From the NCBI RefSeq assembly GCF_013282215.1, contig NZ_CP048103.1:2108001-2172000 (forward strand): DNA of 64,000 nucleotides, in the 5' to 3' direction. Position 1 is the first letter of the stretch. Every line of letters begins with the position of its first letter. Position numbers and translations under genes: made by a program. The notes under the pieces are model-generated. The model saw nothing but the letters and a program-made list of their open reading frames with translations. It was not told where the DNA came from and did no database searches. Positions 1-64,000 of the stretch are shown piece after piece. The stretch is from Kroppenstedtia eburnea. Lineage in GTDB: Bacteria > Bacillota > Bacilli > Thermoactinomycetales > DSM-45169.

Positions 1-929
1 TCCATCAGCCCTTCCACACTTTTGATGATCCGGGCCGCCCTCAATTCAAAGAAATCGAGCAACTCATCCATTTTTCCGGATACCCCGAAGCGATCCTGGG
101 TTCCGACCCGGCGGAGGGGAGTCGGTTGATGTTCCGCCAACACTTCGGCCACGGCGCTTCCCAATCCGCCGATGATGGAATGCTCCTCCACAGTGACCAC
201 CCGGCCCGTTCGGGTTGCGGATTGGACCACGGCATCCACATCGATCGGCTTGATCGTATGGACGTGAAGCACATCCGCATGGATTCCCCGCTTTTCCAAT
301 TCCTCTGCCGCTTTGAAGGTTTCGTCCAGCATGATCCCGGTACTGATGATGGAAACGTCGGAACCCCTGCGGTAATGAATGGCTTTGCCGATCTGGAAGG
401 GATCATCCCGTTGGGTGACGATGGGAACGGGCAACTTACCCACCCGCAGATACAGAGGTCCTTCGAAGTGATAGGCGGCTTTTACGGCTTTCTCCATCTC
501 CACCGCATCGGCGGGTACCACCACCGTCATCCGCGGCAAGGAGCGCATCAGTGAGATATCCTCCAGCGGAAGGTGAGTCGCCCCTTCCTGCGCCGGGGAG
601 GTTCCGGCATTATGGCCGACCACTTTCACATTGTTGTTGGCGTAGCAAACAGAGATCCGCATCTGGTCAAAAGCCCGCCCCGTCAAAAAGTTGGCGTATG
701 CATTGGCGAAGGGGACTTTACCCGCCAGCGCGAAACCGGCAGCCGTCCCGACCAGATCGCATTCAGAAATTCCAATGTTGAAAAAGCGATCGGGGAACTC
801 CTGTTTAAAGAGGTTGGTCATATTGGATTTGGCACAATCGGCATCCAGGACGACCAAATCCTCGTGCTGTTTGCCCAATTGGATCAGAGCCTGGCTGTAC
901 CCTTCACGGGGCGCTGCCATTGTTGTCAT
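1..929 (-). CDS. transketolase, C-terminal subunit (3' end cut by window)
   Basis: Second half of a split transketolase: the pyrimidine-binding and C-terminal domains. Together with the N-terminal subunit it would transfer two-carbon ketol units in the non-oxidative pentose phosphate pathway. The translation starts MTTMAAPREGYSQALIQ and contains LDADCAKSNMT, the FNIGISE region that carries the conserved ThDP-activating Glu, and VEEHSIIGGLGSAVAE, all typical of this half. The ATG at 929 directly follows the TAA of the upstream subunit (TAAATG), with AAGGAG nine bases before it, so the two are translationally coupled. Only the last few residues appear to lie beyond the window edge. A 1-deoxyxylulose-5-phosphate synthase is less likely because the gene is split and paired with a transketolase N-half. 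Confidence 0.9.
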   Translation of the reverse strand, partial: MTTMAAPREGYSQALIQLGKQHEDLVVLDADCAKSNMTNLFKQEFPDRFFNIGISECDLVGTAAGFALAGKVPFANAYANFLTGRAFDQMRISVCYANNNVKVVGHNAGTSPAQEGATHLPLEDISLMRSLPRMTVVVPADAVEMEKAVKAAYHFEGPLYLRVGKLPVPIVTQRDDPFQIGKAIHYRRGSDVSIISTGIMLDETFKAAEELEKRGIHADVLHVHTIKPIDVDAVVQSATRTGRVVTVEEHSIIGGLGSAVAEVLAEHQPTPLRRVGTQDRFGVSGKMDELLDFFELRAARIIKSVEGLM

Positions 930-1754
930 TTACACCAACTCCTTTAACGCCATTTCCAATTCATCGTCATCAGGGGCCAGACCATGCCATTTGTGGGTGT
1001 TCTCCATGTAAGAGATTCCTTTCCCTTTCACCGTGTGGGCGAGGATGGCGGTCGGCTTTCCCTTTGTTCTCTTGGCTTCCCGGAATGCATCATCCACTTC
1101 ACTCAGATCGTGACCGTCAATCTCCACCACATGCCATCCGAAGGATTTCCACTTCCCGGCGAAATCCCCCAACCCCATCACATCTTCCACATAGTCGTCC
1201 AGCTGGATTTTGTTCCAGTCGAGAATCGCACAAACATTGTCCAAGCCGAAATGCGGGGTGGTCATCGCCGCTTCCCAGACCTGCCCTTCCTGGGCCTCAC
1301 CGTCACCGATCATCACATAGGCCCGCCGGGATTTTCCGTCCAACTTGGCGGACAGAGCAACCCCGTTGGCGACAGATAATCCCTGACCCAGAGATCCGGA
1401 AGAGATATCCACTCCGGGACAATGTTCACTGCAGGGATGACCGTGCAATCGACCGTCCACATCCCGGAAAGTCATCAGCTCCTCCACCGGAAAGAAACCT
1501 TTCTCGGCCAGAACCGAATAGTAAACCGGCGTACAATGCCCTTTGGACAGGAAAAAACAGTCACGATCCGCCCAGTCCGGATTCTTCGGGTCCACATTCA
1601 TGTGTTCGAAAAACAGCACCGTCAACAATTCTGTTGCAGACAGAGAGCCGCCGGGATGCCCACTCCCGGCATGATGGGTCATCCGTACAATGTGCCGGCG
1701 GATCCTTTTGCTCAACTCTGTGTAGCGGGTCAGTTTCTCAGCCGTAAAGCTCAC
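930..1754 (-). CDS. transketolase, N-terminal subunit
   Basis: ThDP-binding half of a split transketolase (274 aa). It shows the N-terminal HHAGSGHPGGSLS motif and the ThDP/Mg motif GDGEAQEGQVWEA followed by CAILDWNKIQ, as in archaeal-type split transketolases. The start is GTG (Val-Ser-Phe read as Met-Ser-Phe) because GGAGGAAG precedes it at good spacing and no better ATG exists. The stop abuts the start of the C-terminal subunit, so the two form an operon. Upstream (1774-1804) lies a three-half-site motif shared with tpx and the urate-type permease, suggesting common regulation. Split transketolases are often tied to sugar or sugar-acid catabolism rather than the main housekeeping enzyme; that role is inference here. 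Confidence 0.92.
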   Translation of the reverse strand: MSFTAEKLTRYTELSKRIRRHIVRMTHHAGSGHPGGSLSATELLTVLFFEHMNVDPKNPDWADRDCFFLSKGHCTPVYYSVLAEKGFFPVEELMTFRDVDGRLHGHPCSEHCPGVDISSGSLGQGLSVANGVALSAKLDGKSRRAYVMIGDGEAQEGQVWEAAMTTPHFGLDNVCAILDWNKIQLDDYVEDVMGLGDFAGKWKSFGWHVVEIDGHDLSEVDDAFREAKRTKGKPTAILAHTVKGKGISYMENTHKWHGLAPDDDELEMALKELV

Positions 1755-1773
1755 AAACTCTTCCTCCTTCTCC

Positions 1774-1804
1774 TTGTTTCCTAATGGGAAACATAGTTTC
1801 TATT
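1774..1804 (-). promoter_or_regulatory. putative operator: GTTTC-N7-GAAAC-N3-GTTTC motif upstream of transketolase
   Basis: On the plus strand GTTTC starts at 1776, GAAAC at 1788 and GTTTC at 1796. The same three half-sites at identical offsets (12 and 8 bases) occur before tpx and, with two changed bases, before the permease. The binding factor is unknown. Confidence 0.55.
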
Positions 1805-1858
1805 CTAGTGTAAAAAAATAGGGTCCTTTTTACGAGATGAAAATCAGAATATCCTGAT

Positions 1859-2359
1859 TCAACCGGCTTTTGCAGCAGCCTCAAGCACCGCCTCAAAATC
1901 GGGATACTGGCTCATCTCCGCTACATACTCCACATGCACCAGCCGATCACTTCGGTCCACCACAAACACCGACCGGGCCAACAGGCGAAGTTCCTTGATC
2001 ACGACACCGTACGCATTTCCAAAGGACAAATCGCGGTGGTCGGATACCGTTTGCACCTTCTCAATTCCAGCCGCCCCACACCACCGATTTTGCGCAAAGG
2101 GCAGATCCACACTCACCGTCCAGATCGTTACATCGTCCAATGAGGCGGCCTCCTCATTGAAGCGGCGGGTTTGCTGATCACAAACCGGGGTGTCCAGAGA
2201 CGGAACCGCACAGAAAATACGGACGCCTCCACCGGTATCCCTGAGCGAGACAGGCTTCTGATCATGGGCCAACACGGTGAAATCAGGTGCCTGATCCCCT
2301 TTCTTCACCCGATTTCCCAATAAGGTGATGGGCTTTCCCTGAAGCGTGAATTGGGACAT
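1859..2359 (-). CDS. tpx: thiol peroxidase (Tpx, 2-Cys peroxiredoxin)
   Basis: Cytoplasmic atypical 2-Cys peroxiredoxin that reduces hydrogen peroxide and alkyl hydroperoxides using thioredoxin. Length 166 aa is standard. The peroxidatic cysteine lies in PSLDTPVCDQQTRRFNEEA (about C60) and the resolving cysteine in RWCGAAGIE (about C94), matching the C61/C95 pair of Tpx. An additional cysteine at about C50 (VRIFCAVPS) is not part of the usual pair. ATG start with CCAAGGAGGGGAT just upstream. Monocistronic by layout, and its upstream region has the operator-like motif also found before the transketolase and permease genes. Confidence 0.96.
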   Translation of the reverse strand: MSQFTLQGKPITLLGNRVKKGDQAPDFTVLAHDQKPVSLRDTGGGVRIFCAVPSLDTPVCDQQTRRFNEEAASLDDVTIWTVSVDLPFAQNRWCGAAGIEKVQTVSDHRDLSFGNAYGVVIKELRLLARSVFVVDRSDRLVHVEYVAEMSQYPDFEAVLEAAAKAG

Positions 2360-2384
2360 GGTATCATCCCCTCCTTGGTTAATT

Positions 2385-2413
2385 TTGTTTCCTATTAAGA
2401 AACATTGTTTCTT
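2385..2413 (-). promoter_or_regulatory. putative operator: GTTTC-N7-GAAAC-N3-GTTTC motif upstream of tpx
   Basis: GTTTC at 2387, GAAAC at 2399 and GTTTC at 2407 on the plus strand: the same spacing as at 1776/1788/1796. It sits immediately 5' of the tpx ribosome binding site. Confidence 0.55.
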
Positions 2414-2532
2414 AAATGTTTACTACATCATACCAGCAGCAAATGCGAAATTCAATAATGAATTTTCCCAATCATTTTTTTGCGGCACTCTTCATCCGAT
2501 TCCCGGACGCTGTACAAGATATTTGTCCTCCG

Positions 2533-3876
2533 TTACAGTGTGGCCTCCGGCTCCACCGATTTCAAGGAATCATCCCGCTCACCGGCGGTGGGTTCCGCTT
2601 TTTCAACCTCTTCTTCGGGACCGTTTAAGAACAGGTTCAACACAAAGAGCATGATCGATCCCATGACGACCCCGTTTCCAAACAGCAACTGAATGAGATC
2701 CGGATAGCCGGCAAAAACATCCGGCACCCCTTTCACAGCCAGTCCGACACCGACACCCACCGCCACGATCAATTGATTTGTCGTTTTCGTCAAATCCGAT
2801 TTCAGAATCATGCGCAATGCAGCGGAGATCAACATCCCGAACATCGGAATCATCGCGCCGCCGAGGACAGGCTTGGGGATCATGGTTGTAAGCGCTGCCA
2901 CTTTTGGCATCAAACCCAACAGAATCAGAATCCCACCTGCTGTGATCACCACATAGCGACTTTTGACTCCCGTCAGAAACACCAATCCGACATTTTGCGA
3001 GAATGTCGAGTGATTAAAGGAGTTGAGGATTCCGCTGATCACTCCACCGATTCCTTCGGCCCGCAGACCTTTTTTAATTTCCTCTTCTCCCACTTTCCGG
3101 TCACAGAATTCCCCCAGGGCCATAAAGACCCCCACACTTTCGATCATGATGATGATCGCGATGACGCTCATGGCCAGGATGGAGGATAGCTGGAATGTGG
3201 GCATTCCGAAGTAAAAGGGAGTCACCATGGTGAACCAAGAAGCTTTCGCCATCACGCCTACATCCACCAAACCCATGAATGCGCCCACAAAGCTGCCGAT
3301 CACCATCGAGATAAGTACTGCAATCGTTTTCATAAACCCCCGCAAATAATGGTTCAGAATCAGAAAACAGATCAAGGTGAATACCGCCAGCAACAGGTTG
3401 TGAGCATGCCCAAAGTCAGAGGCACCGGCTCCTCCCGCAGCATTGTTCATCGCCACCGGCATCAGAGAAGTGCCGATAATCAACACGACCGACCCGGTTA
3501 CGAGGGGAGGAAAGTATTTCACAATCTTGCCGAAAAATTGGGCCAGGATCGTCACAACCACTCCTGATACAATCACGGCCCCCAGTACGCCGGTGATGCT
3601 GTGGATCTTGCCGATGGCAATCACCGGCTCCACAACAACGAAGGAGACCGCCATCAGTGCCGGCAACTTGATCCCGTAATATCGCCCGCCAATGACTTGG
3701 ATCCATGTCACAATTCCACAAGTCACCAGATCGAAGGAAATCAGATAGACCAGTTGTTGTTGGGACAATCCGATTGCGGGTCCGATCATCAGGGGTACAG
3801 CCACGGCACCACCATACATCACACAGACATGTTGAAAACCCAACAAGATCATCTTCCACGAGCTCATTTTTCCCAT
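2533..3876 (-). CDS. NCS2-family purine permease, probably uric acid/xanthine uptake
   Basis: Membrane symporter of the nucleobase:cation symporter-2 family (447 aa, about 14 membrane segments expected). Family marks are the first-helix QHVCVMYGGAVAVPL sequence and the NCS2 signature QNVGLVFLTGVKSR around residue 290. The N-terminus is short and the C-terminus ends in an acidic tail (GPEEEVEKAEPTAGE). The context, upstream of two PucR-type regulators and the uricase pathway, supports urate (PucJ/PucK-like) rather than uracil as substrate; this is inference. ATG at 3876 has GGAGGGAGAAAGG close upstream; a second in-frame ATG lies three codons later. A variant of the tkt/tpx operator-like motif is found at 4048-4076. 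Confidence 0.88.
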   Translation of the reverse strand: MGKMSSWKMILLGFQHVCVMYGGAVAVPLMIGPAIGLSQQQLVYLISFDLVTCGIVTWIQVIGGRYYGIKLPALMAVSFVVVEPVIAIGKIHSITGVLGAVIVSGVVVTILAQFFGKIVKYFPPLVTGSVVLIIGTSLMPVAMNNAAGGAGASDFGHAHNLLLAVFTLICFLILNHYLRGFMKTIAVLISMVIGSFVGAFMGLVDVGVMAKASWFTMVTPFYFGMPTFQLSSILAMSVIAIIIMIESVGVFMALGEFCDRKVGEEEIKKGLRAEGIGGVISGILNSFNHSTFSQNVGLVFLTGVKSRYVVITAGGILILLGLMPKVAALTTMIPKPVLGGAMIPMFGMLISAALRMILKSDLTKTTNQLIVAVGVGVGLAVKGVPDVFAGYPDLIQLLFGNGVVMGSIMLFVLNLFLNGPEEEVEKAEPTAGERDDSLKSVEPEATL

Positions 3877-4047
3877 CCTTTCTCCCTCCTCAAATATGAT
3901 CTCTGATGGATCCGGTTTTTCTCTGTTTCCCTTCTCTTCAGCACCCGCAATCCTGAAGGCACCCTTCCCTTCACACCCCCAATAGTTAGGAATAGTCTGA
4001 TAAACAATAATGATATTAACATTGGAATGAGTAAAAAATCAATACCG

Positions 4048-4076
4048 CTATTCCATATTAAGAAACAGCATTTCTC
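4048..4076 (-). promoter_or_regulatory. putative operator upstream of purine permease (variant motif)
   Basis: ATTCC at 4050, GAAAC at 4062 and ATTTC at 4070 on the plus strand, at the same 12/8 spacing as the tkt and tpx sites and with the same TATTAAGAAAC core as tpx. The rest of the 3877-4398 interval holds only MITE copy A and no convincing gene. Confidence 0.45.
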
Positions 4077-4164
4077 AATTTTCGTTATCATACCATTTGT
4101 TGAGCCCGTCAGATAGTTTTTTTCGAATATTGCCATTTCCGTTGAGGTTGGCTACTATTCTATT

Positions 4165-4275
4165 AGGGTGTGTCTGATAAATCTCTGAGCCAAGCCGGTC
4201 GGGATGGGGTTTCACATGTCGTTTTCGTTGTTCTGACGATCCAAAATCACTCCATGTGAAACCCATCCCTCCCTC
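4165..4275 (+). repeat. MITE-like palindromic repeat, copy A (partial)
   Basis: Contains the family's central hairpin: GGGTTTCACATG at about 4208, a 35-base loop, and CATGTGAAACCC ending at about 4264, flanked by CCGGTCGGGAT. Clear terminal repeats are missing, although AAAAGCGTTGTGA, resembling the family terminus, occurs downstream at 4329-4341. Same orientation as copies C, E and F. Confidence 0.7.
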
Positions 4276-4398
4276 TGTTACTCTCACAACATCTCACATT
4301 CCAGAAAATTGAATTCACCTGCCACGCCCTAAAAGCGTTGTGAATTTGCGCTGTACCTGTCATCGAAACAGACCGTTCCGCAAACGGAGGTACCAGCC

Positions 4399-5610
4399 AT
4401 GCCCTTGACGGCAGCAGAAGTACTTAAGATTCAGGAGCTGGATCATTGTCGGCTGATCGCCGGTCATCGGGGATTGAACCGTCATATTCGCACGGTGAGT
4501 ATCATGGATTCCCCTGATACCCCCTTGTGGTTGAAACCTGGTGAGCTGTTGATCACCACCGGTTATGTTTTTAAAGATGATACCAACCTGCAGATTCGTC
4601 TGATTCAGGAGCTGGCCGATCGAAACTGTGCCGGGCTGGCCATCAAAATCAAACGGTTTCTCCCGTCTATACCCGAACCGATGCACCGGGAAGCAGACCG
4701 TTTAAATTTGCCGTTGTTTGAAATTCCTTATGATATGAGCTTATCTGATGTGCTGTACACCCTGACGCGGGAGATCCTCGACCGACGGCACCCGGAATAC
4801 GATACCCGTCGCACCCGCTTCTTTACCGGACTGCTGAGAGGAGAACTTTCCGACCGGACCAACGTATGGAACAGGGGGCGGGATTACGGTCTGCTGCCCC
4901 GGTGCGAATACATCGTGTTGTGCATGATGATCCATCCGAACCCGGAGGAAGAGTCTCCATCCTCAGCAAGAACGGACTTCAAAGAGCTGGTCCGGGAGGC
5001 GGAATCCTCACTCAACGTCTACCTGCTGGGCATCTCACGGGATGACGACATCGTCATTCTTCAGTCCCGCCGTACCACAGGCCCCCCCTCTTCCTCCCTG
5101 GCCCGGAAGGTGGCCAATCTGTTCCTGGAGCGTTTCTCCGTAAAATCTGAGCAGACGATCACAGTGGGGATCGGCACCCCCCAATCGGACATTCTCCACC
5201 TCCACAAAAGCTATCGGGAAGCGAAAGAAGCCATTGATCTGGGAAGACGCATCTTCTCAAAAACGAATGAGGGAATCTACGAGTACACCGACCTTGAACC
5301 GGAATCCCTGCTCCAACACCTGCCCGGGAATGTTTTAACACAGTACGTGACCTCCACCCTGGAGGTTCTGAAACGGTATGATCGGGAAAATGGTACAGAA
5401 CTCCTGCATACACTGGAACTCTATTTAAACTGTGGGAGACGGCTTGGGGACACCGCCCGCAAGCTGTATGTACACCGTAACACGGTTAAATTCCGGATCA
5501 ACCGGATTGAGGAGTTACTGGGGACAGACTTGTCCGATGGCGAAGCAGCCTTCCGACTCCAGCTGGGCTTGCGCGTGGCCCGACTCCTCAATGGCCCTGA
5601 CCGCCCATGA
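4399..5610 (+). CDS. PucR-family transcriptional regulator
   Basis: Probable purine-catabolism regulator (403 aa). The N-terminal part (about 1-125) is the PucR ligand-sensing domain, with LIAGHRGLNRHIRTVSIMD and GELLITTGYVF. The middle resembles the GGDEF-like CdaR/PucR region, and the C-terminus (about 340-400) is a PucR-type helix-turn-helix with ARKLYVHRNTVKFRINRIEELLG. ATG at 4399 is supported by GGAGG ten bases upstream. It is divergent from the purine permease and convergent with a second PucR-like gene, with a shared bidirectional terminator between them. Position beside uricase genes suggests it activates urate uptake and degradation, as PucR does in Bacillus; the effector cannot be read from sequence. 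Confidence 0.88.
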   Translation: MPLTAAEVLKIQELDHCRLIAGHRGLNRHIRTVSIMDSPDTPLWLKPGELLITTGYVFKDDTNLQIRLIQELADRNCAGLAIKIKRFLPSIPEPMHREADRLNLPLFEIPYDMSLSDVLYTLTREILDRRHPEYDTRRTRFFTGLLRGELSDRTNVWNRGRDYGLLPRCEYIVLCMMIHPNPEEESPSSARTDFKELVREAESSLNVYLLGISRDDDIVILQSRRTTGPPSSSLARKVANLFLERFSVKSEQTITVGIGTPQSDILHLHKSYREAKEAIDLGRRIFSKTNEGIYEYTDLEPESLLQHLPGNVLTQYVTSTLEVLKRYDRENGTELLHTLELYLNCGRRLGDTARKLYVHRNTVKFRINRIEELLGTDLSDGEAAFRLQLGLRVARLLNGPDRP

Positions 5611-5652
5611 TCTGGAAACGGAGTGATACTGATGGAGGGCCTTTCAAGGTTC

Positions 5653-5680
5653 AAAAACCACCGACAATGGTGGTTTTTTT
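5653..5680. terminator. bidirectional intrinsic terminator between the two pucR-like genes
   Basis: AAAAACCACC-GACAAT-GGTGGTTTTTTT: a stem with A and T runs on both sides, placed between convergent genes. Confidence 0.85.
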
Positions 5681-5811
5681 CATAAAGATCTCCGGCAATT
5701 TCAGACGAGTAAAGGTGCAGGAGGACGGGGTGGCGGAATCCCATTCCACTTTCCCGGTACTCCACAGCCTGGATCACCAAGTCCCCCGCAGACTCTCATC
5801 ACATGTTTGTA

Positions 5812-7111
5812 TCAGGTTGAACAACCCCCGCGGCACTTCTCTTCTCCCCCCCTGACCCATATGACTGAACCGTCAGATCCCTGTTGGGACCTTTCCGCAT
5901 TTTTAACCGACAGTCCCAGAAGGTGAGACATATGCAATGCCAGCTGGAGCCGGAACACCGTCTCCCCGTCAGCCAAATCCAGGTTCAACAACGCCTTGAT
6001 CCGGGTCATGCGGAAGTTTACCGTATTTCGGTGGATACCCAGACTTCGGGCCGTCTCGGATGACCGTCCGGAATGGGCCAGATAAACCTCCAGTGTTTGC
6101 ACTAAATTGGAATGATTCTCCTGATCATAGCGGATTAAAGGAGTCAGGATTTCACTCACATAGGATGACAAAATATCTGCCGGCACATTTTGAAGCAAAG
6201 CATAAGACTTCAATGCAGTATATTCATATACCCCGTGCCTGTCGGGGGGGGGCCACCCGGCACCCCAAGCGGGCCGCTTCCCGGGCTTTCCTGTAACTGG
6301 TGCTGATGCCCATGACATCGTCTTGATATGTACCGATCCCGATGATTACCCCACCTTCGGAATCCGACACTCTCCTGTGATCAATCAGGTCCCCGGCCAG
6401 CTTTCGGGCAGTGACAGGCAACTCGCAGGCCTCCCCTTCAAGGGGGGATTGCAGAATAATGACGGCATCTCCCGGTTGGGACATCATCCAATCGACTCCG
6501 GTGTTTTCGCCGGAAAAATGGATGAACTCCGGCAGTCTGCGGGGATCTGTCAACCTGTCACCGGAATGTGGAGATCCCTGACTGACATAGATGCAGATGA
6601 AGCCATGCCCCGGCAGCACCCCAAACTCCTTTCCCCGGGCCAGAACCTCGTCCCGACTGGTCCATTCCTCCTGCAACAGGCCGGCGAAAAATCTCTTCCG
6701 CCGAGTTTGCTCCTTGTGCCGATCCTGGAAAGTGAAGAGCTCCCGGAGAAGAGGAAAAACCAAGTCCGATAAAGACAGATGACCGGGAATTTCAAACAGG
6801 GGCAGGTCGTGTTCCTCAGCAGCTTGCAGCAAGAGAGTGGAAAATTCGGAGGAAAAGTGGTTGACTTTGATTCCCAAACCGGCACAATTTCGTTGGGCCA
6901 TCTGCTGCACCAGTTTGACCTGGGCAACTTCGTCATTCCTGATCACATACCCGGTGGTCAGTACCAATTCCCCGGCTTTATACCAGGGAACCACATCCGG
7001 GGCGTCAAAGCTGTTCACTGACTGAACCCTGCGCGTCAGCCCACGGTGTCCGGCAATCACCGAACAACCGTCCAAAGGCGGAATGCGCATTACTTCTGCC
7101 ATCGTCAACAT
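5812..7111 (-). pseudogene. PucR-family regulator, frameshifted at a G9 tract
   Basis: A second PucR-type regulator in two frames. The 5' part (7111 to about 6245) has the PucR N-domain (VIAGHRGLTRRVQSV, GELVLTTGYVI). The 3' part (about 6252 to 5812) carries ALKSYALLQ and the DNA-binding region (ARSLGIHRNTVNFRMTRIKALL). The break is a run of nine G on the plus strand (6244-6252, C on the coding strand). With nine bases the 5' frame reads APPRQARGI and stops. Removing one base would give VAPPDRHGVYEYTALK, which aligns without gaps to RIFSKTNEGIYEYTDLE of the intact neighbour. So it is either a slippage-prone on/off gene, a recent pseudogene or a sequencing error. Start ATG 7111 (MLTMAEVM) has GAGAGGA nine bases upstream; ATG 7117 is an alternative. 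Confidence 0.85.
6244..6252. repeat. homopolymeric G9 tract inside the second pucR-like gene
   Basis: Nine consecutive G on the plus strand at the exact point where the reading frame changes. It is a possible slippage (phase-variation) site. Confidence 0.7.
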
Positions 7112-7152
7112 GGACATCCATCCTCTCGCACATATGATGATGATCTGCTCAC

Positions 7153-7336
7153 TAGAAGCATTGTGAAAAAGCCATTCATACCCATAGGGCACAAGTCTCG
7201 CCAGGGTGCTTTCGCACCCGGTCTCACTATGTAGGGAGGGTTGGGTTTCACATGGAGTGATTTTGGATCGTCAGAACAACGAAAACGACATGTGAAACCC
7301 AATCCCGACCGCCAACGCAATAAATCCAATACTTCG
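7153..7336 (-). repeat. MITE-like palindromic repeat, copy B
   Basis: Begins TAGAAGCATTGTGA at 7153 and ends in a degraded inverse terminus (AATCCAATACTTC). The core hairpin GGGTTTCACATG/CATGTGAAACCC lies at about 7243-7301. Orientation is opposite to copy A. It occupies most of the 7118-7519 intergenic region, about 40 bases upstream of the second pucR-like gene; nothing else convincing is seen there. Confidence 0.85.
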
Positions 7337-7519
7337 AGCCGTCCGAACAGATTGGTCCCGGTGCACAATCAATACTATATCGAATTATCTGATATGTCTA
7401 ATGACTGGCCGGGGACGACGTAATACAATGAAACCACCTTCCCTCCCGACTGTCGGGGGATGGAGATACAGAGAGAGTGCGGATTCAACCGCAACGTGTA
7501 CAGAAAGGGCTGATTAAGG

Positions 7520-9112
7520 ATGAGACTTTCCCTCGAAGATCTGAATCGCATGGATCAAACCACTTTTACGGTGACCCTCGGCTGGATCTTCGAACACTCC
7601 CCCTGGGTCGCGGAACGGGCGTGGAAAAACCGTCCCTTCTCCTCCCTGGACGCTTTGCATCAGGCCCTTCAGAGTGTAGTGGAGGAAGCCACGATGGCGG
7701 AGAAGCTGAATCTGCTCCGGGCCCATCCCGAACTGGCCGCCCGGGTGAAAATGGCTGACGCATCCGTACGGGAGCAAGCCGCCGCCGGGCTGGATCAGCT
7801 GACCCAGAATGAGTACGAAGACTTTACCGCACTGAATCAGGCCTATTCTCAGCGATTCGGTTTTCCTTTCATCATCGCAGTCCGTGGCAAGAACAAAAAC
7901 GAAATCCAGGCCGCCCTGTGGAAACGGCTGGGTGCAGAACCGGAAGCGGAGTTGGAGAACGCTTTGCAGGAGATCTACAAGATCGCCCGCTTTCGCCTGG
8001 AGGATGTGATCGGAAAAAAAACGGACGGGATTCCCGGCCAAACCGATGAAAGACCGCAATGGAACAAAAAGTCGGCACCAACCGATGCAATCCCACAATT
8101 GAGGAGTGATTCGATGCAAACGGAGCCCACGCAACGGAAAAGAGTCATGTTTTACGGCAAGGGAGACGTTTTCGTTTACCGAACATACGCCAAACCGCTC
8201 GTCGGAGTAAAGCAAATCCCGGAGTCCACCTTCACCAAAAAAGAGAATGTGATCTTCGGAATGAATGTCAAGATCGCTCTGCACGGGGATAAGTTTCTCT
8301 CCTCCTTCACCGAAGGAGACAACAGCCTGGTCATCGCCACCGATTCCATGAAAAATTTCATCCAACGTCAAGCCGCCCATTACGAAGGATCCACCATCGA
8401 AGGTTTCCTCGAGTTTGTTTGTAAACGCTTTCTGGAAAAGTATCCACACGTCACTTCCATCGATATCTCCGCAGACGAAGTTCCTTTCGATCCCTGTATC
8501 GTACCCGGCGAATTCGGAATGCAGGGAAGCGGCCTCGTATATCGTCATTCCCGGAACGAGCACGCCACCGTCAGCATGGAAGTGACCCGGGGTCCCCAGG
8601 GATACGAGATCAGCCGGCATCAAAGCGGGATCTCCGACCTGCACCTGATCAAAGTGAGCGGGAGCTCCTTTTACGGCTATATTCAGGACGAGTACACAAC
8701 TTTGAAGGAAGCGTATGACCGTCCCTTGTTCATCTACGTCAACATCGGCTGGAGATACGGAAACGTGGCTGATGCTTCCGGAGCGGATCCATCCCGCTAT
8801 GTTCCCGCGGAACAGATACGGGACATCGCCCGCACGGTGTTCCATGAGTTGAACAACCGCTCCATCCAACACCTCATCTACCACATCGGGCGCCGTATTC
8901 TTCAGCGCTTCCCACAATTGGCCGAAGTGCAATTTGAGACCAATAACCGGACCTGGTTCACCGTGGTGGAGGATATCCCCGATTCCCAGGGCGGAGTATT
9001 CACCGAACCCATGCCTCCTTACGGATTCCAAGGCTTCACCATGACCCGGGCGGATCTCGGGGAAACCACAACGGAAGGGGAACCGGCCCTTGTGGGGGTT
9101 GAAACCCGATGA
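7520..9112 (+). CDS. pucL: bifunctional OHCU decarboxylase / urate oxidase (PucL-type fusion)
   Basis: Two purine-degradation enzymes in one 530-aa polypeptide, as in Bacillus PucL. Residues about 1-170 are 2-oxo-4-hydroxy-4-carboxy-5-ureidoimidazoline decarboxylase (LRAHPELAARVKMADAS, LNQAYSQRFGFPFIIAVRG). Residues about 205-525 are uricase (MFYGKGDVFVYRTYAKPL, GDNSLVIATDSMKNFI, FTEPMPPYGFQGFTMTRAD). Uricase oxidises urate to 5-hydroxyisourate; after PucM the decarboxylase domain gives S-allantoin. The two active sites thus catalyse steps one and three, and step two is the next gene, which overlaps by four bases (ATGA). The start ATG at 7520 has only a weak AAAGG/TAAGG site. No allantoinase gene follows in this window. 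Confidence 0.96.
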   Translation: MRLSLEDLNRMDQTTFTVTLGWIFEHSPWVAERAWKNRPFSSLDALHQALQSVVEEATMAEKLNLLRAHPELAARVKMADASVREQAAAGLDQLTQNEYEDFTALNQAYSQRFGFPFIIAVRGKNKNEIQAALWKRLGAEPEAELENALQEIYKIARFRLEDVIGKKTDGIPGQTDERPQWNKKSAPTDAIPQLRSDSMQTEPTQRKRVMFYGKGDVFVYRTYAKPLVGVKQIPESTFTKKENVIFGMNVKIALHGDKFLSSFTEGDNSLVIATDSMKNFIQRQAAHYEGSTIEGFLEFVCKRFLEKYPHVTSIDISADEVPFDPCIVPGEFGMQGSGLVYRHSRNEHATVSMEVTRGPQGYEISRHQSGISDLHLIKVSGSSFYGYIQDEYTTLKEAYDRPLFIYVNIGWRYGNVADASGADPSRYVPAEQIRDIARTVFHELNNRSIQHLIYHIGRRILQRFPQLAEVQFETNNRTWFTVVEDIPDSQGGVFTEPMPPYGFQGFTMTRADLGETTTEGEPALVGVETR

Positions 9113-9468
9113 CCGGGAAATTGACCACACATGTGTTGGACTTGTACCATGGCCGTCCCGCCAAAGAGATGCAGATCGAGCTGTGGTACAAAGACCCGGA
9201 CGGAAGCCGGAACCCGATCCGCCGTGTGCAGACCAATGACGATGGAAGAGTGGACCGGCCCCTCCTCGCCGAAAACGAGATGAAACCGGGAGTATACGAA
9301 TTGGTCTTTGACGTCGCAGCATATTTCCTCGCACAAAAGCTGGAGCTCACAACCCCCCCTTTTCTGGATCGGGTGCCGATCCGGTTTGGGATCGATAACA
9401 CCGACTCCCACTATCACGTTCCCTTGCTGGTCACTCCTTGGGCATACAGCACTTACCGTGGCAGTTAG
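9109..9468 (+). CDS. pucM: 5-hydroxyisourate hydrolase (transthyretin-like, PucM)
   Basis: Hydrolyses 5-hydroxyisourate, the uricase product, to OHCU. Length 119 aa is normal for the transthyretin-like family. Evidence is the N-terminal LTTHVLDLYHGRPAKEM, the internal RRVQTNDDGRVDRPLL, HYHVPLLVTPWAYSTY and the diagnostic C-terminal YRGS. The start codon overlaps the pucL stop (ATGA), so translation is coupled and the three catalytic steps from urate to allantoin are made from one message. A bidirectional terminator follows. Confidence 0.96.
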   Translation: MTGKLTTHVLDLYHGRPAKEMQIELWYKDPDGSRNPIRRVQTNDDGRVDRPLLAENEMKPGVYELVFDVAAYFLAQKLELTTPPFLDRVPIRFGIDNTDSHYHVPLLVTPWAYSTYRGS

Positions 9469-9483
9469 CTTACGGGAACATGA

Positions 9484-9530
9484 AAAAAGCGACTCTCTTC
9501 CACCTGAGGGATGAGAGTCGCTCCCTGTTT
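9484..9530. terminator. bidirectional terminator between pucM and the GHL10 gene
   Basis: AGCGACTCTC (9488) pairs with GAGAGTCGCT (ending 9522), with AAAAAA before and a T-rich stretch after, between convergent genes. Confidence 0.8.
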
Positions 9531-11211
9531 ATTCGTACACGATAAACCCATCGGTGATGCCCAGTCTCCTGATTTCCTCCAGCCGCGCCTCCGCGTTGGA
9601 GCGTTGGCTGAAGGCCCCTGCCTGTACCCGGTGACGCTTCTCTCCGTTCACCCGGATTTCGACGATCGCTGCCTCGATCCCCTTCTGTTCCAGGTAATTC
9701 TGTCGGGCCTGGGCATTCTCCAACATTTGAAAAGATCCTGCGATCACTTTGTACAGGGGTAACAATCGGACCCTGTTGCTGGGCGGACTCTCATGGTGTG
9801 AAGAATCCACTGCGGTCAGCAGATAGGTCCAGGTTCTGCCCGGGGCCGCCGTGGGATCTGTCACCGTGGAGCTGTTTCCCTTTTTCCTGATCAAAAACCG
9901 GATGTTCCGAGGATCCTCCCGATTCTCCCCTTCCCCGTCGGCAAAACGATAGAGCACCAGATAGACGGTGTCCGCGGAATCATCTCTCCACTCGATCTGC
10001 ACCCCGTCGGGGAGGCGTTGGACCGACTGGATCCGGGGGGCTGGCGGCGGAGTCTGATCCAACCGGGGAACCGCCGGAATCAGGGCGGGATAGCGAAAGA
10101 AATCCGTGGCCAGCCGATCCCGGATCCCCAGGGGGTTTCGCGACAGGTCGGAAATCGCGAAGAATACACTCCCCTTCACTTCCGGGTATGACAGGTTCAT
10201 GTACAGTTGATCCGCCATCTCCTCCGGGTTGTTCCAGGCCTCATCATCTTGTCCGATTTTGTAGACTGCATGGCCGATGTATAGGTGAAGGGGATACCCC
10301 CGAACTTCCTCGCTCCACCAATCCACCAGCTTCTCATAGGCCGCCGGAGGATACCCGATATTCCAGTATACCTGGGGAACCACATAATCCAGCCAGCCTT
10401 TCCGGATCCAGGTGCGGGTATCCACATAAAGCCCATCGAAGCTCTGCAGTCCGGAAGTGTCCGATCCCGTCGGATCCGTGGAGCGATTGCGCCAGATTCC
10501 AAAGGGACTGATTCCAAATTTCAGCTTCGGTTTCAATTGCCGGATCCGCTTCGAGAGGCCGCAAATGAAACGGTTCACATTCTCCCTTCGCCAATCCCCC
10601 TTGTCGGCAAACCGGTCCTGTCCATAGCGTCGGTAAGTCCCATCGTCGGGAAAAGATTCACTCCCGACCGGATAGGGATAAAAGTAATCATCCAGGTGGA
10701 CCCCATCCACCCCATACCGGTTGACCACTTCAAGTATGCTGTCCGTGACGTGGTCCCTCACCTCGGGAATGCCAGGATCGTAATACAACTGTCCGCCATA
10801 AGCGACCACCCAGTCCGGATGACGGCGTGCCGGATGATCGGGAACCAGGGACTCAAGCCGGGTGTCCGTACTGACACGAAAGGGATTGAACCAGGCGTGG
10901 AATTCCAGATTGCGCCGGTGAGCCTCTTCCAGCAAAAAGGCGAGTGGATCATATCCGGGATCTTTTCCCTGGGTGCCGGTCAAATACTTGGACCAGGGGT
11001 TGCAGTTACTGGGATAAAAGGCATCCGCCATGGGTCGGATCTGGAGGATGACCGCATTCAGATTCATCCCCTTCATTTGATCAAGAAGACGCTTCCATTC
11101 TTCCTGTTGCTGTGTGACCGAAAGAGCGGGGGAAGAAGGCCAGTCGCGGTTTCCGACGGTGGCCACCCAGGCGGCACGGAATTGTCGCTTGTTCACCGGG
11201 GCGAGTCTCAA
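9529..11211 (-). CDS. GHL10-type glycoside hydrolase with C-terminal SPOR domain
   Basis: Family GHL10/DUF187-like TIM-barrel protein (560 aa). Marks are FRAAWVATVGNRDWPS at the N-terminus, LNAVILQIRPMADAFY, YDPLAFLLEEAHRRNLEFHAWFNPFR and VDGVHLDDYFYPYP. The middle C-terminal part (about 385-470) looks like a fibronectin-III-type linker, and residues about 485-560 form a SPOR repeat (LYKVIAGSFQ, RVQAGAFSQRS) that in the family binds denuded peptidoglycan glycans. No signal peptide is visible at the chosen start TTG 11211 (RBS GGAGAGG). It is 15 bases downstream of an amidase with almost the same SPOR tail, so the two likely form an operon for peptidoglycan or spore-cortex processing. Substrate is not established. 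Confidence 0.85.
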   Translation of the reverse strand: MRLAPVNKRQFRAAWVATVGNRDWPSSPALSVTQQQEEWKRLLDQMKGMNLNAVILQIRPMADAFYPSNCNPWSKYLTGTQGKDPGYDPLAFLLEEAHRRNLEFHAWFNPFRVSTDTRLESLVPDHPARRHPDWVVAYGGQLYYDPGIPEVRDHVTDSILEVVNRYGVDGVHLDDYFYPYPVGSESFPDDGTYRRYGQDRFADKGDWRRENVNRFICGLSKRIRQLKPKLKFGISPFGIWRNRSTDPTGSDTSGLQSFDGLYVDTRTWIRKGWLDYVVPQVYWNIGYPPAAYEKLVDWWSEEVRGYPLHLYIGHAVYKIGQDDEAWNNPEEMADQLYMNLSYPEVKGSVFFAISDLSRNPLGIRDRLATDFFRYPALIPAVPRLDQTPPPAPRIQSVQRLPDGVQIEWRDDSADTVYLVLYRFADGEGENREDPRNIRFLIRKKGNSSTVTDPTAAPGRTWTYLLTAVDSSHHESPPSNRVRLLPLYKVIAGSFQMLENAQARQNYLEQKGIEAAIVEIRVNGEKRHRVQAGAFSQRSNAEARLEEIRRLGITDGFIVYE

Positions 11212-11226
11212 CTTGCCACCCTCTCC

Positions 11227-12018
11227 TTACTCATAAATGATAAACGCATCGGTGATTCCCAGGGCCTTCACTTCATTCAAGCGGGCTTCCGCATGGGAAC
11301 GCTGGGAGAACGCCCCGGCCTGCACCCGGTAATAGGTTTGGCCGTTCACTGTCGTAGTTGCGATTGCCGCCTCAATCCCGTTTTTCTCCAGGAAACTTTC
11401 CCGGTCCTGGGCGTTCTCCAGGCTTTGAAAAGAACCGGCAATCACCTTGTACAGACCCGTTGCTTTTTTGGGAAGGGAGAGGGCTTTGGCGATCCCGAGA
11501 CCGATGGCATCGGCCAGATCCTTGATAAAGGTGGCGTTCCGCAGCAGATTCAAATCCTGGGTGGTGTCTATAAACAGGTTTTCCATCAAGATCGCCGGCA
11601 TGTTGCTTTCGCGCAGCACGTGAAAATTGGCCCGTTTTTTCCCCCGGTCCCTGACACCGTATTTTGGACCGATCACTCCCATGACGGTGGAATGGATCCT
11701 ATTCTGGGCATCGATGGTGAACTGGGAGACCGTTCCGTTGTAGATATAACTCTCCCATCCCGTTCCTCCGCCGGCATTGATGTGAATGGACGCGAAATAG
11801 TCGGCCTGGTTGGCGTTGGCATAATCCGTTCGTTGGGTCAGACTGACGGTGGTATCCGTCGTCCGGGTCATCAGGATGCTGACCTCGTGGTTGTTCGCCA
11901 GATAATCCCTCACTTTCAAGGCGATCTGCAGTGTGAAATCCTTCTCCCGGTAACCTCCGTTTACGGCTCCGGAGTCACTTCCTCCATGGCCTGGGTCGAT
12001 CACCAGTTTTTTCGCCAT
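11227..12018 (-). CDS. N-acetylmuramoyl-L-alanine amidase (Amidase_3) with SPOR domain
   Basis: Zinc amidase cleaving the bond between MurNAc and L-Ala in peptidoglycan (263 aa). The catalytic domain occupies about 1-180: VIDPGHGGSDSGAVNG holds the first zinc His, YREKDFTLQIA the zinc Glu, FASIHINAGGGTGWESY the next His, and AILMENLFIDT the catalytic Glu region. The SPOR domain covers about 188-263. No N-terminal signal peptide is seen, as in CwlC-like mother-cell lysis amidases, which is consistent with a role in late sporulation (inference). ATG has GAGGTGATG upstream. First gene of a two-gene unit with the GHL10 gene. Confidence 0.93.
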   Translation of the reverse strand: MAKKLVIDPGHGGSDSGAVNGGYREKDFTLQIALKVRDYLANNHEVSILMTRTTDTTVSLTQRTDYANANQADYFASIHINAGGGTGWESYIYNGTVSQFTIDAQNRIHSTVMGVIGPKYGVRDRGKKRANFHVLRESNMPAILMENLFIDTTQDLNLLRNATFIKDLADAIGLGIAKALSLPKKATGLYKVIAGSFQSLENAQDRESFLEKNGIEAAIATTTVNGQTYYRVQAGAFSQRSHAEARLNEVKALGITDAFIIYE

Positions 12019-12123
12019 TTTGCATCACCTCTTCTATCAATCTATGAAAGTGGAGGTGATCCTGTTTGGGACTCTGTTTGCCCATTTTAGATGACCGATC
12101 CGCGCCGTCCCTTCAACCAAATA

Positions 12124-12157
12124 AAAGAGGCCGTGGAAAATTTCCACGACCTCTTTG
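12124..12157. terminator. intrinsic terminator downstream of enoyl-CoA hydratase
   Basis: AAAGAGGCCGTGGAAA pairs with TTTCCACGACCTCTTT. It lies just after the minus-strand echA-like stop, with an AT-rich exit. Confidence 0.8.
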
Positions 12158-12164
12158 CCGATCA

Positions 12165-12953
12165 TCATCTGCCCTTAAAAGACGGCTCCCGCTTGGTAAA
12201 GAAAGCCGTCACTCCTTCGATGGCATCCTCTGTCCGGATGACGGACAACATATTCTCCCGTTCGATGGATAATCCTTGGGACAAATCTCCTTCCGATCCT
12301 CTGACGACAGCGTCCAGGATTCCCTTCATCGCAATCGGCGGACCGGCAGCCAGTTCCTTTGCCCATTGGAAGGCCTCTTCATGAACCTGATCTTGCGGTG
12401 CAATCCGGTTGATCAATCCGTACTCCAAAGCGGTTGGGGCGGAGATCCGACGGCCGCTCAGCATCAGCTCCAGGGCCCGCCGGCGGCCGATCAGCCGGGG
12501 AAGCCGCTGGGTTCCGCCGTACCCGGGGATAATGCCCAGTCTCACCTCCGGCAACCCCAGTTCCGCCGTGTCGGCGGCGATCGCCAGATGACAAGCCATC
12601 TGCAGTTCATTTCCCCCGCCGAGAGCTTTCCCGTTGAGACAGGCGACAACCGGTTTGGGAAAAGCTTCGATCCGGTTGAACAGATCGTGCATCCGTTTCA
12701 AAATCTTTTCCGCGACTTCCCGATCGCCGCCCATTTCCCCGAACTCGGAGACATCGGCACCGGCGGAAAACATCCGGTCACCCGCCCCGGTGATGAGGAG
12801 GCAACCGACCGCCTCATCGGATTCCACCTGATCCAGAATTCCTTCCAGTTCCACCAGTGTATCCCGGCTCAGGGTATTCATCGGGGGGCGGTCAATCGTA
12901 ATCACTGCCACCCGATCCCGGATCTCCCATTTGCAGTTCGGACTTTCCATCAT
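12165..12953 (-). CDS. enoyl-CoA hydratase/isomerase family protein
   Basis: Crotonase-fold enzyme (about 262 aa) that hydrates trans-2-enoyl-CoA in fatty-acid beta-oxidation. Oxyanion-hole and substrate motifs are visible: FSAGADVSEFGEM, CLNGKALGGGNELQMACHLAIA, and LPEVRLGIIPGYGGTQRLPRLIG with the catalytic Glu. The start overlaps the upstream thiolase stop (ATGATG, stop TGA inside), and GGGAGGA precedes it; the ATG at 12950 is equally possible. The neighbouring thiolase, SDR, SCP2 and acyl-CoA dehydrogenases make a complete beta-oxidation set. Confidence 0.92.
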   Translation of the reverse strand: MMESPNCKWEIRDRVAVITIDRPPMNTLSRDTLVELEGILDQVESDEAVGCLLITGAGDRMFSAGADVSEFGEMGGDREVAEKILKRMHDLFNRIEAFPKPVVACLNGKALGGGNELQMACHLAIAADTAELGLPEVRLGIIPGYGGTQRLPRLIGRRRALELMLSGRRISAPTALEYGLINRIAPQDQVHEEAFQWAKELAAGPPIAMKGILDAVVRGSEGDLSQGLSIERENMLSVIRTEDAIEGVTAFFTKREPSFKGR

Positions 12954-14113
12954 GATTCCTCCCGTTCCACGATCACCGCCAGGGCCATGCCGAATCCGAT
13001 ACATAAGGTGGCCAAACCGTAACGGCCTTCCCTTCGCTCCAGCTCGTTGATCAGGGAAGCCGTCAGCCGGGCGCCGCTGGCACCGAGGGGATGGCCGAGG
13101 GCGATGGCTCCGCCGTTGGGGTTCACCTTCTCCGGATCGGCACCGATCTCCCGCTGCCAGGCCAATACCACCGAGGCGAAGGCCTCATTCACTTCAAACA
13201 GATCGATCTCATCCAGAGACAGACCCGCCCGTTGCAACACCTTATGAGTGGCCGGGATGATTCCCGTCAACATGATTTCCGGATCCACCCCCGCCAACGC
13301 CGTCGCCACCACTCTGGCCCGGGGAGTCCATCCGAGAGAAGCCGCCTTTTTCCGGGAAGTGAGGAGAACAGCGGCTGCCCCGTCGCTGATTTGACTGGAG
13401 TTGCCCGCCGTCACCTTGCCGTCAGGCCGGAACGAGGGCTTCAACCCCGCCAGCGAGTCCAGATTGGTATCCGGTCTCGGAGTCTCGTCGGCCTCCAGGC
13501 GGATGTCTTCTCCTGCAAGGTTTTTTCCATCGATGGGGACGATCTCCCGGTCAAAGCGCCCTTCCCTTTGGGCCTGAACTGCCCGCTCATGGCTTTGCAG
13601 AGAGAATCGATCCAGTTCCTCTCTGGAAAGGTCCCACTTGTCTGCGATCAATTCTGCGGAGAAACCCTGGGGGATGATGGTATGTTGATTCAACAAAAGG
13701 TCGCTGAATTGACCGCCGTCACTTCCCATCGGGACCCGGTTCATACTTTCCACCCCGGCGGCGATGACACAATCGGACATCCCAGCCATGATCGCGTGGG
13801 CCCCCTGGGCCAGCGTTTCCAGGCTGGATGCACACATCCGGTTGACGCTCACACCGCACACTTCCACGGGAAACCCGGCGATCAACCCGGCCAAACGGCC
13901 GATATTGAGACCTTGTTCTCCCACTTGGGTGACACAACCCATTTTGATATCTTCCACTTCGGAAGGATCCAGGTTGTTCCGGTTAACCAGCTTTTTGAGA
14001 AGAGAGGCGGCCATTTCATCCGGCCGCGTGCCGGCGAGGGAGCCTTTCTTCCGTCCGAAGGGGGTTCGGATCGCGTCGATGATTACCGCATCCTGATCCC
14101 GCACATTTCTCAT
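12950..14113 (-). CDS. thiolase (acetyl-CoA C-acyltransferase, FadA-type)
   Basis: Thiolytic cleavage of 3-ketoacyl-CoA, the last beta-oxidation step (387 aa). The N-terminus reads AVIIDAIRTPFGRKKGSLAG. The acyl-accepting cysteine is in SVNRMCASSLET (about C94), the histidine motif is NGGAIALGHPLGASGAR, and the second catalytic cysteine region is TLCIGFGMALAVIVE, where the usual GGG is GFG. The start is ambiguous: ATG 14113 directly follows GGAAAGG, while GTG 14104 has better nine-base spacing. An even longer reading exists but has no ribosome site. The stop overlaps the next gene. It lies 28 bases downstream of the SDR gene in the same direction. Confidence 0.92.
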   Translation of the reverse strand: MRNVRDQDAVIIDAIRTPFGRKKGSLAGTRPDEMAASLLKKLVNRNNLDPSEVEDIKMGCVTQVGEQGLNIGRLAGLIAGFPVEVCGVSVNRMCASSLETLAQGAHAIMAGMSDCVIAAGVESMNRVPMGSDGGQFSDLLLNQHTIIPQGFSAELIADKWDLSREELDRFSLQSHERAVQAQREGRFDREIVPIDGKNLAGEDIRLEADETPRPDTNLDSLAGLKPSFRPDGKVTAGNSSQISDGAAAVLLTSRKKAASLGWTPRARVVATALAGVDPEIMLTGIIPATHKVLQRAGLSLDEIDLFEVNEAFASVVLAWQREIGADPEKVNPNGGAIALGHPLGASGARLTASLINELERREGRYGLATLCIGFGMALAVIVEREES

Positions 14114-14141
14114 CCTTTCCGTCGATTCATGGCCCGGGATG

Positions 14142-14975
14142 TCAAAAGGTGAACAAGTCGATTCCGCCCGCCACCGGCAAGCCGACTCCAGTGATATAAG
14201 ATGCCTGATCCGAGACGAGAAATGCGATCGCATGGGCGATATCCTGCGGCTCCCCGGGCCGTTTAAAGGCCGTTCTGGCAATCATCCGTTCGCGCATCTC
14301 CGGATTGCTCATGCGAAAGGCTTCCGTATTGATAATCCCGGGAACAATGGCGTTGACTGTGATATTGTACCTGGCCCCTTCCAAAGCCAATGACTTGGTC
14401 AACCCCAGCACACCGGCCTTGGTCGTGGAATAACTCGCCTGGCCGAATCCCCCCAAGGTTCCCGCAACAGAGGCCATATTGATGATCCGGCCCCATTTCT
14501 GCTCCTTCATATAGGGCCAAACTGCTTTGGAACAGTTGTAAGCCCCGGTCAGGTTGACACGGAGATCACGCTCCCAGAAGTCGTCGTTCTGGTCTTCCAA
14601 GCGGGCGGTGTGATCCAGAGTGGCGGCGTTGTTGACCAAAATGTCAATCCGTCCGAATTGTTCCTTTACTTGGGTCATCACCGATTGGACTTCTTTCCGA
14701 TCTGTCACATCCATTCGAAACACGGCGGACTTGCGGCCCATCTCCCGGATTTTCGCCGCCGTGGATTGGGTGTACACCACTTGCGACTGAGCCATCACTT
14801 GGGCCATGGGCCCCCATTTTTCAGAGGTCTGCTCCAGGTTTTCATCCTCTTCGATCAAAATATCGGTGACCACCACATCGGCACCGGCTGCAGCCAGCGT
14901 CAAGGCATCGGTCCTGCCCAATCCCCTGGATGCCCCGGTCACCAGTGCCACCTTTCCTTCCAGCGGCAGACTCAT
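14142..14975 (-). CDS. SDR-family dehydrogenase, likely 3-hydroxyacyl-CoA dehydrogenase
   Basis: Short-chain dehydrogenase (277 aa). It shows the Rossmann motif VTGASRGLGR, DILVNNAA, the catalytic Ser in INMASVAGT and the Tyr-x-x-x-Lys motif YSTTKAG. An insertion after the second beta strand (about residues 45-75) is longer than in FabG. Given its place upstream of thiolase and enoyl-CoA hydratase genes it probably oxidises 3-hydroxyacyl-CoA, the one beta-oxidation step otherwise missing from the cluster; this is inference. ATG 14975 has GGGGAGGA upstream. A hairpin at 15127-15155 separates it from the SCP2 gene, so it may have its own promoter. Confidence 0.88.
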   Translation of the reverse strand: MSLPLEGKVALVTGASRGLGRTDALTLAAAGADVVVTDILIEEDENLEQTSEKWGPMAQVMAQSQVVYTQSTAAKIREMGRKSAVFRMDVTDRKEVQSVMTQVKEQFGRIDILVNNAATLDHTARLEDQNDDFWERDLRVNLTGAYNCSKAVWPYMKEQKWGRIINMASVAGTLGGFGQASYSTTKAGVLGLTKSLALEGARYNITVNAIVPGIINTEAFRMSNPEMRERMIARTAFKRPGEPQDIAHAIAFLVSDQASYITGVGLPVAGGIDLFTF

Positions 14976-15126
14976 GTTTTCTCCTCCCCGTTGGTTGTAC
15001 AGCCGGCGACAACTCCACTCAGCACCCGGTACTTTCCGGGTCATCCTGTAGGTTCACAATCTTTTCCACCGACTGCAGACATTCAGACTGTGATCCCCCA
15101 TGCACTCGCCGGAGCCATGACTCAAA

Positions 15127-15155
15127 AGGGGGGACCCGGCGGAACACCGGGTCAT
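15127..15155 (-). terminator. probable terminator after the SCP2 gene
   Basis: ACCCGG pairs with CCGGGT around 15134-15153. On the minus strand the hairpin is followed by CCCCCCTTTTGAG. The T tract is imperfect. Confidence 0.5.
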
Positions 15156-15160
15156 CCCAT

Positions 15161-15526
15161 TCAGATATGTTCCTTGACGTCATATTGACGCAGAATATTT
15201 TCCATCTTCATGGCCAGCCCGATATTTCCTTTCACTTTCAGCCTTCCGGACATGAAGGCGGCGGTCCCGTTCAATTTTCCCAGCAGCATCTCTTTGAAAT
15301 CAGGCAACGCCATTTGCAGGGTGCAATCCGCATCAGAGGGAGTTCCTTCCTCCACCTTTGCTTTGTTGTCGGCGAGATGAAGCTGATAACTGCCCCCATC
15401 CTCTCCGGAAATGTCAAATTGATAGACGACGTTCAGTCCTTCGACCGGCTTCGGATTTTCATTCAAAGCGCTTTCGATTTTTTCCCATGCTTCCTTGAGG
15501 GTGTAATCATCAATACTTTTAGCCAT
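15161..15526 (-). CDS. SCP2 sterol-carrier-domain protein
   Basis: A 121-aa stand-alone SCP2 domain. Such proteins bind lipids or fatty acyl-CoA in a hydrophobic pocket. Recognisable features are VVYQFDISGEDGGSYQL, DADCTLQMALPDFKEMLLGKLNGTAAFMSGRLKVKG and the C-terminal helix MKMENILRQY. It lies between the acyl-CoA dehydrogenases and the SDR gene, so a role in delivering acyl substrates is likely but not proven. ATG with GAGAGGAG upstream. Confidence 0.9.
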   Translation of the reverse strand: MAKSIDDYTLKEAWEKIESALNENPKPVEGLNVVYQFDISGEDGGSYQLHLADNKAKVEEGTPSDADCTLQMALPDFKEMLLGKLNGTAAFMSGRLKVKGNIGLAMKMENILRQYDVKEHI

Positions 15527-15682
15527 TTGGCATTCTCCTCTCTTTTATATGGAAATGAGATGGATCAAAAACCGCGGGAGGGTGGACGCTCTCTTTCTCC
15601 GCACCACCTCCTTGGAAGCGTTGTCATCAGAAGGTCGGGATCTGGTTTCCGTTCCCATTCAATTCTTCTTCGGATTCCTCTC

Positions 15683-16900
15683 TCAAACCCGAACTCCGTG
15701 GGGCTCATAGAGATGACGAGCCGTGATCAGATGCTGAACTTGATTGGTTCCCTCAAAAATGTCAAAGATCTTGGCATCCCGATAAAGCTTCTCCACGATT
15801 TGTCCATCGAGACCGGCGGGACCCAACAGTTCCAAACACCCGGCACACACTTCCAGAGCGATCTTGCCGGAGTGGGCTTTGCACATGGCCGCTTCCTTGG
15901 CGTTGGATTGGCCGATATCGGCTTTCCATGCCGCCTCCCAGGTGAGCAGACGCGCCGCCTCGATCTCCAGTTCCGCACGGGCCAACTTCTCGGAAGCCAA
16001 GTGATAAAGGCGTCCATGCTTCGGATACTCTTTCCGTACCAGATCCAATGTATATTCAAAGGCGGCACGGGCGATTCCGATGGCCATCGCGGCCACGATA
16101 GGCCGGGTATTGTCAAAGGTTTTCATCGCCACCCGAAAACCCGACGGACCGGAACCCTGATTTTCATAGTAGGATTCACCGCCGAGGAGATTCTCCTCCG
16201 GTACGAAGCAATCCTCCAACAACAACTCCGCCGTCTCCGAGGCACGGATGCCCATTTTTTTGGCGAGGCGGGTGCAACTGAAACCGGGTGTCCCCTTTTC
16301 AACGACGAAGGCCCGATGGCCGGCACGTCCCAAACTGCGGTCGATCGTGGCAAACACAACCACCCAGGAAGCGCGCGCCCCATTGGTGATAAAGATTTTT
16401 TGTCCGTTGAGGATATACCCGCCCGTTGTTTTTTGGGCGGTGGTCCGGATTCCGGAGACATCGGATCCCGCCTCGGGCTCAGTCAATGCATAGGCACCCC
16501 AACGAGGCGGCTCATCTTTTGAAAAGATGGATAAAAAACGTTCCTTCTGTTCCGGTGTGCCGCTGGACTGCACCGGCGGCCCTCCCAATCCCGGACCCGG
16601 AAGAGTCAATGCGATGGCCGGATCCCCCCACCCGAGCTCCTCGGTCGCGATCACCGCCAACCGGTTGGCCTGACGCTCCGATTTTGCCTTTTTACCGCTT
16701 TTCTGCGAGCTTTTTTTATCTTCACCGAATGAGGACGTATTCAACTGTATTCCCAGCTGATTGATCTTATTTAGCCAATCATCGGGCACTCTTCCCATTT
16801 TGTCCGCTTCCAGGGAGATCGGCCGCATTTCATTTTCCGCAAACCAGTGCACCACATCCTTCACTTGCTGTTGATGCGACGACAATTTGTAAGAGATCAT
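15683..16900 (-). CDS. acyl-CoA dehydrogenase
   Basis: FAD-dependent alpha,beta-dehydrogenase of acyl-CoA (405 aa). FAD/substrate motifs: AYALTEPEAGSDVSGIRTTA, GYILNGQKIFITNGARA, and the C-terminal FDIFEGTNQVQHLITARHL; the catalytic Glu in this family normally sits in the YRDAKIFDIFEGT region. A lysine-rich insert (SFGEDKKSSQKSGKKAKSERQ, about residues 55-75) is unusual. SD AAAGGAGGG precedes ATG 16900, which is 14 bases after the stop of the second acyl-CoA dehydrogenase, so the two are cotranscribed. Confidence 0.93.
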   Translation of the reverse strand: MISYKLSSHQQQVKDVVHWFAENEMRPISLEADKMGRVPDDWLNKINQLGIQLNTSSFGEDKKSSQKSGKKAKSERQANRLAVIATEELGWGDPAIALTLPGPGLGGPPVQSSGTPEQKERFLSIFSKDEPPRWGAYALTEPEAGSDVSGIRTTAQKTTGGYILNGQKIFITNGARASWVVVFATIDRSLGRAGHRAFVVEKGTPGFSCTRLAKKMGIRASETAELLLEDCFVPEENLLGGESYYENQGSGPSGFRVAMKTFDNTRPIVAAMAIGIARAAFEYTLDLVRKEYPKHGRLYHLASEKLARAELEIEAARLLTWEAAWKADIGQSNAKEAAMCKAHSGKIALEVCAGCLELLGPAGLDGQIVEKLYRDAKIFDIFEGTNQVQHLITARHLYEPHGVRV

Positions 16901-16914
16901 CGGGCGTCCCTCCT

Positions 16915-18060
16915 TTAAGCCCCGGTGGGTACGTGCTCACCCAGCAATTGTTCACCGCGGCGGGCCATCAGTTCACCCTCCCGCCCGTAGAGGCTGACTT
17001 GGGCTTGGGCATCACGCATCCACTTTTCAACGGGGAATTCCTGAACGTATCCATGTCCACCGAGCAATTGTACCGCGGAATCGGTTACGAAACGGAGGGA
17101 TTGGTGCACCCGGGACAGAATCCCGCCCACGGCTTTCCTCCCGTCAGGGTTCCCGTCATCGATCCTCTCCGCCGTCTGCCACAGAAGGTTCCGGGAAGTC
17201 CGCGTCTCGATCGCCATATCAGCAAGAGTGAAAGAGACTCCCTGAAATTTGGCGATCTCCTGGCCAAAAGCTTTCCGTTGCGCCGTATATTCGGCGGTAT
17301 AGGAGACGGCGGCTTCCATCAGACCCACCTCTTTGGCCACTTCCAGCACGTAAATCCGGGCCAGGGCCTGTGACAAGAGCTCCCGGGCTTCACTTCCTTT
17401 GGCAATCACTTGACCCGGAGTGATCATCTCCTCTTCAAACCGCACACGTGCACAACCTGCGGCCAGCAATCCCAAACGATAATCCCCTTCCACCACATGC
17501 CATCGGCTGCCATCCCGGCGGTCCAACCACAACAGGAGGGGCTCTCCTCCGGGATCATTCACTGCCACGAGCAGGTTCTCAGCAAATGCGGCCAATCGGA
17601 AGGGCTGGGAGGTTCCCTTTAAAACATATCCCTCCCCGTTGGAATCCACCTGGACTCCCGACATCCCCTCTCCATCCACAGCATGGAGGAAGGCAACAGT
17701 GGGCCAATCCCCGTCCGCACCGGCCGTCTTGTAGGATTGCAAGGCCGGGTGGTCCGGAATCAGACGGATCAGGGATGCCCCCTCCCCGGCGCCGGGCAAT
17801 CCTTGTACCACTCCAAGATCCCCGTACCCGAGGGCTCCCCAGATTTGAGCTTGGGAAAGCAAGGGCATCTCCAAGCCCCCCCAATTTTCAGGGAGTTCCA
17901 GGTTGGTGAAGCCCAGCTCCATCATGGTCTTTACCAGATCGGGATGGACCCGTCCCTCTTGTTCACACTCCATGGCCATGGGTCGGATCTGCTCCCGGGC
18001 CACCTCCCCGGCCAGATCTGCAAAGGCCGACTCCTCCTCTGTGGGTTGAAATGAAATCAA
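16915..18060 (-). CDS. acyl-CoA dehydrogenase (divergent paralogue)
   Basis: Second acyl-CoA dehydrogenase (381 aa from the chosen start). The C-terminal half is canonical (YTAEYTAQRKAFGQEIAKFQGVSF, SAVQLLGGHGYVQEFPVEKWMRDAQ). The middle lacks a classic EP.AGSD motif: it reads FLHAVDGEGMSGVQVD, suggesting altered substrate or a subunit role alongside the next gene. TTG 18060 is preferred because GGGGGAGG lies eight bases upstream; a GTG at 18078 lies over that site. First gene of the unit, with the shared palindrome at 18154-18175 in its promoter region. Confidence 0.88.
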   Translation of the reverse strand: MISFQPTEEESAFADLAGEVAREQIRPMAMECEQEGRVHPDLVKTMMELGFTNLELPENWGGLEMPLLSQAQIWGALGYGDLGVVQGLPGAGEGASLIRLIPDHPALQSYKTAGADGDWPTVAFLHAVDGEGMSGVQVDSNGEGYVLKGTSQPFRLAAFAENLLVAVNDPGGEPLLLWLDRRDGSRWHVVEGDYRLGLLAAGCARVRFEEEMITPGQVIAKGSEARELLSQALARIYVLEVAKEVGLMEAAVSYTAEYTAQRKAFGQEIAKFQGVSFTLADMAIETRTSRNLLWQTAERIDDGNPDGRKAVGGILSRVHQSLRFVTDSAVQLLGGHGYVQEFPVEKWMRDAQAQVSLYGREGELMARRGEQLLGEHVPTGA

Positions 18061-18153
18061 ATCAACCGCCTCCCCCACCGAAATGGATCAAATCTGTAAG
18101 TTCAGATATTTACAAGTGTGATCCTGCACCATAAGCACATACCGGATAGAAGC

Positions 18154-18175
18154 GATACCAGTACGTACTCGTATC
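18154..18175. promoter_or_regulatory. palindromic operator in front of the acyl-CoA dehydrogenase unit
   Basis: GATAC and GTATC arms surround GTACGTAC: a 22-bp near-perfect palindrome, 94 bases upstream of the start. The same pattern occurs at 22099-22120 before the SCP2-R2lox unit. It is a likely site for a TetR/FadR-type repressor; the regulator is not in the window. Confidence 0.65.
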
Positions 18176-18244
18176 ATAACCTGTTTTTATCTTAAAATCA
18201 AGAGACCATTCAAACAATTGGATATTTTCCGGACCGATCTTTGA

Positions 18245-18565
18245 TCAGCGGGATTTTTGGGATAGCAGTTCTTTTAACTCCCGGATCTCATTTTCCAACC
18301 GTTGGATCCTCTCTTCCAACCCGGTGAGGTTTACGCCTTCCTGCTTCCGACTCAGTTTCCACCTTTGGTATCGTTCATAGAGCAAAAGCAAGCTGGGATC
18401 CCCGATCAGGGTATCCATCACGGCATCTTCAAAGGTTTCCTTGTACCCGTCCATCCCGTGATCCTCTCCGTACAATAAATGCTTCTCCAACAGTTCGGGG
18501 ATCTGGCTGTTATGCGGCCCTCCACTCTGACGATAGAACGCCTGAATCCGCTCTTCCATACTCAT
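18245..18565 (-). CDS. small protein with C-terminal coiled coil, unknown function
   Basis: 106 aa, not assigned to a family. It is acidic in the centre (LLYGEDHGMDGYKETFEDAVMD), has a hydrophobic stretch LIGDPSLLLLYERYQ and ends in heptads (LEERIQRLENEIRELKELL) typical of a short coiled coil. No signal peptide or cysteine is seen. ATG 18565 is chosen because GGAGGAG lies six bases upstream; longer readings run into the aarF-like gene. It is immediately downstream of that gene (48 bases) and may be cotranscribed with it. Confidence 0.65.
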   Translation of the reverse strand: MSMEERIQAFYRQSGGPHNSQIPELLEKHLLYGEDHGMDGYKETFEDAVMDTLIGDPSLLLLYERYQRWKLSRKQEGVNLTGLEERIQRLENEIRELKELLSQKSR

Positions 18566-18612
18566 TTTTTTCTCCTCCATCCCTGTCCCTCCCCATACCA
18601 ACTTCGATTTGG

Positions 18613-20361
18613 TTACGCACGTTTGGATCGAATCACCCGCCAACACACGTAGAGGGCCAGAGCTGTGGAGGACCAGATCAGCCCTTCACCCAGCCAGCGC
18701 AGGGAAGGGGTCGCCTTCATCGCTTCTGCGCCGAAGGAAAGGAGCAAGGAGGACCCGACAAAGATCCCGCCGGCCAACACACCCAATGTCAACCGATTGA
18801 CTGATCGGTTCAACCATCGCCTGATATCATCGGGGACTCGATGTTCCACGGGCAACTTCAGATCGTTCCAGGCCAGTTTCTCCAAAATCTTGTTCAACCG
18901 GCGGGGAAAGGTCCCTGCCAATTTACCCAGTTCAGTGATCAAGCTGGCGTTTGCCCGATAGTTTAAACGACGGGACAACCAACGACGAAGAATCTGGACA
19001 TCCGCCGACTCCACCGCCGTATGGTAACTGATTTCCGGACATAACCACCGAGCCGTGCCCTCAGCCGCCGAAAACCCCTTCGCCCACAGTGCGAGACCGT
19101 TGGGAATGCGGCAATGGTTTCGCATGCCGATGGTGATCAGTTGAATCAGCAGATTTCCCCAGTTATGGCGACCCCCTTGCTCACTGTTCACATAGTGGAT
19201 GAACATGGAGCGAAGCTCATCTTTCAGACGCACCGGATCCGTGTAGGGCGTCGGTTGAACCAAGTCCAGCGCCGCTTCGGCCGCATCCTCGGCCTGATTC
19301 ACCCGGATATGCATCAGGGCGCGAAAAATCGCCTCGGTGTGAAGGGAGTCCATTCTGCCCACCATGCCCCAATCGATTCCGATGATCTTTTTCGTCCTAC
19401 GGTCCACCATCAGGTTGGATCCGTGGGGATCCGCATGATAAAACCCGTCTGAAAAGGTTTTCACATAGTAGTGGGCCAGATCGATCATCCTCATGAAGCG
19501 CTCTTCAAAAGTAAAGAAATCGACGGGAAACTCTTTGAGATTCCAACCATCGATAAATTCCATCACCAATACCCGACGGGTGGTCATGTAGACCTCCGGT
19601 ACACCCAGGGTTTCAAATTCCGCCCCGATCTGCCTGTGGGCCTCAATATTTCTGGCTTCGACGCGCATGTCCAGTTCATTGATCGAGCTGCTGTAATATT
19701 CCTCAATCAGGCCGGGTAACTCCACGGAGGCAGCCAATGCCGGAGGAAGGCGCTTTTGCAGATGTTTGGCCAAGGTTCGGATGATGGAAATATCCGTTTG
19801 GAACAACTTGTCCACCGTGGGCCGCACCACTTTGACGGCACATTCCCGTCCATCCTTCAACTTCCCATGATACACCTGGGCCAATGAGGCAGAACCGATC
19901 GGTTCGGGATGGATCCACTCAAAGGTTTGCAGACCATCGGGCAGCTCATCCTCCAACACCAGAGCCATATGTGAAAAAGGTTGAGCGGGAACATCATCCA
20001 ACAATTCCGCAAGCTCCGTCGTGATGGAATCCGAAAGGATCTCCTGCCGGGATACCAACACCTGGCCCAACTTGATAAAGGTGGGGCCCAACTCCTCAAA
20101 AGCCAGGCGCATCCTCCGCCCGATTTTGCGCAATTGATCCCGGTCCGCTTCACTCCCTCCCCCACGGAACAGCCGGAAGCTTTTCCTGTCGAAGAGGTGT
20201 AACAAACCGTGTTTGGCAAACACTCTGATCATGGTGCGAAATCTTTTGTGCCGATTGATCTTGTCCCGCATCTTGTCAACTTCCCGCCGCAACTGCTCCT
20301 TCCTTCCTTGGAGAATATCCTCTTTGCCGACGTGGATTTTTTCGGCAGGCATGGCACCCAT
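18613..20361 (-). CDS. AarF/UbiB/ABC1-family atypical kinase
   Basis: Protein-kinase-like fold protein (582 aa) linked in other bacteria to quinone or prenyl-lipid metabolism. Family marks: AFEELGPTFIKLGQVLVSRQ (KxGQ motif, about residues 92-110), IGSASLAQVYHGKL (Ala-rich loop with ECAVKV lysine), FYHADPHGSNLMV and GIDWGMVGRM replacing HRD/DFG. Two membrane segments are predicted near the C-terminus (LGVLAGGIFVGSSLLLSF and WSSTALALYVCW). The start ATG 20361 has AAAGGAG upstream. A small coiled-coil protein gene follows. Whether it serves menaquinone synthesis here is inference. Confidence 0.9.
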   Translation of the reverse strand: MGAMPAEKIHVGKEDILQGRKEQLRREVDKMRDKINRHKRFRTMIRVFAKHGLLHLFDRKSFRLFRGGGSEADRDQLRKIGRRMRLAFEELGPTFIKLGQVLVSRQEILSDSITTELAELLDDVPAQPFSHMALVLEDELPDGLQTFEWIHPEPIGSASLAQVYHGKLKDGRECAVKVVRPTVDKLFQTDISIIRTLAKHLQKRLPPALAASVELPGLIEEYYSSSINELDMRVEARNIEAHRQIGAEFETLGVPEVYMTTRRVLVMEFIDGWNLKEFPVDFFTFEERFMRMIDLAHYYVKTFSDGFYHADPHGSNLMVDRRTKKIIGIDWGMVGRMDSLHTEAIFRALMHIRVNQAEDAAEAALDLVQPTPYTDPVRLKDELRSMFIHYVNSEQGGRHNWGNLLIQLITIGMRNHCRIPNGLALWAKGFSAAEGTARWLCPEISYHTAVESADVQILRRWLSRRLNYRANASLITELGKLAGTFPRRLNKILEKLAWNDLKLPVEHRVPDDIRRWLNRSVNRLTLGVLAGGIFVGSSLLLSFGAEAMKATPSLRWLGEGLIWSSTALALYVCWRVIRSKRA

Positions 20362-20514
20362 ACAGCGCGCTCCTTTCTCTCCTCCGCTTCAAACAACCCG
20401 TATCCGGATTGTCAGCCTTGTTGACGGGGTCATGCTTCCATCCGTTACCAGAAGATCAAGAGCAGGAGCCTCCCCTCACGCGGGGAGGCCAACCCTGATC
20501 CTGATCGATACCAC

Positions 20515-20683
20515 TAGAAGCATTGTGATTTAGTGCGTTTGAAGGCGGTCGGGATTGGGTTTCACATGTCGTTTTCGTTGTTCTTACGATCCAAAATCAC
20601 TCCATGTGAAACCCACCCCTCCGTGCATAGTAACCTTGGCGAGACTTGTGCCCTGTGGGTATGACGCCTTTCACAATGCTTCC
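20515..20683 (+). repeat. MITE-like palindromic repeat, copy C (complete)
   Basis: The best full copy: TAGAAGCATTGTGA at 20515, core hairpin GGGTTTCACATG/CATGTGAAACCC, and inverse terminus TCACAATGCTTCC ending 20683. Its end lies 17 bases from the R2lox stop. The rest of 20362-20514 holds only a GC hairpin, GCCTCCCC/GGGGAGGC at 20468-20489. Confidence 0.9.
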
Positions 20684-20700
20684 AAACCTTCAAGCGCCGG

Positions 20701-21588
20701 TTACAACGCCTCCCCCATCTCTTCCTCACTTGCTTGCCGGATCCTGTCTACGGATTGGTTTCGGGCCCGTTCGAGGACATTCATTCGTGATCCGAACTGT
20801 TTCACAGCCACCTGTACCATCTCATTTTTATCCAACCCGAAGGGAAGTTCCTCCACCTCGGCGATCAGATCGTTCACCAAGCCGATCGCCGGGGCCATCA
20901 GCAATTCCATCCGTTTGTTCACGACATCCCAGATGTGATCGTGCTCTGCAATCAAACGGGACAGGAGATAAACACCGTAACAGATGTGGCGGGATTCATC
21001 CCGTTTCAAATATTCAAAGGCCTGAACGGTTCCCGGCATGATCCCCAATCGTTTATAGGACATAAATGTGGAATGATATCCCGTTTCCGCCAGCATCCCT
21101 TCGACGATCATATTGTAAGTGACCGACGCCTCCGCCTGGGCCTCGGGAGATGGGTCACGGGTCAGACGCTCCATCGCTTCCGGCAGGTATTCATAGAAGA
21201 TTTTCTTGTAGTTGTCACTGTGATAAATGGACAGATCACCGGTGATCCCCAGCTCGTCAACCATTCTGCGGAACACTTCCACATGTTTGGCCTCTTCCCA
21301 GAGAAATGTGGTCAGATACATCTCTTCTTCAAGACGCCCCTCATTGGCGATCACTTGGATCAGAGGGAGCAGATCCTTTGTGACTGCTTCCTCACCACCC
21401 AGGAAAACCGAGTTCAACCTCAGGGACATCCCTTTTTCGATCTCGTTGAAAGTGGCCCAGTCCTTCCGATCCTGGGAGAAATCGATATCTTTGGGGTCCC
21501 AGGTGCCCAGCTTCTTGGCCTTGTGATAAAGACGCATCGGCAGCATGGAATGATCCAAGCCCGTACTGGTGGTTTGCATCACACGCAT
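20701..21588 (-). CDS. R2-like ligand-binding oxidase (R2lox, Mn/Fe cofactor)
   Basis: Ferritin-fold oxidase related to ribonucleotide reductase R2 (295 aa). All six metal ligands expected from the Geobacillus R2lox are present at about E66, E99, H102, E163, E198 and H201 (GGEEAV, WEEAKHVE, MIVEGML, RDESRHIC). The pair that forms the Val-Tyr ether crosslink, V69 and Y158, is also present, which separates it from R2 proteins. Known family members hold a Mn/Fe centre and bind a long-chain fatty acid, with no settled function. ATG 21588 has GGAGGG upstream. It follows an SCP2-like gene by 58 bases in the same direction, and that unit shares an operator with the beta-oxidation genes. Confidence 0.92.
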   Translation of the reverse strand: MRVMQTTSTGLDHSMLPMRLYHKAKKLGTWDPKDIDFSQDRKDWATFNEIEKGMSLRLNSVFLGGEEAVTKDLLPLIQVIANEGRLEEEMYLTTFLWEEAKHVEVFRRMVDELGITGDLSIYHSDNYKKIFYEYLPEAMERLTRDPSPEAQAEASVTYNMIVEGMLAETGYHSTFMSYKRLGIMPGTVQAFEYLKRDESRHICYGVYLLSRLIAEHDHIWDVVNKRMELLMAPAIGLVNDLIAEVEELPFGLDKNEMVQVAVKQFGSRMNVLERARNQSVDRIRQASEEEMGEAL

Positions 21589-21646
21589 GTGATTCCCTCC
21601 ATTACTTTTTATTCAGATTGGAACCGCTTTCAGCCCGGACACTTTT

Positions 21647-22075
21647 TCACTTCAGACCCTCCGGTATCTCCGTATCGATTTGCATCGCGGTTTTCATCAG
21701 CTGTTGCGATGCGATCACATAGGCGGTCAACTCCGCCATATTCCCTTTGACCAAGCGCAATCTTCCCCGCATCAGTGTCGACAGAGGTTCCAGCCGACCG
21801 TCAAAGAGTTGCTTCCACGTTCGGGTGTCACCACTGATCACAGTGGGGGCCGACTCCAGATCGGCTTTGGAGGAGACTCTGGCCTCCAGACATTCTCCAT
21901 GTCGCAAATCCAGATAAACCCAACGGTCCTCTTCCAACCCGACAGATGGGTCTTTCTCCACCAAAAATACGATCGGTCCTTCCCAGGTCCTGGCGGCCTG
22001 CCGGTACTGCACATTTTGATTCAGCTTCTCTTTATACTGTTGGGCCCATTCTTCCGTGAACGGTTCAAACGGCAT
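21647..22075 (-). CDS. SCP2-like lipid-binding protein
   Basis: 142 aa, probably a divergent SCP2 domain: GPIVFLVEKDPSVGLEEDRWVYLDLRHGECLEARV resembles the beta-sheet part, and TRTWKQLFDGRLEPLSTLMRGRLRLVKGN resembles the helix-strand ending of SCP2 proteins. A longer reading from 22129 would place the palindromic operator inside the gene; ATG 22075 is preferred because AAGGAG sits at correct spacing. It heads a unit with R2lox, suggesting that the two act on or carry the same lipid ligand (inference). Confidence 0.75.
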   Translation of the reverse strand: MPFEPFTEEWAQQYKEKLNQNVQYRQAARTWEGPIVFLVEKDPSVGLEEDRWVYLDLRHGECLEARVSSKADLESAPTVISGDTRTWKQLFDGRLEPLSTLMRGRLRLVKGNMAELTAYVIASQQLMKTAMQIDTEIPEGLK

Positions 22076-22098
22076 CCAGATCGCTCCTTCTTTTTGTT

Positions 22099-22120
22099 GA
22101 TACTGATACGTACCAGTATT
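22099..22120. promoter_or_regulatory. palindromic operator in front of the SCP2-R2lox unit
   Basis: GATAC-TGA-TACGTA-CCAG-TATT matches the 18154-18175 site in core and arms, and both continue with AT. It lies just upstream of the SCP2-like ribosome site. The following stretch to 22536 contains two GC-rich CGCCGGGCCC segments but no gene or clear terminator. Confidence 0.65.
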
Positions 22121-22536
22121 ATGAGCCAAATATTCTTTCTAGTCAATTATATTCCCAATTATCCGTCGATTATATCCGCCCCTCGGACCCGAGTTTAAAA
22201 ATCACCACCAAAAACGCCGGGCCCCTTTTTACTGAGAGACACGGCGTTTCATTCCCCGGGTCCGGGATGGCCGATATCACCGGTGGTGCCTAAATTTCCG
22301 GATCAAACAGCACCTTTCCATACAGCCCTTCCCGGTTTATCATTTTTTCAAAAACCGCCGGGCCCTCTCTCAGACTCAATCGGTGTGAGATTTCACGTCA
22401 CAGCTCCCTTTTTTGCAGCTCTCACACTTGCCACAATAAAAAGTGGACCGTCACTCTGTCATCGACTTTTACATGAGTAATTGCGGTCCTCCGGCTGAAA
22501 ACCAGATCAAGATTTCCCCACTTCACCGGTTTGTTG

Positions 22537-23907
22537 TCAACCGACGATAAGATTGGCCAGCAGTAGCAACACAAGGGAAACCGCCCATGCCAGTGTCGTG
22601 GGCACCGACCAGGTCCAGAGCTGTTCTTTCACATTTCGGATCCCCATCATCCGGTTGGCCACCCAGAACATGCTGTCGTTGAAATAGGAGAACATCATGG
22701 AACCCATGGCTGCTCCCTGTGCGGCCAACACCATATTTACATCCAGAGTGGCGATCATGGGTGCCGAGATGGAAGCTGCCGTGATCATGGCGACAGTTCC
22801 ACTCCCCTGAATCAGTCGTACCAGGGTGGAGATAAAGAATGGCAACAATACCGCGGGCAACGGCGCTTTGGCAATCAGTTTTGCGATCTCTTCACCGGCA
22901 CCGCTTTCCCGGAGAACATTTCCCAGGGCACCGCCGGCTCCGGTCACCAACAGGATGATCCCCGCCGATTGAACCCCTTCTTCCATCCGCTCCAATGCCT
23001 GTGACCGGCGCAAATGGCCGAACAGACCGTACAAAGCGATCAACAGCCCGATGCCCACGGCAATCACCGGAGAGCCCAGGAAAAGCACATAATCGAACAG
23101 ACCGCCTTTCAGTTCCATCGCCGACAGGATGGTGTTGGCCAGGATCAGAAGGAGAGGTGCCAGGATCGGCAATACGGAGATCCAGAGAGACGGGAGATTT
23201 TTCTGTTCTTCCATCTCCACAAACTCCTGAAAGGTGCGGGGCTGTTCCGGCCGGATCCATCCCATTCCCTCTTCATCCGGCAGCTGGTATATCTTGCTGC
23301 CCACCCATTTGCTGTAGATCACGCCGGTGATCATAACCGGAATGCCGAAGATGAGCCCCCACAGCATCATCAGGCCGACATCCACCTGGAAGATTCCCGC
23401 CACTCCCAGGGGACCCGGGGTGGGTGGAACGAGATGGTGCGTCGCCGTCAATCCGATGCCGAGGGCCACCCCCAACCCCACCACGGACTTCCCGGTTTTG
23501 GAGGAGAGTGCCTTTGCAATCGGTGTCAAAATCACGAAGGCGGAATCCACGAAGATGGGAATGGAGACCACATACCCCGTCAAGGCCAACGCCCACTCTT
23601 CCTTCCTCTTCCCCATCCATTTCAGAAAGCTGTAGGCCATTCGCTCCCCCGCACCGGAAACCTCCAGGATCCGGCCCATCATCACTCCGAAACCGATCAC
23701 CAATCCGATGGTGCCCAAGGTATTGCCAAAACCCGTCGTGATCGCTTCAATGACGGCCGGTGGAGCCATCCCCCCGACCAGACCTGTCACCGACGCGGCG
23801 ATGATCAATGCCGGGAATGCGTGCACTTTCGTTTTCAGGACCAAAAAAATCAAGGCACCAATTCCTAACGCCAGCCCGAGAATCATCATGGCGACAGAAC
23901 TGTTCAT
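22537..23907 (-). CDS. GntP-family gluconate/organic acid permease
   Basis: Inner-membrane proton symporter of the gluconate:H+ symporter family (456 aa, 12-14 membrane segments). Signatures: GFGNTLGTIGLVIGFGVMMGRILEVSGAGERMA and GYVVSIPIFVDSAFVILTPIAKALS, ATHHLVPPTPGPLGVAG, VRLIQGSGTVAMITAASI, and MMFSYFNDSMFWVANR. Start ATG 23907 has GGGAGGA; an upstream extension lacks a ribosome site. It stands alone. Substrate may be gluconate, D-glycerate or a related hydroxy acid; the four-carbon sugar-acid genes 3 kb away have a separate transporter. Confidence 0.9.
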   Translation of the reverse strand: MNSSVAMMILGLALGIGALIFLVLKTKVHAFPALIIAASVTGLVGGMAPPAVIEAITTGFGNTLGTIGLVIGFGVMMGRILEVSGAGERMAYSFLKWMGKRKEEWALALTGYVVSIPIFVDSAFVILTPIAKALSSKTGKSVVGLGVALGIGLTATHHLVPPTPGPLGVAGIFQVDVGLMMLWGLIFGIPVMITGVIYSKWVGSKIYQLPDEEGMGWIRPEQPRTFQEFVEMEEQKNLPSLWISVLPILAPLLLILANTILSAMELKGGLFDYVLFLGSPVIAVGIGLLIALYGLFGHLRRSQALERMEEGVQSAGIILLVTGAGGALGNVLRESGAGEEIAKLIAKAPLPAVLLPFFISTLVRLIQGSGTVAMITAASISAPMIATLDVNMVLAAQGAAMGSMMFSYFNDSMFWVANRMMGIRNVKEQLWTWSVPTTLAWAVSLVLLLLANLIVG

Positions 23908-24265
23908 GAAAAATCCTCCCTTGTATACTCGGGGTCGAACCGTAGGCGGCGACATCACCGGCATCTGTGTCCGGAACCCCCATCCGGCTCTCCCCAATGA
24001 TTATGCCAATATTCACACCTTTGCACAAACACCGTTTCATCCCCGGATCTTCCCGGGACTTTTACGCCCGTTTTGATTTGGGTGTCTTGGTATCATTTGT
24101 ATTTGTCAAAACCGTCAGGTAAAATATTCAGGACACTGCCGGATTGCAATATTCTCTTCCTTGGCTGTGGAAAATTTATAACGTCTCGATTCATTTTCAC
24201 GCCACAACCCCAACACGAAGGATATGCAAAGGGTAACGATGTTTTCCCGCAAAGGAGGAATCCTG

Positions 24266-25126
24266 GTGCGAAATAGTGTTCTGTTGTTATTCATCAGTTT
24301 CATTATAGTTGGATGTCTGCCAAGAGAGGACCCTACACATACATCAGATTCTTCGAAATTCGGGGACTCCATGGACTTCCATACGAATGGAAAAGTAGAT
24401 TCTAAAGGAAAGCTCTCAGTAGAAAAAACCGTTTCCAATCAGGCTTGGATCGATATTTATACCCCCCAAAGTGAGCTTCTTCGATTGCTTAATGATTTAA
24501 AGGACGACGTTCGCCATCCGAACGGTGTTCAGCTTTCCAACTATAGGATCCCCGAAAGTCTTTTCAAAGGTACTGGTTGGAAAAGACATGATTACTTTCA
24601 TTCAGAGCCGTTTGGTTTCTATCATGCCAGAAGTGAAGACTATTTTTACTCCACTTTTACCCAACTCTCCTACCTGGATGTCATGGCCGGCTACAATGAG
24701 GAGATTCATGGATTTGAGTTACAAATGAAAATCAATCATGGATTGGTGTTGGAATATGACCATAACACCGGACAGCTTAACGTTGTCCACCATAACATGG
24801 GATTGGTCTTCAAGAATTTACAGTTGGCTCATGGCAAATTAAACGGGGATCATGTCTATATAAATGAAAAAGCAGATGGAGTATTCTCGGAGGAAAATAC
24901 AGGTCAGAAACCCCGAGCACTTGGTCAATACCATCTTTTTGAACAGACTCCCGAACATCAACGGTTATTAAATAATGGTCAAGTGGTTCATACCATTTCA
25001 TTCGACTTTACGGGATGTACGATGCGACATAATGGAGACTGGGGAAGTTTACGGGGGAAAATCTATGGTTACCCCAATATTGATACAGTGAACTGGAGCT
25101 ATAAGTATACCGCCGCAATGTATTGA
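24266..25126 (+). CDS. putative lipoprotein, unknown function
   Basis: 286 aa. Start GTG 24266 follows AAAGGAGG. The N-terminus is a lipoprotein signal (VRNSVLLLFISFIIVGC) with a lipobox-like IVGC, so it is probably anchored to the outer face of the membrane. The mature part is polar with many Tyr, His and Asn and has no recognised domain; segments such as YDHNTGQLNVVHHNMGLVFK suggest beta structure. Flanked by noncoding DNA and unlinked in function to its neighbours. The region 23908-24265 upstream shows no convincing gene. Confidence 0.7.
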   Translation: MRNSVLLLFISFIIVGCLPREDPTHTSDSSKFGDSMDFHTNGKVDSKGKLSVEKTVSNQAWIDIYTPQSELLRLLNDLKDDVRHPNGVQLSNYRIPESLFKGTGWKRHDYFHSEPFGFYHARSEDYFYSTFTQLSYLDVMAGYNEEIHGFELQMKINHGLVLEYDHNTGQLNVVHHNMGLVFKNLQLAHGKLNGDHVYINEKADGVFSEENTGQKPRALGQYHLFEQTPEHQRLLNNGQVVHTISFDFTGCTMRHNGDWGSLRGKIYGYPNIDTVNWSYKYTAAMY

Positions 25127-25409
25127 GGATAAAAGCCCCGTGGATACATTGCCGATCGTCATCGATCACCTTCGCCACTTCCCCTTGACATACACCCCCC
25201 ATTGTCTCCGGGAAAAGCCCCGGGGAAGCCGGCTTCGATAAAAGGCCGACACCACCAGCCTCTGATCGATAGATTCCCCTGCCTCCTATTGCATCCGGTT
25301 TCTCTCTTCACGGGATACACAAGAGGCAGGGGCCTGTTTCCTCTTTCCGGTAGTCCTATACACCATCAGATGGTTACTTCGCGAGGATGCACTACCGGGC
25401 AATAGCCTC

Positions 25410-25833
25410 TCAACCGATGACCGACTCTATGCTCCATCTTTGGATGGAAGCGGAGGGAAAGCCGAGCTCCCGGAGAATCGCTTCGGAATGTTCTCCCACC
25501 TCCGGGATCGGATTCATCACCGGTTGGATCCCCCGCGGGATGACCCGGGGCAGGAGGGCGTTGATCTCTCCTGCCGGACTGTTCACCTTCCGTACCCGGT
25601 TTCGTTCCCACAGCTGGGGATGCTCCAGAAACGCGTCGACATCCCGTAATTCGGTATTGGCAATTTGGGCGCGATCGAGGCGGTGGATGATCTCCGCCGC
25701 CCTCTGCTCCCGGAACACCGTCAGGATCAACTCCCGGAGGGCTTCGTGATGCTTCACCCGGAGGGAGTTGGACAGAATGTTCTCCCCAATCGGAAAAGCG
25801 AAGGAAAAACCACTTGTCTCCCACGTTAAAAGC
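25410..25833 (-). pseudogene. CaiB/BaiF-type CoA-transferase, C-terminal remnant
   Basis: The readable frame runs FAFPIGENILSNSLR, VKHHEALRELILTVF, AQIANTELRDVDAFLEHPQL, VNSPAG, ending GEHSEAILRELGFP. This is the C-terminal third of a class III CoA-transferase (about 400 aa when complete). No start codon, ribosome site or N-terminal part is found upstream, where the sequence becomes AT-rich. It is a 5'-truncated relic. The 25127-25409 interval holds nothing recognisable. Confidence 0.75.
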
Positions 25834-25979
25834 TCTTCTTAACCCAATTTAACTCGCCGAGTTTTAACTCCTTTTGGTTCATTCGTTCCTCCCGAATGTT
25901 TTTTCGGGTTTAACATACAATTGCACCGTAATGACAATTATGATATTGTGGGAAAAATGTGATAATTGGGGAGAGAAAA

Positions 25980-26606
25980 ATGTTCACTGTTTCCACCTTG
26001 AGTACGTTCGTGATTATAGTACTCAGCCTATTTTTGATACCAGGTCCAGCTGTTCTTCTTGTCGCTACACGTACAGCTCAGAGCGGGCGCAAAGCGGGGG
26101 TTATGGCTGGTCTTGGAATCGCGACCGGCGATTTGATTCATACACTGTTTGCGGCAGTAGGACTTTCCGCCATTTTGATGACCTCTGCCCTCGTTTTCAA
26201 CATTGTAAAGTTTGCAGGGGCAGCATACTTGCTTTACCTGGGAGTTCGTGCGATTTTGGAAAAGCCCGCAGACCCTCAACTGCCAAAGGTTTCTCCGGTG
26301 ACGAACTTAAGTTCTTACGGTCAGGCAATCCTGGTTGAAGTTCTAAACCCGAAAACAGCTCTTTTCTTCCTTTCGTTTTTGCCGCAGTTCATACATCCGG
26401 AGCAAGCACCTCCCTTTTTTCAATTCTTGGTTCTGGGCTTAATCTTTGTGCTGACAAGTGCAATCTACACCACGATTATTGCAATGAGCGTACGATTACT
26501 CGGGCGGCTGATCAAGCGGATCTCCTGGATGGGTCGCTGGCGCGGCAAGATCGTGGGCGCAATCTATATTGGACTGGGGTTAAAAGTGGCGATTCAGAGT
26601 CGATGA
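25980..26606 (+). CDS. LysE/RhtB-family exporter
   Basis: Amino-acid export membrane protein (208 aa, about six helices). Family features: LFLIPGPAVLLVATRTAQSGRKAGVMAGLGIATGDLIHTLFAAVGLSA, FAGAAYLLYLGVRAI and VEVLNPKTALFFLSFLPQFI. Start ATG 25980 follows GGGGAGAG at suitable spacing. The substrate, possibly a neutral amino acid or homoserine lactone, cannot be told. Its stop codon lies within a 28-bp tandem duplication. Confidence 0.92.
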   Translation: MFTVSTLSTFVIIVLSLFLIPGPAVLLVATRTAQSGRKAGVMAGLGIATGDLIHTLFAAVGLSAILMTSALVFNIVKFAGAAYLLYLGVRAILEKPADPQLPKVSPVTNLSSYGQAILVEVLNPKTALFFLSFLPQFIHPEQAPPFFQFLVLGLIFVLTSAIYTTIIAMSVRLLGRLIKRISWMGRWRGKIVGAIYIGLGLKVAIQSR

Positions 26607-26646
26607 TGTGATTGCACCGATTCAGAGTCGATGATGTGATTGCACG
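26591..26646 (+). repeat. 28-bp tandem duplication over the LysE-type stop codon
   Basis: GATTCAGAGTCGATGATGTG plus ATTGCAC occurs at 26591-26618 and again at 26619-26646, differing only in the last base. It suggests a recent slippage or recombination event. Confidence 0.9.
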
Positions 26647-26710
26647 ATGATTTTCAAACGGTAAAAGCCGGGATTGGGAAAATGAAGATATTTGCGTCCC
26701 GGCACACCAC

Positions 26711-26736
26711 AAAAAAAGCCTGCGTTCTGCAGGCTT
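26711..26736 (-). terminator. intrinsic terminator after pdxA2
   Basis: GCCTGC-GTTCT-GCAGGC, followed on the minus strand by a T run (AAAAAAA on plus). Confidence 0.88.
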
Positions 26737-26737
26737 C

Positions 26738-27736
26738 TCAACATTTTTTCGGGGCCAGTTCCACTGCCTGGCGAATGGCTTCCAGCATGCTTTTTTCATC
26801 TGCTTGGCCGGTTCCCGCAATGTCAAATGCCGTGCCGTGGTCGACACTGGTACGGATGATGGGAAGTCCCACCGTGATGTTCACACCGGCATCCAGCCCC
26901 AGCACTTTGATCGGACCGTGACCTTGATCATGATACATGGCCACCACCATATCGAAGTCACCTCGGACCGCCCGGAAGAAGAGGGTGTCCGCAGGCAGGG
27001 GACCCTGGACATCGATCCCTTCCCGCTGAGCTTTCTCCACGGCGGGAAGCACTTTCTCTTCCTCTTCCCCGTAGCCGAACAGCCCGTTTTCACCGGCATG
27101 GGGATTGATACCGCACACGGCGATGGCGGGCTTCTCCACCCCCGTTCGATACAAGGTGTCATGTGCCAGACGGATGACCCGGTACACCCGATCCGGATTG
27201 ATCATGCGGACGGCGTCGATCAGGCCTACATGTGTCGTCACATGAATCACTTTCAATTTCGGAGCGGACAACATCATGGAGTAATCCGCCGTTCCGGTCA
27301 GATCCGCCAAAATCTCTGTATGCCCCGGATACCGGTGCCCCCCTTTCTGCAGGGCCTCCTTGTTGAGGGGAGCCGTGCAGATGGCATCCAGTTCCTGATC
27401 CATCGCCAGCTGGATCGCCTTCTCCAGATATCGGAAAGCTGCATCTCCCGCCTGGGCGGATACCTTCCCCACAGGCAGATCCGCCGGCAGAAGGTTCAGG
27501 TCCAGGACATCCACTTGACCTGCCTTGAATTCCGCCTCATTTACAGATGCAACAGGCTTAATCTGAAGTCCCGTCTTCACGAAAGTGTCCGCCCGCTCCA
27601 TGATCGCGGCATCCCCGATGACCAAGGGGCGGCATTGCTCAACCATGCGCTTCTCCCGGAGAGCCTTCAGGATAATCTCGGGACCGACACCTGCCGCATC
27701 CCCCATCGTGATTCCAATCACCGGTCGGTCAGACAT
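26738..27736 (-). CDS. pdxA2: PdxA2-type 4-phospho-D-threonate/D-erythronate dehydrogenase
   Basis: 332-aa NAD-dependent dehydrogenase of the PdxA family. Metal-binding and substrate motifs: YPGHTEILADLTGTADYSMML, MYHDQGHGPIKVLGLD and RTSVDHGTAFDIAGTGQAD. Linkage to a four-carbon acid sugar kinase (eight-base overlap) identifies it as PdxA2, which oxidises and decarboxylates 4-phospho-threonate or erythronate to dihydroxyacetone phosphate, rather than vitamin B6 PdxA. AAGGGA upstream of ATG. The last gene of the operon, followed by a strong terminator. Confidence 0.9.
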   Translation of the reverse strand: MSDRPVIGITMGDAAGVGPEIILKALREKRMVEQCRPLVIGDAAIMERADTFVKTGLQIKPVASVNEAEFKAGQVDVLDLNLLPADLPVGKVSAQAGDAAFRYLEKAIQLAMDQELDAICTAPLNKEALQKGGHRYPGHTEILADLTGTADYSMMLSAPKLKVIHVTTHVGLIDAVRMINPDRVYRVIRLAHDTLYRTGVEKPAIAVCGINPHAGENGLFGYGEEEEKVLPAVEKAQREGIDVQGPLPADTLFFRAVRGDFDMVVAMYHDQGHGPIKVLGLDAGVNITVGLPIIRTSVDHGTAFDIAGTGQADEKSMLEAIRQAVELAPKKC

Positions 27737-29018
27737 GGGCTTTCATTCCCTTCAATCGTTGAGTCGCATAAACCAAGGATTCTTCAGAACCGAAGGCTCC
27801 CGCTTTCGTAATCACCATTCGTACCGGTTCGCCCGGGAGAGTGCCGATGGGCAGCCCCGGTTCCACTTCTCCCCGCAGCGTCAACCCATGCACCCCCAAC
27901 TGATTACAGACGGATTTGGCAGTGTCTCCGCCTGTCAAAACCAATCTCTCCACATGATTGCGTTGAATAATCTCCCCGGACAGACGTCCCAGCGACCAGG
28001 CAATCCGGTCCCCCGCTTCCGCCCGGCTCCATCGGGCCATCTCCGCCTTCTGCAAGACTTGTTGCATCGCGTCGTTGCTTGTACTGAGAAAGATCACCAG
28101 ATCCTGCCCTCGCTCCAAGGCAAGGTTCATACGGTGGATCCACTGCTCCCGCACCTCCGAATCCGGCTCCAGCAGGAGGGAAGGATCCAGTTCCACACCG
28201 GTGGTCCCTGGTTCCAGCAGTAATCGTTGCACCTGCTTGCGGGTGACGGCGGACATACTGCCTGAAACGGTGAGGACCGGCCCCTTCGTCCGGGGCAACT
28301 CTCCACCTTTCCGCTCCGGCAGGGTCTCCAGGAGGTGTTCGGCCAATCCGGCCGAACCGACCCAGAGCACCGGATAAGCCTTCATATGGCGGACGATTTG
28401 GGCCAGGTCCTCATCCGTCTCCGCATCGAAGACCAGCCATTGGATGCCCTTCTTCTTATACTCCATCAAGGCGGCATCCCAATTCTCACCCAACCTTCGG
28501 GGATGAAGAAGGGCCGTCGACTCTCCGGTCTGCTCTTCCAGCAAACGGCACAGATTGGATTCCGTCACCGGAGTTTTGGGGTCGCGGGAGATTTCCGTCT
28601 CGTGAAGGGGGACCCCGTGAATATAGTGGATTCCGTCCACTGTGGTTCTCCCCATCTTGGGATATGCCGGGGCAATGACTGCGAAATCGAAGTCCAGCCC
28701 CGCCATGGCCGCCTGAATCTCCACCCCCACATTCCCCCGCAGGGTGGAATCGATCTTCTTGTAGATCCTTTGCACCCCTTGTTCCTGCAACCAGCGGACC
28801 GCATCGGAAACTTTTTGATAAGCCGCCGCCGGAGATTGGGTGCGGCTGTCTGTATCGATGACGATCCCATCGCTGTGCGGTTCTTTCTGATCCAACTGGA
28901 AGAGGACGGAGACCTCCAAGCCTTTGCCGGTCAGCTGAACGCCGGTATCTGCGGCACCTGTCAGGTCATCTGCAATGATTCCGATGGTGGGTGTCCCTCT
29001 CGTGTTGTCATGTCTCAT
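27729..29018 (-). CDS. dtnK: four-carbon acid sugar kinase (DtnK/OtnK family)
   Basis: DUF1537-family kinase (429 aa) that phosphorylates D-threonate, D-erythronate or a related acid at C4. N-terminal domain: IGIIADDLTGAADTGVQL, YKKIDSTLRGNVG and VIAPAYPKMGRTTVDG. C-terminal nucleotide-binding domain: LVLTGGDTAKSVCNQLGV and ITKAGAFGSEESL. Which acid is used cannot be read from sequence. ATG 29018 is preceded by AAGGGG that directly borders MITE copy D, so the mobile repeat ends at the ribosome binding site. The kinase overlaps pdxA2 by eight bases. Confidence 0.9.
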   Translation of the reverse strand: MRHDNTRGTPTIGIIADDLTGAADTGVQLTGKGLEVSVLFQLDQKEPHSDGIVIDTDSRTQSPAAAYQKVSDAVRWLQEQGVQRIYKKIDSTLRGNVGVEIQAAMAGLDFDFAVIAPAYPKMGRTTVDGIHYIHGVPLHETEISRDPKTPVTESNLCRLLEEQTGESTALLHPRRLGENWDAALMEYKKKGIQWLVFDAETDEDLAQIVRHMKAYPVLWVGSAGLAEHLLETLPERKGGELPRTKGPVLTVSGSMSAVTRKQVQRLLLEPGTTGVELDPSLLLEPDSEVREQWIHRMNLALERGQDLVIFLSTSNDAMQQVLQKAEMARWSRAEAGDRIAWSLGRLSGEIIQRNHVERLVLTGGDTAKSVCNQLGVHGLTLRGEVEPGLPIGTLPGEPVRMVITKAGAFGSEESLVYATQRLKGMKAHV

Positions 29019-29031
29019 TATCGTCGCCCCT

Positions 29032-29273
29032 TAGAAGCGTTGTGAAAAAGCTGTCATACCCACAGGGCACAAGTCGTGCCCAGGGTCGCTTCACTCCCCG
29101 GTCCGCTATGCACTCACCAGTACAAGTCTCGCCAAGGTCACTCCGTTCCCGGTCTCGCTATGCAGGGAGGGTTGGGTTTCACATGGAGTGATTTTGGATC
29201 GTAAGAACCACGAAAACGACATGTGAACCCAATCCCGACCGTCCAAGAACGCACTAAATCACAATGCTTTTAG
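29032..29273 (-). repeat. MITE-like palindromic repeat, copy D (long, internally duplicated)
   Basis: Begins TTAGAAGCGTTGTGA and ends TCACAATGCTTTTAG, with the core hairpin near 29175-29228 in the same orientation as copy B. Between terminus and core there are two related units beginning GCACAAGTCGTGCC and GTACAAGTCTCGCC, making it about 60 bp longer than the others. It fills the dtnK-kdgT gap. Confidence 0.9.
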
Positions 29274-29284
29274 AAAACAACCGA

Positions 29285-30244
29285 TTACTGTTTATTTCTC
29301 TTCCACGGCGCCTTGACCAAAAATGCCACGAATAACGGGAGAAGCAGGGCGGTGGTTACAGTGGAAGCGGCCACCTGAACGGTTGCCAGTGCCGACACCT
29401 TGGCAAAAGAAGCGTTGGCTGCGGCGATGGCAGCAGGTGTGGCCACTGCATTACCCGCCGTGGAACCCTCCGCCGCACCTACGATCGGGTTCCAACCGAA
29501 GGCTTTGAACACCAGATACCCCGCCGTCCCTGTCAGCACAACAGTCATCACACCCAGCAGAATCCCGCTCAAGCCGCCTTCGACGATTTTTCCGAAGTCG
29601 ATGCTCATCCCCAATGCGAAGGCGAAAAAGGGAATCAACATATCACTGCCCTTGCTCAGGAACTGGCGCATATCCGAGTCCAGGTTCCCCAAGAGCATCC
29701 CGACCAGAATCGGCAAGAGAACGGAGATAAAGGATTGCAATGAGAAAAGTCCTTCCACAAAACCCATCGCACCGAAAATACTGAGAGCTACCATCGTCAG
29801 GAAGGGTCCGTCATTCAAGGCCAGGAGGGAATAGGCCGCCTTATCCTCCTTGTCACCATATTGGCCCACGATCGCCATATAAAGCCCGCCGTTGCTGTTC
29901 GTCATTGCGGCGATAATGGCCAAAGGGGCCAAACCGAACCAGAGGCCGTCCGGACCGGCAAAGGCGTATGCCAGCAGACCGACTGCTCCCCCAACGAACC
30001 ACTTCACAAACAGAAGGGTTCCACCTTTGGCAAGACTCACCCCGAAACTCCGCAAATTGATCTGAGCCCCTGCACAAAGCAGGAAGAGCGCAATCAGAGT
30101 GCTGGAACCATCCACAAACAACGCCTGTGTGAAGTTCCCGATCCGTAACAGGTCCGGTGCGAAAGTGTTGATCAACGCTGCCAATAACAGCGGGATCACC
30201 ATCATCCCTCCGGGAATCCGATCCATAGCCGCTTTAATTTTCAT
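29285..30244 (-). CDS. kdgT: 2-keto-3-deoxygluconate permease family transporter (KdgT)
   Basis: 319-aa membrane protein of the KDGT family, about 10 helices: MMVIPLLLAALINTFAPDLL at the N-terminus, LAIIAAMTNSNGGLYMAIVGQYGD and NPIVGAAEGSTAGNAVATPAAIA near the ion/substrate region. KdgT imports 2-keto-3-deoxygluconate in enterobacteria; beside dtnK and pdxA2 it more likely imports a four-carbon aldonate (inference). ATG with GGGAGAGG upstream. First gene of the likely operon, separated from dtnK by MITE copy D. Confidence 0.9.
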   Translation of the reverse strand: MKIKAAMDRIPGGMMVIPLLLAALINTFAPDLLRIGNFTQALFVDGSSTLIALFLLCAGAQINLRSFGVSLAKGGTLLFVKWFVGGAVGLLAYAFAGPDGLWFGLAPLAIIAAMTNSNGGLYMAIVGQYGDKEDKAAYSLLALNDGPFLTMVALSIFGAMGFVEGLFSLQSFISVLLPILVGMLLGNLDSDMRQFLSKGSDMLIPFFAFALGMSIDFGKIVEGGLSGILLGVMTVVLTGTAGYLVFKAFGWNPIVGAAEGSTAGNAVATPAAIAAANASFAKVSALATVQVAASTVTTALLLPLFVAFLVKAPWKRNKQ

Positions 30245-30334
30245 TTGAACCTCTCCCTATGTTAGTTGGTATCGTTTCATTACGCAACAATAAATAAAGG
30301 AAAGCGATTTCAATTTAAATTTACCCGATTTGCG

Positions 30335-30347
30335 TTGCTAAATGCAA
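30335..30347. promoter_or_regulatory. small dyad upstream of kdgT, possible regulator site
   Basis: TTGC-TAAAT-GCAA, a perfect inverted repeat about 90 bases from the kdgT start. A related GCAAC occurs at about 30287. No -24/-12 sigma-54 promoter was recognised. Confidence 0.35.
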
Positions 30348-30389
30348 TGGTAAATTAAGTCGGCTTTTCTCGGCGGGAGATTATCTTTG

Positions 30390-30755
30390 CGAGCGGGAAA
30401 ACCCCGAGCTTCAGCTATAGGGTCGTTCGGTATCCCCCCTTGTGGGGATGCTTAGAACGACAAATTCTGAAAAATCATTTACAAACATGCGTTCTATTGT
30501 TAAACTGAGATTAGTTGCTCTTTGAAAACTGGATAGCATATGAGGTTGTGCAAGCCAATCGTCTTGCACGTAAAATGCTATGCGTACCTCCATGGCCAGG
30601 CTGAAAAGCGAAAACCAAGCCAGTAGGTCTTGCCTGAGGCGTAGCAACTAAACTCTATTTTAACCGTGGGGCCCACGGGGTTCGCTTGGTTCATTTCTCC
30701 GGGTTACTGGAGATTACCCAAGAATTCCCTGCGTTTACGCATGGGGAGTGGTCAA
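30390..30755 (+). mobile_element. transposase-less IS200/IS605-like element with omega-RNA-like structure, copy 1
   Basis: Aligns over its length with 60742-61143. Conserved helices: GTCGTTC/GAACGAC (30422/30455) enclosing ATCCCC/GGGGAT; GTGCAAG/CTTGCAC; ATAGCAT/ATGCTAT; AACCAAGC/GCTTGGTT; CTCCGG/CTGGAG. It ends with a hairpin (CCCTGCG-TTTA-CGCATGGGG) then GTGGTCAA, the arrangement at the right end of TnpB-carrying IS elements. Several helices keep pairing through G-C to G-U changes between copies, supporting an RNA. No tnpB or tnpA is present. The final TCA is also the stop codon of the neighbouring regulator on the minus strand. Confidence 0.6.
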
Positions 30756-32455
30756 CGATTCAGTTTGCGCCACAAGGTGGTTCGGTTAATTCCCAGGCGT
30801 TTCGCCGCTTTTGTCTGATTATTCCCCTCCTCCTCCAATACGTGTCGAATAATCTTCTCCTCGATCTCGGCAAGGGTGCCTTTTAACCAATCGTCTCTTT
30901 TTGAAACACGCCGCTGAAGTGATTGTGTGCGATTTAACTGCTTTTTCCCCTCATCCAGGGTGATGTGGGGTCCTTGGGCTTCCCGAACCAGAGCATCCAA
31001 CGTCTCTGCCAGTTGGTTCAGATTCCCGGGCCAGCTTTCCTCTTTAAACAACTGCAACAGAGCCGGTTCCAATCCGACAATTTGTTTACCATATTTGGAA
31101 TTGCAGTCGGCGATCCACAACCGGCACAAGTCTTCCAAATCCTCTGTTCGCTCCCGCAATGGAGGTAACGATAGAATCACAAAGGATGAAGGATTCTCCA
31201 ACGGGGGGGTGGTGGAGGAAAAAATGAGGCGCGGTTTGTCTGTTTCGGGAGACTTCCAACGGTCCAGGAGTTCCCCGATCATTGCAGAGGGCAATCGCTC
31301 CGCCTGTTTGCAGTAAAGGGTTCCCTTCTTCGCCAGGTCCCATGCTCCATTGATTTCCGACCGGGACGCTTCGGATAACTGTTCTCCATCCAAAATGACA
31401 AAGGGACCTTGTCGGCCACTTTCCGTGTGAACCGCTTGCGCCAGGGTCTCTTTTCCCGTCCCCGCCTCACCCGCGATCCAGATGGGTTGATTGGATTGGC
31501 TCAAACTGCGGGCACAACGAACCGTTTCCCGGATTTGTTCACTTTGCCCGGTGACACGGGAAAAGGTAGCCAGATTCTGCCGCCGGCTTCGAATTTTCGG
31601 TTGATCGGAGCCCGCCTCCCTGAATATCAGAACCCGGTGCTGGAATGATTCCAATAGATGCACGTTCAGCGTCTGTCCGCTGGAAAGCACCAGCATTCCC
31701 TGTCCTGTCAGGTTTCTCAGTTCCGGATGTGTCTCAAAGAGGTCAGCGATCTCATCCCGTTTTTTTCCTTCCAGGCCCAACCACGTTCTTATGCGGGGGT
31801 TTGCATAGACCACCTCCCTTGAGGAATTCAGGATGAGAAGACCGCGGTCATCTTGATCCCAGACCTTCTGATACAACCGAATCTGTGCCTTTTGAGCCTG
31901 GATCAGTTGATAGGTCTCTTTGGCCCGGTGAAACGCATCCAGGACCGCTTCTTTCCCCGAGGTGATCAACACCCCGTGCAGACCCGTTTCAGCGGCTGCC
32001 TGCACAGTCACCACATCACCCAAAATCACTTCGATGGCTTCCCTCCGCAACCGGATCAATAGATCCCGCACCTCTTCCGGTTGCCGGATGGTATAGCTTT
32101 GAATTCGAAGTCCCAACAGATCCCGAACAGTGGTGGCAGCCTCTATAATATTGGGAAAGCCGACGATGGCCGTCTTCCCTTTGTAATCCTTGACCAAGGT
32201 CAGCACCCGCAGCATGTCGTAACCGGTAATGGGGATGTCGATAACCGGTAGCGAAACAGACTCCCGGATCATGCGGGCCGTCCCGCCCCGGCTGATAATC
32301 AGATCAAAACCTTCCGACTCCGCTTGTTCAGCAAGCTTCACCCCTTCCCGAAGATCCCCCACTTTCACATCCAAATCCCAATCCGGCTCCTCATCTTTCA
32401 GCTTCATCATCAGATTCTTCAATCCCGGATAAGGAGCAATCGCCAACACTTTCAC
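30752..32455 (-). CDS. PrpR-like regulator with degenerate sigma-54 activator domain
   Basis: 567 aa. Residues about 1-185 are a PrpR N-terminal sensor (SEGFDLIISRGGTARMIRE, IPITGYDMLRVL); about 195-300 resemble a PAS domain (LILNSSREVVYANPRI). An AAA+ region (about 310-480) has a Walker A-like GEAGTGKETLAQAV, but the GAFTGA loop that contacts sigma-54 is absent and the Walker B position reads GTLYCKQAERLP instead of LDE. The C-terminus is a Fis-type helix-turn-helix (NNQTKAAKRLGINRTTLWRKL). Start GTG 32455 follows GGGAGGTG. It probably controls kdgT-dtnK-pdxA2 without sigma-54. Its stop codon is supplied by the end of the mobile element. Confidence 0.85.
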   Translation of the reverse strand: MKVLAIAPYPGLKNLMMKLKDEEPDWDLDVKVGDLREGVKLAEQAESEGFDLIISRGGTARMIRESVSLPVIDIPITGYDMLRVLTLVKDYKGKTAIVGFPNIIEAATTVRDLLGLRIQSYTIRQPEEVRDLLIRLRREAIEVILGDVVTVQAAAETGLHGVLITSGKEAVLDAFHRAKETYQLIQAQKAQIRLYQKVWDQDDRGLLILNSSREVVYANPRIRTWLGLEGKKRDEIADLFETHPELRNLTGQGMLVLSSGQTLNVHLLESFQHRVLIFREAGSDQPKIRSRRQNLATFSRVTGQSEQIRETVRCARSLSQSNQPIWIAGEAGTGKETLAQAVHTESGRQGPFVILDGEQLSEASRSEINGAWDLAKKGTLYCKQAERLPSAMIGELLDRWKSPETDKPRLIFSSTTPPLENPSSFVILSLPPLRERTEDLEDLCRLWIADCNSKYGKQIVGLEPALLQLFKEESWPGNLNQLAETLDALVREAQGPHITLDEGKKQLNRTQSLQRRVSKRDDWLKGTLAEIEEKIIRHVLEEEGNNQTKAAKRLGINRTTLWRKLNR

Positions 32456-32603
32456 CCGATGCACCTCCCGATCTGTTGCAAAAATCAACACATCCCTATT
32501 GTAAGCATACCGGCGGATCATTAACAATGTCTCTTTCTTTTAAAGGGGTCGGTTCCAACGGGGGAAGCCTGCCGGACTTGGGTTTACCAGCTCTATCTAA
32601 AGA

Positions 32604-32650
32604 GAAGATGCCTGAGAACCCTCAGCTTAAAGGAGTTCTCAGGCATCTTC
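32604..32650. terminator. long perfect hairpin, possible terminator
   Basis: GAAGATGCCTGAGAAC pairs over 16 bp with GTTCTCAGGCATCTTC across a 15-base loop. On the minus strand the stem is followed by TCTTTAG, so it may end transcription from the amidase at 32875-33666 before the regulator gene. The T tract is short. Confidence 0.5.
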
Positions 32651-32724
32651 TGTCCGGGAGCGGTATGCTTCACCCCGCTCGATCTGATGCCGGTTTTTCC
32701 CGGCGCTCCCACTCAACACTTGTC

Positions 32725-32822
32725 TGGAAGCGTTGTGATTTACTTCGTTTGAAGGCGGTCGGGATGGGGTTTCATATGACCTTCCGGTTGTTCTTACGAG
32801 CCAAAGTCACTCCATGTGAAAT
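32725..32822 (+). repeat. MITE-like palindromic repeat, copy E (truncated, diverged)
   Basis: Starts TGGAAGCGTTGTGA and has the GGCGGTCGGGATGGGGTTTCA left half of the core, then CCATGTGAAA, but breaks off into TTAAGAAAC; the right half and terminus are missing. It is the most diverged copy (CATATGACCTTCCGG in the loop). Confidence 0.7.
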
Positions 32823-32874
32823 TAAGAAACAATGGGAAACCCGGGCAGGATGACCTCCGCCGGGCCGCGTTGTT

Positions 32875-33666
32875 TTACTGTTCAACGACAGCGATCCAAT
32901 TCTCGATGCCCATCTTTTTCAGATCCGCCGATGCTTTGTCCGCTTCACTTTTATTGGAGTAACTGCCTGCAACCACGCGGTACTTCCCTTTCTCGTACTC
33001 CCAGAGCCAAGTGTCAATTCCCTTTTTCTTCAGGGAGCTTTGCTGATTCTCGGCAGTGGTCCTGTCTTCGTAGGAGCCTGCGATGATCCGGTAAAGTGTT
33101 CCCGCCGGTGGAGGTGTTGTTTTTTTCTTCAACCCGAAGGTCTTGGCAAGCCCCTCTGCATGAGCGCGGCCCAGCTTCTTCAAAAACGATGTCTCTTTCA
33201 ATTTGGCGGCATCACCTGAAGTGTCGATAAATCCGTTCTCCGTCAGCACTGCCGGCATCTTGGATTCTCGGAGAACATGAAAGTTCGCCCACTTTTGGCC
33301 CCGGTCTTTCCAACCCGATGCGGACAGCACGGCGACATGGAGATTTCTTTGTGCCGTCATGGTGGTGGAGGAGCCATTCTGGACATACCGATAGGACTCA
33401 AATCCCGTGCCGCCCCCGGCATTGATGTGAATGGAAAGATAAAAGGTGGCATTCCACGCATTGGCTGCATCAGTCCGTTGGGTGAGAGAAACCGTCGCAT
33501 CCTTCTCGCGGCTCATTTTAACAGTGACACCCTCGTATTCTTCCAGCAGGATCCTGCGGGTTTCCAAGGCGATCTTCAAAGTGACATCCTTCTCCTGCAG
33601 ACCGTTTCCCACTGCACCGGCGTCGCTTCCGCCATGTCCGGGATCAAGAAAAATCTTGGTTGCCAA
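32875..33666 (-). CDS. N-acetylmuramoyl-L-alanine amidase (Amidase_3) with SPOR domain
   Basis: 263 aa, paralogue of the 11227-12018 amidase. Catalytic domain about 1-175: IFLDPGHGGSDAGAVGNG, LQEKDVTLKIALETR, FYLSIHINAGGGTGFESY and AVLTENGFIDTS. A short Pro-rich linker precedes the SPOR domain (LYRIIAGSYEDRTTAENQQ, YRVVAGSYSNKSEADKA). It lacks a signal peptide at the chosen TTG start (33666, AAAGGAGGGTGA upstream). Its SPOR tail is clearly more diverged than the two at 9.5-12 kb. A role in mother-cell or cell-separation lysis is inferred. Confidence 0.92.
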   Translation of the reverse strand: MATKIFLDPGHGGSDAGAVGNGLQEKDVTLKIALETRRILLEEYEGVTVKMSREKDATVSLTQRTDAANAWNATFYLSIHINAGGGTGFESYRYVQNGSSTTMTAQRNLHVAVLSASGWKDRGQKWANFHVLRESKMPAVLTENGFIDTSGDAAKLKETSFLKKLGRAHAEGLAKTFGLKKKTTPPPAGTLYRIIAGSYEDRTTAENQQSSLKKKGIDTWLWEYEKGKYRVVAGSYSNKSEADKASADLKKMGIENWIAVVEQ

Positions 33667-33907
33667 AAAATCACCCTCCTTTGTATAAATATATTTTTCT
33701 TCTCGATCTCCCGAAACGGCGCATGACACAAAGAGAATCCCGGCAGGGCAGCGAACAACTCATGATCACCCTGGGAATCCAATGGATAATCAAAAAACTC
33801 ACCCCCTTGAAAAGGAGGTGAGGTCACGATGATCTTCCGGTTATTTTTTTGTAAACAGATGAAGTTTACGACACCAGTTCACACCTCATTCAAGGGCCAC
33901 ATCTGTC

Positions 33908-33942
33908 TTTCTAAGAAAATCCCAAGCTTCCTTCTCCATAAT
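33908..33942 (+). promoter_or_regulatory. htrA promoter with response-regulator-type operator
   Basis: TTTCTAAGAAAATCCCAAG at 33908, then nine bases, then a CATAAT -10-like box at 33937. The same operator occurs inverted at 37220-37241 before the two-component genes. The remaining 33667-33907 interval has no gene. Confidence 0.65.
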
Positions 33943-33989
33943 AATATTTGTCAAATGTAACACCATGAACACCGAGGAGGTTGTATACC

Positions 33990-35165
33990 ATGGGATTTTA
34001 CGACCGATCGGATCGCACCCGCAAACGTGATTCCCATTTACTTACCGGGTTGATTTCAGGCTTGGTCGGCGGGGTTCTGGTATTGACACTCTCCCCCCTG
34101 TTCACCCAGACCGGTCTCTTTTCCCGGGATCCATCCGTTGGATCCGGCTCCTCTGCCGATGAGGGAGCGACGCCGGTACAGAAGGTGAGTGTCGATGTGA
34201 ACAGCAACATCACTGAAGGAGTGAAAAAAGTTCAGCCCGCCGTGGTCGGGATTGTGAACCGCAAGATAAATGATGATCCCTTTGGCCTGCAAACAGAAGA
34301 ACAGGGAACCGGCTCCGGGATCATCTTTGAAAAAAAAGAGGGAAAAGCCCGGGTGGTCACCAACCACCACGTAGTTGCCGGTTCGGATGAGGTGATCGTG
34401 GTGGTGAATGACGGGAAAACCGAAAAAAAGGTGAGGGGCCAAGTGTTGGGCAGTGATGAGATCGCCGACCTGGCCGTCCTGGAAATACCCGATGAGTTTG
34501 TCACCTCCGTTGCCCAGTTTGGAAACTCTGACACCATCAAAGCAGGAGAACCCGCTGTCGCAATTGGAAATCCCCTTGGAATCGAGTTCTCCCAATCAGT
34601 CACCGCCGGGGTGATCAGCTCACCCCACCGCAAGATCACCGTCTCCGGGCATTTGTCCATGGAGGTGATCCAAACCGATGCTGCAATCAATCCGGGGAAC
34701 AGCGGTGGAGCGCTGATCAACACCGCCGGTCAAGTGATCGGGATCAACAGTATGAAGGTCTCGAAAGAGGGAGTGGAAGGTCTGGGGTTTGCCATCCCGG
34801 TGAACGACGCCAAACCGATTATTGATCAGCTGATCCGATATGGCAAAGTGAAACGACCTTTCATGGGGATCGCCCTGAAAGATGTGGATACGATTGCTGC
34901 AACAGACAGACAAGTGACACTGCACCTGCCCGCTTCCGTCACGGATGGGGTTGTCATCCTGGATGTCGCCTCCGGCAGCGCCGCCTCCAAAGCCGGCCTC
35001 AGCCGCCTCGATGTGATTGTCGCCCTGGATGACCAAAAGATAAAAAACGGATCCGGGCTGCAATCTTATCTCCAAAAAGAAAAAAAGGTCGGCGACCGGA
35101 TGAAGGTGACTTATTACCGAAACGGTAAAAAACAGACCACAACAATAACCCTGCAGGAAGGATAA
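33990..35165 (+). CDS. HtrA-like membrane-anchored serine protease (S1C) with PDZ domain
   Basis: Envelope quality-control protease (391 aa). One N-terminal membrane anchor (GLISGLVGGVLVLTLSPLF, about 17-38), then a trypsin-like domain with catalytic His in VVTNHHVVAG (about H127), Asp in IADLAVLEIP (about D160) and Ser in NPGNSGGALIN (about S238), and a C-terminal PDZ domain (GVVILDVASGSAASKAGL). The ATG 33990 follows GAGGAGG; an in-frame TTG nine bases earlier is less likely. It shares an operator with the histidine kinase/response regulator pair lying convergently downstream, as HtrA and CssRS do in Bacillus (inference). Confidence 0.94.
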   Translation: MGFYDRSDRTRKRDSHLLTGLISGLVGGVLVLTLSPLFTQTGLFSRDPSVGSGSSADEGATPVQKVSVDVNSNITEGVKKVQPAVVGIVNRKINDDPFGLQTEEQGTGSGIIFEKKEGKARVVTNHHVVAGSDEVIVVVNDGKTEKKVRGQVLGSDEIADLAVLEIPDEFVTSVAQFGNSDTIKAGEPAVAIGNPLGIEFSQSVTAGVISSPHRKITVSGHLSMEVIQTDAAINPGNSGGALINTAGQVIGINSMKVSKEGVEGLGFAIPVNDAKPIIDQLIRYGKVKRPFMGIALKDVDTIAATDRQVTLHLPASVTDGVVILDVASGSAASKAGLSRLDVIVALDDQKIKNGSGLQSYLQKEKKVGDRMKVTYYRNGKKQTTTITLQEG

Positions 35166-35169
35166 ATCG

Positions 35170-35195
35170 ACTCCCCGCTGTGGTCAGCGGGGAGT
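35170..35195. terminator. intrinsic terminator between htrA and the kinase gene
   Basis: ACTCCCCGCTG-TGGT-CAGCGGGGAGT, a GC-rich 11-bp stem followed by TAAAAT; it serves convergent genes. Confidence 0.75.
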
Positions 35196-35228
35196 TAAAA
35201 TATGTCTGATCACACTCTAAATGAACAC

Positions 35229-36452
35229 TCAATGTCCTGTTGCGGCCGCCAACTTGACTGTGAACGTGGTTCCTTCAGAATTGCTTTTGACCGAAATGTT
35301 CCCTCCATGCTTATCCACAATCCATTTGGCAATGCTCAACCCCAGGCCCGTCCCGCCGTCAGTGCGGCCTCTTGCCCGGTCCCCCCGATAAAACCGGTCA
35401 AAGATCCTCGGCAAGTCTTTCCCGGAAATACCTGTTCCCGTATCCTTCACTTCAATGAACAGCTGAGGCCCTTTTTTGCGACAGGTGAAGTGAATCGTTC
35501 CGCCTGAGGAGGTGAACTTCACCGCATTATCCAACAAGATCACCAGCAATTGATGAATTCTTTCCCGATCCCCGTTGCAAAGCAGGTTTGACTCGATACC
35601 GGTTTGTAAGGTGATGCCCTCCAGTTCCGTCAGTTCGGTGAAATGATCGGCGACTTCTTTCAGCAATTCACTCACATCAAAGGTTTGTCGGTTCAATTCC
35701 AGTTGGTTGGAATCACTGCGCGCCAATGTCAAAAGATCATTCACCAATCGGCGGACCCGTCGGGTTTCACGGTAGATGGCGGAAATGTCATCACTTTTTT
35801 CTTGCACGGTTTGATGGGGATGTTGCAACAGCAGTTCCGTTCTCGTTTGAATGACAGTCAGGGGTGTGCGCAATTCATGAGATGCATCGGCCACAAATTG
35901 TTGTTGGGCTTCCCAGGATTGCCGAATGGGCACGAGGGCCCGTTTACCGAGAAAATAACCGGCCAGCAGTGCAATCACCCCTGACAGTGTACAACCGATG
36001 ATGATATTGTTGCGCATATCCCGCAGGGTCATCATCTCCGCATCGATATTACGAATCGATTGAACCACCCAGAGCCCATCGGGAGTCTGCACCGAAACAG
36101 CCAGATAACGGAAAGTAAACCCCTCCGCTTCAAGGGTGTGTACTTGTCCGTCTGTCTTTTCGGGATGAAGATTTTCGATAATGGAAGAGAAGGGGGCCTC
36201 GGTGTAAACCACACGGTTGTTTTCATCCCAAATGATTTTACCGACGAGTGGATCCAGCGAGGAATCGACGGAAATCCCGGCCCCGCGCAGCCGTGCCTCT
36301 TCCACTTTGACGCTGAGCAACAGCGAGCGGTCGATCTTGGCAAAGGATTGTTTCTCCATGTACCAGTACAAAACAGCCCCCAGACAGCTGACGATCAGCA
36401 TAAACACAGCCGCATATTGCAGGGTGAGGAGGATTTGTGTTTTGCGGAACAT
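35229..36452 (-). CDS. sensor histidine kinase
   Basis: Membrane sensor (407 aa). TM1 is about residues 8-32 (LTLQYAAVFMLIVSCLGAVLYW), then an extracytoplasmic domain of about 110 residues, TM2 (IIIGCTLSGVIALLAGYFLG), the phosphoacceptor His in FVADASHELRTPLTVIQ, and an ATPase domain with an N box (LLDNAVKFT), DTGTGI and GGTGLGLSIAKWIVDKHGG. The response-regulator gene is immediately upstream, with the stop and this start adjacent. It probably senses envelope stress because the pair's operator also precedes htrA. Confidence 0.95.
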   Translation of the reverse strand: MFRKTQILLTLQYAAVFMLIVSCLGAVLYWYMEKQSFAKIDRSLLLSVKVEEARLRGAGISVDSSLDPLVGKIIWDENNRVVYTEAPFSSIIENLHPEKTDGQVHTLEAEGFTFRYLAVSVQTPDGLWVVQSIRNIDAEMMTLRDMRNNIIIGCTLSGVIALLAGYFLGKRALVPIRQSWEAQQQFVADASHELRTPLTVIQTRTELLLQHPHQTVQEKSDDISAIYRETRRVRRLVNDLLTLARSDSNQLELNRQTFDVSELLKEVADHFTELTELEGITLQTGIESNLLCNGDRERIHQLLVILLDNAVKFTSSGGTIHFTCRKKGPQLFIEVKDTGTGISGKDLPRIFDRFYRGDRARGRTDGGTGLGLSIAKWIVDKHGGNISVKSNSEGTTFTVKLAAATGH

Positions 36453-37127
36453 TTAACTCCTGTCCTCCAACATATAGCCGACTCCACGGATCGTATGAAT
36501 AACTCCGCTCAATCCATTGGCGGACAGCTTTTTGCGAAGGTAATGGATATACAACTCCACGATCGACAGGGAGGTCAAGGAATCAAAACCCCAGACCCGG
36601 TCATAGAGTTGTTCTTTCGTTAAGATCTGCTTCGCATTCTGCACCAGAAATTCCAGCAGGAGAAACTCTTTTTCCGTCAGTTGAAGGGGAAAACCATTCA
36701 CATAACCTTCTTGTTTTTTCAAGTGTAATCGAATCGCCCCGTATCGCAAAATCCCGTCCGGTTTGAATGCCCCCCTGCGTCGCAGAAGTGCACGGATTCT
36801 TGCCAGCAACTCCTGTACCTCAAAGGGCTTGACCAAATAATCGTCCGCCCCCCGGTCCAGCCCCCTCACTTTATCCTCCACACTGTCCTTGGCAGTCAGC
36901 AGCAAAACCGGCACCTCGATCTCTTTTTTCCGAAGTGTGGTCAGGATGTCCAGGCCATTGATCTCCGGCAACATGATGTCGAGTACGATCAGATCATAGA
37001 TATTCTGCTCGGCGAGAAACAAACCATTGTCTCCTGTCGCCGCCGTCTCCACTTCAAATTCCTTCTCCAATATCCGCCGCAGAGATTCCAATAACGGGAG
37101 ATCATCTTCAATCAGCAGGATCTTCAT
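36453..37127 (-). CDS. OmpR/PhoB-family response regulator
   Basis: 224 aa from MKILLIEDD. Receiver domain about 1-115 with the phosphoaccepting Asp in YDLIVLDIMLPEI and the conserved Lys in YLVKPFEV; winged-helix DNA-binding domain about 130-222 (LTEKEFLLLEFLVQNAKQILTKEQL, VELYIHYLRKKL). No strong ribosome site precedes this ATG. An in-frame ATG pair at 37157-37160 lies 13-16 bases after AGAGAGG and may be the true start. It is cotranscribed with the kinase, and an operator covers the -35 region of its own promoter, suggesting autoregulation. Confidence 0.94.
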   Translation of the reverse strand: MKILLIEDDLPLLESLRRILEKEFEVETAATGDNGLFLAEQNIYDLIVLDIMLPEINGLDILTTLRKKEIEVPVLLLTAKDSVEDKVRGLDRGADDYLVKPFEVQELLARIRALLRRRGAFKPDGILRYGAIRLHLKKQEGYVNGFPLQLTEKEFLLLEFLVQNAKQILTKEQLYDRVWGFDSLTSLSIVELYIHYLRKKLSANGLSGVIHTIRGVGYMLEDRS

Positions 37128-37203
37128 GATTTTCGGGCCGGGAATCCCGGTTTCCATCATCGGAAAGGATGGCCCTCTCTCCTTTCAATCAATAAACTAC
37201 AGC

Positions 37204-37241
37204 CATTATACTCTTCCTGGCTTGGGATTTTCTTAGAAAAG
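37204..37241 (-). promoter_or_regulatory. promoter/operator of the two-component operon
   Basis: On the minus strand TTTTCTAAGAAAATCCCAAG (37241-37221) precedes TATAAT (37209-37204) by ten bases, so the operator overlaps the -35 position. It matches the site before htrA. Confidence 0.65.
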
Positions 37242-37285
37242 CATCCCATCGGGCCGCAACCCAGCGACTCCCCCATGGCAAAAAT

Positions 37286-37314
37286 CGGAGCATCCCGACC
37301 GGGGGGATGCTCCG
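37286..37314. terminator. intrinsic terminator
   Basis: CGGAGCATCCC-GACCGG-GGGGATGCTCCG. It lies just downstream of the small basic-protein gene on the minus strand. Confidence 0.7.
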
Positions 37315-37336
37315 ATGTGTTTAAAACGGAACCACC

Positions 37337-37525
37337 TTATCTGGTTTTCTTATAAATCTCTTTTCCCTTCCACAAGCAAGTGGAACGACGGTTCCCGTAA
37401 CAGCGTTGGACCGCTCTCCCCCTTTTGGCGACGGCAACAGAACGCTTCCCCGGGGGACGATGGGTCAGTTCATGATGCAGGCCGGTGTGCCGAAGAACTT
37501 TTCTCACCCTGTTGATCCCTGACAT
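37337..37525 (-). CDS. small very basic protein, unknown function
   Basis: 62 aa with about 19 Arg/Lys (VRKVLRHTGL, RPPGKRSVAVAKRGRAVQR) and two His-containing segments. ATG is preceded by GAGGAAAGGGG, and a strong terminator follows the stop, so it is laid out as an independent gene. No family is recognised; a nucleic-acid-binding or small spore protein would be possible, without evidence. Confidence 0.5.
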   Translation of the reverse strand: MSGINRVRKVLRHTGLHHELTHRPPGKRSVAVAKRGRAVQRCYGNRRSTCLWKGKEIYKKTR

Positions 37526-37694
37526 GGTGATCCCCTTTCCTCTTATTCTACTCTCTGTTTATTATTCAAGAGAAAAAAGAGTGTAATGAATCGGTCCCGC
37601 CGAACAAGCCCTCTTCTGAAAACCGGCACCTGCCGAGGGAACAAGCCCGAGACACTCACTTCAATCTGTCCTTTCAGCCCCATACTGGACTGAG

Positions 37695-37837
37695 CACCCG
37701 TCTCTGTGATATCCTGTTGATGGGAACTGTAACAGTGGTGGGGCAACCCCCGCTGTTTTGGACTGCGCGTGATCGGCGATCAGCGAACGCGAGAAGTAAC
37801 CCGCGAACCTGTGCAGGGAGGCGGGTTACTTCTTTTT
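37695..37837 (+). promoter_or_regulatory. structured leader with intrinsic terminator before the MATE gene (candidate attenuator or riboswitch)
   Basis: Two hairpins (AACAG-TGGTGGGGCAACCCC-CGCTGTT; CGCG-TGATC-GGC-GATCA-GCGAA-CGCG) precede a terminator (AGAAGTAACCCGC/GCGGGTTACTTCT then TTTTT, 37792-37837). The terminator is 48 bases before the MATE start, with no plus-strand gene upstream to end. This is the layout of a regulated leader; it matches no riboswitch class I can name. Confidence 0.55.
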
Positions 37838-37885
37838 GAATGATATAGACACCACAAGCGATTTTTCGGCAAAGGAGGGCGTCGG

Positions 37886-39268
37886 ATGCATCAAACCCAG
37901 ACATTGAGAGAGAAAATCTCTCTGTTTTTCGTGATTTTATGGCCCGTTTTGGTCACACAAGTCGGTTTATATTCCATGAGTTTGTTTAATACGATGATGT
38001 CAGGCCAAGCCGGAACGGATGATCTTGCCGGCGTGGCGATCGGCGCCAGTCTCTGGATGCCCATCTTTACCGGCATCAACGGAATTCTGATGTCTGTCAC
38101 ACCGATTGTTTCCCAGTTGATCGGCGGTGGCCAACATCACAAAATTTCCGGAGCGGTGACACAAGCCCTGTATTTATCTGTCCTGCTCGCCGGGACCGTT
38201 GTACTTGCCGGTATCGTTTTTCTTGAGCCACTGCTTTCATTGATGAATCTGGACCCCGCCGTACAACACATCGCAAAACATTATTTGATCGGGCTGTCAG
38301 TCGGCATCCTCCCATTGTTCGCAGCAAATGTGCTTCGCTATTTTTTTGATGCCCAAGGGCATACCCGGATCATGATGATGATCATGTTGATGGCGGTTCC
38401 CTTCAACATTGCGCTGAACTATATGTTGGTTTTCGGTAAGTTCGGCTTTCCGCAATTGGGGGGAATCGGCTCCGGATACGCGAGTGGAATCACCTACTGG
38501 CTCATCTTCATCATCGGGATCGTGATCACCTTCAAGGTCGAAGTGATGCGCAAATACGCCCTGTTTGTCCGTTGGTTTGCTCCCTCTGTGAAAGCCTGGA
38601 AAGAACAACTGGCCATCGGTGTCCCCATGGGACTCTCCGTCTTTTTTGAGGCGAGTATTTTTGCCGTGGTCACGCTGATGATGGGTATGATGTTCAATAC
38701 GGTGACAGTTGCCGCGCACCAAGCCGCCATCAATTTTACATCCCTCCTTTTTATGATCCCCTTAAGCATTTCGATGGCTTTAACGATTGTGGTCGGTTTT
38801 GAGGTGGGAGGGAAAAGATTTGCGGATGCAAAACAATACAGTCGCTTCGGCGTGCTCTCCGCTGTGGGCTTAATTGCAGTCGCCTCTGTTTTCCTTTATT
38901 TTTTCCGCGGATGGATCGCCGGCTTTTATACCGACAATCCGGAAGTGATCACATGGGTGAAGCAGTTCTTGATCTTTGCGATTTTTTATCAGCTTTCGGA
39001 TGCCGCCCAGGCATCACTTCAGGGGGTGCTTCGCGGTTATAAAGATGTCACGATCCCATTTATCACGGCACTCATCTCCTATTGGGGAATCGGGATTCCC
39101 GTCGGATACGGGCTGGCCTCCTTCACGGCTCTGGGTCCATTCGGCTTCTGGTTGGGGATCACCATCGGCCTGACCTGTGCTTTTGTCGGCTTCTTGGTGC
39201 GCTTGCTGTTCATTCAAAAGAGAATCGCAACCAACCTCCCCCGGCAAAAAGGGCCCTCCGTCGCTTAA
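37886..39268 (+). CDS. MATE-family multidrug/toxin efflux transporter
   Basis: 460-aa, 12-helix exporter in the NorM branch: VTQVGLYSMSLFNTMMSGQAGTDDLAGVAIGASLW at the first repeat and LAIGVPMGLSVFFEASIFAVVTLMMG at the second; C-terminal GYGLASFTALGPFGFWLGITIGL. It exports cationic compounds using Na+ or H+. ATG with AAAGGAGGGCG. A leader with a terminator precedes it, so expression may depend on a small ligand. Confidence 0.94.
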   Translation: MHQTQTLREKISLFFVILWPVLVTQVGLYSMSLFNTMMSGQAGTDDLAGVAIGASLWMPIFTGINGILMSVTPIVSQLIGGGQHHKISGAVTQALYLSVLLAGTVVLAGIVFLEPLLSLMNLDPAVQHIAKHYLIGLSVGILPLFAANVLRYFFDAQGHTRIMMMIMLMAVPFNIALNYMLVFGKFGFPQLGGIGSGYASGITYWLIFIIGIVITFKVEVMRKYALFVRWFAPSVKAWKEQLAIGVPMGLSVFFEASIFAVVTLMMGMMFNTVTVAAHQAAINFTSLLFMIPLSISMALTIVVGFEVGGKRFADAKQYSRFGVLSAVGLIAVASVFLYFFRGWIAGFYTDNPEVITWVKQFLIFAIFYQLSDAAQASLQGVLRGYKDVTIPFITALISYWGIGIPVGYGLASFTALGPFGFWLGITIGLTCAFVGFLVRLLFIQKRIATNLPRQKGPSVA

Positions 39269-39450
39269 GGACCGGTGTGAACCTCTTCCCTCGAAACTAT
39301 CAGACTCACCCCTGTTGTTGAACCGGAAGCAGTCCCACCCGGCCCTCTTCCCTCTGCTTAGGCAGGCCAAACCAAGCGAACTACCCAACCCGGCTGAATA
39401 TGAAACGCATAGAATAACCATAATCAACCGAGGCGAGGGAGGTTTCCATC

Positions 39451-39567
39451 GTGGGTTTTCCCGGTTTTATCGGACTGGCGATCGGCATTAAAATCGCGAT
39501 CATCGTGGTTCTGTTTCTGTTTTTTCTCTTCTTCGGGTTGTTTTTCTTCTTCTTTTTCTGGTTTTAA
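39451..39567 (+). CDS. 38-aa hydrophobic peptide
   Basis: GTG start with GAGGGAGG eight bases upstream and a canonical terminator directly after the stop (39571-39594). The product has a short Gly-rich head (VGFPGFIGLAIG), one Lys and a membrane segment ending in a remarkable Phe run (LFLFFLFFGLFFFFFFWF). It resembles in style the small Gly/hydrophobic sporulation peptides (YjcZ-like) but no family can be assigned. Being complete with RBS and terminator, it is probably expressed. Confidence 0.6.
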   Translation: MGFPGFIGLAIGIKIAIIVVLFLFFLFFGLFFFFFFWF

Positions 39568-39570
39568 TCT

Positions 39571-39594
39571 GAAGCCGGCAAGCCGGCTTTTTTT
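39571..39594 (+). terminator. intrinsic terminator
   Basis: AAGCCGGC-AA-GCCGGCTTTTTTT immediately after the 38-aa gene. Confidence 0.88.
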
Positions 39595-39700
39595 GTACAG
39601 ATCAATTTGAGTCATTTGACCCGGTTACAACAGCGGATGGACGGTCATAGGATGTCAACTGTACCCCCTAATAAAACCTCAAGGAGGAATCAAGAAGAAA

Positions 39701-39994
39701 ATGTTTCATCCTGTGCCCTTCTATCCACATATGCCCTACCCTCATCACCCGGCTGGTTATGGCCCGTACCCCTATCACCACCGTTATAAAAAACGTCGCA
39801 AACGGTACCATCACCACCCTTATCATCACCACCCCTATCATTATCACCCTTATCGGCACCACAAACACCATCATCACAAGCATCATCACCACAAGCACCA
39901 TTTTTACCACGGCCACTATCCCTACCATCATCACAAACATCCATTCTGGGATAGTTCATCAAGCAGTTCAAGCAGTTCAAGCAGTTCGTCCTGA
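39701..39994 (+). CDS. His/Tyr/Pro-rich low-complexity protein with poly-Ser tail
   Basis: 97 aa with a strong ribosome site (CAAGGAGG) and its own terminator. Residues about 1-30 are Pro/Tyr/His (FHPVPFYPHMPYPHH), a basic patch follows (YKKRRKRY), then repeated HHHPYH and HHKHHHHK units, and the last 13 residues are Ser. His is by far the most common residue. The composition suggests metal (Ni, Zn, Cu) binding or a structural spore-coat protein; the Ser codons come from an imperfect 12-bp repeat (AGTTCAAGC). No family name can be given. Confidence 0.72.
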   Translation: MFHPVPFYPHMPYPHHPAGYGPYPYHHRYKKRRKRYHHHPYHHHPYHYHPYRHHKHHHHKHHHHKHHFYHGHYPYHHHKHPFWDSSSSSSSSSSSSS

Positions 39995-40012
39995 TGACAT
40001 GACAAATTTTCG

Positions 40013-40037
40013 ACCCGGGAAGCCGGGTTTCTTTTTT
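40013..40037 (+). terminator. intrinsic terminator after the His-rich gene
   Basis: ACCCGG-GAAG-CCGGGT followed by TTCTTTTTT. Confidence 0.85.
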
Positions 40038-40192
40038 GTGATCGGGTGATCGGTCTCCATTCACATCCCCCCGTTTTTTTTGGGGTAGATCCAAGGAAAT
40101 TCAGGTCGCTTGGTATAATAGTCAAAGTAGGAAGCAAAGGGCAAATCCACGGGAATAACCACATGAGGGAACCAGGTTGGAGGTGTGCGTGG

Positions 40193-41104
40193 ATGACATC
40201 TTTTCAGGAGATGCTCGTTCCCGTCAGGTTGACGAAATGGATGCTTCCCCCGGCGGATCACAACGGGAGTGTGAAAACACCGGGGGAAGCTGCTCCTTTA
40301 CAGGGGAACCATCTGTCCATAACAACCGACGATGGTGCAGTCCTGGCAGCCGTGCTGGAGGGAGACGGGCCACTCGTCGTCCTTTCCCATTGCTGGACAG
40401 GCAGCCATGCCATATGGGCCCCGGTTGCAGAACGTCTCGTCGGAAGTGGATACCGCGTCTTGTCATATGATCAGCGGGGACACGGTGCCTCGACGGTCGG
40501 TGCTGAAGGTTTGAGCATTCGACGGATCGGTGCTGATCTGGCATCCGTTCTCCAGGCGCTCGATGCGAAGGAGGCGATTGTGGCGGGTCACTCCCTGGGA
40601 GGGATGGCCATCCAAGCCATGGCTCTCCATCATCCGGATTGTATTTCCAAGCATGTGCGCGAGGTGTTTCTTGTGGCGACGGCCGCATACGGGATCGGAA
40701 TGAACCGGCTCCGCAAACTGGTCACACCCGTGATCGGAAGCGCCCTGCTGGAACGGGTGATGGGAGGGCGACTCGGTCATCTCCTCGTCCGCGGCGCTCT
40801 TGGATCCAATGCACGGCAGACGGACCTTGTAAACACACGGGACCACTTTATTGCCTGCAAGCCCCATGTGAGAAGCACGATCCTTGCCGCGATGCAGATG
40901 ATGGACTTACGCGACCTGAAGTCGATCGACGTTCCGGTCACTGTGGTTCACGGTACACGGGATCTTTTGACACCGCCCAGCCGTGGGCGCGAACTGGCGG
41001 GTCGTCTGGGAGCTGAGCTCGTCTGGATAGAGGGCGCCGGTCATATGTTGCCCCTCGAAGCTCCCGGTGAGATCGCCGAGCTGATCGGGCGATCCGCCCG
41101 ATGA
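40193..41104 (+). CDS. alpha/beta hydrolase
   Basis: 303 aa. Canonical fold: oxyanion region VVLSHCWTGSHAIW, RVLSYDQRGHGAST, nucleophile elbow VAGHSLGGMA (about Ser134), acid in VHGTRDLLTPPS and His in EGAGHMLPLEAP. ATG 40193 follows GGAGGTG. An extended -10 (TGGTATAAT at about 40113) lies upstream. Substrate unknown; esterase or C-C hydrolase are equally possible. Confidence 0.88.
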   Translation: MTSFQEMLVPVRLTKWMLPPADHNGSVKTPGEAAPLQGNHLSITTDDGAVLAAVLEGDGPLVVLSHCWTGSHAIWAPVAERLVGSGYRVLSYDQRGHGASTVGAEGLSIRRIGADLASVLQALDAKEAIVAGHSLGGMAIQAMALHHPDCISKHVREVFLVATAAYGIGMNRLRKLVTPVIGSALLERVMGGRLGHLLVRGALGSNARQTDLVNTRDHFIACKPHVRSTILAAMQMMDLRDLKSIDVPVTVVHGTRDLLTPPSRGRELAGRLGAELVWIEGAGHMLPLEAPGEIAELIGRSAR

Positions 41105-41120
41105 TCTCGATCAACACTTC

Positions 41121-41257
41121 CGGAAGCGTTGTGATTTATGCGTTCATGGCCGGTCGGGATTGGGTTTCACATGTCGTTTTCGTTGTTCTTACGATCCAAA
41201 ATCACTCCATGGGAAACCCAACCCTCTCTTTGAGGGGCTTTTTCACAATGCTTTTAG
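41121..41257 (+). repeat. MITE-like palindromic repeat, copy F
   Basis: CGGAAGCGTTGTGA at 41121, core hairpin with GGGTTTCACATG and CCATGGGAAACCC, and terminus TCACAATGCTTTTAG ending 41257. The arm between core and right terminus is shortened. It lies between convergent genes. Confidence 0.88.
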
Positions 41258-41436
41258 TGCTGGCCGGGTAAGGCATCGAATGGACGATCCACCATTCCAG
41301 CAGGCCGACTGCCGCAGAAGCGAGAAATAGTACCAAAAAACTTTCCATTCATCCCCGGATGAATGCCGTGAATTTCGTTTTACTCCTCTATTCTCTGCAT
41401 CATAACCGCCATCAGTCAGCTTCTGAACGCCAAACA

Positions 41437-41467
41437 AAGCCAGGATCCTTTGCGGGTCCTGGCTTTT
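41437..41467. terminator. intrinsic terminator after the GH92 gene
   Basis: AAGCCAGGA pairs with TCCTGGCTT around CCTTTGCGGG, with T-rich exits on both strands. Confidence 0.8.
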
Positions 41468-41473
41468 GATGGA

Positions 41474-44400
41474 TTATCTGGACAACGAATGGATCGTCGC
41501 ATGGGCATCAGCAGTGAGCTGCTTTTTCGCCTTGGTGGAAAGATGAATCCTTGGTACACTGTGATCGATATCCTTCAGGAATTTCTGCATTTGCGTGACC
41601 GCTTGACCCAAGTGCTCTTTCTCGTATTGGTCCCGTGCCTGATGCAAGCGATGGAGTAGCCGTGCCTTCATCCGCCTACTCATTTCCCCTGATTTTGCAA
41701 ACCCTTGGATGGATTTTTCCATCGTATCAAAATTTGTCTGGATGTCATGAAAACCGAGCAGCTCCATTTCAGCCAGCGATGTGGTAGCGTGCCCACCATT
41801 GGAGGTCACTTCCAGTCGGTAGAACGAATATTTCCCCGGATGTTGGATTGTAAAGGCTCGGGTATACTGGCGCCATCTGAACCTTTCATCACTTCTTCGA
41901 TCCAAGATTGTCCACTTTTTTCCGTCGTTGGAACCTTTCAAAACCCAGCTTCTTGGATCGGCCCCGGTTGTGGTGCCCGAAGTCAGGGTGTACATCTGGG
42001 CCTTCTGTTTTCCTTCCTTAAATCGATATTGGATCCAAGGGGTTTTGCTTTCCATGGTCAACCGAGTGCCCGATGTATTGTCAAACAACAAGTCTGTATG
42101 GCCACCTTCGCTGTCCGTGGCAATGCCCTTTTCCCCGGCGTTCAATCCATCCGTCAAATCTTTCATGGGTTGCGGTGCCAGTGCCGACCCGTCTGTCGAA
42201 CCCGGAGTGATCGATTTGGGCAAATCCTGTTCTTTACTCCCCCATTTGGAGGGTTTTGGACCCATCTCAAAATCCAAGACGGCTCCTTTGCCAAGGATCT
42301 CATGGGACAAGCTGGTATGGGTGTACTTCTTGCCATTGATTTTCAAGCTTTGCACGTATCGATTCTCTTTGCTGTTCTCGGGGGCGTTAATCACGATCTT
42401 CTTTCCGTTTTCCAAATGGATGGTAGCTTTCTTGAACAGCGGTGAGCCGATCACGTACTCCGGACTGCCCATCTGCAGCGGATAGAAGCCCAATGCACTG
42501 AAGATATACCAAGCGGACATTTCACCGTTATCCTCATCTCCAGGGTATCCCTGGCCGATCTCACTACCGATGTAGAGTCGATCCAACACTTCCCGTACCT
42601 TCTCCTGGGTCTTCCAGGGTTGTCCTGCGTAATTGTACATGTAGGCGATGTGATGGGAGGGTTGATTGCTGTGGCCGTACATGCCCATCCTCACATCTCT
42701 CGCTTCTCTCATTTCGTGAATCACGCCGCCATAGGCTCCTTTGTAAGCAGGCAATGCGGTTTCCGGAGTACTGAAGAATTTATCCAGCTTTTCGGCCAAC
42801 TTTTCTCTGCCCCCATAGAGGTTGGCCAGCCCCTGCCCATCCTGCGGGGCGTGGAAGGCCATGTTCCAGGCGTTCGTCTCCGTATAATCCCCTCCCCACT
42901 CTGCAGGGTTGAATTGATCCGGAGTCGCCCTCCATGAACCGTCTGACTTTCTCCCCATGAAAAATTTCACATCGGGGTTGAATAGATGGATATAATTCTG
43001 CGCCCGATTCAGATAGTACGGATAGTCCTCCTTATAGTGGGAGTGATAGGGGTCTTTTTTGTCTCTCTTTATATCCAGGGCGTGGGCCAGGTTCGCAATG
43101 CCAAAATCGTTGATATAGCCATCCATCGCCCAGGATAACCCTTCACCTGTCGAAGTGTTGGTATACCCGTCGAAGATGGACGTGTCCAGTCCCTTTCTGC
43201 CTGTGCCTGCGTTCGGACTGATCACCGCAGCATTTTTGACCGCGGATTGGTAGAAGCTCTCTACATCAAAATTGGTGACCCCTTTCAGATAAGCATCTGC
43301 AAAGGCAACATCGGAGCTGGTCCCTACCATCAGATTGGCATAGCCAGGGGAGGACCACCTCGAGATCCAACCGCCATCTCGGTAATGCTGGACAAACCCA
43401 TCGATCATCTCGCCGGCCATCGTCGGGGTCAACAAGGTATAAGCCGGCCAAGTGGCCCGGTAGGTGTCCCAGAAGCCATTGTTGACATAGGGCTTTCCTG
43501 CCACGATCTTGGCACCGGTTTGAGTGGGGGTGTCAGCTCCCTCAGCAGGAGAAAAGGGACTCGCATACTTGTATTCCGGTTGCTCCACCGTGCCGACATT
43601 TTCAAAGCCGGAGTTTGGATAGAGGAATAATCGATACATGTTGGAGTACAGAGTGACGAGCTGGTCTTCCGTAGCCCCCTCCACTTCGATCTTCCCCAGC
43701 TTTTCGTCCCACTTCTTCTGAGCTTTTTCCTTTATGGATTCAAATGTATCCTTCGATCCGATCTCCTGTTCCAGGTTTTTCTTTGCTTGATCCACACTGA
43801 TCAAAGAGGTTGCAATTTTCATGGTCACCACTTTGTCGCTCTCTTTGCCGGTGTCGAATCGGAAGTAGCCGGTCACGTGATCCCGCCCTTCTCCTGTCAA
43901 CTTTCCACCGGATGTGACCGGCTGATCGAATGTTGCGTAAAAAAACATGCGCGTCGCACCCGTGGATAAACCGCTTTTGACATCGGAGTAACCTGAAAGC
44001 TCTCCCTTCTTCTGATCCAGGGTGATGCCGCCGTTATTATTCACATTGTCAAAGATCAGATTGGAGGTGTCTCCCTTAAATGTGAATCGAACCATGGCCG
44101 CATGATCCGTCGGGGTCATCTCCGTTTGAATGCCGTTATCAAACCTGACACTGTAGTAGTGGGCTTGTGCGACTTCATTGGAGTGCCGGAACGGTAATGC
44201 ACGATCCTTGCGATTGGCAGTTGGCGTTGCCCCTTTGTCAGCGGAGGGCATCACTTGAAAAGTCTGACGGTCGCCCATCCAGGGACTTGTTTCGTGGCTG
44301 ACGGAGAAAGCCTCGATTTGTGGGAGGTTGTCCCCGTTGTTCCTTTCATGATAATGATAGAGCCAGCTGGTCGAACCCGCGTCAGTCACCGGCGTCCAAA

Positions 44401-45700
44401 AGTTAAAGCCATGGGGGACCGCCACAGCGGGAAAATTGTTCCCCCTGGAAAAGGTTCCATTGGACTGCGTCCCTCTCAAGGTGTTTACATATTCGGAAGG
44501 CTTCGAATAGGTCTTTGGGGTGGGGTTCCCTTCAATTTTGATATCGTCGATACTTCCCTTGAAAACAGCCGGGCCCTTGGGATGGTCGTAGGCGATGAGG
44601 ATCCTTTTGATCGTTTTCCCGGCCGCTACGGCGCCGATCTTGGATTTTTTATGGTTCCATTGGTTGGAATACAATGTTTTCGATTTTCCCTGCTCCCGTG
44701 GATGCAGCTTAATTCCATGTTGATCCACCGCACCTAGATCATGGAGATAGGTTCCGTCTGAAAAGGCGAGGTCGACCGCCATATAGGTACTGGCATCATC
44801 CAAGTGATCTCTGTTGGTGAACTCCGGAAAGATATAATAGGAGAGTTCCGTCTTCGAAGTCACGGGAATCTCCACATCAAAAACCTTGTTGTAGGAATAA
44901 GCCCGCCCTTTGGAAGTGTGGGTTCCGGCATAGGTAAGCGCTCTCAATCCGGTCCAACCGACCTTGGTCTTGGCCATATAGGCACTTGAAGGACCGTTTC
45001 CAATCTCAGATTTCATATCGGAAGGAGGAGGCGGCGGGACATCGATCCCGTTGGAAAGTTGGATCTCCGCCAGTTGGATCATGGGTTCACCGCCATTTTT
45101 GGTGATGTCCAACCGATAGTACAAATACTTCTCCTTGTTCTCAAACTCATAGATTTTGGTCTGAAACCGGTCTTTGAACACCTCATTGGTTTTCTTATCC
45201 AGCGTGGTCCAGTGTTCCCCGTCATTGGACCCCGAAAATGTCCAATCCCTCGGGTCCCTACCCTCAAAGTCGTTGGCTGAGGTCAACGCAATCTTGATGA
45301 CCGCCTCCGCTTCGGAAAGTTTCAGCTGGATATAGGCTGAGTTCTCCTTAATCAGCCATTTTGTGTTTACATCCCGGTCGATCAATTTGTCTTTCGTTTC
45401 ATCCGGTGGATTTTCACCGGGCACTGTGATCTCTGTCACTTTATCTGTGATGTCTCCCTGGATGCCGTCAAAAGGGATGTTGCCGTCTACCCCCGAAGCC
45501 ATTTTCTTTCCGGAAGCATCGGTTTCCACCGTATTCTCCCAAGTCGGTTGCGGATCCCCTTTCTCAAATGAGCTGAAAAAATCGGCGGGTGCCGCCGCAG
45601 CCTGTTTCATCGGTGGAATCACTCCGCCCCCGGCCAGCAAAGAAAAACAGACCCCGATTGTGAGCGGTTTCATCTTACGCCACATTTTCATCGCTGGCAT
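41474..45700 (-). CDS. secreted GH92 alpha-mannosidase with two discoidin domains and a FIMAH-like tail
   Basis: Very large exported enzyme (1408 aa). Signal peptide about 1-37 (LTIGVCFSLLAGGG, cut near AAAA-PAD). First F5/8-type C domain about 75-215 (AIKIALTSANDFEGRDPRDWTFSGSND). The GH92 body is about 270-1130, with SPWMGDRQTFQVMPS, GGDYTETNAWNMAFHAPQDGQG, YGHSNQPSHHIAYMYNYAGQPW and the catalytic-acid region YPGDEDNGEMSAWYIFSALGFYPL. A second F5/8 domain follows at about 1170-1320, and a helical C-terminus (MKARLLHRLHQARDQYEKE, about 1335-1408) resembles FIMAH domains. GH92 enzymes are calcium-dependent exo-alpha-mannosidases acting on high-mannose glycans. ATG 45700 follows GGAGGGG; ATG 45691 is possible. 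Monocistronic. Confidence 0.93.
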   Translation of the reverse strand: MPAMKMWRKMKPLTIGVCFSLLAGGGVIPPMKQAAAAPADFFSSFEKGDPQPTWENTVETDASGKKMASGVDGNIPFDGIQGDITDKVTEITVPGENPPDETKDKLIDRDVNTKWLIKENSAYIQLKLSEAEAVIKIALTSANDFEGRDPRDWTFSGSNDGEHWTTLDKKTNEVFKDRFQTKIYEFENKEKYLYYRLDITKNGGEPMIQLAEIQLSNGIDVPPPPPSDMKSEIGNGPSSAYMAKTKVGWTGLRALTYAGTHTSKGRAYSYNKVFDVEIPVTSKTELSYYIFPEFTNRDHLDDASTYMAVDLAFSDGTYLHDLGAVDQHGIKLHPREQGKSKTLYSNQWNHKKSKIGAVAAGKTIKRILIAYDHPKGPAVFKGSIDDIKIEGNPTPKTYSKPSEYVNTLRGTQSNGTFSRGNNFPAVAVPHGFNFWTPVTDAGSTSWLYHYHERNNGDNLPQIEAFSVSHETSPWMGDRQTFQVMPSADKGATPTANRKDRALPFRHSNEVAQAHYYSVRFDNGIQTEMTPTDHAAMVRFTFKGDTSNLIFDNVNNNGGITLDQKKGELSGYSDVKSGLSTGATRMFFYATFDQPVTSGGKLTGEGRDHVTGYFRFDTGKESDKVVTMKIATSLISVDQAKKNLEQEIGSKDTFESIKEKAQKKWDEKLGKIEVEGATEDQLVTLYSNMYRLFLYPNSGFENVGTVEQPEYKYASPFSPAEGADTPTQTGAKIVAGKPYVNNGFWDTYRATWPAYTLLTPTMAGEMIDGFVQHYRDGGWISRWSSPGYANLMVGTSSDVAFADAYLKGVTNFDVESFYQSAVKNAAVISPNAGTGRKGLDTSIFDGYTNTSTGEGLSWAMDGYINDFGIANLAHALDIKRDKKDPYHSHYKEDYPYYLNRAQNYIHLFNPDVKFFMGRKSDGSWRATPDQFNPAEWGGDYTETNAWNMAFHAPQDGQGLANLYGGREKLAEKLDKFFSTPETALPAYKGAYGGVIHEMREARDVRMGMYGHSNQPSHHIAYMYNYAGQPWKTQEKVREVLDRLYIGSEIGQGYPGDEDNGEMSAWYIFSALGFYPLQMGSPEYVIGSPLFKKATIHLENGKKIVINAPENSKENRYVQSLKINGKKYTHTSLSHEILGKGAVLDFEMGPKPSKWGSKEQDLPKSITPGSTDGSALAPQPMKDLTDGLNAGEKGIATDSEGGHTDLLFDNTSGTRLTMESKTPWIQYRFKEGKQKAQMYTLTSGTTTGADPRSWVLKGSNDGKKWTILDRRSDERFRWRQYTRAFTIQHPGKYSFYRLEVTSNGGHATTSLAEMELLGFHDIQTNFDTMEKSIQGFAKSGEMSRRMKARLLHRLHQARDQYEKEHLGQAVTQMQKFLKDIDHSVPRIHLSTKAKKQLTADAHATIHSLSR

Positions 45701-46150
45701 AACCCCTCCATTGTTTATTTGATAGGAATAAATTATATCACAATATTTCGAATGGTAACGAAGGTATTGGAGCAAAACGCCACTCAAGAGAACTTCCAAT
45801 CCTTCAACAAGTTAAAGAGCAAAAGGGATCAATTGTCAAGAATAGAATGCTACCGCGGGTAGGGTTTCCCCCTCCCGCTATATAAATGCCTGTTTATTCA
45901 CACCCATCATCATAACCCTTACCCTTACTTACTTTAAGAATATTATGCAGGGAATACTTTAAAGCCGGGCAGGGTGATCCCTCCCGGTCCTCATCTATTT
46001 TGGGAAATATCAATGAAGTGTCAGTATGGCTACATAGTAATGACATTGGATCAAAAGCCTCTTACGACTCAGACTTGGTCATTCACACTATCACCATTCT
46101 ATTCTTTGACATAGTATATGTTGATTTATTAAATACTAGGAGGTTTTTGA
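45701..46150. other. intergenic region without a recognised gene
   Basis: AT-rich 450 bases between divergent genes. TTGACA at 46106 followed 17 bases later by TTAAAT resembles a promoter, but it would start transcription inside the ribosome site of the next gene. No repeat copy or structured RNA is evident. Confidence 0.5.
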
Positions 46151-46570
46151 ATGGCACAAGTGAGAGTGAGCCCGGAGTTCAGAAGGGTTTGTAACCAATT
46201 TTCAAGAATTCTGGGTGGAACAGAACATGAAATTACTGAAGGGCCTGTTTGTTTTGTCAGCCGCGATCGTCCGTTCAGGGCGACCATTTTGGGGAGGCGT
46301 ACAAATTCCCCTTTGGTCCGTTACCAGCTTTTCTCATTTGAATCCTTGGATAGGTCGGGACGTGCCCTTTGCCTGGGTGAAACTGCAACTTTTCAAAGTC
46401 AGGCCAACCGGTTAATACGAAATCTCCAGAGACGGGGGATCACGGTTACAGCGCTTCATAACCACTGGTTGTTTGAACGTCCCCGGTTGATGTATATCCA
46501 CTGGGAAGCCATCGAGAATCCCATTACATTTGCAAGGAAAACAAAAGAGTCCATAGCCTTTTTGGGCTAA
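46151..46570 (+). CDS. DUF1259 (LppY/LpqO-like) domain protein
   Basis: 139 aa. The C-terminal half matches DUF1259: NRLIRNLQRRGITVTALHNHWLFERPRLMYIHWEAIENPITFARKTKE. The N-terminal half (CNQFSRILGGTEHEITEGPVCFV, DRPFRATILGRR) is the other half of the fold. No signal peptide, unlike mycobacterial LppY, so it is probably cytoplasmic. AGGAGG precedes ATG and a terminator follows. Function of the family is unknown. Confidence 0.82.
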   Translation: MAQVRVSPEFRRVCNQFSRILGGTEHEITEGPVCFVSRDRPFRATILGRRTNSPLVRYQLFSFESLDRSGRALCLGETATFQSQANRLIRNLQRRGITVTALHNHWLFERPRLMYIHWEAIENPITFARKTKESIAFLG

Positions 46571-46595
46571 CTTTGAGGAAGAAGGCAATCTGCTC

Positions 46596-46620
46596 CGACC
46601 GGATCCACCCGGTCGTTTTT
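46596..46620 (+). terminator. intrinsic terminator after the DUF1259 gene
   Basis: GACCGG-ATCCAC-CCGGTC followed by GTTTTTCTTTTC. Confidence 0.8.
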
Positions 46621-46660
46621 CTTTTCTCAGGAGCCTTCCGGGGAGGGTTTGATCTGTATA

Positions 46661-46862
46661 TCACTGCTCAGACACGTTTTCTTGATCCAGAGGGAATCTC
46701 CGATTGCCTCTCTGTTTAAGTAATTGCTGTGCAATGGTAAGACCGATGGGAAAGGCGGGGGCTGAGGTGTTGCCATCCACAGTGAAGGGGACAATGGAAT
46801 CATCGACGACGATCAAGTCTTTTACTCCATGCACCCGTCCTTGACGATCCACAATCCCGCCC
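46661..46862 (-). pseudogene. GMC-type oxidoreductase, C-terminal fragment
   Basis: The minus strand encodes IVDRQGRVHGVKDLIVVDDS and FTVDGNTSAPAFPIGLTIAQQLL, the FAD-binding end of glucose-methanol-choline oxidoreductases. The rest of the gene (normally over 500 aa) is missing; upstream the same strand abuts a YmaF-like fragment on the opposite strand. No ribosome site. Clearly a relic. Confidence 0.75.
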
Positions 46863-46869
46863 TGGCCGG

Positions 46870-47079
46870 AAGAACAGACATTGCCGAAGATACACCGGGC
46901 CATGTCCATCACTATCGAGTAACAACTACTTTCAATGATGGACATGTGCATCACTTTGAAGGGGTTACCAGCCCTCCGATTCCAAGGCCGGAGGGGGGCC
47001 ATTATCGTTTGACGAAGGTCAGACAACGGTGAATGGCCGAACCCCCCATTCCCATGCTTACAGAGGAATAGCCGAGTAA
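46870..47079 (+). pseudogene. YmaF-family fragment, frameshifted
   Basis: Plus-strand reading gives PGHVHHYRVTTTFNDGHVHH, FEGVTSPPIPRPEGGHY and, in a shifted frame from about 47005, TTVNGRTPHSHAYRGIAE then stop: the repeated His-containing pattern of YmaF proteins. The first part hits a stop without the shift, and no intact N-terminus or ribosome site is seen. Confidence 0.6.
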
Positions 47080-47207
47080 CGTTTAACTTACCGCCCAGAT
47101 CCCAGAGAGCCAAGGGAACCAACATATATTTAAGAAACATACTCCCAGAGAATTTTTAAGGCTCATAACACAAACCTACACTGTTGCAACGACATCAAGT
47201 GCTAACA

Positions 47208-48074
47208 TTATTTTTGCTTTTCGTATTCAGGTTCAACGTGAATTAAAACTTGAGCTCGTGGAAAAGTTTTTTGAATCTCTCCCTCGATTTGGTCACACAG
47301 GTGATGTGCATGATCCACCCTCATCTCCGATGGAACAATGAGATGTAGATCAATATGTTCTTCCGGACCGGATCGGCGGGTTCGAAGAGCATGATACTCA
47401 ATATATTCATCCGCATAGGATTGAAGGATATCTCGGACTTGTTCTTCCTCCTCCGGTTCTAAGCTGGCATCCAACAAGGGCTGGAATGATTCTTTTCCCA
47501 ACTGAAAAGCCTCTTTCATAATGAACAAGGCAATACCGATCCCAATCAGAGGATCCAAAATATACAGGTCCGTTATGCTGACCAAAAGCAGACTGGCCGC
47601 CACACCGATGGATGAGTAAACATCTGTCAACAAATGTAACGCATTGGACCTCATGGCGACGGACTTCGATTCCTCACCCACTCGTTTGACAATCCTGCCT
47701 ACGAACCAGTTGACAAGGGCCCCGATAAACATAACGGCTACTCCGAAGATGGGAAAATGAATTGGCTCAGGATTCAGCAGTTTTTTTGTAGATTCAATAA
47801 TGATCCAAATTCCTGCCACCACAATGAGCAAGGTTTCGATTGTCCCCGAGATGTTCTCAATTTTTCCGTGACCGTATGGATGATCCCGATCTGGTGGTTT
47901 CTTGGACATCCTTACAGAAAAATATGCCATAACGGAAGCCATTAGATCCAAGGAAGAGTGAATTGCCTCAGATAAAATGGCAACCGAACCGGTAAACAAA
48001 CCGGTTACAAACTTCAACAAAACAATCAATGAGTTACTGATGATTGATAACCCAGCAGCATGATTCGGTTTCAT
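47208..48074 (-). CDS. cation diffusion facilitator (CDF) metal exporter
   Basis: 288 aa with six membrane helices and a cytoplasmic C-terminal domain. Metal-site motifs: EAIHSSLDLMAS in TM2, HPYGHGKIE in the loop, and NALHLLTDVYSSIG in TM5; the C-terminal dimer domain (IEYHALRTRRSGPEEHIDLHLIV, VDHAHHLCDQIE) ends with the usual HVEPE. The His/Asp arrangement fits Zn/Fe/Mn-type members; the metal cannot be fixed. ATG 48074 is chosen because GGAGG lies seven bases upstream; ATG 48080 abuts it. A strong terminator hairpin stands 75 bases upstream of the start. Confidence 0.93.
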   Translation of the reverse strand: MKPNHAAGLSIISNSLIVLLKFVTGLFTGSVAILSEAIHSSLDLMASVMAYFSVRMSKKPPDRDHPYGHGKIENISGTIETLLIVVAGIWIIIESTKKLLNPEPIHFPIFGVAVMFIGALVNWFVGRIVKRVGEESKSVAMRSNALHLLTDVYSSIGVAASLLLVSITDLYILDPLIGIGIALFIMKEAFQLGKESFQPLLDASLEPEEEEQVRDILQSYADEYIEYHALRTRRSGPEEHIDLHLIVPSEMRVDHAHHLCDQIEGEIQKTFPRAQVLIHVEPEYEKQK

Positions 48075-48148
48075 ACTCATCCTCCATTCATAGCCTCTGT
48101 GAAAAATATAGCCACTATGCAGAGAAGTGGCGGATGGGAAACAAATAA

Positions 48149-48187
48149 AAAAAACCGGTAACGCGCTGGGCGTTACCGGTTTTTTTC
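48149..48187. terminator. strong intrinsic terminator upstream of the CDF gene
   Basis: AAAACCGGTAACGC/GCGTTACCGGTTTT with A and T runs on both sides. It lies between the CDF start and a 490-base stretch with no gene, so it either ends a long transcript from the phosphotransferase gene or attenuates the CDF message. Confidence 0.85.
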
Positions 48188-48675
48188 ACGTGGGATGGTC
48201 TACATAAATTTTTCATGGGAACGGCCTCCCTATCACATCGACTACTGCTTAACAATCTTAAATATGTCTTGGAACACCATATATCCTATTTTCAGAGTAC
48301 AAGGTATGTTACCCCAAATCCAGTTAATTTTTTCTTTGGTTGGCACTTCCGGTTACTGGCGAATACAAGATGGGCGGGGATCACTTCCCACCCGGCTTTT
48401 ATCTGTATCTATAAAGTCTTGGCCCACCCTAGCTTACCAAGCCCCTCTGTGAACATCAATTCCCCTTCACGTCTATTTTTGCCCCCGGTTTGACGTATTT
48501 CTCGGGAAGTTCCCGCGATCGCAACCGAGGAACTGTGGTCGAAAGCGCAACAAGTATTGAAGGGAAAAGCAAGGGAGAAACAAAGTAATGGCTTTAAAAC
48601 CTCATTTCCGAACACCCCCCGGCCCCCGGCCGAAGGGACCGGGTGTCAGGATCTCCACCGCCTTCATCATCTATT
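48188..48675. other. gene-free interval
   Basis: No convincing reading frame on either strand. Near the phosphotransferase stop, ACACCCGGTCCC/GGGGGGTGTTC (about 48611-48645) forms a GC-rich hairpin that may be its terminator, with a poor T tract. Confidence 0.4.
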
Positions 48676-49677
48676 TCATATTTCCCGGATCTTTGTGAAA
48701 TCGAGCCGGACAACCGGGATTTCGTTCTCAATATCGTGACGGTATTGCCGCAACATCTTCGCTTCCTCGTCTTGCAAATGGTCCAAGTCCATAAACTGAT
48801 GGAACAAGCCATATAGCAACATGTGACGCAAGCGGAGGAAATCGGGGATATGTTGGTCCCACCACGGATCCAGATCATTTTCTTTCCTGTAGCCCAACAC
48901 AAAATGGGTGAAAAAGTGACGTACAAACTCCGCTTTGTCCTCATAAGGAACCGTTGGGAACCATTGTACATTGTAAAGGATGATTGCAATGTCGTTCATA
49001 AACCAGTTATACCCGATATCATCAAAATCAAAAGCGGTGATTCGCCCTTCGTGCCAATGGAGGTTCCCTTGGTGCAAATCAGTGTGCACCAATCCGTAGG
49101 AATCCCTGCTTTTAGGCAGCTGATGGATGCGTTTCATCAACTGATCCGCCTTTTTAAACACTTGGGTTTGATCCGGAGGAACATATCTCCGGAGGTGTAA
49201 TTGATCTTCTTCATACCACTCCTGACGTTTGTACGCCGGATGGCTCAATCGATACTCCTTGGTCAGTGAGTGCATCCGTCCGACATATTGGCCCCAGGTT
49301 TGAAAAAAAGATTCGTTCCAATCCTCCTCCCCGACGATATTGCCGGGGGCCTTTTCATAAGCAACCGCCAAAAATTGGCCTATGTCCGCCGGAATGGATT
49401 CAATCAGGTTGCCCTTGGCGGAAGGAACGGCCCGTGAAACATTCAACCCGTGATCGGCCAAGTAATTCAGCCATTCCAATTCTCCCATGATGTAGTCCGG
49501 CTGACGGCGAATCGTGTGGGTAATCCTTAAAATGTAGGGGCGGTTATCTTTTTCAAACTCGTAAACGTAGTTTTCCGCATCTTTCAGAAAGTGCACCTGA
49601 TCCTTCAGGACCCCGTATCTTTCAGCTGTTTCGGTCAAGATGCTCTCATTGAATAAATCCCGGATTTCCTGTTTCAA
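48676..49677 (-). CDS. APH/choline kinase-like phosphotransferase
   Basis: 333 aa, protein-kinase-like fold. N-lobe: VYEFEKDNRPYILRITHT with the ATP-contacting Lys region replaced by Arg. Catalytic loop YGLVHTDLHQGNLHWHEG (HxDxxxxN) and metal loop ITAFDFDDIGYN (D in place of DFG) are intact. Similar genes in bacilli are annotated as aminoglycoside phosphotransferases but usually act on small metabolites. Start TTG 49677 follows AAGGGAG. Unlinked to obvious partners; substrate unknown. Confidence 0.87.
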   Translation of the reverse strand: MKQEIRDLFNESILTETAERYGVLKDQVHFLKDAENYVYEFEKDNRPYILRITHTIRRQPDYIMGELEWLNYLADHGLNVSRAVPSAKGNLIESIPADIGQFLAVAYEKAPGNIVGEEDWNESFFQTWGQYVGRMHSLTKEYRLSHPAYKRQEWYEEDQLHLRRYVPPDQTQVFKKADQLMKRIHQLPKSRDSYGLVHTDLHQGNLHWHEGRITAFDFDDIGYNWFMNDIAIILYNVQWFPTVPYEDKAEFVRHFFTHFVLGYRKENDLDPWWDQHIPDFLRLRHMLLYGLFHQFMDLDHLQDEEAKMLRQYRHDIENEIPVVRLDFTKIREI

Positions 49678-49861
49678 AGAAATGTACTCCCTTCATTGTT
49701 CCCAACGGGATGCATGTTTGCCGGTACTGGATTTTAATCATCCCATGCGGACTTTATATGGTCAATGGACCACTCTGATTATTGATAAGGAAGCATCCGC
49801 TTTACCTTCCCGTTTGATGGTCGAGGAAGAACCTTTCGTCGAAGGTTTTTTCGTATTCCCC

Positions 49862-51394
49862 TCACTCCCACCACTTCCGATCCAGGGTTCGGTACTGGAT
49901 CGCTTCGGCGACGTGGCTGGCGTCGATCTTCTCTTTTCCCGCCAGGTCGGCGATGGTGCGGGCCAGCTTGAGGATGCGGTCGTGGGCGCGGGCGGAGAGA
50001 CCCAGGGTGTCGAAGGATTGTTGCAGCAGATCCCGGGACTCCGAATCCAAGCGGCAGTGACTGCGGATGAAGGATGGCGGCATGGCGGAGTTGTGGAGAA
50101 TCCGGGTTCCCTGGTAGCGTTCCGCCTGGATGGCATGGGCACGGGCCACCCGTTCCCGGATGGTGGCGGAGGATTCCCCTTTTTGAGTGGAAGAGAGTGT
50201 CTGATAATCCACCCGGGGCACTTCCACATGGATGTCGATCCGGTCCAGGAGAGGGCCGGACAGTTTGGATCGGTAACGGCGGACCTGTTGATGGGTACAG
50301 GTGCAGGCCCGGTCTTCCTCATACCCGAAGTAACCGCAGGGACAGGGATTCATGGAGCCGACCAACATAAATTCCGCCGGGAACGTGAGCACCGCCCGGG
50401 CCCGGGCCACGGTCACTTCCCGGTCTTCCAAGGGTTGACGCAGCACTTCCAAGGCGCTTTTGGAAAACTCGGGCATCTCATCCAGGAAGAGAACCCCCCG
50501 GTGTGAGAGGCTGACTTCACCGGGCTTCGGCGTCGATCCGCCGCCGATCAGACCTGCCTGGGAGATGGTGTGATGGGGAGAACGGAAGGGACGGCGCGTC
50601 ACCAGCCTCCCCCGCCGGGCCAGGTGCCCGGCGATGCTCATCACCTTGGTCACTTCCAGGGACTCCTCAGTCGTCATCTCCGGCAAAACCGATGGGAGAC
50701 GGCGCGCGAGCATGGTTTTCCCGGAGCCGGGAGGACCGATGAAGAGAAGATTGTGCATCCCTGCGGCAGCCACTTCCATCGCCCGCTTTACATGGGCTTG
50801 TCCCCGCACATCGGCAAAATCATCCAAAGGGGGTTCAGCCTCGGTGCTGGCGGGCGTATCCGCTCCATTTGGTTCCGGTAGCCATTCCCCTCGTAAAAAG
50901 GCCACCGTCTCCTGCAGAGAAGAGACCGGAACCACTTCCATCCCGTCCACCAGCCTGGCTTCCGTCGCATTGGAAGCCGGCAAAATCACCCGGTTGAACC
51001 CGCCTGCCACTCCGGCCATCACCATGGATAACACCCCGGCCAGGGGGCGCAGCATCCCGTCCAGAGCCAACTCCCCGATCAACAGGGTCTTTTCCATCCC
51101 CTCTCCGGCCACTTGACCACTGGCGATCAACACTCCCACAGCGATGGCCAGATCAAAGCTGCTTCCCTCCTTCTTCAGATCCGCCGGGGCCAGATTGGTG
51201 GTGATCCGTTGCAGAGGAAACTGGCAGTCACTGTTCTTGACAGCGGCACGTACCCGCTCCCGGGATTCCCGTACTGCGGAGTCGGGCAAGCCCACCAGAT
51301 CGAACACCGGCAACCCGTTGCTGATATCCACCTCCACTTCCACAATATATCCATCAATCCCCAACACGGAACTGCTGTACAGTTTGGCGTACAT
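49862..51394 (-). CDS. comM: ComM/YifB-family AAA+ Mg-chelatase-like protein
   Basis: 510 aa. N-terminal ribosomal-protein-S5-like domain (GLPVFDLVGLPDSAVRESRERV, ITTNLAPADLKKEGSSFDLAIAVG), AAA+ domain with Walker A LFIGPPGSGKTMLARRLPSVLP, Walker B GVLFLDEMPEF, sensor LVGSMNPCPCGYFG with the zinc-like Cys cluster (CxCxYFG...CxC), and a C-terminal Mg-chelatase domain. ComM is a branch-migration helicase for natural transformation in Gram-negatives; its role in bacilli is less clear. ATG with GGGAGGATG. Confidence 0.94.
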   Translation of the reverse strand: MYAKLYSSSVLGIDGYIVEVEVDISNGLPVFDLVGLPDSAVRESRERVRAAVKNSDCQFPLQRITTNLAPADLKKEGSSFDLAIAVGVLIASGQVAGEGMEKTLLIGELALDGMLRPLAGVLSMVMAGVAGGFNRVILPASNATEARLVDGMEVVPVSSLQETVAFLRGEWLPEPNGADTPASTEAEPPLDDFADVRGQAHVKRAMEVAAAGMHNLLFIGPPGSGKTMLARRLPSVLPEMTTEESLEVTKVMSIAGHLARRGRLVTRRPFRSPHHTISQAGLIGGGSTPKPGEVSLSHRGVLFLDEMPEFSKSALEVLRQPLEDREVTVARARAVLTFPAEFMLVGSMNPCPCGYFGYEEDRACTCTHQQVRRYRSKLSGPLLDRIDIHVEVPRVDYQTLSSTQKGESSATIRERVARAHAIQAERYQGTRILHNSAMPPSFIRSHCRLDSESRDLLQQSFDTLGLSARAHDRILKLARTIADLAGKEKIDASHVAEAIQYRTLDRKWWE

Positions 51395-51619
51395 AACATC
51401 CTCCCGATTTTGCCAAAGAAGTTGGATTGGCCGCCATCTGCGATGACAGTGCCTGCTTCAATCAAATTTCCCGGATCAGCTCCCCAAACTTTCACTCCCT
51501 CATCATTTCCCTGGCGGCAAAGGCCCTTGGCTCCCCAAAAGGGCTGACCGGATGCTCCTTGGTCCCCCATTCCCATTCACCGGACCGTTGCATAGAGTGG
51601 AAGTGGGAAAAGGAGGCTG

Positions 51620-51865
51620 ATGCCGGTGTTCACAGAGGATGACGAAGCAACGGTTTGTGACTGTCTGGAACTGGCCTATCGGCAGATGGTCCACCGCCAG
51701 CAGTTGGAACAGATGGAATTCCTGTCTTGGCTGGCGGCTGAAGTTCCCCTCACCATCAACCCTGGACCCGTATTTGTCGCCCCGCCCGGGGCCATGCGGC
51801 CCCCTTCCCGGCAAGTGATCCCTCCCGGTGTAATCCATCCCGGTGTGATCCGCCCTCGCCCCTGA
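51620..51865 (+). CDS. small protein with Pro-rich tail, unknown function
   Basis: 81 aa. ATG follows AAAAGGAGG at good spacing. N-terminal half is acidic and helical (FTEDDEATVCDCLELAYRQMVHRQQLEQMEFL); the tail (PGPVFVAPPGAMRPPSRQVIPPG, VIHPGVIRP) is rich in Pro with degenerate repeats. A stem (TCCCGG/CCGGGA) followed by TTTTTTTT at about 51890-51934 may be its terminator. Not recognised; could be a minor spore or membrane-associated peptide. Confidence 0.5.
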   Translation: MPVFTEDDEATVCDCLELAYRQMVHRQQLEQMEFLSWLAAEVPLTINPGPVFVAPPGAMRPPSRQVIPPGVIHPGVIRPRP

Positions 51866-52075
51866 ATCTTCCCTTGCACCCCATCCGTCCCGGTGCCGAC
51901 TCCCTCGCCCCCCTGCCGGGAGCTTTTTTTTATGAATTTTTTTGGCAGGGAAACAGACCTCGGGCTGAGAAGTTTGCAGAAAAGCCTTTCCGCCGGTTCC
52001 TTGCCTTCCCTCCTTTTTCTCCTTAAAACCTTTCGATATAATGGTGATAATCAGGCTCAAAAGGGGAGAGTTGGG

Positions 52076-52648
52076 ATGTTCTCGAAATTCAAAGAGCTGT
52101 TCGACTTCACTCCGGAGCCGAACCACTCCGATGCGAAAGAAGATTTACATAAAGAACTGGAACAATTGAAGAAGGAGAATGAAAAGCTGCGACAAAACAG
52201 CCATACCCGCAACGGGAAACCAGAGAGTCCAACCTCTCGCCGGTACCATCTGGAGTTTTTCCTGTACGATCTCAAAAACGACACAGACACCCACTATACG
52301 GAAGCAGATATCCACCGCTATCCCATGATGGGTTTCACCATCCATTATTTGGACGAAGATGGACGAAACAACCGACCGGAATGGATCCCTTATCTTTGCG
52401 ACGGATTGGTGAAAACCTTTGAAGTGATGAAGGTGGTTTCCCATACGGTGGATGAGCCCGACCTGTACAGCTTTTTTGTCGATTTGAAACGGTATCCTCA
52501 TGTGGAAGTGAAAAAATGTGTCTATCTTGTCTTTCAGCAGCTGTGCCAATGGCAGAACGCCGGGAAAGACCAGATCTCGCTCCGGGTGCACATCGGAGGA
52601 GATGAGCTGTACCAAGATCTTTTAAACAGCCACATGGAAGCTGTTTGA
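52076..52648 (+). CDS. conserved-looking hypothetical protein with N-terminal coiled coil
   Basis: 190 aa. ATG 52076 follows AAGGGGAGAG; a TATAAT at 52037-52042 may be its -10. Residues about 22-45 form a heptad-rich helix (LHKELEQLKKENEKLRQN), followed by a Ser/Asn linker and a mixed globular domain from about 58 (RYHLEFFLYDLKNDTDTHYT ... YSFFVDLKRYPHVEVKKCVYL). No family recognised. Ends at a strong terminator. Confidence 0.75.
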   Translation: MFSKFKELFDFTPEPNHSDAKEDLHKELEQLKKENEKLRQNSHTRNGKPESPTSRRYHLEFFLYDLKNDTDTHYTEADIHRYPMMGFTIHYLDEDGRNNRPEWIPYLCDGLVKTFEVMKVVSHTVDEPDLYSFFVDLKRYPHVEVKKCVYLVFQQLCQWQNAGKDQISLRVHIGGDELYQDLLNSHMEAV

Positions 52649-52653
52649 CTCTC

Positions 52654-52680
52654 AATCCGGTGGGAATCACCGGATTTTTT
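52654..52680. terminator. intrinsic terminator
   Basis: AATCCGGTG-GGAAT-CACCGGATTTTTT between convergent genes. Confidence 0.88.
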
Positions 52681-52694
52681 CGTCGGAGAAAAGT

Positions 52695-53060
52695 TTAAAA
52701 AGCCGCTTCCAAATGGTCGATCCGCAGGGGGTCGCCAGCGGGGGACAGGAGTACGGAGACCACATCGATCCGAAAGGAGGCCGTCTGCGATTGCCGCGAT
52801 TGCAGGTAGGCCAGTGCCAGCTTGCGAACCTGTTGCTGTTTTCTGCGGTCGATGGATTGAAATCCGTAACCGTATTGCCGCCCCCGGGTGGTCCGAACCT
52901 CCACAATCACCAACTCCCCCTCCCGCTCCGCGATCAGATCCAGTTCTCCATACCGGTTGCGCCAATTGGTTTCCAGGATGGTGTACCCTTTATTTTCAAG
53001 GTAGCGGGCGGCCAAGGCCTCACCGATCTGTCCGGTTTCCCTGCGCCGGTCTTTGCTCAC
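52695..53060 (-). CDS. yraN: YraN family (UPF0102) endonuclease-like protein
   Basis: 121 aa with the UPF0102 restriction-endonuclease-like core: GEALAARYLENKGYTILETNWRNRYGELDLIAEREGELVIVEVRT, where Glu, Asp and the E-x-R strand form the expected metal site. Start GTG 53060 follows GGGAGGGGAG. It sits next to rnhB as in Bacillus and many Bacillota. Biochemical role not settled in the family. Confidence 0.9.
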   Translation of the reverse strand: MSKDRRRETGQIGEALAARYLENKGYTILETNWRNRYGELDLIAEREGELVIVEVRTTRGRQYGYGFQSIDRRKQQQVRKLALAYLQSRQSQTASFRIDVVSVLLSPAGDPLRIDHLEAAF

Positions 53061-53154
53061 CGGATCTCCCCTCCCTTGATGTGCCTTTCAATCCATCATA
53101 ATACAAAATTCCTTCTATTTCCACAAATGGCCACAAAAAATCCCCGCCCTCCTC

Positions 53155-53949
53155 TCAGGCGAGGTACCTTGATTTTTCGTCCCGCTCCCTTACCGGGGCA
53201 AAACTTTTCCGGTGGATGGGACAGGTTCCCCAACGTTCCAGCGCAGCCAAATGATCCGGTGTTCCATAACCCATGTTTTTTTCAAATCCGTATTGGGGGT
53301 ATTTTTCTCCCGCCGCAGTCATCCAACGGTCCCGGAAGGTTTTGGCGATCACGGAGGCGGCGGCGATGGAATGGCTGAGTGCATCCCCTTTGACGATGGG
53401 ATGCTGGGGAAGAAAGAGTTCCGGAACCTCCACAGCATCCAGCAGGAGACAATCCGCTGCCGGCGAAAGGTCCGCCACCGCACAGCGCATCGCTTCATAG
53501 GTGGCCTGCAGGATATTGTGTTCATCGATGTACCGGTGGTCCGCCACCCCGATGCCGACAGCCACCGCATCCCGTTCAATCCTAACCCGGAGGGACTCCC
53601 GTTCTTCAGGGGACAATTTTTTGGAATCGTTCAGCCCCGTTGCATCAAACCCCAAAGGCAGGATCACCGCCGCCGCCACCACCGGTCCGGCCAGCGGACC
53701 CCGTCCCGCCTCATCCACTCCGGCGATGGCCTGATAGCCTTGACGGCGATACTCGCGTTCCAGTCGCCACATCCTGTCCATTCGTTCGACTTCCCGCCGG
53801 CGGGCTTCCCGCTTCTTTATGTACGAGGTGGCCAGCTTGCGGACGCCGGCCCGGGAGTCCGTCTGCAGCGCTTCCAGGAAAGAGTCGGACACCTCTTCAT
53901 CCTGCTCCAGACGGATCTTAATCTCACGGATCGTTCCCTTCACGCTCAT
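53155..53949 (-). CDS. rnhB: ribonuclease HII
   Basis: Removes misincorporated ribonucleotides from DNA and RNA primers (264 aa). Catalytic acidic residues: AIAGVDEAGRGPLAGPVVAAAV (Asp-Glu), the later LLLDAVEVP Asp, and GDALSHSIAAASVIAKTFRD. A long N-terminal helical extension of about 70 residues (IREIKIRLEQDEEVSDSFLE) is typical for Bacillota RnhB and acts in substrate binding. ATG 53949 lies inside the end of rbgA (26-base overlap) with GGAGG nine bases upstream. Confidence 0.94.
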   Translation of the reverse strand: MSVKGTIREIKIRLEQDEEVSDSFLEALQTDSRAGVRKLATSYIKKREARRREVERMDRMWRLEREYRRQGYQAIAGVDEAGRGPLAGPVVAAAVILPLGFDATGLNDSKKLSPEERESLRVRIERDAVAVGIGVADHRYIDEHNILQATYEAMRCAVADLSPAADCLLLDAVEVPELFLPQHPIVKGDALSHSIAAASVIAKTFRDRWMTAAGEKYPQYGFEKNMGYGTPDHLAALERWGTCPIHRKSFAPVRERDEKSRYLA

Positions 53950-54814
53950 CGGTTCCATCCTCCCAATCTGTGGGAAATTCCAGGGAGATCCTGCCCAGGC
54001 GACCGGAACGGTAGTCACGCAACACCACTTCCGCCGCCTTTTCCAGATCAATTTCCCCGCCCTTCCGCATGCATCCCCGCCGTCTCCCCACCTCTTCCAA
54101 CAGGAGGCGTGCCTCCGGATTCTCCCCGGGATTCAGCCGGTATCGGTCGCGGATGAGATCCGGGTAGCGCTCCGCTATGTAATTTAACAGATAGAGACCG
54201 ATTTCCTCCACAGAGAGAACCTCTTCTTTGATCGCCCCGCTTGCCGCCAGACGCAAACCCACTTTGGGGTCGTCAAATTTGGGCCAGAGGATCCCCGGAG
54301 TATCCAGAAGTTCCATCCCGTTTCCCAGCTTAATCCACTGTTGGTTACGGGTCACTCCCGGCCGGTCTCCGGTTTTTGCCGTACTCCGTCCGGCGAGACG
54401 GTTGATCAGAGCCGATTTGCCCACATTGGGCACACCCACCACCATGGCCCGGATCCGATGACGCCGGATTCCTTTGCGGGTTTGGGACGCAAGTTTCTCT
54501 TTCACCAACTCCCGGCTGATGGGTCCGATCTGTTGGATCCCCGCACCCGACAAGATATCCACCGGTTGTGCCCGCACCTTGTCCGAACGGAAAAACCCGG
54601 CCCAGAGCCGGGTCGCTTCCCGATCCGCCAGGTCACTCTTGGTGAGTAGGATGAGACGGGGCTTTTCCCGGATCAGATCCCCGATCATCGGATTGCGGCT
54701 GGACAGAGGCAAGCGGGCATCCAGCAATTCGAAGACCAGATCCACCTGATTCAGTTTTTCTTCCACTTGTCGGCGGGCTTTTGCCATATGACCCGGAAAC
54801 CATTGGATTGTCAT
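53924..54814 (-). CDS. rbgA: ribosome biogenesis GTPase RbgA (YlqF)
   Basis: Essential GTPase for maturation of the 50S subunit (296 aa). Circularly permuted G motifs: G4 LLTKSDLAD comes first (about 60-66), then G1 GVPNVGKSALINRL (about 130), and G3 LDTPGILWP (about 177). The N-terminal FPGHMAKARRQVEEKL is diagnostic. Coupled to rnhB. SD GGTGA upstream of ATG. Confidence 0.95.
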   Translation of the reverse strand: MTIQWFPGHMAKARRQVEEKLNQVDLVFELLDARLPLSSRNPMIGDLIREKPRLILLTKSDLADREATRLWAGFFRSDKVRAQPVDILSGAGIQQIGPISRELVKEKLASQTRKGIRRHRIRAMVVGVPNVGKSALINRLAGRSTAKTGDRPGVTRNQQWIKLGNGMELLDTPGILWPKFDDPKVGLRLAASGAIKEEVLSVEEIGLYLLNYIAERYPDLIRDRYRLNPGENPEARLLLEEVGRRRGCMRKGGEIDLEKAAEVVLRDYRSGRLGRISLEFPTDWEDGTDEREGNDP

Positions 54815-54829
54815 CTTGGAATCACCTTT

Positions 54830-55387
54830 TCACCAAAGAAAGGAAAAGTCATTTGCGGGCCAAAACACGAGGTCTGCCCGCCCCACAATCGAGTCGATGG
54901 GAACCGGCCCCAGCTCCGGGCTGCGGCTGTCACTGCTGTTCATCCGGTTGTCTCCCATCACGAAAACATGTCCTTTGGGTACTGTCACGGGTTCAAAGTC
55001 CGCCGTTCGGTTCCCCTCATCTATGTACGGTTCCTCAATACTCTTGCCGTTCACCCGAACCATGTTATTTTGGGCGGAGACAGTCTGACCCGGAAGCGCA
55101 ATCACCCTCTTGATGTAATCCTTGTTTTCCGTGGCATGGAAAACCACCACTTCACCCGGTTTGGGGTCCCGGAAGTGATAGATCACTTTGTTGACGATCA
55201 CCAGATCACCGTCGTGCAGGGTGGACAACATGGAGGGTCCGGAAACACTGAAAGGGGAAAAGACCAGATAGCGGATCACCAGGGCGAGGATGACTGCGAT
55301 CGCCAATGCCTGCACCCATTCCCAGGTTTCATCGTTGCCCCGCTTACTGTGACCATGTCTGGTGGAACGGGGGATGAACTCGCTCAT
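54830..55387 (-). CDS. lepB: signal peptidase I
   Basis: Membrane-bound protease that removes Sec/Tat signal peptides (185 aa). One N-terminal TM (VQALAIAVILALVIRYLVF), the Ser nucleophile in FSVSGPSMLSTLHDGD, the Lys general base in DYIKRVIALPGQTV and box E GDNRMNSSDSRSPELGPV. ATG 55387 with AGGAGGAG. It lies between rplS and rbgA as in Bacillus sipS/lepB contexts. Confidence 0.95.
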   Translation of the reverse strand: MSEFIPRSTRHGHSKRGNDETWEWVQALAIAVILALVIRYLVFSPFSVSGPSMLSTLHDGDLVIVNKVIYHFRDPKPGEVVVFHATENKDYIKRVIALPGQTVSAQNNMVRVNGKSIEEPYIDEGNRTADFEPVTVPKGHVFVMGDNRMNSSDSRSPELGPVPIDSIVGRADLVFWPANDFSFLW

Positions 55388-55456
55388 GAGGCTCCTCCTG
55401 ACTCTCGCGATCACACCAACAAGAATACGGAGATTTCAGATATGGAAATGTGATAA

Positions 55457-55481
55457 AAGGGCTTGAGATCCCCAAGCCCTT
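55457..55481 (-). terminator. probable terminator after rplS
   Basis: AAGGGCTTG/CCAAGCCCTT, immediately downstream of rplS on the minus strand. The T tract is weak, so read-through into lepB is likely. Confidence 0.55.
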
Positions 55482-55489
55482 CCAACTGA

Positions 55490-55834
55490 TTAATGAATTT
55501 CCTTGATCCGGGCCGCTTTGCCGCGCAGTTTGCGCAGATAAAACAGCTTGGCACGACGCACTTTACCGCGACGGGTCACCTCGATCTTGTCGATCCGCGG
55601 TGAGTGCAGCGGGAAGGTCCGTTCAACGCCGATGTTGTAAGAGATCTTCCGGACGGTGAACGTCTCGGAGATCCCTCCCCCACGCCGCTGGATCACCACG
55701 CCTTCAAAAACCTGGATCCGTTCCCGTTGACCTTCAACAACTTTTACGTGGACCCGAACCGTGTCACCGGCACGGAAGCGGGGAATATCCTTGCGCAATT
55801 GTTGTTCGCCGATTTCGCGTACGAGTTGGTTCAT
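55490..55834 (-). CDS. rplS: 50S ribosomal protein L19
   Basis: 114 aa, standard size. Core [49 protein letters not shown] and [32 protein letters not shown]. It sits at the 30S-50S interface. ATG with GGAAGGAGGG. It belongs to the rpsP-rimM-trmD-rplS operon. Confidence 0.98.
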
Positions 55835-55945
55835 GGGTTTCCCTCCTTCCCGTCAGCTTTTTTGTATATCATCCGGTACGTTTGCCTGAGCACAAAAACC
55901 ATTTTAGCACATGGTTCAGCTGAAAACAATGAACACCGCGGGGAG

Positions 55946-56689
55946 TCAGCCCCCACCGGCTTCTTCCTTCAATTTTTTGAGGAATTGGCGATCCTCTTCG
56001 GATAATTCCGCTGTCTCCAGCAACTCCGGCCGCCGCTCCCAGGTACGGAGCAGGGACTGGTGCCGGCGCCACCGGTCGATCTCGGCGTGGTGGCCCGACA
56101 GCAACACATCCGGGACCTTCCAGCCCCGAAAATCGGCGGGGCGGGTATACTGGGGATATTCCAGCAATCCCATGGAAAAGGAGTCGGTTTCCGCCGAAGA
56201 TTCGTTGCCCAAAACACCGGAAACCAGACGGATGACGCTGTCCATCAGCACCATCGCCGGCAACTCGCCGCCGGTCAGCACGTAATCCCCGATGGAAATC
56301 TCCTCATCCACCAGGTGTTGCCGGACCCGCTCATCAAACCCCTCATAATGGCCACACAGGAGGATCAGGCGATCATGACCGGCCAACTCCTCCGCCTTCA
56401 GCTGGGTGAAGGGAACTCCCTGGGGGCTCATCATCAGCACCCGGGGCCGGATCGGTTCGTCCCGGACCAGCTCCTCCACCGCCCGGAACAAGGGCTCCGG
56501 TTTCAACACCATCCCGCTGCCGCCCCCATAGGGTGTGTCGTCAACGGTTCGGTGCTTGTTGGTGCTGTAATCCCGGAAGTTCGTAAGCGAAACCTCGACC
56601 CGCCCCTGCTCGATCGCGCGACCGATCACACTGGAGGAAAAGAAGCCCTCGAACATTTCCGGAAACAATGTCAAGACGTCGAAACGCAA
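55946..56689 (-). CDS. trmD: tRNA (guanine-N1)-methyltransferase TrmD
   Basis: Methylates G37 of tRNAs with GG anticodon context (247 aa). Trefoil-knot AdoMet motifs: [13 protein letters not shown] and [27 protein letters not shown]-terminal [26 protein letters not shown]. Start TTG with GAGGTGA upstream. Follows rimM by 16 bases. A C-terminal tail of about ten residues (KLKEEAGGG) is slightly longer than usual. Confidence 0.97.
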
Positions 56690-56705
56690 AGCCGTGTCAC
56701 CTCGA

Positions 56706-57227
56706 TCACTCCAACCCTTCCATCCACCGGATGATCACCTGCTTGGCCGACGGATCCACTTTCCGGACCACATCATCGATAAAGGGGATGAGGACTTCCC
56801 CGCCGCCGTCTTTCCGGATCACCCAGACATCGTTGGCCCCGGGCTGCAGGATCTCAGTGATGACCCCCACAGGTTCGCCTTCCGTGGTCACGACCCGGGA
56901 CCCCACGATTTCATGCAGGTAAAAAGCGTCCTCTTCCGGTTCCACCGCTTCCTCCCGACTGACGCTGAGCAGACCGCCCTTGAAGGGCTCCGCCTGATTG
57001 ATGTTCGTCCACTCCTCGAACTGCACCAGCCAGAAATCCTTGTGCGGACGGGCACGGACCACCGTAATGGGCCGCCCCTCCTCCAGGCTCGGGTGAACCA
57101 GGAGAAGTTGGGTGCCGGGGGCGAAGCGAAGCTCCGGGTAGTCCGTCCGCGAATGGACCCGAACCTCCCCCCGGATGCCGTGGGTGCCGGCGATCCGGCC
57201 CACTGTCAACAGATCCGGTTCCTGCAT
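56706..57227 (-). CDS. rimM: 16S rRNA processing protein RimM
   Basis: 173 aa. N-terminal RimM domain [30 protein letters not shown], then a PRC-barrel domain ([40 protein letters not shown]). It assists 30S head maturation. ATG 57227 has AAAGGAGGG; a longer upstream reading lacks support. Confidence 0.97.
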
Positions 57228-57261
57228 GAAGCGCCCTCCTTTCAAACTCTCCACGGGCCGG

Positions 57262-57489
57262 TCAGAGGATCTCCACCGTGACCCGTTTCTGTTCCCGCAC
57301 AGCGGCGGCGCCAACCACCGTGCGGATCGCCTTGGCGATACGACCTTGTTTCCCGATCACCTTGCCCATATCTTCCGGGGCGACGGAAATTTGCAGGACG
57401 AGGCGGTCTTCATCCTCTGTTTCCCGGACACGGACGGCATCAGGATGGTCCACCAACGCCCGGGCGATCACCTCTACCAGTTCCTTCAA
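57262..57489 (-). CDS. khpA: KH-domain RNA-binding protein KhpA
   Basis: 75 aa, a single KH domain (RLVLQISVAPEDMGKVIGKQGRIAKAIRTVVGAAA with the GKQG loop). It is the KhpA/YlqC family protein normally between rpsP and rimM, a partner of KhpB in RNA binding. Start TTG 57489 with GGGGGAG five bases upstream. Confidence 0.95.
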   Translation of the reverse strand: MKELVEVIARALVDHPDAVRVRETEDEDRLVLQISVAPEDMGKVIGKQGRIAKAIRTVVGAAAVREQKRVTVEIL

Positions 57490-57527
57490 TCTGACTCCCC
57501 CTCGGGCCGGATGGTATCAGCTTGGGA

Positions 57528-57800
57528 TTACTTTTGGTTTTTGGCTTCGTGCAACTTTTTCAGAATGCCTTCTTTCCGGAACAGGTTTTTCACTGTATCG
57601 GAAGGTTGGGCACCCGTGTTCAGCCATTTCATCGCTTTGTCCTCGTCAATCTTGACCTGAGCCGGTTGGGTCAGCGGGTTGTAATACCCGATTTCCTCGA
57701 TGAACCGACCGTCGCGGGGGGCACGGGAGTCGGCCACCACCACACGATAGAACGGGGATTTTTTGGCACCCATTCGTTTCAGACGGATCTTCACTGCCAT
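57528..57800 (-). CDS. rpsP: 30S ribosomal protein S16
   Basis: 90 aa: [42 protein letters not shown] is diagnostic. ATG with GGAGGTGA. The first ribosomal gene of the operon, 18 bases after ffh. Confidence 0.98.
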
Positions 57801-57818
57801 TTTGCTTTCACCTCCTCT

Positions 57819-59168
57819 TCAGGGCATAAAGGGAAATTTAAGCTTCCCGAACCCTTTCTTTTTCTTTCCTTTGGACATGGAGGTAAAGTTCTTCATCATC
57901 TTCTTCATGTCCATAAACTGCTTGATCAGGCGGTTCACATCCTGAACCGTGGTCCCGCTGCCGGCGGCGATTCGCCTGCGCCGTCCTGCGTTGATAATCT
58001 CGGGGTTCTGTTTTTCTTCCCGGGTCATCGACCGGATGATCGCCTCCACTTTGGTGAGCTGTTTTTCATCCACTTGGAGGTTCTTCATGTTTTTCATCTG
58101 TCCCATCCCCGGCATCATGCCGAGCAGTTCATCCAGGGGACCCATGTTGCGCACCTGCTCCATCTGTTCGAGGAAGTCATCAAAGGTGAACTGCTGGGTG
58201 CGCAGCTTCCGCTCCAGGTCCTTCGCCTTCTCCTGGTCGACGGAGGCTTGAGCTTTTTCGATGAGAGTGAGGACATCCCCCATCCCCAGGATCCGGGAAG
58301 CCATCCGCTCCGGGTGGAAGGGTTCCAGGGCATCCACCTTTTCCCCCATCCCGACGAATTTCACCGGACAGTCCGTCACCGACTTGACGGACAGGGCGGC
58401 TCCGCCCCGGGTGTCTCCATCCAGCTTGGTCAGAATCACACCGGTCAATCCCAGTTCCCGGTTGAAGCTCTCCGCCACATTGACGGCATCCTGACCGGTC
58501 ATCGCATCCACCACCAGCAGGATTTCGTCGGGTTGCACCTTCTCCCGGATCGCCTTCAGTTCACCCATCATCGTCTCATCGATATGGAGACGACCGGCGG
58601 TGTCGATCAGGACGGTATCGTGTCCCTCTTCCTTGGCTTTGGCCACCCCGTCGACGGCGATCCGGACCGGGCTTTCCTGGTCCCCCATGGAGAAGACCGG
58701 CAGCTCCACCTGGTCTCCGAGGACTTCCAGCTGCCGGATGGCAGCCGGACGGTAGACGTCACCCGCCACAAGAAGCGGATGCCGGTTCTGCTTTTTGAGG
58801 AAACGTCCCAACTTTCCGGTGGTGGTGGTTTTCCCCGCCCCCTGGAGCCCGACCATCAGGATCACTGACGGTTTGGAGGTGAGGTTCAGTTTCTCCTGGG
58901 TCCCGCCCATCAGGCTGGACAGCTCCTCATTGACAACCTTGATCACTTGCTGGCCGGGCGTCAGGCTTTTCAGCACTTCCTGTCCGACGGCACGTTCCCG
59001 CACCTTGGACACAAAGTCTTTCACCACTTTATAGTTGACGTCGGCTTCGAGGAGGGCCAGGCGGACTTCCCGCATCGCGACTTTCACATCCGCCTCGCTC
59101 ACCTTTCCCTTGCCGCGCAACTTGGCGAGGGCCGATTGCAGCCGTTCGGACAACCCTTCAAATGCCAT
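57819..59168 (-). CDS. ffh: signal recognition particle protein Ffh
   Basis: GTPase subunit of SRP (449 aa). N domain then G domain: MVGLQGAGKTTTTGKLGRFL (G1), VLIDTAGRLHIDETMM (G3), VILTKLDGDTRGG (G4). The C-terminal Met-rich M domain (MMPGMGQMKNMKN) ends with AAGSGTTVQDVNRLIKQF, binding SRP RNA and signal sequences. ATG with GGGGAGG. It follows ylxM, as in all Bacillales. Confidence 0.98.
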   Translation of the reverse strand: MAFEGLSERLQSALAKLRGKGKVSEADVKVAMREVRLALLEADVNYKVVKDFVSKVRERAVGQEVLKSLTPGQQVIKVVNEELSSLMGGTQEKLNLTSKPSVILMVGLQGAGKTTTTGKLGRFLKKQNRHPLLVAGDVYRPAAIRQLEVLGDQVELPVFSMGDQESPVRIAVDGVAKAKEEGHDTVLIDTAGRLHIDETMMGELKAIREKVQPDEILLVVDAMTGQDAVNVAESFNRELGLTGVILTKLDGDTRGGAALSVKSVTDCPVKFVGMGEKVDALEPFHPERMASRILGMGDVLTLIEKAQASVDQEKAKDLERKLRTQQFTFDDFLEQMEQVRNMGPLDELLGMMPGMGQMKNMKNLQVDEKQLTKVEAIIRSMTREEKQNPEIINAGRRRRIAAGSGTTVQDVNRLIKQFMDMKKMMKNFTSMSKGKKKKGFGKLKFPFMP

Positions 59169-59208
59169 GCGATAAGCCTCCCCGTTATGTGATCCCGGTC
59201 ATCACCGG

Positions 59209-59538
59209 TCAATCCATGCCCAAAAGTTCCTCCAGCAGTTCCCCCACATCCTTCCGCTCCGGGTGGTCTTCCAGCCTTTCCAGAATCCTGTCGGCCAGCT
59301 CCCGTCTGCGGATGTGTTTTGTGAGGAGTCCCAGCTCTTCCTCCAGGTTTTCCAGTGTACTCCGGGAGCGCTTGACGGTCTCGTGAACCCCCTGACGGGA
59401 GATACCGAGGTGATCCGCGATCTCCCCAAAGGACCAGTCTTCGTGGAAATACAACTCCATCACCTGCCGCTGCTTCTCCGTCAGCAAAGGAGCGTAGAAA
59501 TCGTAGAGCAGGTTGACCCGGGTCGTCTCCTCCAACAT
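59209..59538 (-). CDS. ylxM: YlxM-family helix-turn-helix protein, SRP-associated
   Basis: 109 aa, sigma-70 region 4-like DNA-binding fold (LYDFYAPLLTEKQRQVMELYFHEDWSFGEIADHLGISRQGVHETVKRS). YlxM proteins bind SRP and modulate its GTPase in some Bacillota. ATG with GAGGTGG. Directly upstream of ffh. Confidence 0.95.
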   Translation of the reverse strand: MLEETTRVNLLYDFYAPLLTEKQRQVMELYFHEDWSFGEIADHLGISRQGVHETVKRSRSTLENLEEELGLLTKHIRRRELADRILERLEDHPERKDVGELLEELLGMD

Positions 59539-59739
59539 GAGCCCACCTCACATCCCGTCAAGCCAAACACCTTTACACGAGGGTTATCATATCAGGCGGG
59601 AGAGCCCGTGTCAAGGTTTTCTCATTGGCAGCAAGATCTCGGGAGGGTTCGATTTGGGTGAACCCCCTTTATTTGGTTGGATGGTCTTCCGTTCACGCGA
59701 GATATTACCTAATATCTCAAATAAAGGAGTGACCATTTC

Positions 59740-60528
59740 GTGCAGCGTGCACCCTGGTTTGCGCTTGTTTCCATCATCATCATTTCATCACTCTTGGCCA
59801 GCGCTCCCACAGCGGCTTACGGGACAAAGCCTTATCACTTTGGCTTCAAGAAGAGCAAAGACGGTCAGCTCGCTTCCATTGCACAGGAAGGCTTCATGGA
59901 GATCCTGCAGAAGCAGGGCGCCATCTTTCTCGGGGATAAAGACAAAAAAGAACTGTATCTCACCTTTGACAACGGATATGAGAATGGCCACACCCTCAAG
60001 GTTCTCGATGTTTTAAAAGAGAAAAAGGTGCCTGCCGCTTTTTTTGTGACGGGTCATTATGTGAAAGACCAGCCTGAATTGATCAAGCGTATGGTGAAGG
60101 AAGGGCATGTGATCGGGAATCACTCGTGGAGCCATCCGGACATGTCTCGAATCCCTGTCGGCAGAATGAAGGAAGAGCTGTCCAAAGTCCAGGAAGAGGT
60201 CTCTCATTTGACCGGGCAAAAGGAGATGCATTTTGAACGCCCTCCCCGGGGAATCTTCAGTGAGCAGACCTTGGCCGTCAGCAGGGAGCTTGGCTATACC
60301 ACTGTTTTTTGGTCAGTTGCTTATCAGGATTGGAATACAAAACAGCAAAAAGGATGGAACCATGCTTACCAAAAGGTGATGTCTCAGCTTCATCCCGGTG
60401 CGGTGATTCTGCTTCACTCCGTCTCAAAAGATAATGCGGAGGCTTTGGCAAAAATTATTGATGATGCGAGAAAACAGGGATATGAGTTCAAGAGTTTGGA
60501 GCAGTTGAAGGTGAAACATTACAATTAG
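59740..60528 (+). CDS. PdaA-like polysaccharide deacetylase
   Basis: Secreted NodB-homology deacetylase (262 aa), likely the delta-lactam-forming muramic-acid deacetylase of the spore cortex. Signal peptide about 1-26 (FALVSIIIISSLLASAPTAAYG); the YHFGFKKSKDG start of the mature part is typical of PdaA. The metal site has the PdaA-type LTFDNGYENGHT (Asn replaces the second Asp) and HVIGNHSWSHPDMS; later RPPRG and GAVILLHSV complete the fold. GTG start with AAAGGAG. Divergent from ylxM. Confidence 0.92.
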   Translation: MQRAPWFALVSIIIISSLLASAPTAAYGTKPYHFGFKKSKDGQLASIAQEGFMEILQKQGAIFLGDKDKKELYLTFDNGYENGHTLKVLDVLKEKKVPAAFFVTGHYVKDQPELIKRMVKEGHVIGNHSWSHPDMSRIPVGRMKEELSKVQEEVSHLTGQKEMHFERPPRGIFSEQTLAVSRELGYTTVFWSVAYQDWNTKQQKGWNHAYQKVMSQLHPGAVILLHSVSKDNAEALAKIIDDARKQGYEFKSLEQLKVKHYN

Positions 60529-60741
60529 CGTAAAAGACTCACCACTGTCACAGGTTTCCCTTCGTCCGGCGCGGCAACCCCTCCCATCCATGAAGGGAAT
60601 ACAGAACTCCCGTCGAAGCAAATGATATTCTGACATGGGAGGGGGATCGGTGGTATTCAGGTCGTCGCGGGAAAAAGATTGTATCACTTACATCAAGCTT
60701 CACGGCACCGTCCCCTTGGTGGGTGGTGCCGTTTATAAAAG

Positions 60742-61143
60742 GCGAGCGAGAAAACCCAGCCCTTTAGGGTTGGGATGAAAGCGAGCGTCGTTCGGTGTCC
60801 CCCTTTTGGGGATACTTAGAACGACAAATTCTGAAAAGTCATTTACAAACATGCGTTCTGTTGTTACACTCAGCTTAGTTGCTATTTGAAAAGTGGATAG
60901 CATATGGGGTTGTGCAAGCCAATCGTCTTGCATGTAAAATGCGATGCGTACCTTCATGGCTGGGATGAAATGCGAAAACCAAGCGATCATTCCAGCCTGA
61001 GACATGGCAACTAAACTCCGTTTTTTAACCGTGGGGCACACGGGGATCGCTTGGTTCATTTCTCCGGGTTGCCGGAGATTACCCAAGCGACCGGAGGAAG
61101 TGCCTGTGGTAAATCCAACGCCTTCAGGCGTGTGGAGTGTCAA
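60742..61143 (+). mobile_element. transposase-less IS200/IS605-like element with omega-RNA-like structure, copy 2
   Basis: Homologue of 30390-30755. Begins GGCGAGCGAGAAAACCCAGC with a CCCAGCCC-TTTA-GGGTTGGG hairpin like those at the 3' end of tnpB genes, then GTCGTTC/GAACGAC with inner GTCCCC/GGGGAT, a 12-bp AACCAAGCGATC/GATCGCTTGGTT helix, CTCCGG/CCGGAG, and an end hairpin (CCAACGCC-TTCA-GGCGTGTGG) followed by GTGTCAA. No transposase frame. A terminator-like GGCACC/GGTGCC stem at 60703-60731 borders its left side. Its end is inside the HIT gene. Confidence 0.6.
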
Positions 61144-61515
61144 GAAAGTGATCGCATTCTGATCTCCCATTTGCTCCCCGGAGAAGGAGATCGGCATTAC
61201 TTGGGCCATTTCCTGATCGAACCGAAACGGCATATTGAAGGTCTCGGGGAACTCATCGATGCCGAAGCGGAGGAGATCGGCCGCATGACCGCCCGGCTCA
61301 GCCGCGCCCTCAAGGAGGGCGAGGGAGCCGAACATGTCTATTCCTTTGTCCTGGGCCACCACGTCCCCCACCTCCATATCCATGTGATCCCCCGCTATCC
61401 CGGTGCACCCCGGGAATACTGGGGAATGCGGGTCAATGAATGGCCCGATGCGTCCCGGGGCGGGAAGGAAGCGATCGAGGCGCTCTGTGAGCGGGTGCGA
61501 AAAAAACTCACATAA
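61132..61515 (+). pseudogene. HIT-family hydrolase, 5' end replaced by mobile element
   Basis: Histidine-triad nucleotide-hydrolase domain: YLGHFLIEPKRHIEGLGELI, EHVYSFVLGHHVPHLHIHVIPRYPGAPREYW with the intact HxHxH triad. The family normally has about 25 further N-terminal residues with a CxxC pair; here that part is missing, and the frame instead runs into the right-end hairpin of the adjacent element (GTG 61132 is the best in-frame start). The C-terminal Trp/Gly-rich WPDASRGGKEAIEAL is complete. It may be a still-translated truncated gene or a pseudogene. Fold identity is certain; activity is not. Confidence 0.8.
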
Positions 61516-61604
61516 GCCCCGTCCTCAAGCCCACCACAGCCAAACCCGGCCGGTGATTTCCACAAACTCGATCAGGGCCTCCATACTCCCCACCCCTTGG
61601 TTCA

Positions 61605-61796
61605 CTATATCGGGGCACAGCTCATACAGTCTTTCACAACAGAGCGCAGGAAGGCCAGTGTTTCCTCCGCCCATTCCTTTGAACCGACGGCGGAAAATCC
61701 ATGTGGATCTCTGACCCGGCCGAAGTCATATGTAAAACAGGCGCTTTTTCCCCTTTGCAATTTTCTTTCTTTAAGATCCCCATGCTTTTCGATCAT
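61605..61796 (-). CDS. 63-aa protein, unknown function
   Basis: Starts within the last 26 bases of the gene upstream on the minus strand, with GGTGGA five bases before the ATG, so it would be translationally coupled. Sequence is mixed (KERKLQRGKSACFTYDFGRV, EWAEETLAFLRSVVKDCM) with two Cys. No family recognised. Confidence 0.45.
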   Translation of the reverse strand: MIEKHGDLKERKLQRGKSACFTYDFGRVRDPHGFSAVGSKEWAEETLAFLRSVVKDCMSCAPI

Positions 61797-62400
61797 AATA
61801 GTCCACCGTCAAGGAGGTGTCTTCCGACACCTTGTCATTCCTTTTCAAGAACGAGTCCAGATGATTATGATCATGATACCTTCCCGGCACCGAGATGCGG
61901 GGGCCTGTCCGGGACAAATCGATAAAGCTCCCGATCATATAACGGAACACCCGGGAACTTCCCACCAAAAACAAAGTCTCAAACCGTTTCGCCACATGCA
62001 ACCGGTCATGGGGATATTCATTCCAAAGACGTTCATAATCTTGAGCCGTTAAGTGCATGTAACGGTTTACTTCCGCTTTCACTGACTCGGATTCGATGGA
62101 GAGCCGTTTTCCATTTTTCATGTTGGAACGGATCACTTTCCACTTCTTCACAGGAAATTGTAAGTGGTGATGCAACAGAACCAGATCCAATCCCCGTCCA
62201 TGCCAATCGTTTATCAGATAGGGAGTCAACGGATTCTTCCCCGTCGGCAAATAAATCAGTGAGCCTCGGGAGCGGGCGGCGACGGACCACAACTTCCCCA
62301 GTCCCCGGAGATCTTGTTGGTTGCTGAAAATCATGAAGTCGTTACCCCTGCACAGTTCGACAATATAGGTATGGATGAGGGGGCGTACCGGAGTCAACAC
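61771..62400 (-). CDS. hypothetical protein, unknown function
   Basis: 209 aa from GTG 62400, which has GGAGG seven bases upstream. It has many aromatic and basic residues (KLWSVAARSRGSLIYLPTG, GRGLDLVLLHHHLQFPVKKWK, ETLFLVGSSRVFRYMIG) and looks cytoplasmic; no domain recognised. A longer reading to 62475 has no ribosome site. It overlaps a second small gene, suggesting a two-gene unit next to dedA. Confidence 0.6.
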   Translation of the reverse strand: MLTPVRPLIHTYIVELCRGNDFMIFSNQQDLRGLGKLWSVAARSRGSLIYLPTGKNPLTPYLINDWHGRGLDLVLLHHHLQFPVKKWKVIRSNMKNGKRLSIESESVKAEVNRYMHLTAQDYERLWNEYPHDRLHVAKRFETLFLVGSSRVFRYMIGSFIDLSRTGPRISVPGRYHDHNHLDSFLKRNDKVSEDTSLTVDYYDRKAWGS

Positions 62401-62654
62401 ACGGGTACCTCCCACTCTGTATTCTTTGAAGCGAAGATGTCTGATAGAGCAAACACCCCCTTTCTTCGTCATCATATATGGGGTCCCGGGATTGGTACAA
62501 GGGTTCCATATATCCGCTGGAAAAGGAGTCCCCTCCTTTCCAAACCGTCCCCTTAACCTTCCTCCCTGTCACCACTCATTGCAAGAACCACACCAATGCC
62601 AGTCCTTTTCTATGCCCGGGTCTTATTCCACGAAGCACCAGATTGGTGCACATG

Positions 62655-62683
62655 CAAAAACCGCCCGATCCGGCGGTTTTTTC
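62655..62683 (-). terminator. intrinsic terminator after dedA-like gene
   Basis: AAAACCGCC-CGATCC-GGCGGTTTT, with A and T runs on both sides. Confidence 0.85.
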
Positions 62684-62696
62684 GGTGATATCCAGT

Positions 62697-63293
62697 CTAT
62701 GAAGGCTCCGCTCTTTTCCTTTTCATCCACCACAGGACCCCGATCACCAGGACCAGGGTGGCGGCACCGATCCAGCCGGTTCGGTGAAAGATGCCCATCC
62801 ACTGCTTCCAATGCTCCCCCAACAGAATGCCCACTGTAATGTAGGTCAGGACCCAAATCAACCCTCCGGTGAAGGCGTACAGGATAAAAACAGGAAATGG
62901 CCAGCGGCTGATCCCGGCGGAGTAGGCGGTCAGGTGGCGAACGCCGGGGATGAAGTAGCCGAAACTGACGGCCCATTTTCCGAACCGTTGAAACCACTCT
63001 TCCGCCTGTTCCAGACGTTTGGGAGTCAAATGAACGTAGGGTCCGTACCGCTCCAGAAAAGGTCGGCCCAACCGGCGGCCGATGGTGAAGCTGAGACTCA
63101 TCCCGGCGACGCTTCCCGCAAAAGCGACCACCACCGTGTGGAATAAATGAAAATGGTTTTTCGAGATCAGGAAGCCCGCAAAGGTCATCAGGAGTTCATC
63201 GGGAATCGGCAAGCCCACGATCCCCAGGACCAGGGCGGCAAACAATCCGATATAGCCAAAATGAACCACCCAGTTGAGCAAAGCTTCTGTCAC
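62697..63293 (-). CDS. DedA-family membrane protein
   Basis: 198 aa, about four to five membrane segments. Family marks: LFAALVLGIVGLPIPDELLMTFAGFL, FAGSVAGMSLSFTIGRRLGRPFLERYG and FGYFIPGVRHLTAYSAGISRWPF with the conserved Gly-x-x-Arg. DedA proteins act in lipid carrier recycling (undecaprenyl or phospholipid flipping). ATG with GGAGGC upstream. It stands alone, with a terminator after it. Confidence 0.9.
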   Translation of the reverse strand: MTEALLNWVVHFGYIGLFAALVLGIVGLPIPDELLMTFAGFLISKNHFHLFHTVVVAFAGSVAGMSLSFTIGRRLGRPFLERYGPYVHLTPKRLEQAEEWFQRFGKWAVSFGYFIPGVRHLTAYSAGISRWPFPVFILYAFTGGLIWVLTYITVGILLGEHWKQWMGIFHRTGWIGAATLVLVIGVLWWMKRKRAEPS

Positions 63294-63368
63294 AGCCGGT
63301 GCCTCCTTTCTGACGGTCCCCTGTCATCCTGCCCATATCCCCGAATTTCTTTCCAAAGGGAGGTGGAG

Positions 63369-63412
63369 AGCAACCCCGACCGATTCCTGACGCGGATTCG
63401 GCCGGGGTTGCT
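63369..63412 (-). terminator. intrinsic terminator after ftsY
   Basis: AGCAACCCCG and CCGATTC pair with GATTCGG and CGGGGTTGCT, immediately after the ftsY stop. Confidence 0.8.
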
Positions 63413-64000
63413 TCAGTTTGGATCGGTTCCGGTTTCCTGCTCGATATCTTCCACAAACAGGGCATGGACAAACTGTTCCCCATCAAAAGGTTGCAGGTCG
63501 TCCATTTGCTCTCCGAGACCCACCCATTTGACAGGGACTCTCAATTCCTGCCGAATGGCCAAAGCGATTCCGCCTTTGGCAGTGCCATCCATCTTGGTGA
63601 GGACGATGCCGGTGATCCGGGTGGCCTCATGAAAGATTTTTGCCTGTTGCATGGCATTCTGTCCGGTGGTGGAATCCAGCACCAACAGGGTCTCATGAGG
63701 AGCTTCGGGCACTTCCCGGCTGATCACCCGGTGGACTTTTTTCAACTCCTCCATCAGGTTCACCTTGTTTTGCAACCGGCCGGCGGTGTCACACAGCAGA
63801 ATATCGGCCCCCCTGGCTTTGGCCGCCTGGATGCCGTCGTAAATCACCGCCGCCGGGTCGGAGCCGGCTTGATGGCGGATCACATCGACTCCCACCCGCT
63901 CTCCCCAGATCTCCAGCTGTTCAATGGCCCCCGCCCGGAAGGTGTCCCCGGCCGCCAGCACCACTTTTCGGCCCTGTTCCTTGTAATGGTGGGCCAGCTT
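63413..64000 (-). CDS. ftsY: signal recognition particle receptor FtsY (5' end beyond window)
   Basis: C-terminal 195 residues or so of the SRP receptor GTPase: [30 protein letters not shown] (G3), [15 protein letters not shown] (G4), [17 protein letters not shown] at the end. Docks Ffh at the membrane. The N- and part of the G domain lie outside the window. In Bacillus ftsY directly precedes ylxM-ffh; here about 3.9 kb of accessory genes intervene. Confidence 0.96.

Follow-up and report, generated by a model that had tools for sequence, protein, structure and literature searches.

Which pathway does the R2-like ligand-binding oxidase (R2lox) encoded in the window, a 64,000-nucleotide stretch of the Kroppenstedtia eburnea genome, serve? 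For a long time, R2lox has been described as an enzyme of unknown role, and crude lysates are the basis of the enzymatic claim that we found. A regulator, its operator and a regulon of three operons constitute independent evidence for that pathway, and a shared repressor would make the job of R2lox directly testable. The proposed regulon also links a UbiB-like kinase and a dedicated SCP2 protein to R2lox, and DUF6230/P21 alkane-induced proteins are tied to it less directly.

A palindrome before two gene units of the window and a TetR-family gene elsewhere

A 22-bp palindrome with the core ATACCAGTACGTACTGGTAT occurs in the window at 18154-18175 (GATACCAGTACGTACTCGTATC) and 22099-22120 (GATACTGATACGTACCAGTATT), where the initial annotation had placed it. 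With up to 3 mismatches allowed, 5 matches were observed in the window versus 0.28 expected in shuffles; 4 of these were the two sites counted on each strand, and the fifth, at 52855, had 3 mismatches and matched on a single strand only. The early statement that there was no other copy held within the window but not genome-wide. Scanning the 3.56-Mb genome with up to 2 mismatches, we found a third copy at G000:C1:1590304-1590325, located 19 bp upstream of a TetR-family gene (G000:C1:1590.3 kb) that precedes an acyl-CoA synthetase gene, as had been anticipated for further copies. Instead of many unrelated copies, the genome contains only 3 sites versus about 0.01 expected (by arithmetic, with equal base frequencies), and a reversed control pattern gave 0 matches in the same scan. 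An Rfam scan of window positions 18000-23000 gave no match, and terminator-like matches were no more frequent than in shuffles.

The site at 18154-18175 is the putative operator of an acyl-CoA dehydrogenase unit encoded, like all window features listed below, on the - strand; a strict site precedes an acyl-CoA dehydrogenase (ACD) gene in 14 genomes. The unit comprises ACD1, an acyl-CoA dehydrogenase-like subunit with no middle-domain match (16915..18078); ACD2, an acyl-CoA dehydrogenase with profile matches (15683..16900); SCP2a, an SCP2-like lipid carrier (15161..15526; PF02036, 87.7 bits); an SDR/FabG-like 3-oxoacyl reductase-type dehydrogenase (ORF 14142..15044, start probably at about 14975); a thiolase (ORF 12950..14281, start probably at about 14113) and an enoyl-CoA hydratase (ORF 12165..13004, start probably at about 12950).

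The site at 22099-22120, reading AATACTGGTACGTATCAGTATC on the - strand, is the putative operator of the SCP2b-R2lox unit, and a strict site is found before SCP2b in 8 genomes. SCP2b (21647..22075), an SCP2-like lipid carrier, matches PF02036 with 31.8 bits for 21647-22096; its start was chosen after GAAGGAG, and a longer ORF would run through the operator. The adjacent gene encodes R2lox (20701..21588; NF006202, 368.3 bits, cut-off 315), which agrees with the initial placement of R2lox in one unit with an SCP2 protein. Employing the ligand list of Geobacillus R2lox (PMC10867098) and the tunnel alanine from PMC6399176, we located all six metal ligands (E66, E99, H102, E163, E198 and H201, invariant across 13 aligned rows), the predicted Val/Tyr crosslink pair (V69 and Y158), both groups intact as first described, and the tunnel alanine A167. 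Further along the strand are genes for an ABC1/UbiB-like atypical kinase (18613..20361; PF03109, under the UbiB equivalog cut-off) and a small conserved protein, arbitrarily labelled PHAx (18245..18646; ORF coordinates, start uncertain), which is kept after UbiB in relatives and was assigned to no family by Pfam or NCBIfam at E 0.001, with only weak sub-threshold matches. A dispersed repeat lies between R2lox and UbiB in this genome; therefore, UbiB may lie outside the R2lox transcript.

Both sites overlap sigma-A-like promoter sequences: TTGACT-17-CATAAT (22118..22146, - strand), whose -10 box overlaps the SCP2b-R2lox operator, and TTGATT-17-TATGAT (18173..18201, - strand) at the operator of the acyl-CoA dehydrogenase unit. 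As judged from sequence, each of the three putative operators of the genome overlaps the -10 box of a promoter-like sequence. TTGA starts 26 or 27 bp upstream of the site in 21 of 39 sites, and no other offset occurs in more than 2.

Co-occurrence of the palindrome, the TetR gene and R2lox

Among 61 genomes surveyed, the strict palindrome was present in all 19 that carry this TetR and was found in none of the other 42. Among 299 Bacilli-class genomes, 26 have a strict site, including all 17 with the TetR; the other 9 have no TetR of this kind, and 6 of them, from one other genus, carry a similar single palindrome. The 19 TetR genomes contain 41 strict sites, 39 of which lie within 230 bp upstream of TetR (16), acyl-CoA dehydrogenase (14), SCP2-R2lox (8) or SDR then R2lox (1); the remaining 2 are placed otherwise.

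If the palindrome had no tie to R2lox regulation, being instead a structural motif, a repeat element or a match by chance, sites in genomes without the TetR, such as those 9, would be unsurprising. However, the genome scan and the co-occurrence with one TetR led us to reject a repeat or chance match, and promoter register and gene placement also count against this explanation, which we regard as highly improbable.

In the R2lox tree, a 9-member clade (support 100/99) has the site in 8 members and a UbiB-like kinase gene adjoining R2lox in all 9. The SCP2-R2lox pairing and the operator are kept across genera, as the comparison of neighbourhoods in relatives showed. R2lox is nevertheless a non-obligatory part of the regulon, because an intact R2lox is absent from 7 of the 19 genomes with the TetR and, in 3 of the 12 that have one (G013, G019 and G022), no site with up to 2 mismatches precedes it. 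M. profundicolus (L109) and M. thermohalophilus (L110) each have a second R2lox copy, which is also without the site. A weaker, hidden operator before site-less R2lox copies was considered and rejected: in 11 promoter stretches (L104 and L126 representing the same place; L101, L105 and L110 left out), the best candidates had at least 6 mismatches at 18 scored positions, and none was accepted.

At the level of sequence, regulator, putative operator and putative targets are conserved together. The third copy, the co-occurrence and the conservation strongly support the initial proposal that R2lox belongs to a fatty-acid regulon with acyl-CoA degradation under a TetR-family repressor, and we consider it very likely that this TetR co-regulates R2lox and acyl-CoA degradation.

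A TetR-family regulator distinct from canonical FadR

The K. eburnea regulator matches NCBIfam models of TetR type as well as solved TetR structures, and PF00440 was matched in the G056 orthologue, in keeping with the N-terminal HTH and the fold of the TetR family. The strict site lies 13-25 bp upstream of the TetR gene in 16 of 19 genomes. In G033 it is downstream of the TetR gene, ahead of ACD; in G056 the sites are located elsewhere in the cluster; the TetR of G021, on a broken contig, matches only partially.

The predicted structure of the orthologue from Paludifilum halophilum (L121; pLDDT 73, built from two sequences) resembles TetR structures. The folds nearest to this model are BkaR and acyl-CoA regulators, for example FadR with stearoyl-CoA and FasR with C20-CoA, and the closest solved folds include FadR of B. 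subtilis and B. halodurans. The repressor had been called FadR-like, which is consistent with the modelled fold but not with the sequence: it scored 49.7 bits against NF053878 (cut-off 200), so that a canonical Bacillus FadR was rejected, and a separate true FadR (288 bits) is encoded elsewhere in the same genome. The regulator is probably an autoregulated, acyl-CoA-sensing TetR, and an inducer of the acyl-CoA type is likely. A simple acyl-CoA inducer fits poorly with one observation, because fatty acid did not induce P21 efficiently in G. thermoleovorans, in which alkanes induce this protein (PMC2676291); GK2770, a neighbour of R2lox in G. kaustophilus, is the P21 orthologue.

Alcohol and aldehyde dehydrogenase genes and the substrate of R2lox

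In P. halophilum, all parts form one contiguous cluster: operator-TetR, operator-SCP2b-ADH-R2lox-ALDH-UbiB and operator-ACD1-ACD2-SCP2a-FadD-SDR-thiolase. Genes for alcohol (ADH) and aldehyde (ALDH) dehydrogenases lie inside the SCP2b-R2lox-UbiB operon in L121, L129, L131, L132 and L135; L142 has both with R2lox, UbiB being absent from the contig. Close linkage of R2lox to the beta-oxidation genes of this set was also seen in L134, L089 and L186. Geobacillus R2lox was reported to hydroxylate alkanes, with activity from crude lysate that was lost only in part in a double metal-ligand mutant (PMC10867098). Because of this report and the ADH/ALDH genes in relatives' R2lox operons, acyl chains are no more likely than hydrocarbons to be the substrate class of R2lox. 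The alkane reading is weakened in the window's genome, since its R2lox operon has neither ADH nor ALDH and the best homologues of these proteins elsewhere in the genome are only 46% identical, none being behind an operator. The TetR gene does have an aldehyde dehydrogenase gene (44%) about 5 kb downstream, at G000:C1:1595761.

Alternatively, within the same regulon, R2lox may modify acyl chains directly rather than alkanes; SCP2b would then deliver a fatty acid or acyl-CoA, which R2lox would desaturate or hydroxylate in-chain. Long-chain fatty acids co-purify with R2lox proteins (PMC6399176), a desaturase role was proposed earlier (PMC4118035), and SCP2b, R2lox and UbiB occur without intervening ADH/ALDH in the window's genome, G001, G003, G009 (copy 1), G014, G018, G019, G021, L120 and L122-L124, as judged by gene spacing for the G genomes. 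However, the Geobacillus authors think the bound hydroxy fatty acid unlikely as substrate (PMC10867098). The ADH and ALDH in relatives' operons are as terminal hydroxylation would predict, and we consider direct acyl-chain modification rather unlikely.

ABC1/UbiB kinases have links to the biology of quinones and lipids. The R2lox-UbiB module could maintain or repair membrane lipids or quinone, sharing its repressor with beta-oxidation through the same lipid signal; the kinase gene next to R2lox throughout the clade fits such a role. It would leave unexplained both the ADH and ALDH in relatives' operons and R2lox near ACD genes in L089, L134 and L186, and it appears improbable.

Discussion

Our best reading of the scope is a long-chain acyl/hydrocarbon regulon that includes R2lox. 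The TetR would act on (i) its own gene and then acyl-CoA synthetase, (ii) ACD1-ACD2-SCP2a-SDR-thiolase-ECH and (iii) SCP2b-R2lox-(UbiB-like kinase-small protein). Without long-chain substrate, a TetR dimer would occupy the -10 region and keep the three promoters blocked until released by a long-chain acyl-CoA or a catabolite related to it. SCP2b would supply R2lox, whose Mn/Fe site would use O2 to oxidize a long-chain aliphatic substrate. The product would be converted into acyl-CoA, directly or, where the operon has them, via alcohol and aldehyde dehydrogenases, and acyl-CoA would be degraded by the co-regulated beta-oxidation set. Taken as a whole, an autoregulated TetR with a three-operon long-chain regulon and R2lox as the oxidizing entry enzyme is a fairly likely explanation; that R2lox is the oxidizing entry step of the pathway is, on its own, somewhat favoured. 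More tentatively, one 22-bp operator may join an SCP2/R2lox/UbiB-kinase module to acyl-CoA activation and to the pathway of a paired-subunit acyl-CoA dehydrogenase, under repression by an acyl-CoA-sensing TetR, with R2lox as the O2-activating entry enzyme of a hydrocarbon/acyl regulon and the kinase and SCP2 proteins as its partners.

The literature search returned nothing on the present operator or regulator and, for Thermoactinomycetaceae and alkane, nothing on point among the matches listed. Several known systems are comparable. The Mycobacterium Rv0231-Rv0233 neighbourhood, with an acyl-CoA dehydrogenase, a TetR and an R2lox, may be a parallel; the literature search on it listed a single paper, a genome association study. 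AlkX of Dietzia presumably governs AlkB/AlkW-type hydroxylases, unlike the R2lox-linked TetR described here. Its structure (PDB 5ydp, by its title a TetR repressor implicated in the degradation of n-alkanes) shares the fold of our TetR model, at rank 50. Like the TetR-type FadR of Bacillus, Thermus (PMC5597230) and Sulfolobus (PMC6449355), the present protein appears to be a TetR-family regulator of fatty-acid degradation; repression was described for the Thermus and Sulfolobus proteins, the latter of which also binds at its own gene. It differs from Bacillus FadR in the sequence score and the separate FadR noted above, and from Thermus FadR in the operator, which is TTRNACYNRGTNYAA in Thermus (PMC5597230).

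For Geobacillus, the R2lox/beta-oxidation cluster and the alkane-hydroxylase claim have already been published (PMC10867098); a word search found neither 'regulator' nor 'SCP2' in that paper. The G. kaustophilus cluster GK2769-GK2782, with GkR2loxI, ADH, ALDH and beta-oxidation genes, shares with K. eburnea the genes for R2lox, acyl-CoA dehydrogenase, FabG-like reductase, thiolase, hydratase and acyl-CoA ligase. It is a single cluster, whereas the K. eburnea genome has three units under one putative operator, two SCP2 proteins and a UbiB-like kinase.

A 22-bp operator at three places in the genome

The two palindromes that the initial annotation placed before the acyl-CoA dehydrogenase and R2lox (R2-like ligand-binding oxidase) units are present as described in the window sequence (18154-18175 and 22099-22120). 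Allowing up to two mismatches, we found three such palindromic places in the 3,564,999 bases of the genome, and a reversed control pattern gave no match in the same scan. The initial annotation had suggested such a scan. The third palindrome (G000:C1:1590304-1590325) sits 19 bp upstream of a TetR-family gene. About 260 bp after TetR, the next gene on the same strand codes for a 632-aa AMP-binding protein whose closest model is the fatty acid-CoA ligase FadD11 (423 bits, below the cut-off of 950). A similar ligase gene is found between SCP2a (SCP2-like lipid carrier) and SDR at three loci (L096, L121 and L186), and other relatives have a gap of roughly ligase size there. With the ligase behind TetR in this genome, one operator serves activation (TetR unit), one beta-oxidation (acyl-CoA dehydrogenase unit) and one SCP2b-R2lox. 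An aldehyde dehydrogenase gene (G000:C1:1595761-1597185, plus strand), 44% identical to that of the cluster in the MAG G056, is located outside the operators, some 5 kb downstream of TetR.

By gene and domain search, the acyl-CoA dehydrogenase unit runs from 18078 to 12165. For ACD1 (16915-18078) the middle domain of acyl-CoA dehydrogenases was not matched, whereas the neighbouring ACD2 matched each of the three domains, a hint that the dehydrogenase is heteromeric. R2lox (20701-21588, minus strand) has the SCP2-like gene SCP2b directly upstream; the best choice for the start of SCP2b is 22075, which follows GAAGGAG, and a longer ORF runs across the operator in the window sequence. Alignment confirmed that R2lox possesses the full known set of metal ligands and the cross-link pair, all unchanged in the 13 aligned rows; roughly half of its residues match those of GkR2loxI (105 of 206 alignment columns). 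Between R2lox and UbiB (ABC1/UbiB-like kinase) there is a 103-bp dispersed repeat (20530-20632) forming a strong hairpin (GGGTTTCACATG...CATGTGAAACCC, fold z-score -3.9); here it may uncouple the transcription of UbiB from that of R2lox. At least 44 copies occur in the genome, including one at about 7226-7323 of the window and one upstream of TetR (L001:1285-1341); no Rfam family matched the repeat.

Overlap of the operator with promoters

Each of the two window operators shares bases with the -10 box of a sigma-A-like promoter (TTGACT-17-CATAAT and TTGATT-17-TATGAT), and sequence reading showed a matching layout at the TetR promoter of the same genome (TTGACC-17-TAAAAT). The promoter scan alone is weak, because 7 promoter-like matches were observed in the region versus 3.4 expected. 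The position of TTGA relative to the operator is the better promoter evidence. Among 39 oriented sites (every strict site, i.e., exact match to RTACNNRTACGTAYNNGTAY, except two), TTGA starts 26 bp upstream of 13 sites and 27 bp upstream of another 8, all other offsets being represented at most twice. This register is absent in 18 of the 39, including most ACD sites beyond the genus that the window shares with G001 and the three R2lox sites of G014, G018 and G021. Invariant operator letters in the site counts are imposed by the search pattern; where the pattern leaves a choice, the inner spacers prefer CA and TG, which yields ATACCAGTACGTACTGGTAT. The operator is kept while its flanks diverge strongly between genera.

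Co-occurrence of the operator and one TetR regulator

Thirteen aligned TetR sequences served as the query (E up to 1e-25) against 61 genomes, our own among them, which were also searched for the palindrome and for R2lox. TetR was found at 215 bits or more in 19 genomes, 6 of which also carry a weaker paralogue (132-155 bits, left uncounted), and a site that fits RTACNNRTACGTAYNNGTAY is present in every one of the 19. Two pattern scans found no such site in the other 42 genomes; one used a slightly modified pattern with one mismatch tolerated and the other covered only some of the 42, so that sites with deviations at both ends could have escaped in some. Near-matches outside the strict pattern were present in six of the 42 (G011, G034, G039, G048, G055 and G058). 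As the genomes are related, the co-occurrences cannot be counted as independent.

A larger sample of 299 Bacilli-class genomes including our own (TetR at E <1e-45, up to 10 candidates scored per genome) had the strict site in 26 genomes and TetR in 17, all 17 within the 26; reversed-pattern controls matched 3 of the 299. In G105, a C-terminal remnant of TetR (L113:7668-8032) adjoins the conserved operator, apparently a decayed regulon. TetR of the same kind was not found in G184, G213, G235, G238, G254, G270, G271 and G293, despite a strict site. Six of these (all except G235 and G271; loci L115, L117 and L119) belong to another genus and have one related palindrome each, TACGTATTCGTA in five of the six. 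In G209, a related TetR gene (L116:7914-8711, 39% identical) has a strict site of its own, 66 bp upstream, and is followed by a gene for an S-layer-homology protein.

Genes downstream of the operator

The 19 TetR genomes contain 41 strict sites, whose placement was counted in loci fetched around the sites of both scans (G007, G021 and G033 from the 61-genome scan alone). Sixteen lie 13-25 bp upstream of TetR, 6 precede ACD1, 8 precede an ACD2-like gene, and 8 are 3-109 bp upstream of the SCP2b ORF start in SCP2b-R2lox units. One further site, in G056, precedes an SDR gene and, behind it, R2lox. The two left over are one in Melghirimyces profundicolus (G009), some 550 bp upstream from the site of ACD1, and one 15 bp upstream of a DUF6114 gene in G056 (L067:6815-7750, minus strand; site at 7766), suggesting DUF6114 as a regulon member there. 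G056 also has an imperfect site, outside the 41, upstream of SCP2b-ADH-ALDH. At L107, a ferritin/rubrerythrin-like gene (6360-6812, minus strand) is divergent from the TetR gene; its product resembles fatty aldehyde decarbonylase weakly, below the threshold.

R2lox was found at >300 bits in 12 of the 19 TetR genomes, with a site upstream of its unit in nine (G000, G001, G003, G007, G009, G014, G018, G021 and G056) and no site before it in G013, G019 and G022. Intact R2lox was not found in the remaining seven; G004, which keeps the TetR regulon, has an R2lox fragment with an in-frame stop (G004:C19:23464-24000), an apparent loss. R2lox (>260 bits) also occurs in 9 of the 42 genomes without this TetR. 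A tree of 29 R2lox proteins places 8 of the 9 operator-bearing ones in one clade of nine (support 100/99), in which G019 is the sole member without a site; the G056 protein branches apart.

In Paludifilum halophilum (L121), a single contiguous cluster holds all parts, in the order operator-TetR, operator-SCP2b-ADH-R2lox-ALDH-UbiB-small protein, operator-ACD1-ACD2-SCP2a-FadD-SDR-thiolase, with a beta-lactamase-fold gene between TetR and the second operator. SCP2b-ADH-R2lox-ALDH-UbiB occurs without this operator at L129, L131, L132 and L135, and SCP2b-ADH-R2lox-ALDH without operator and UbiB at L142. R2lox is near matching acyl-CoA dehydrogenase genes in L134 and G046 (L089), and about 3 kb from them in Bacillus sp. 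CECT 9360 (L186). SCP2-R2lox adjacency reaches Ignavibacteriales and Bacteroidetes MAGs (L143 and L190); at the thresholds used, most of 79 named loci, particularly those of Chloroflexota, lack all of these arrangements, several of the 79 being short contigs.

Nature of the regulator and a model of the regulon

The proposal of a FadR-like regulator holds in part: FadR is the closest NCBIfam model and FadR structures are among the best fold matches, but the score (49.7 bits) is far below the cut-off of 200, and a true FadR (288 bits) is encoded elsewhere in the genome. Modelled from two sequences (pLDDT 73), the L121 orthologue has among its best fold matches BkaR, Bacillus halodurans FadR, B. 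subtilis FadR with and without stearoyl-CoA, and FasR with and without C20-CoA. Because TetR folds are mutually alike, these matches do no more than favour an acyl-CoA as the ligand.

At the level of sequence, the shared operator, its conserved co-occurrence with one regulator, its conserved targets and the promoter overlap are established; as far as sequence can tell, the cis-regulon is real, which makes the former guess a testable claim. TetR would repress its operator-bearing units and be released by an acyl-CoA-type ligand, and R2lox would oxidise a long-chain aliphatic compound brought by SCP2b. ADH and ALDH in the operons of relatives favour terminal hydroxylation; their absence here calls for caution.

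Comparison with known systems

No description of the operator or its TetR was found in the literature searched, most subscription journals lying outside that search, and both are new as far as that literature shows. AlkX of Dietzia was a fold match to the L121 TetR model at rank 50. The link between R2lox and beta-oxidation was previously known in Geobacillus (PMC10867098). DUF6230 proteins, present in 15 of the 61 genomes (13 with this TetR, 2 with R2lox only; G000:C1:3127569-3127976 by family match in our genome), have their genes no more than about 5 kb from R2lox in five genomes: G009 (copy 2), G014, G018, G046 and G056. Their N-terminal motif, found at 11 of 13 loci examined (group of L068, L072 and L208-L216), is that of the alkane-induced Geobacillus proteins P21/P16. 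P21 of G. thermoleovorans is induced by alkanes, fatty acid being no efficient inducer (PMC2676291), and its G. kaustophilus orthologue GK2770 adjoins GkR2loxI (PMC10867098).
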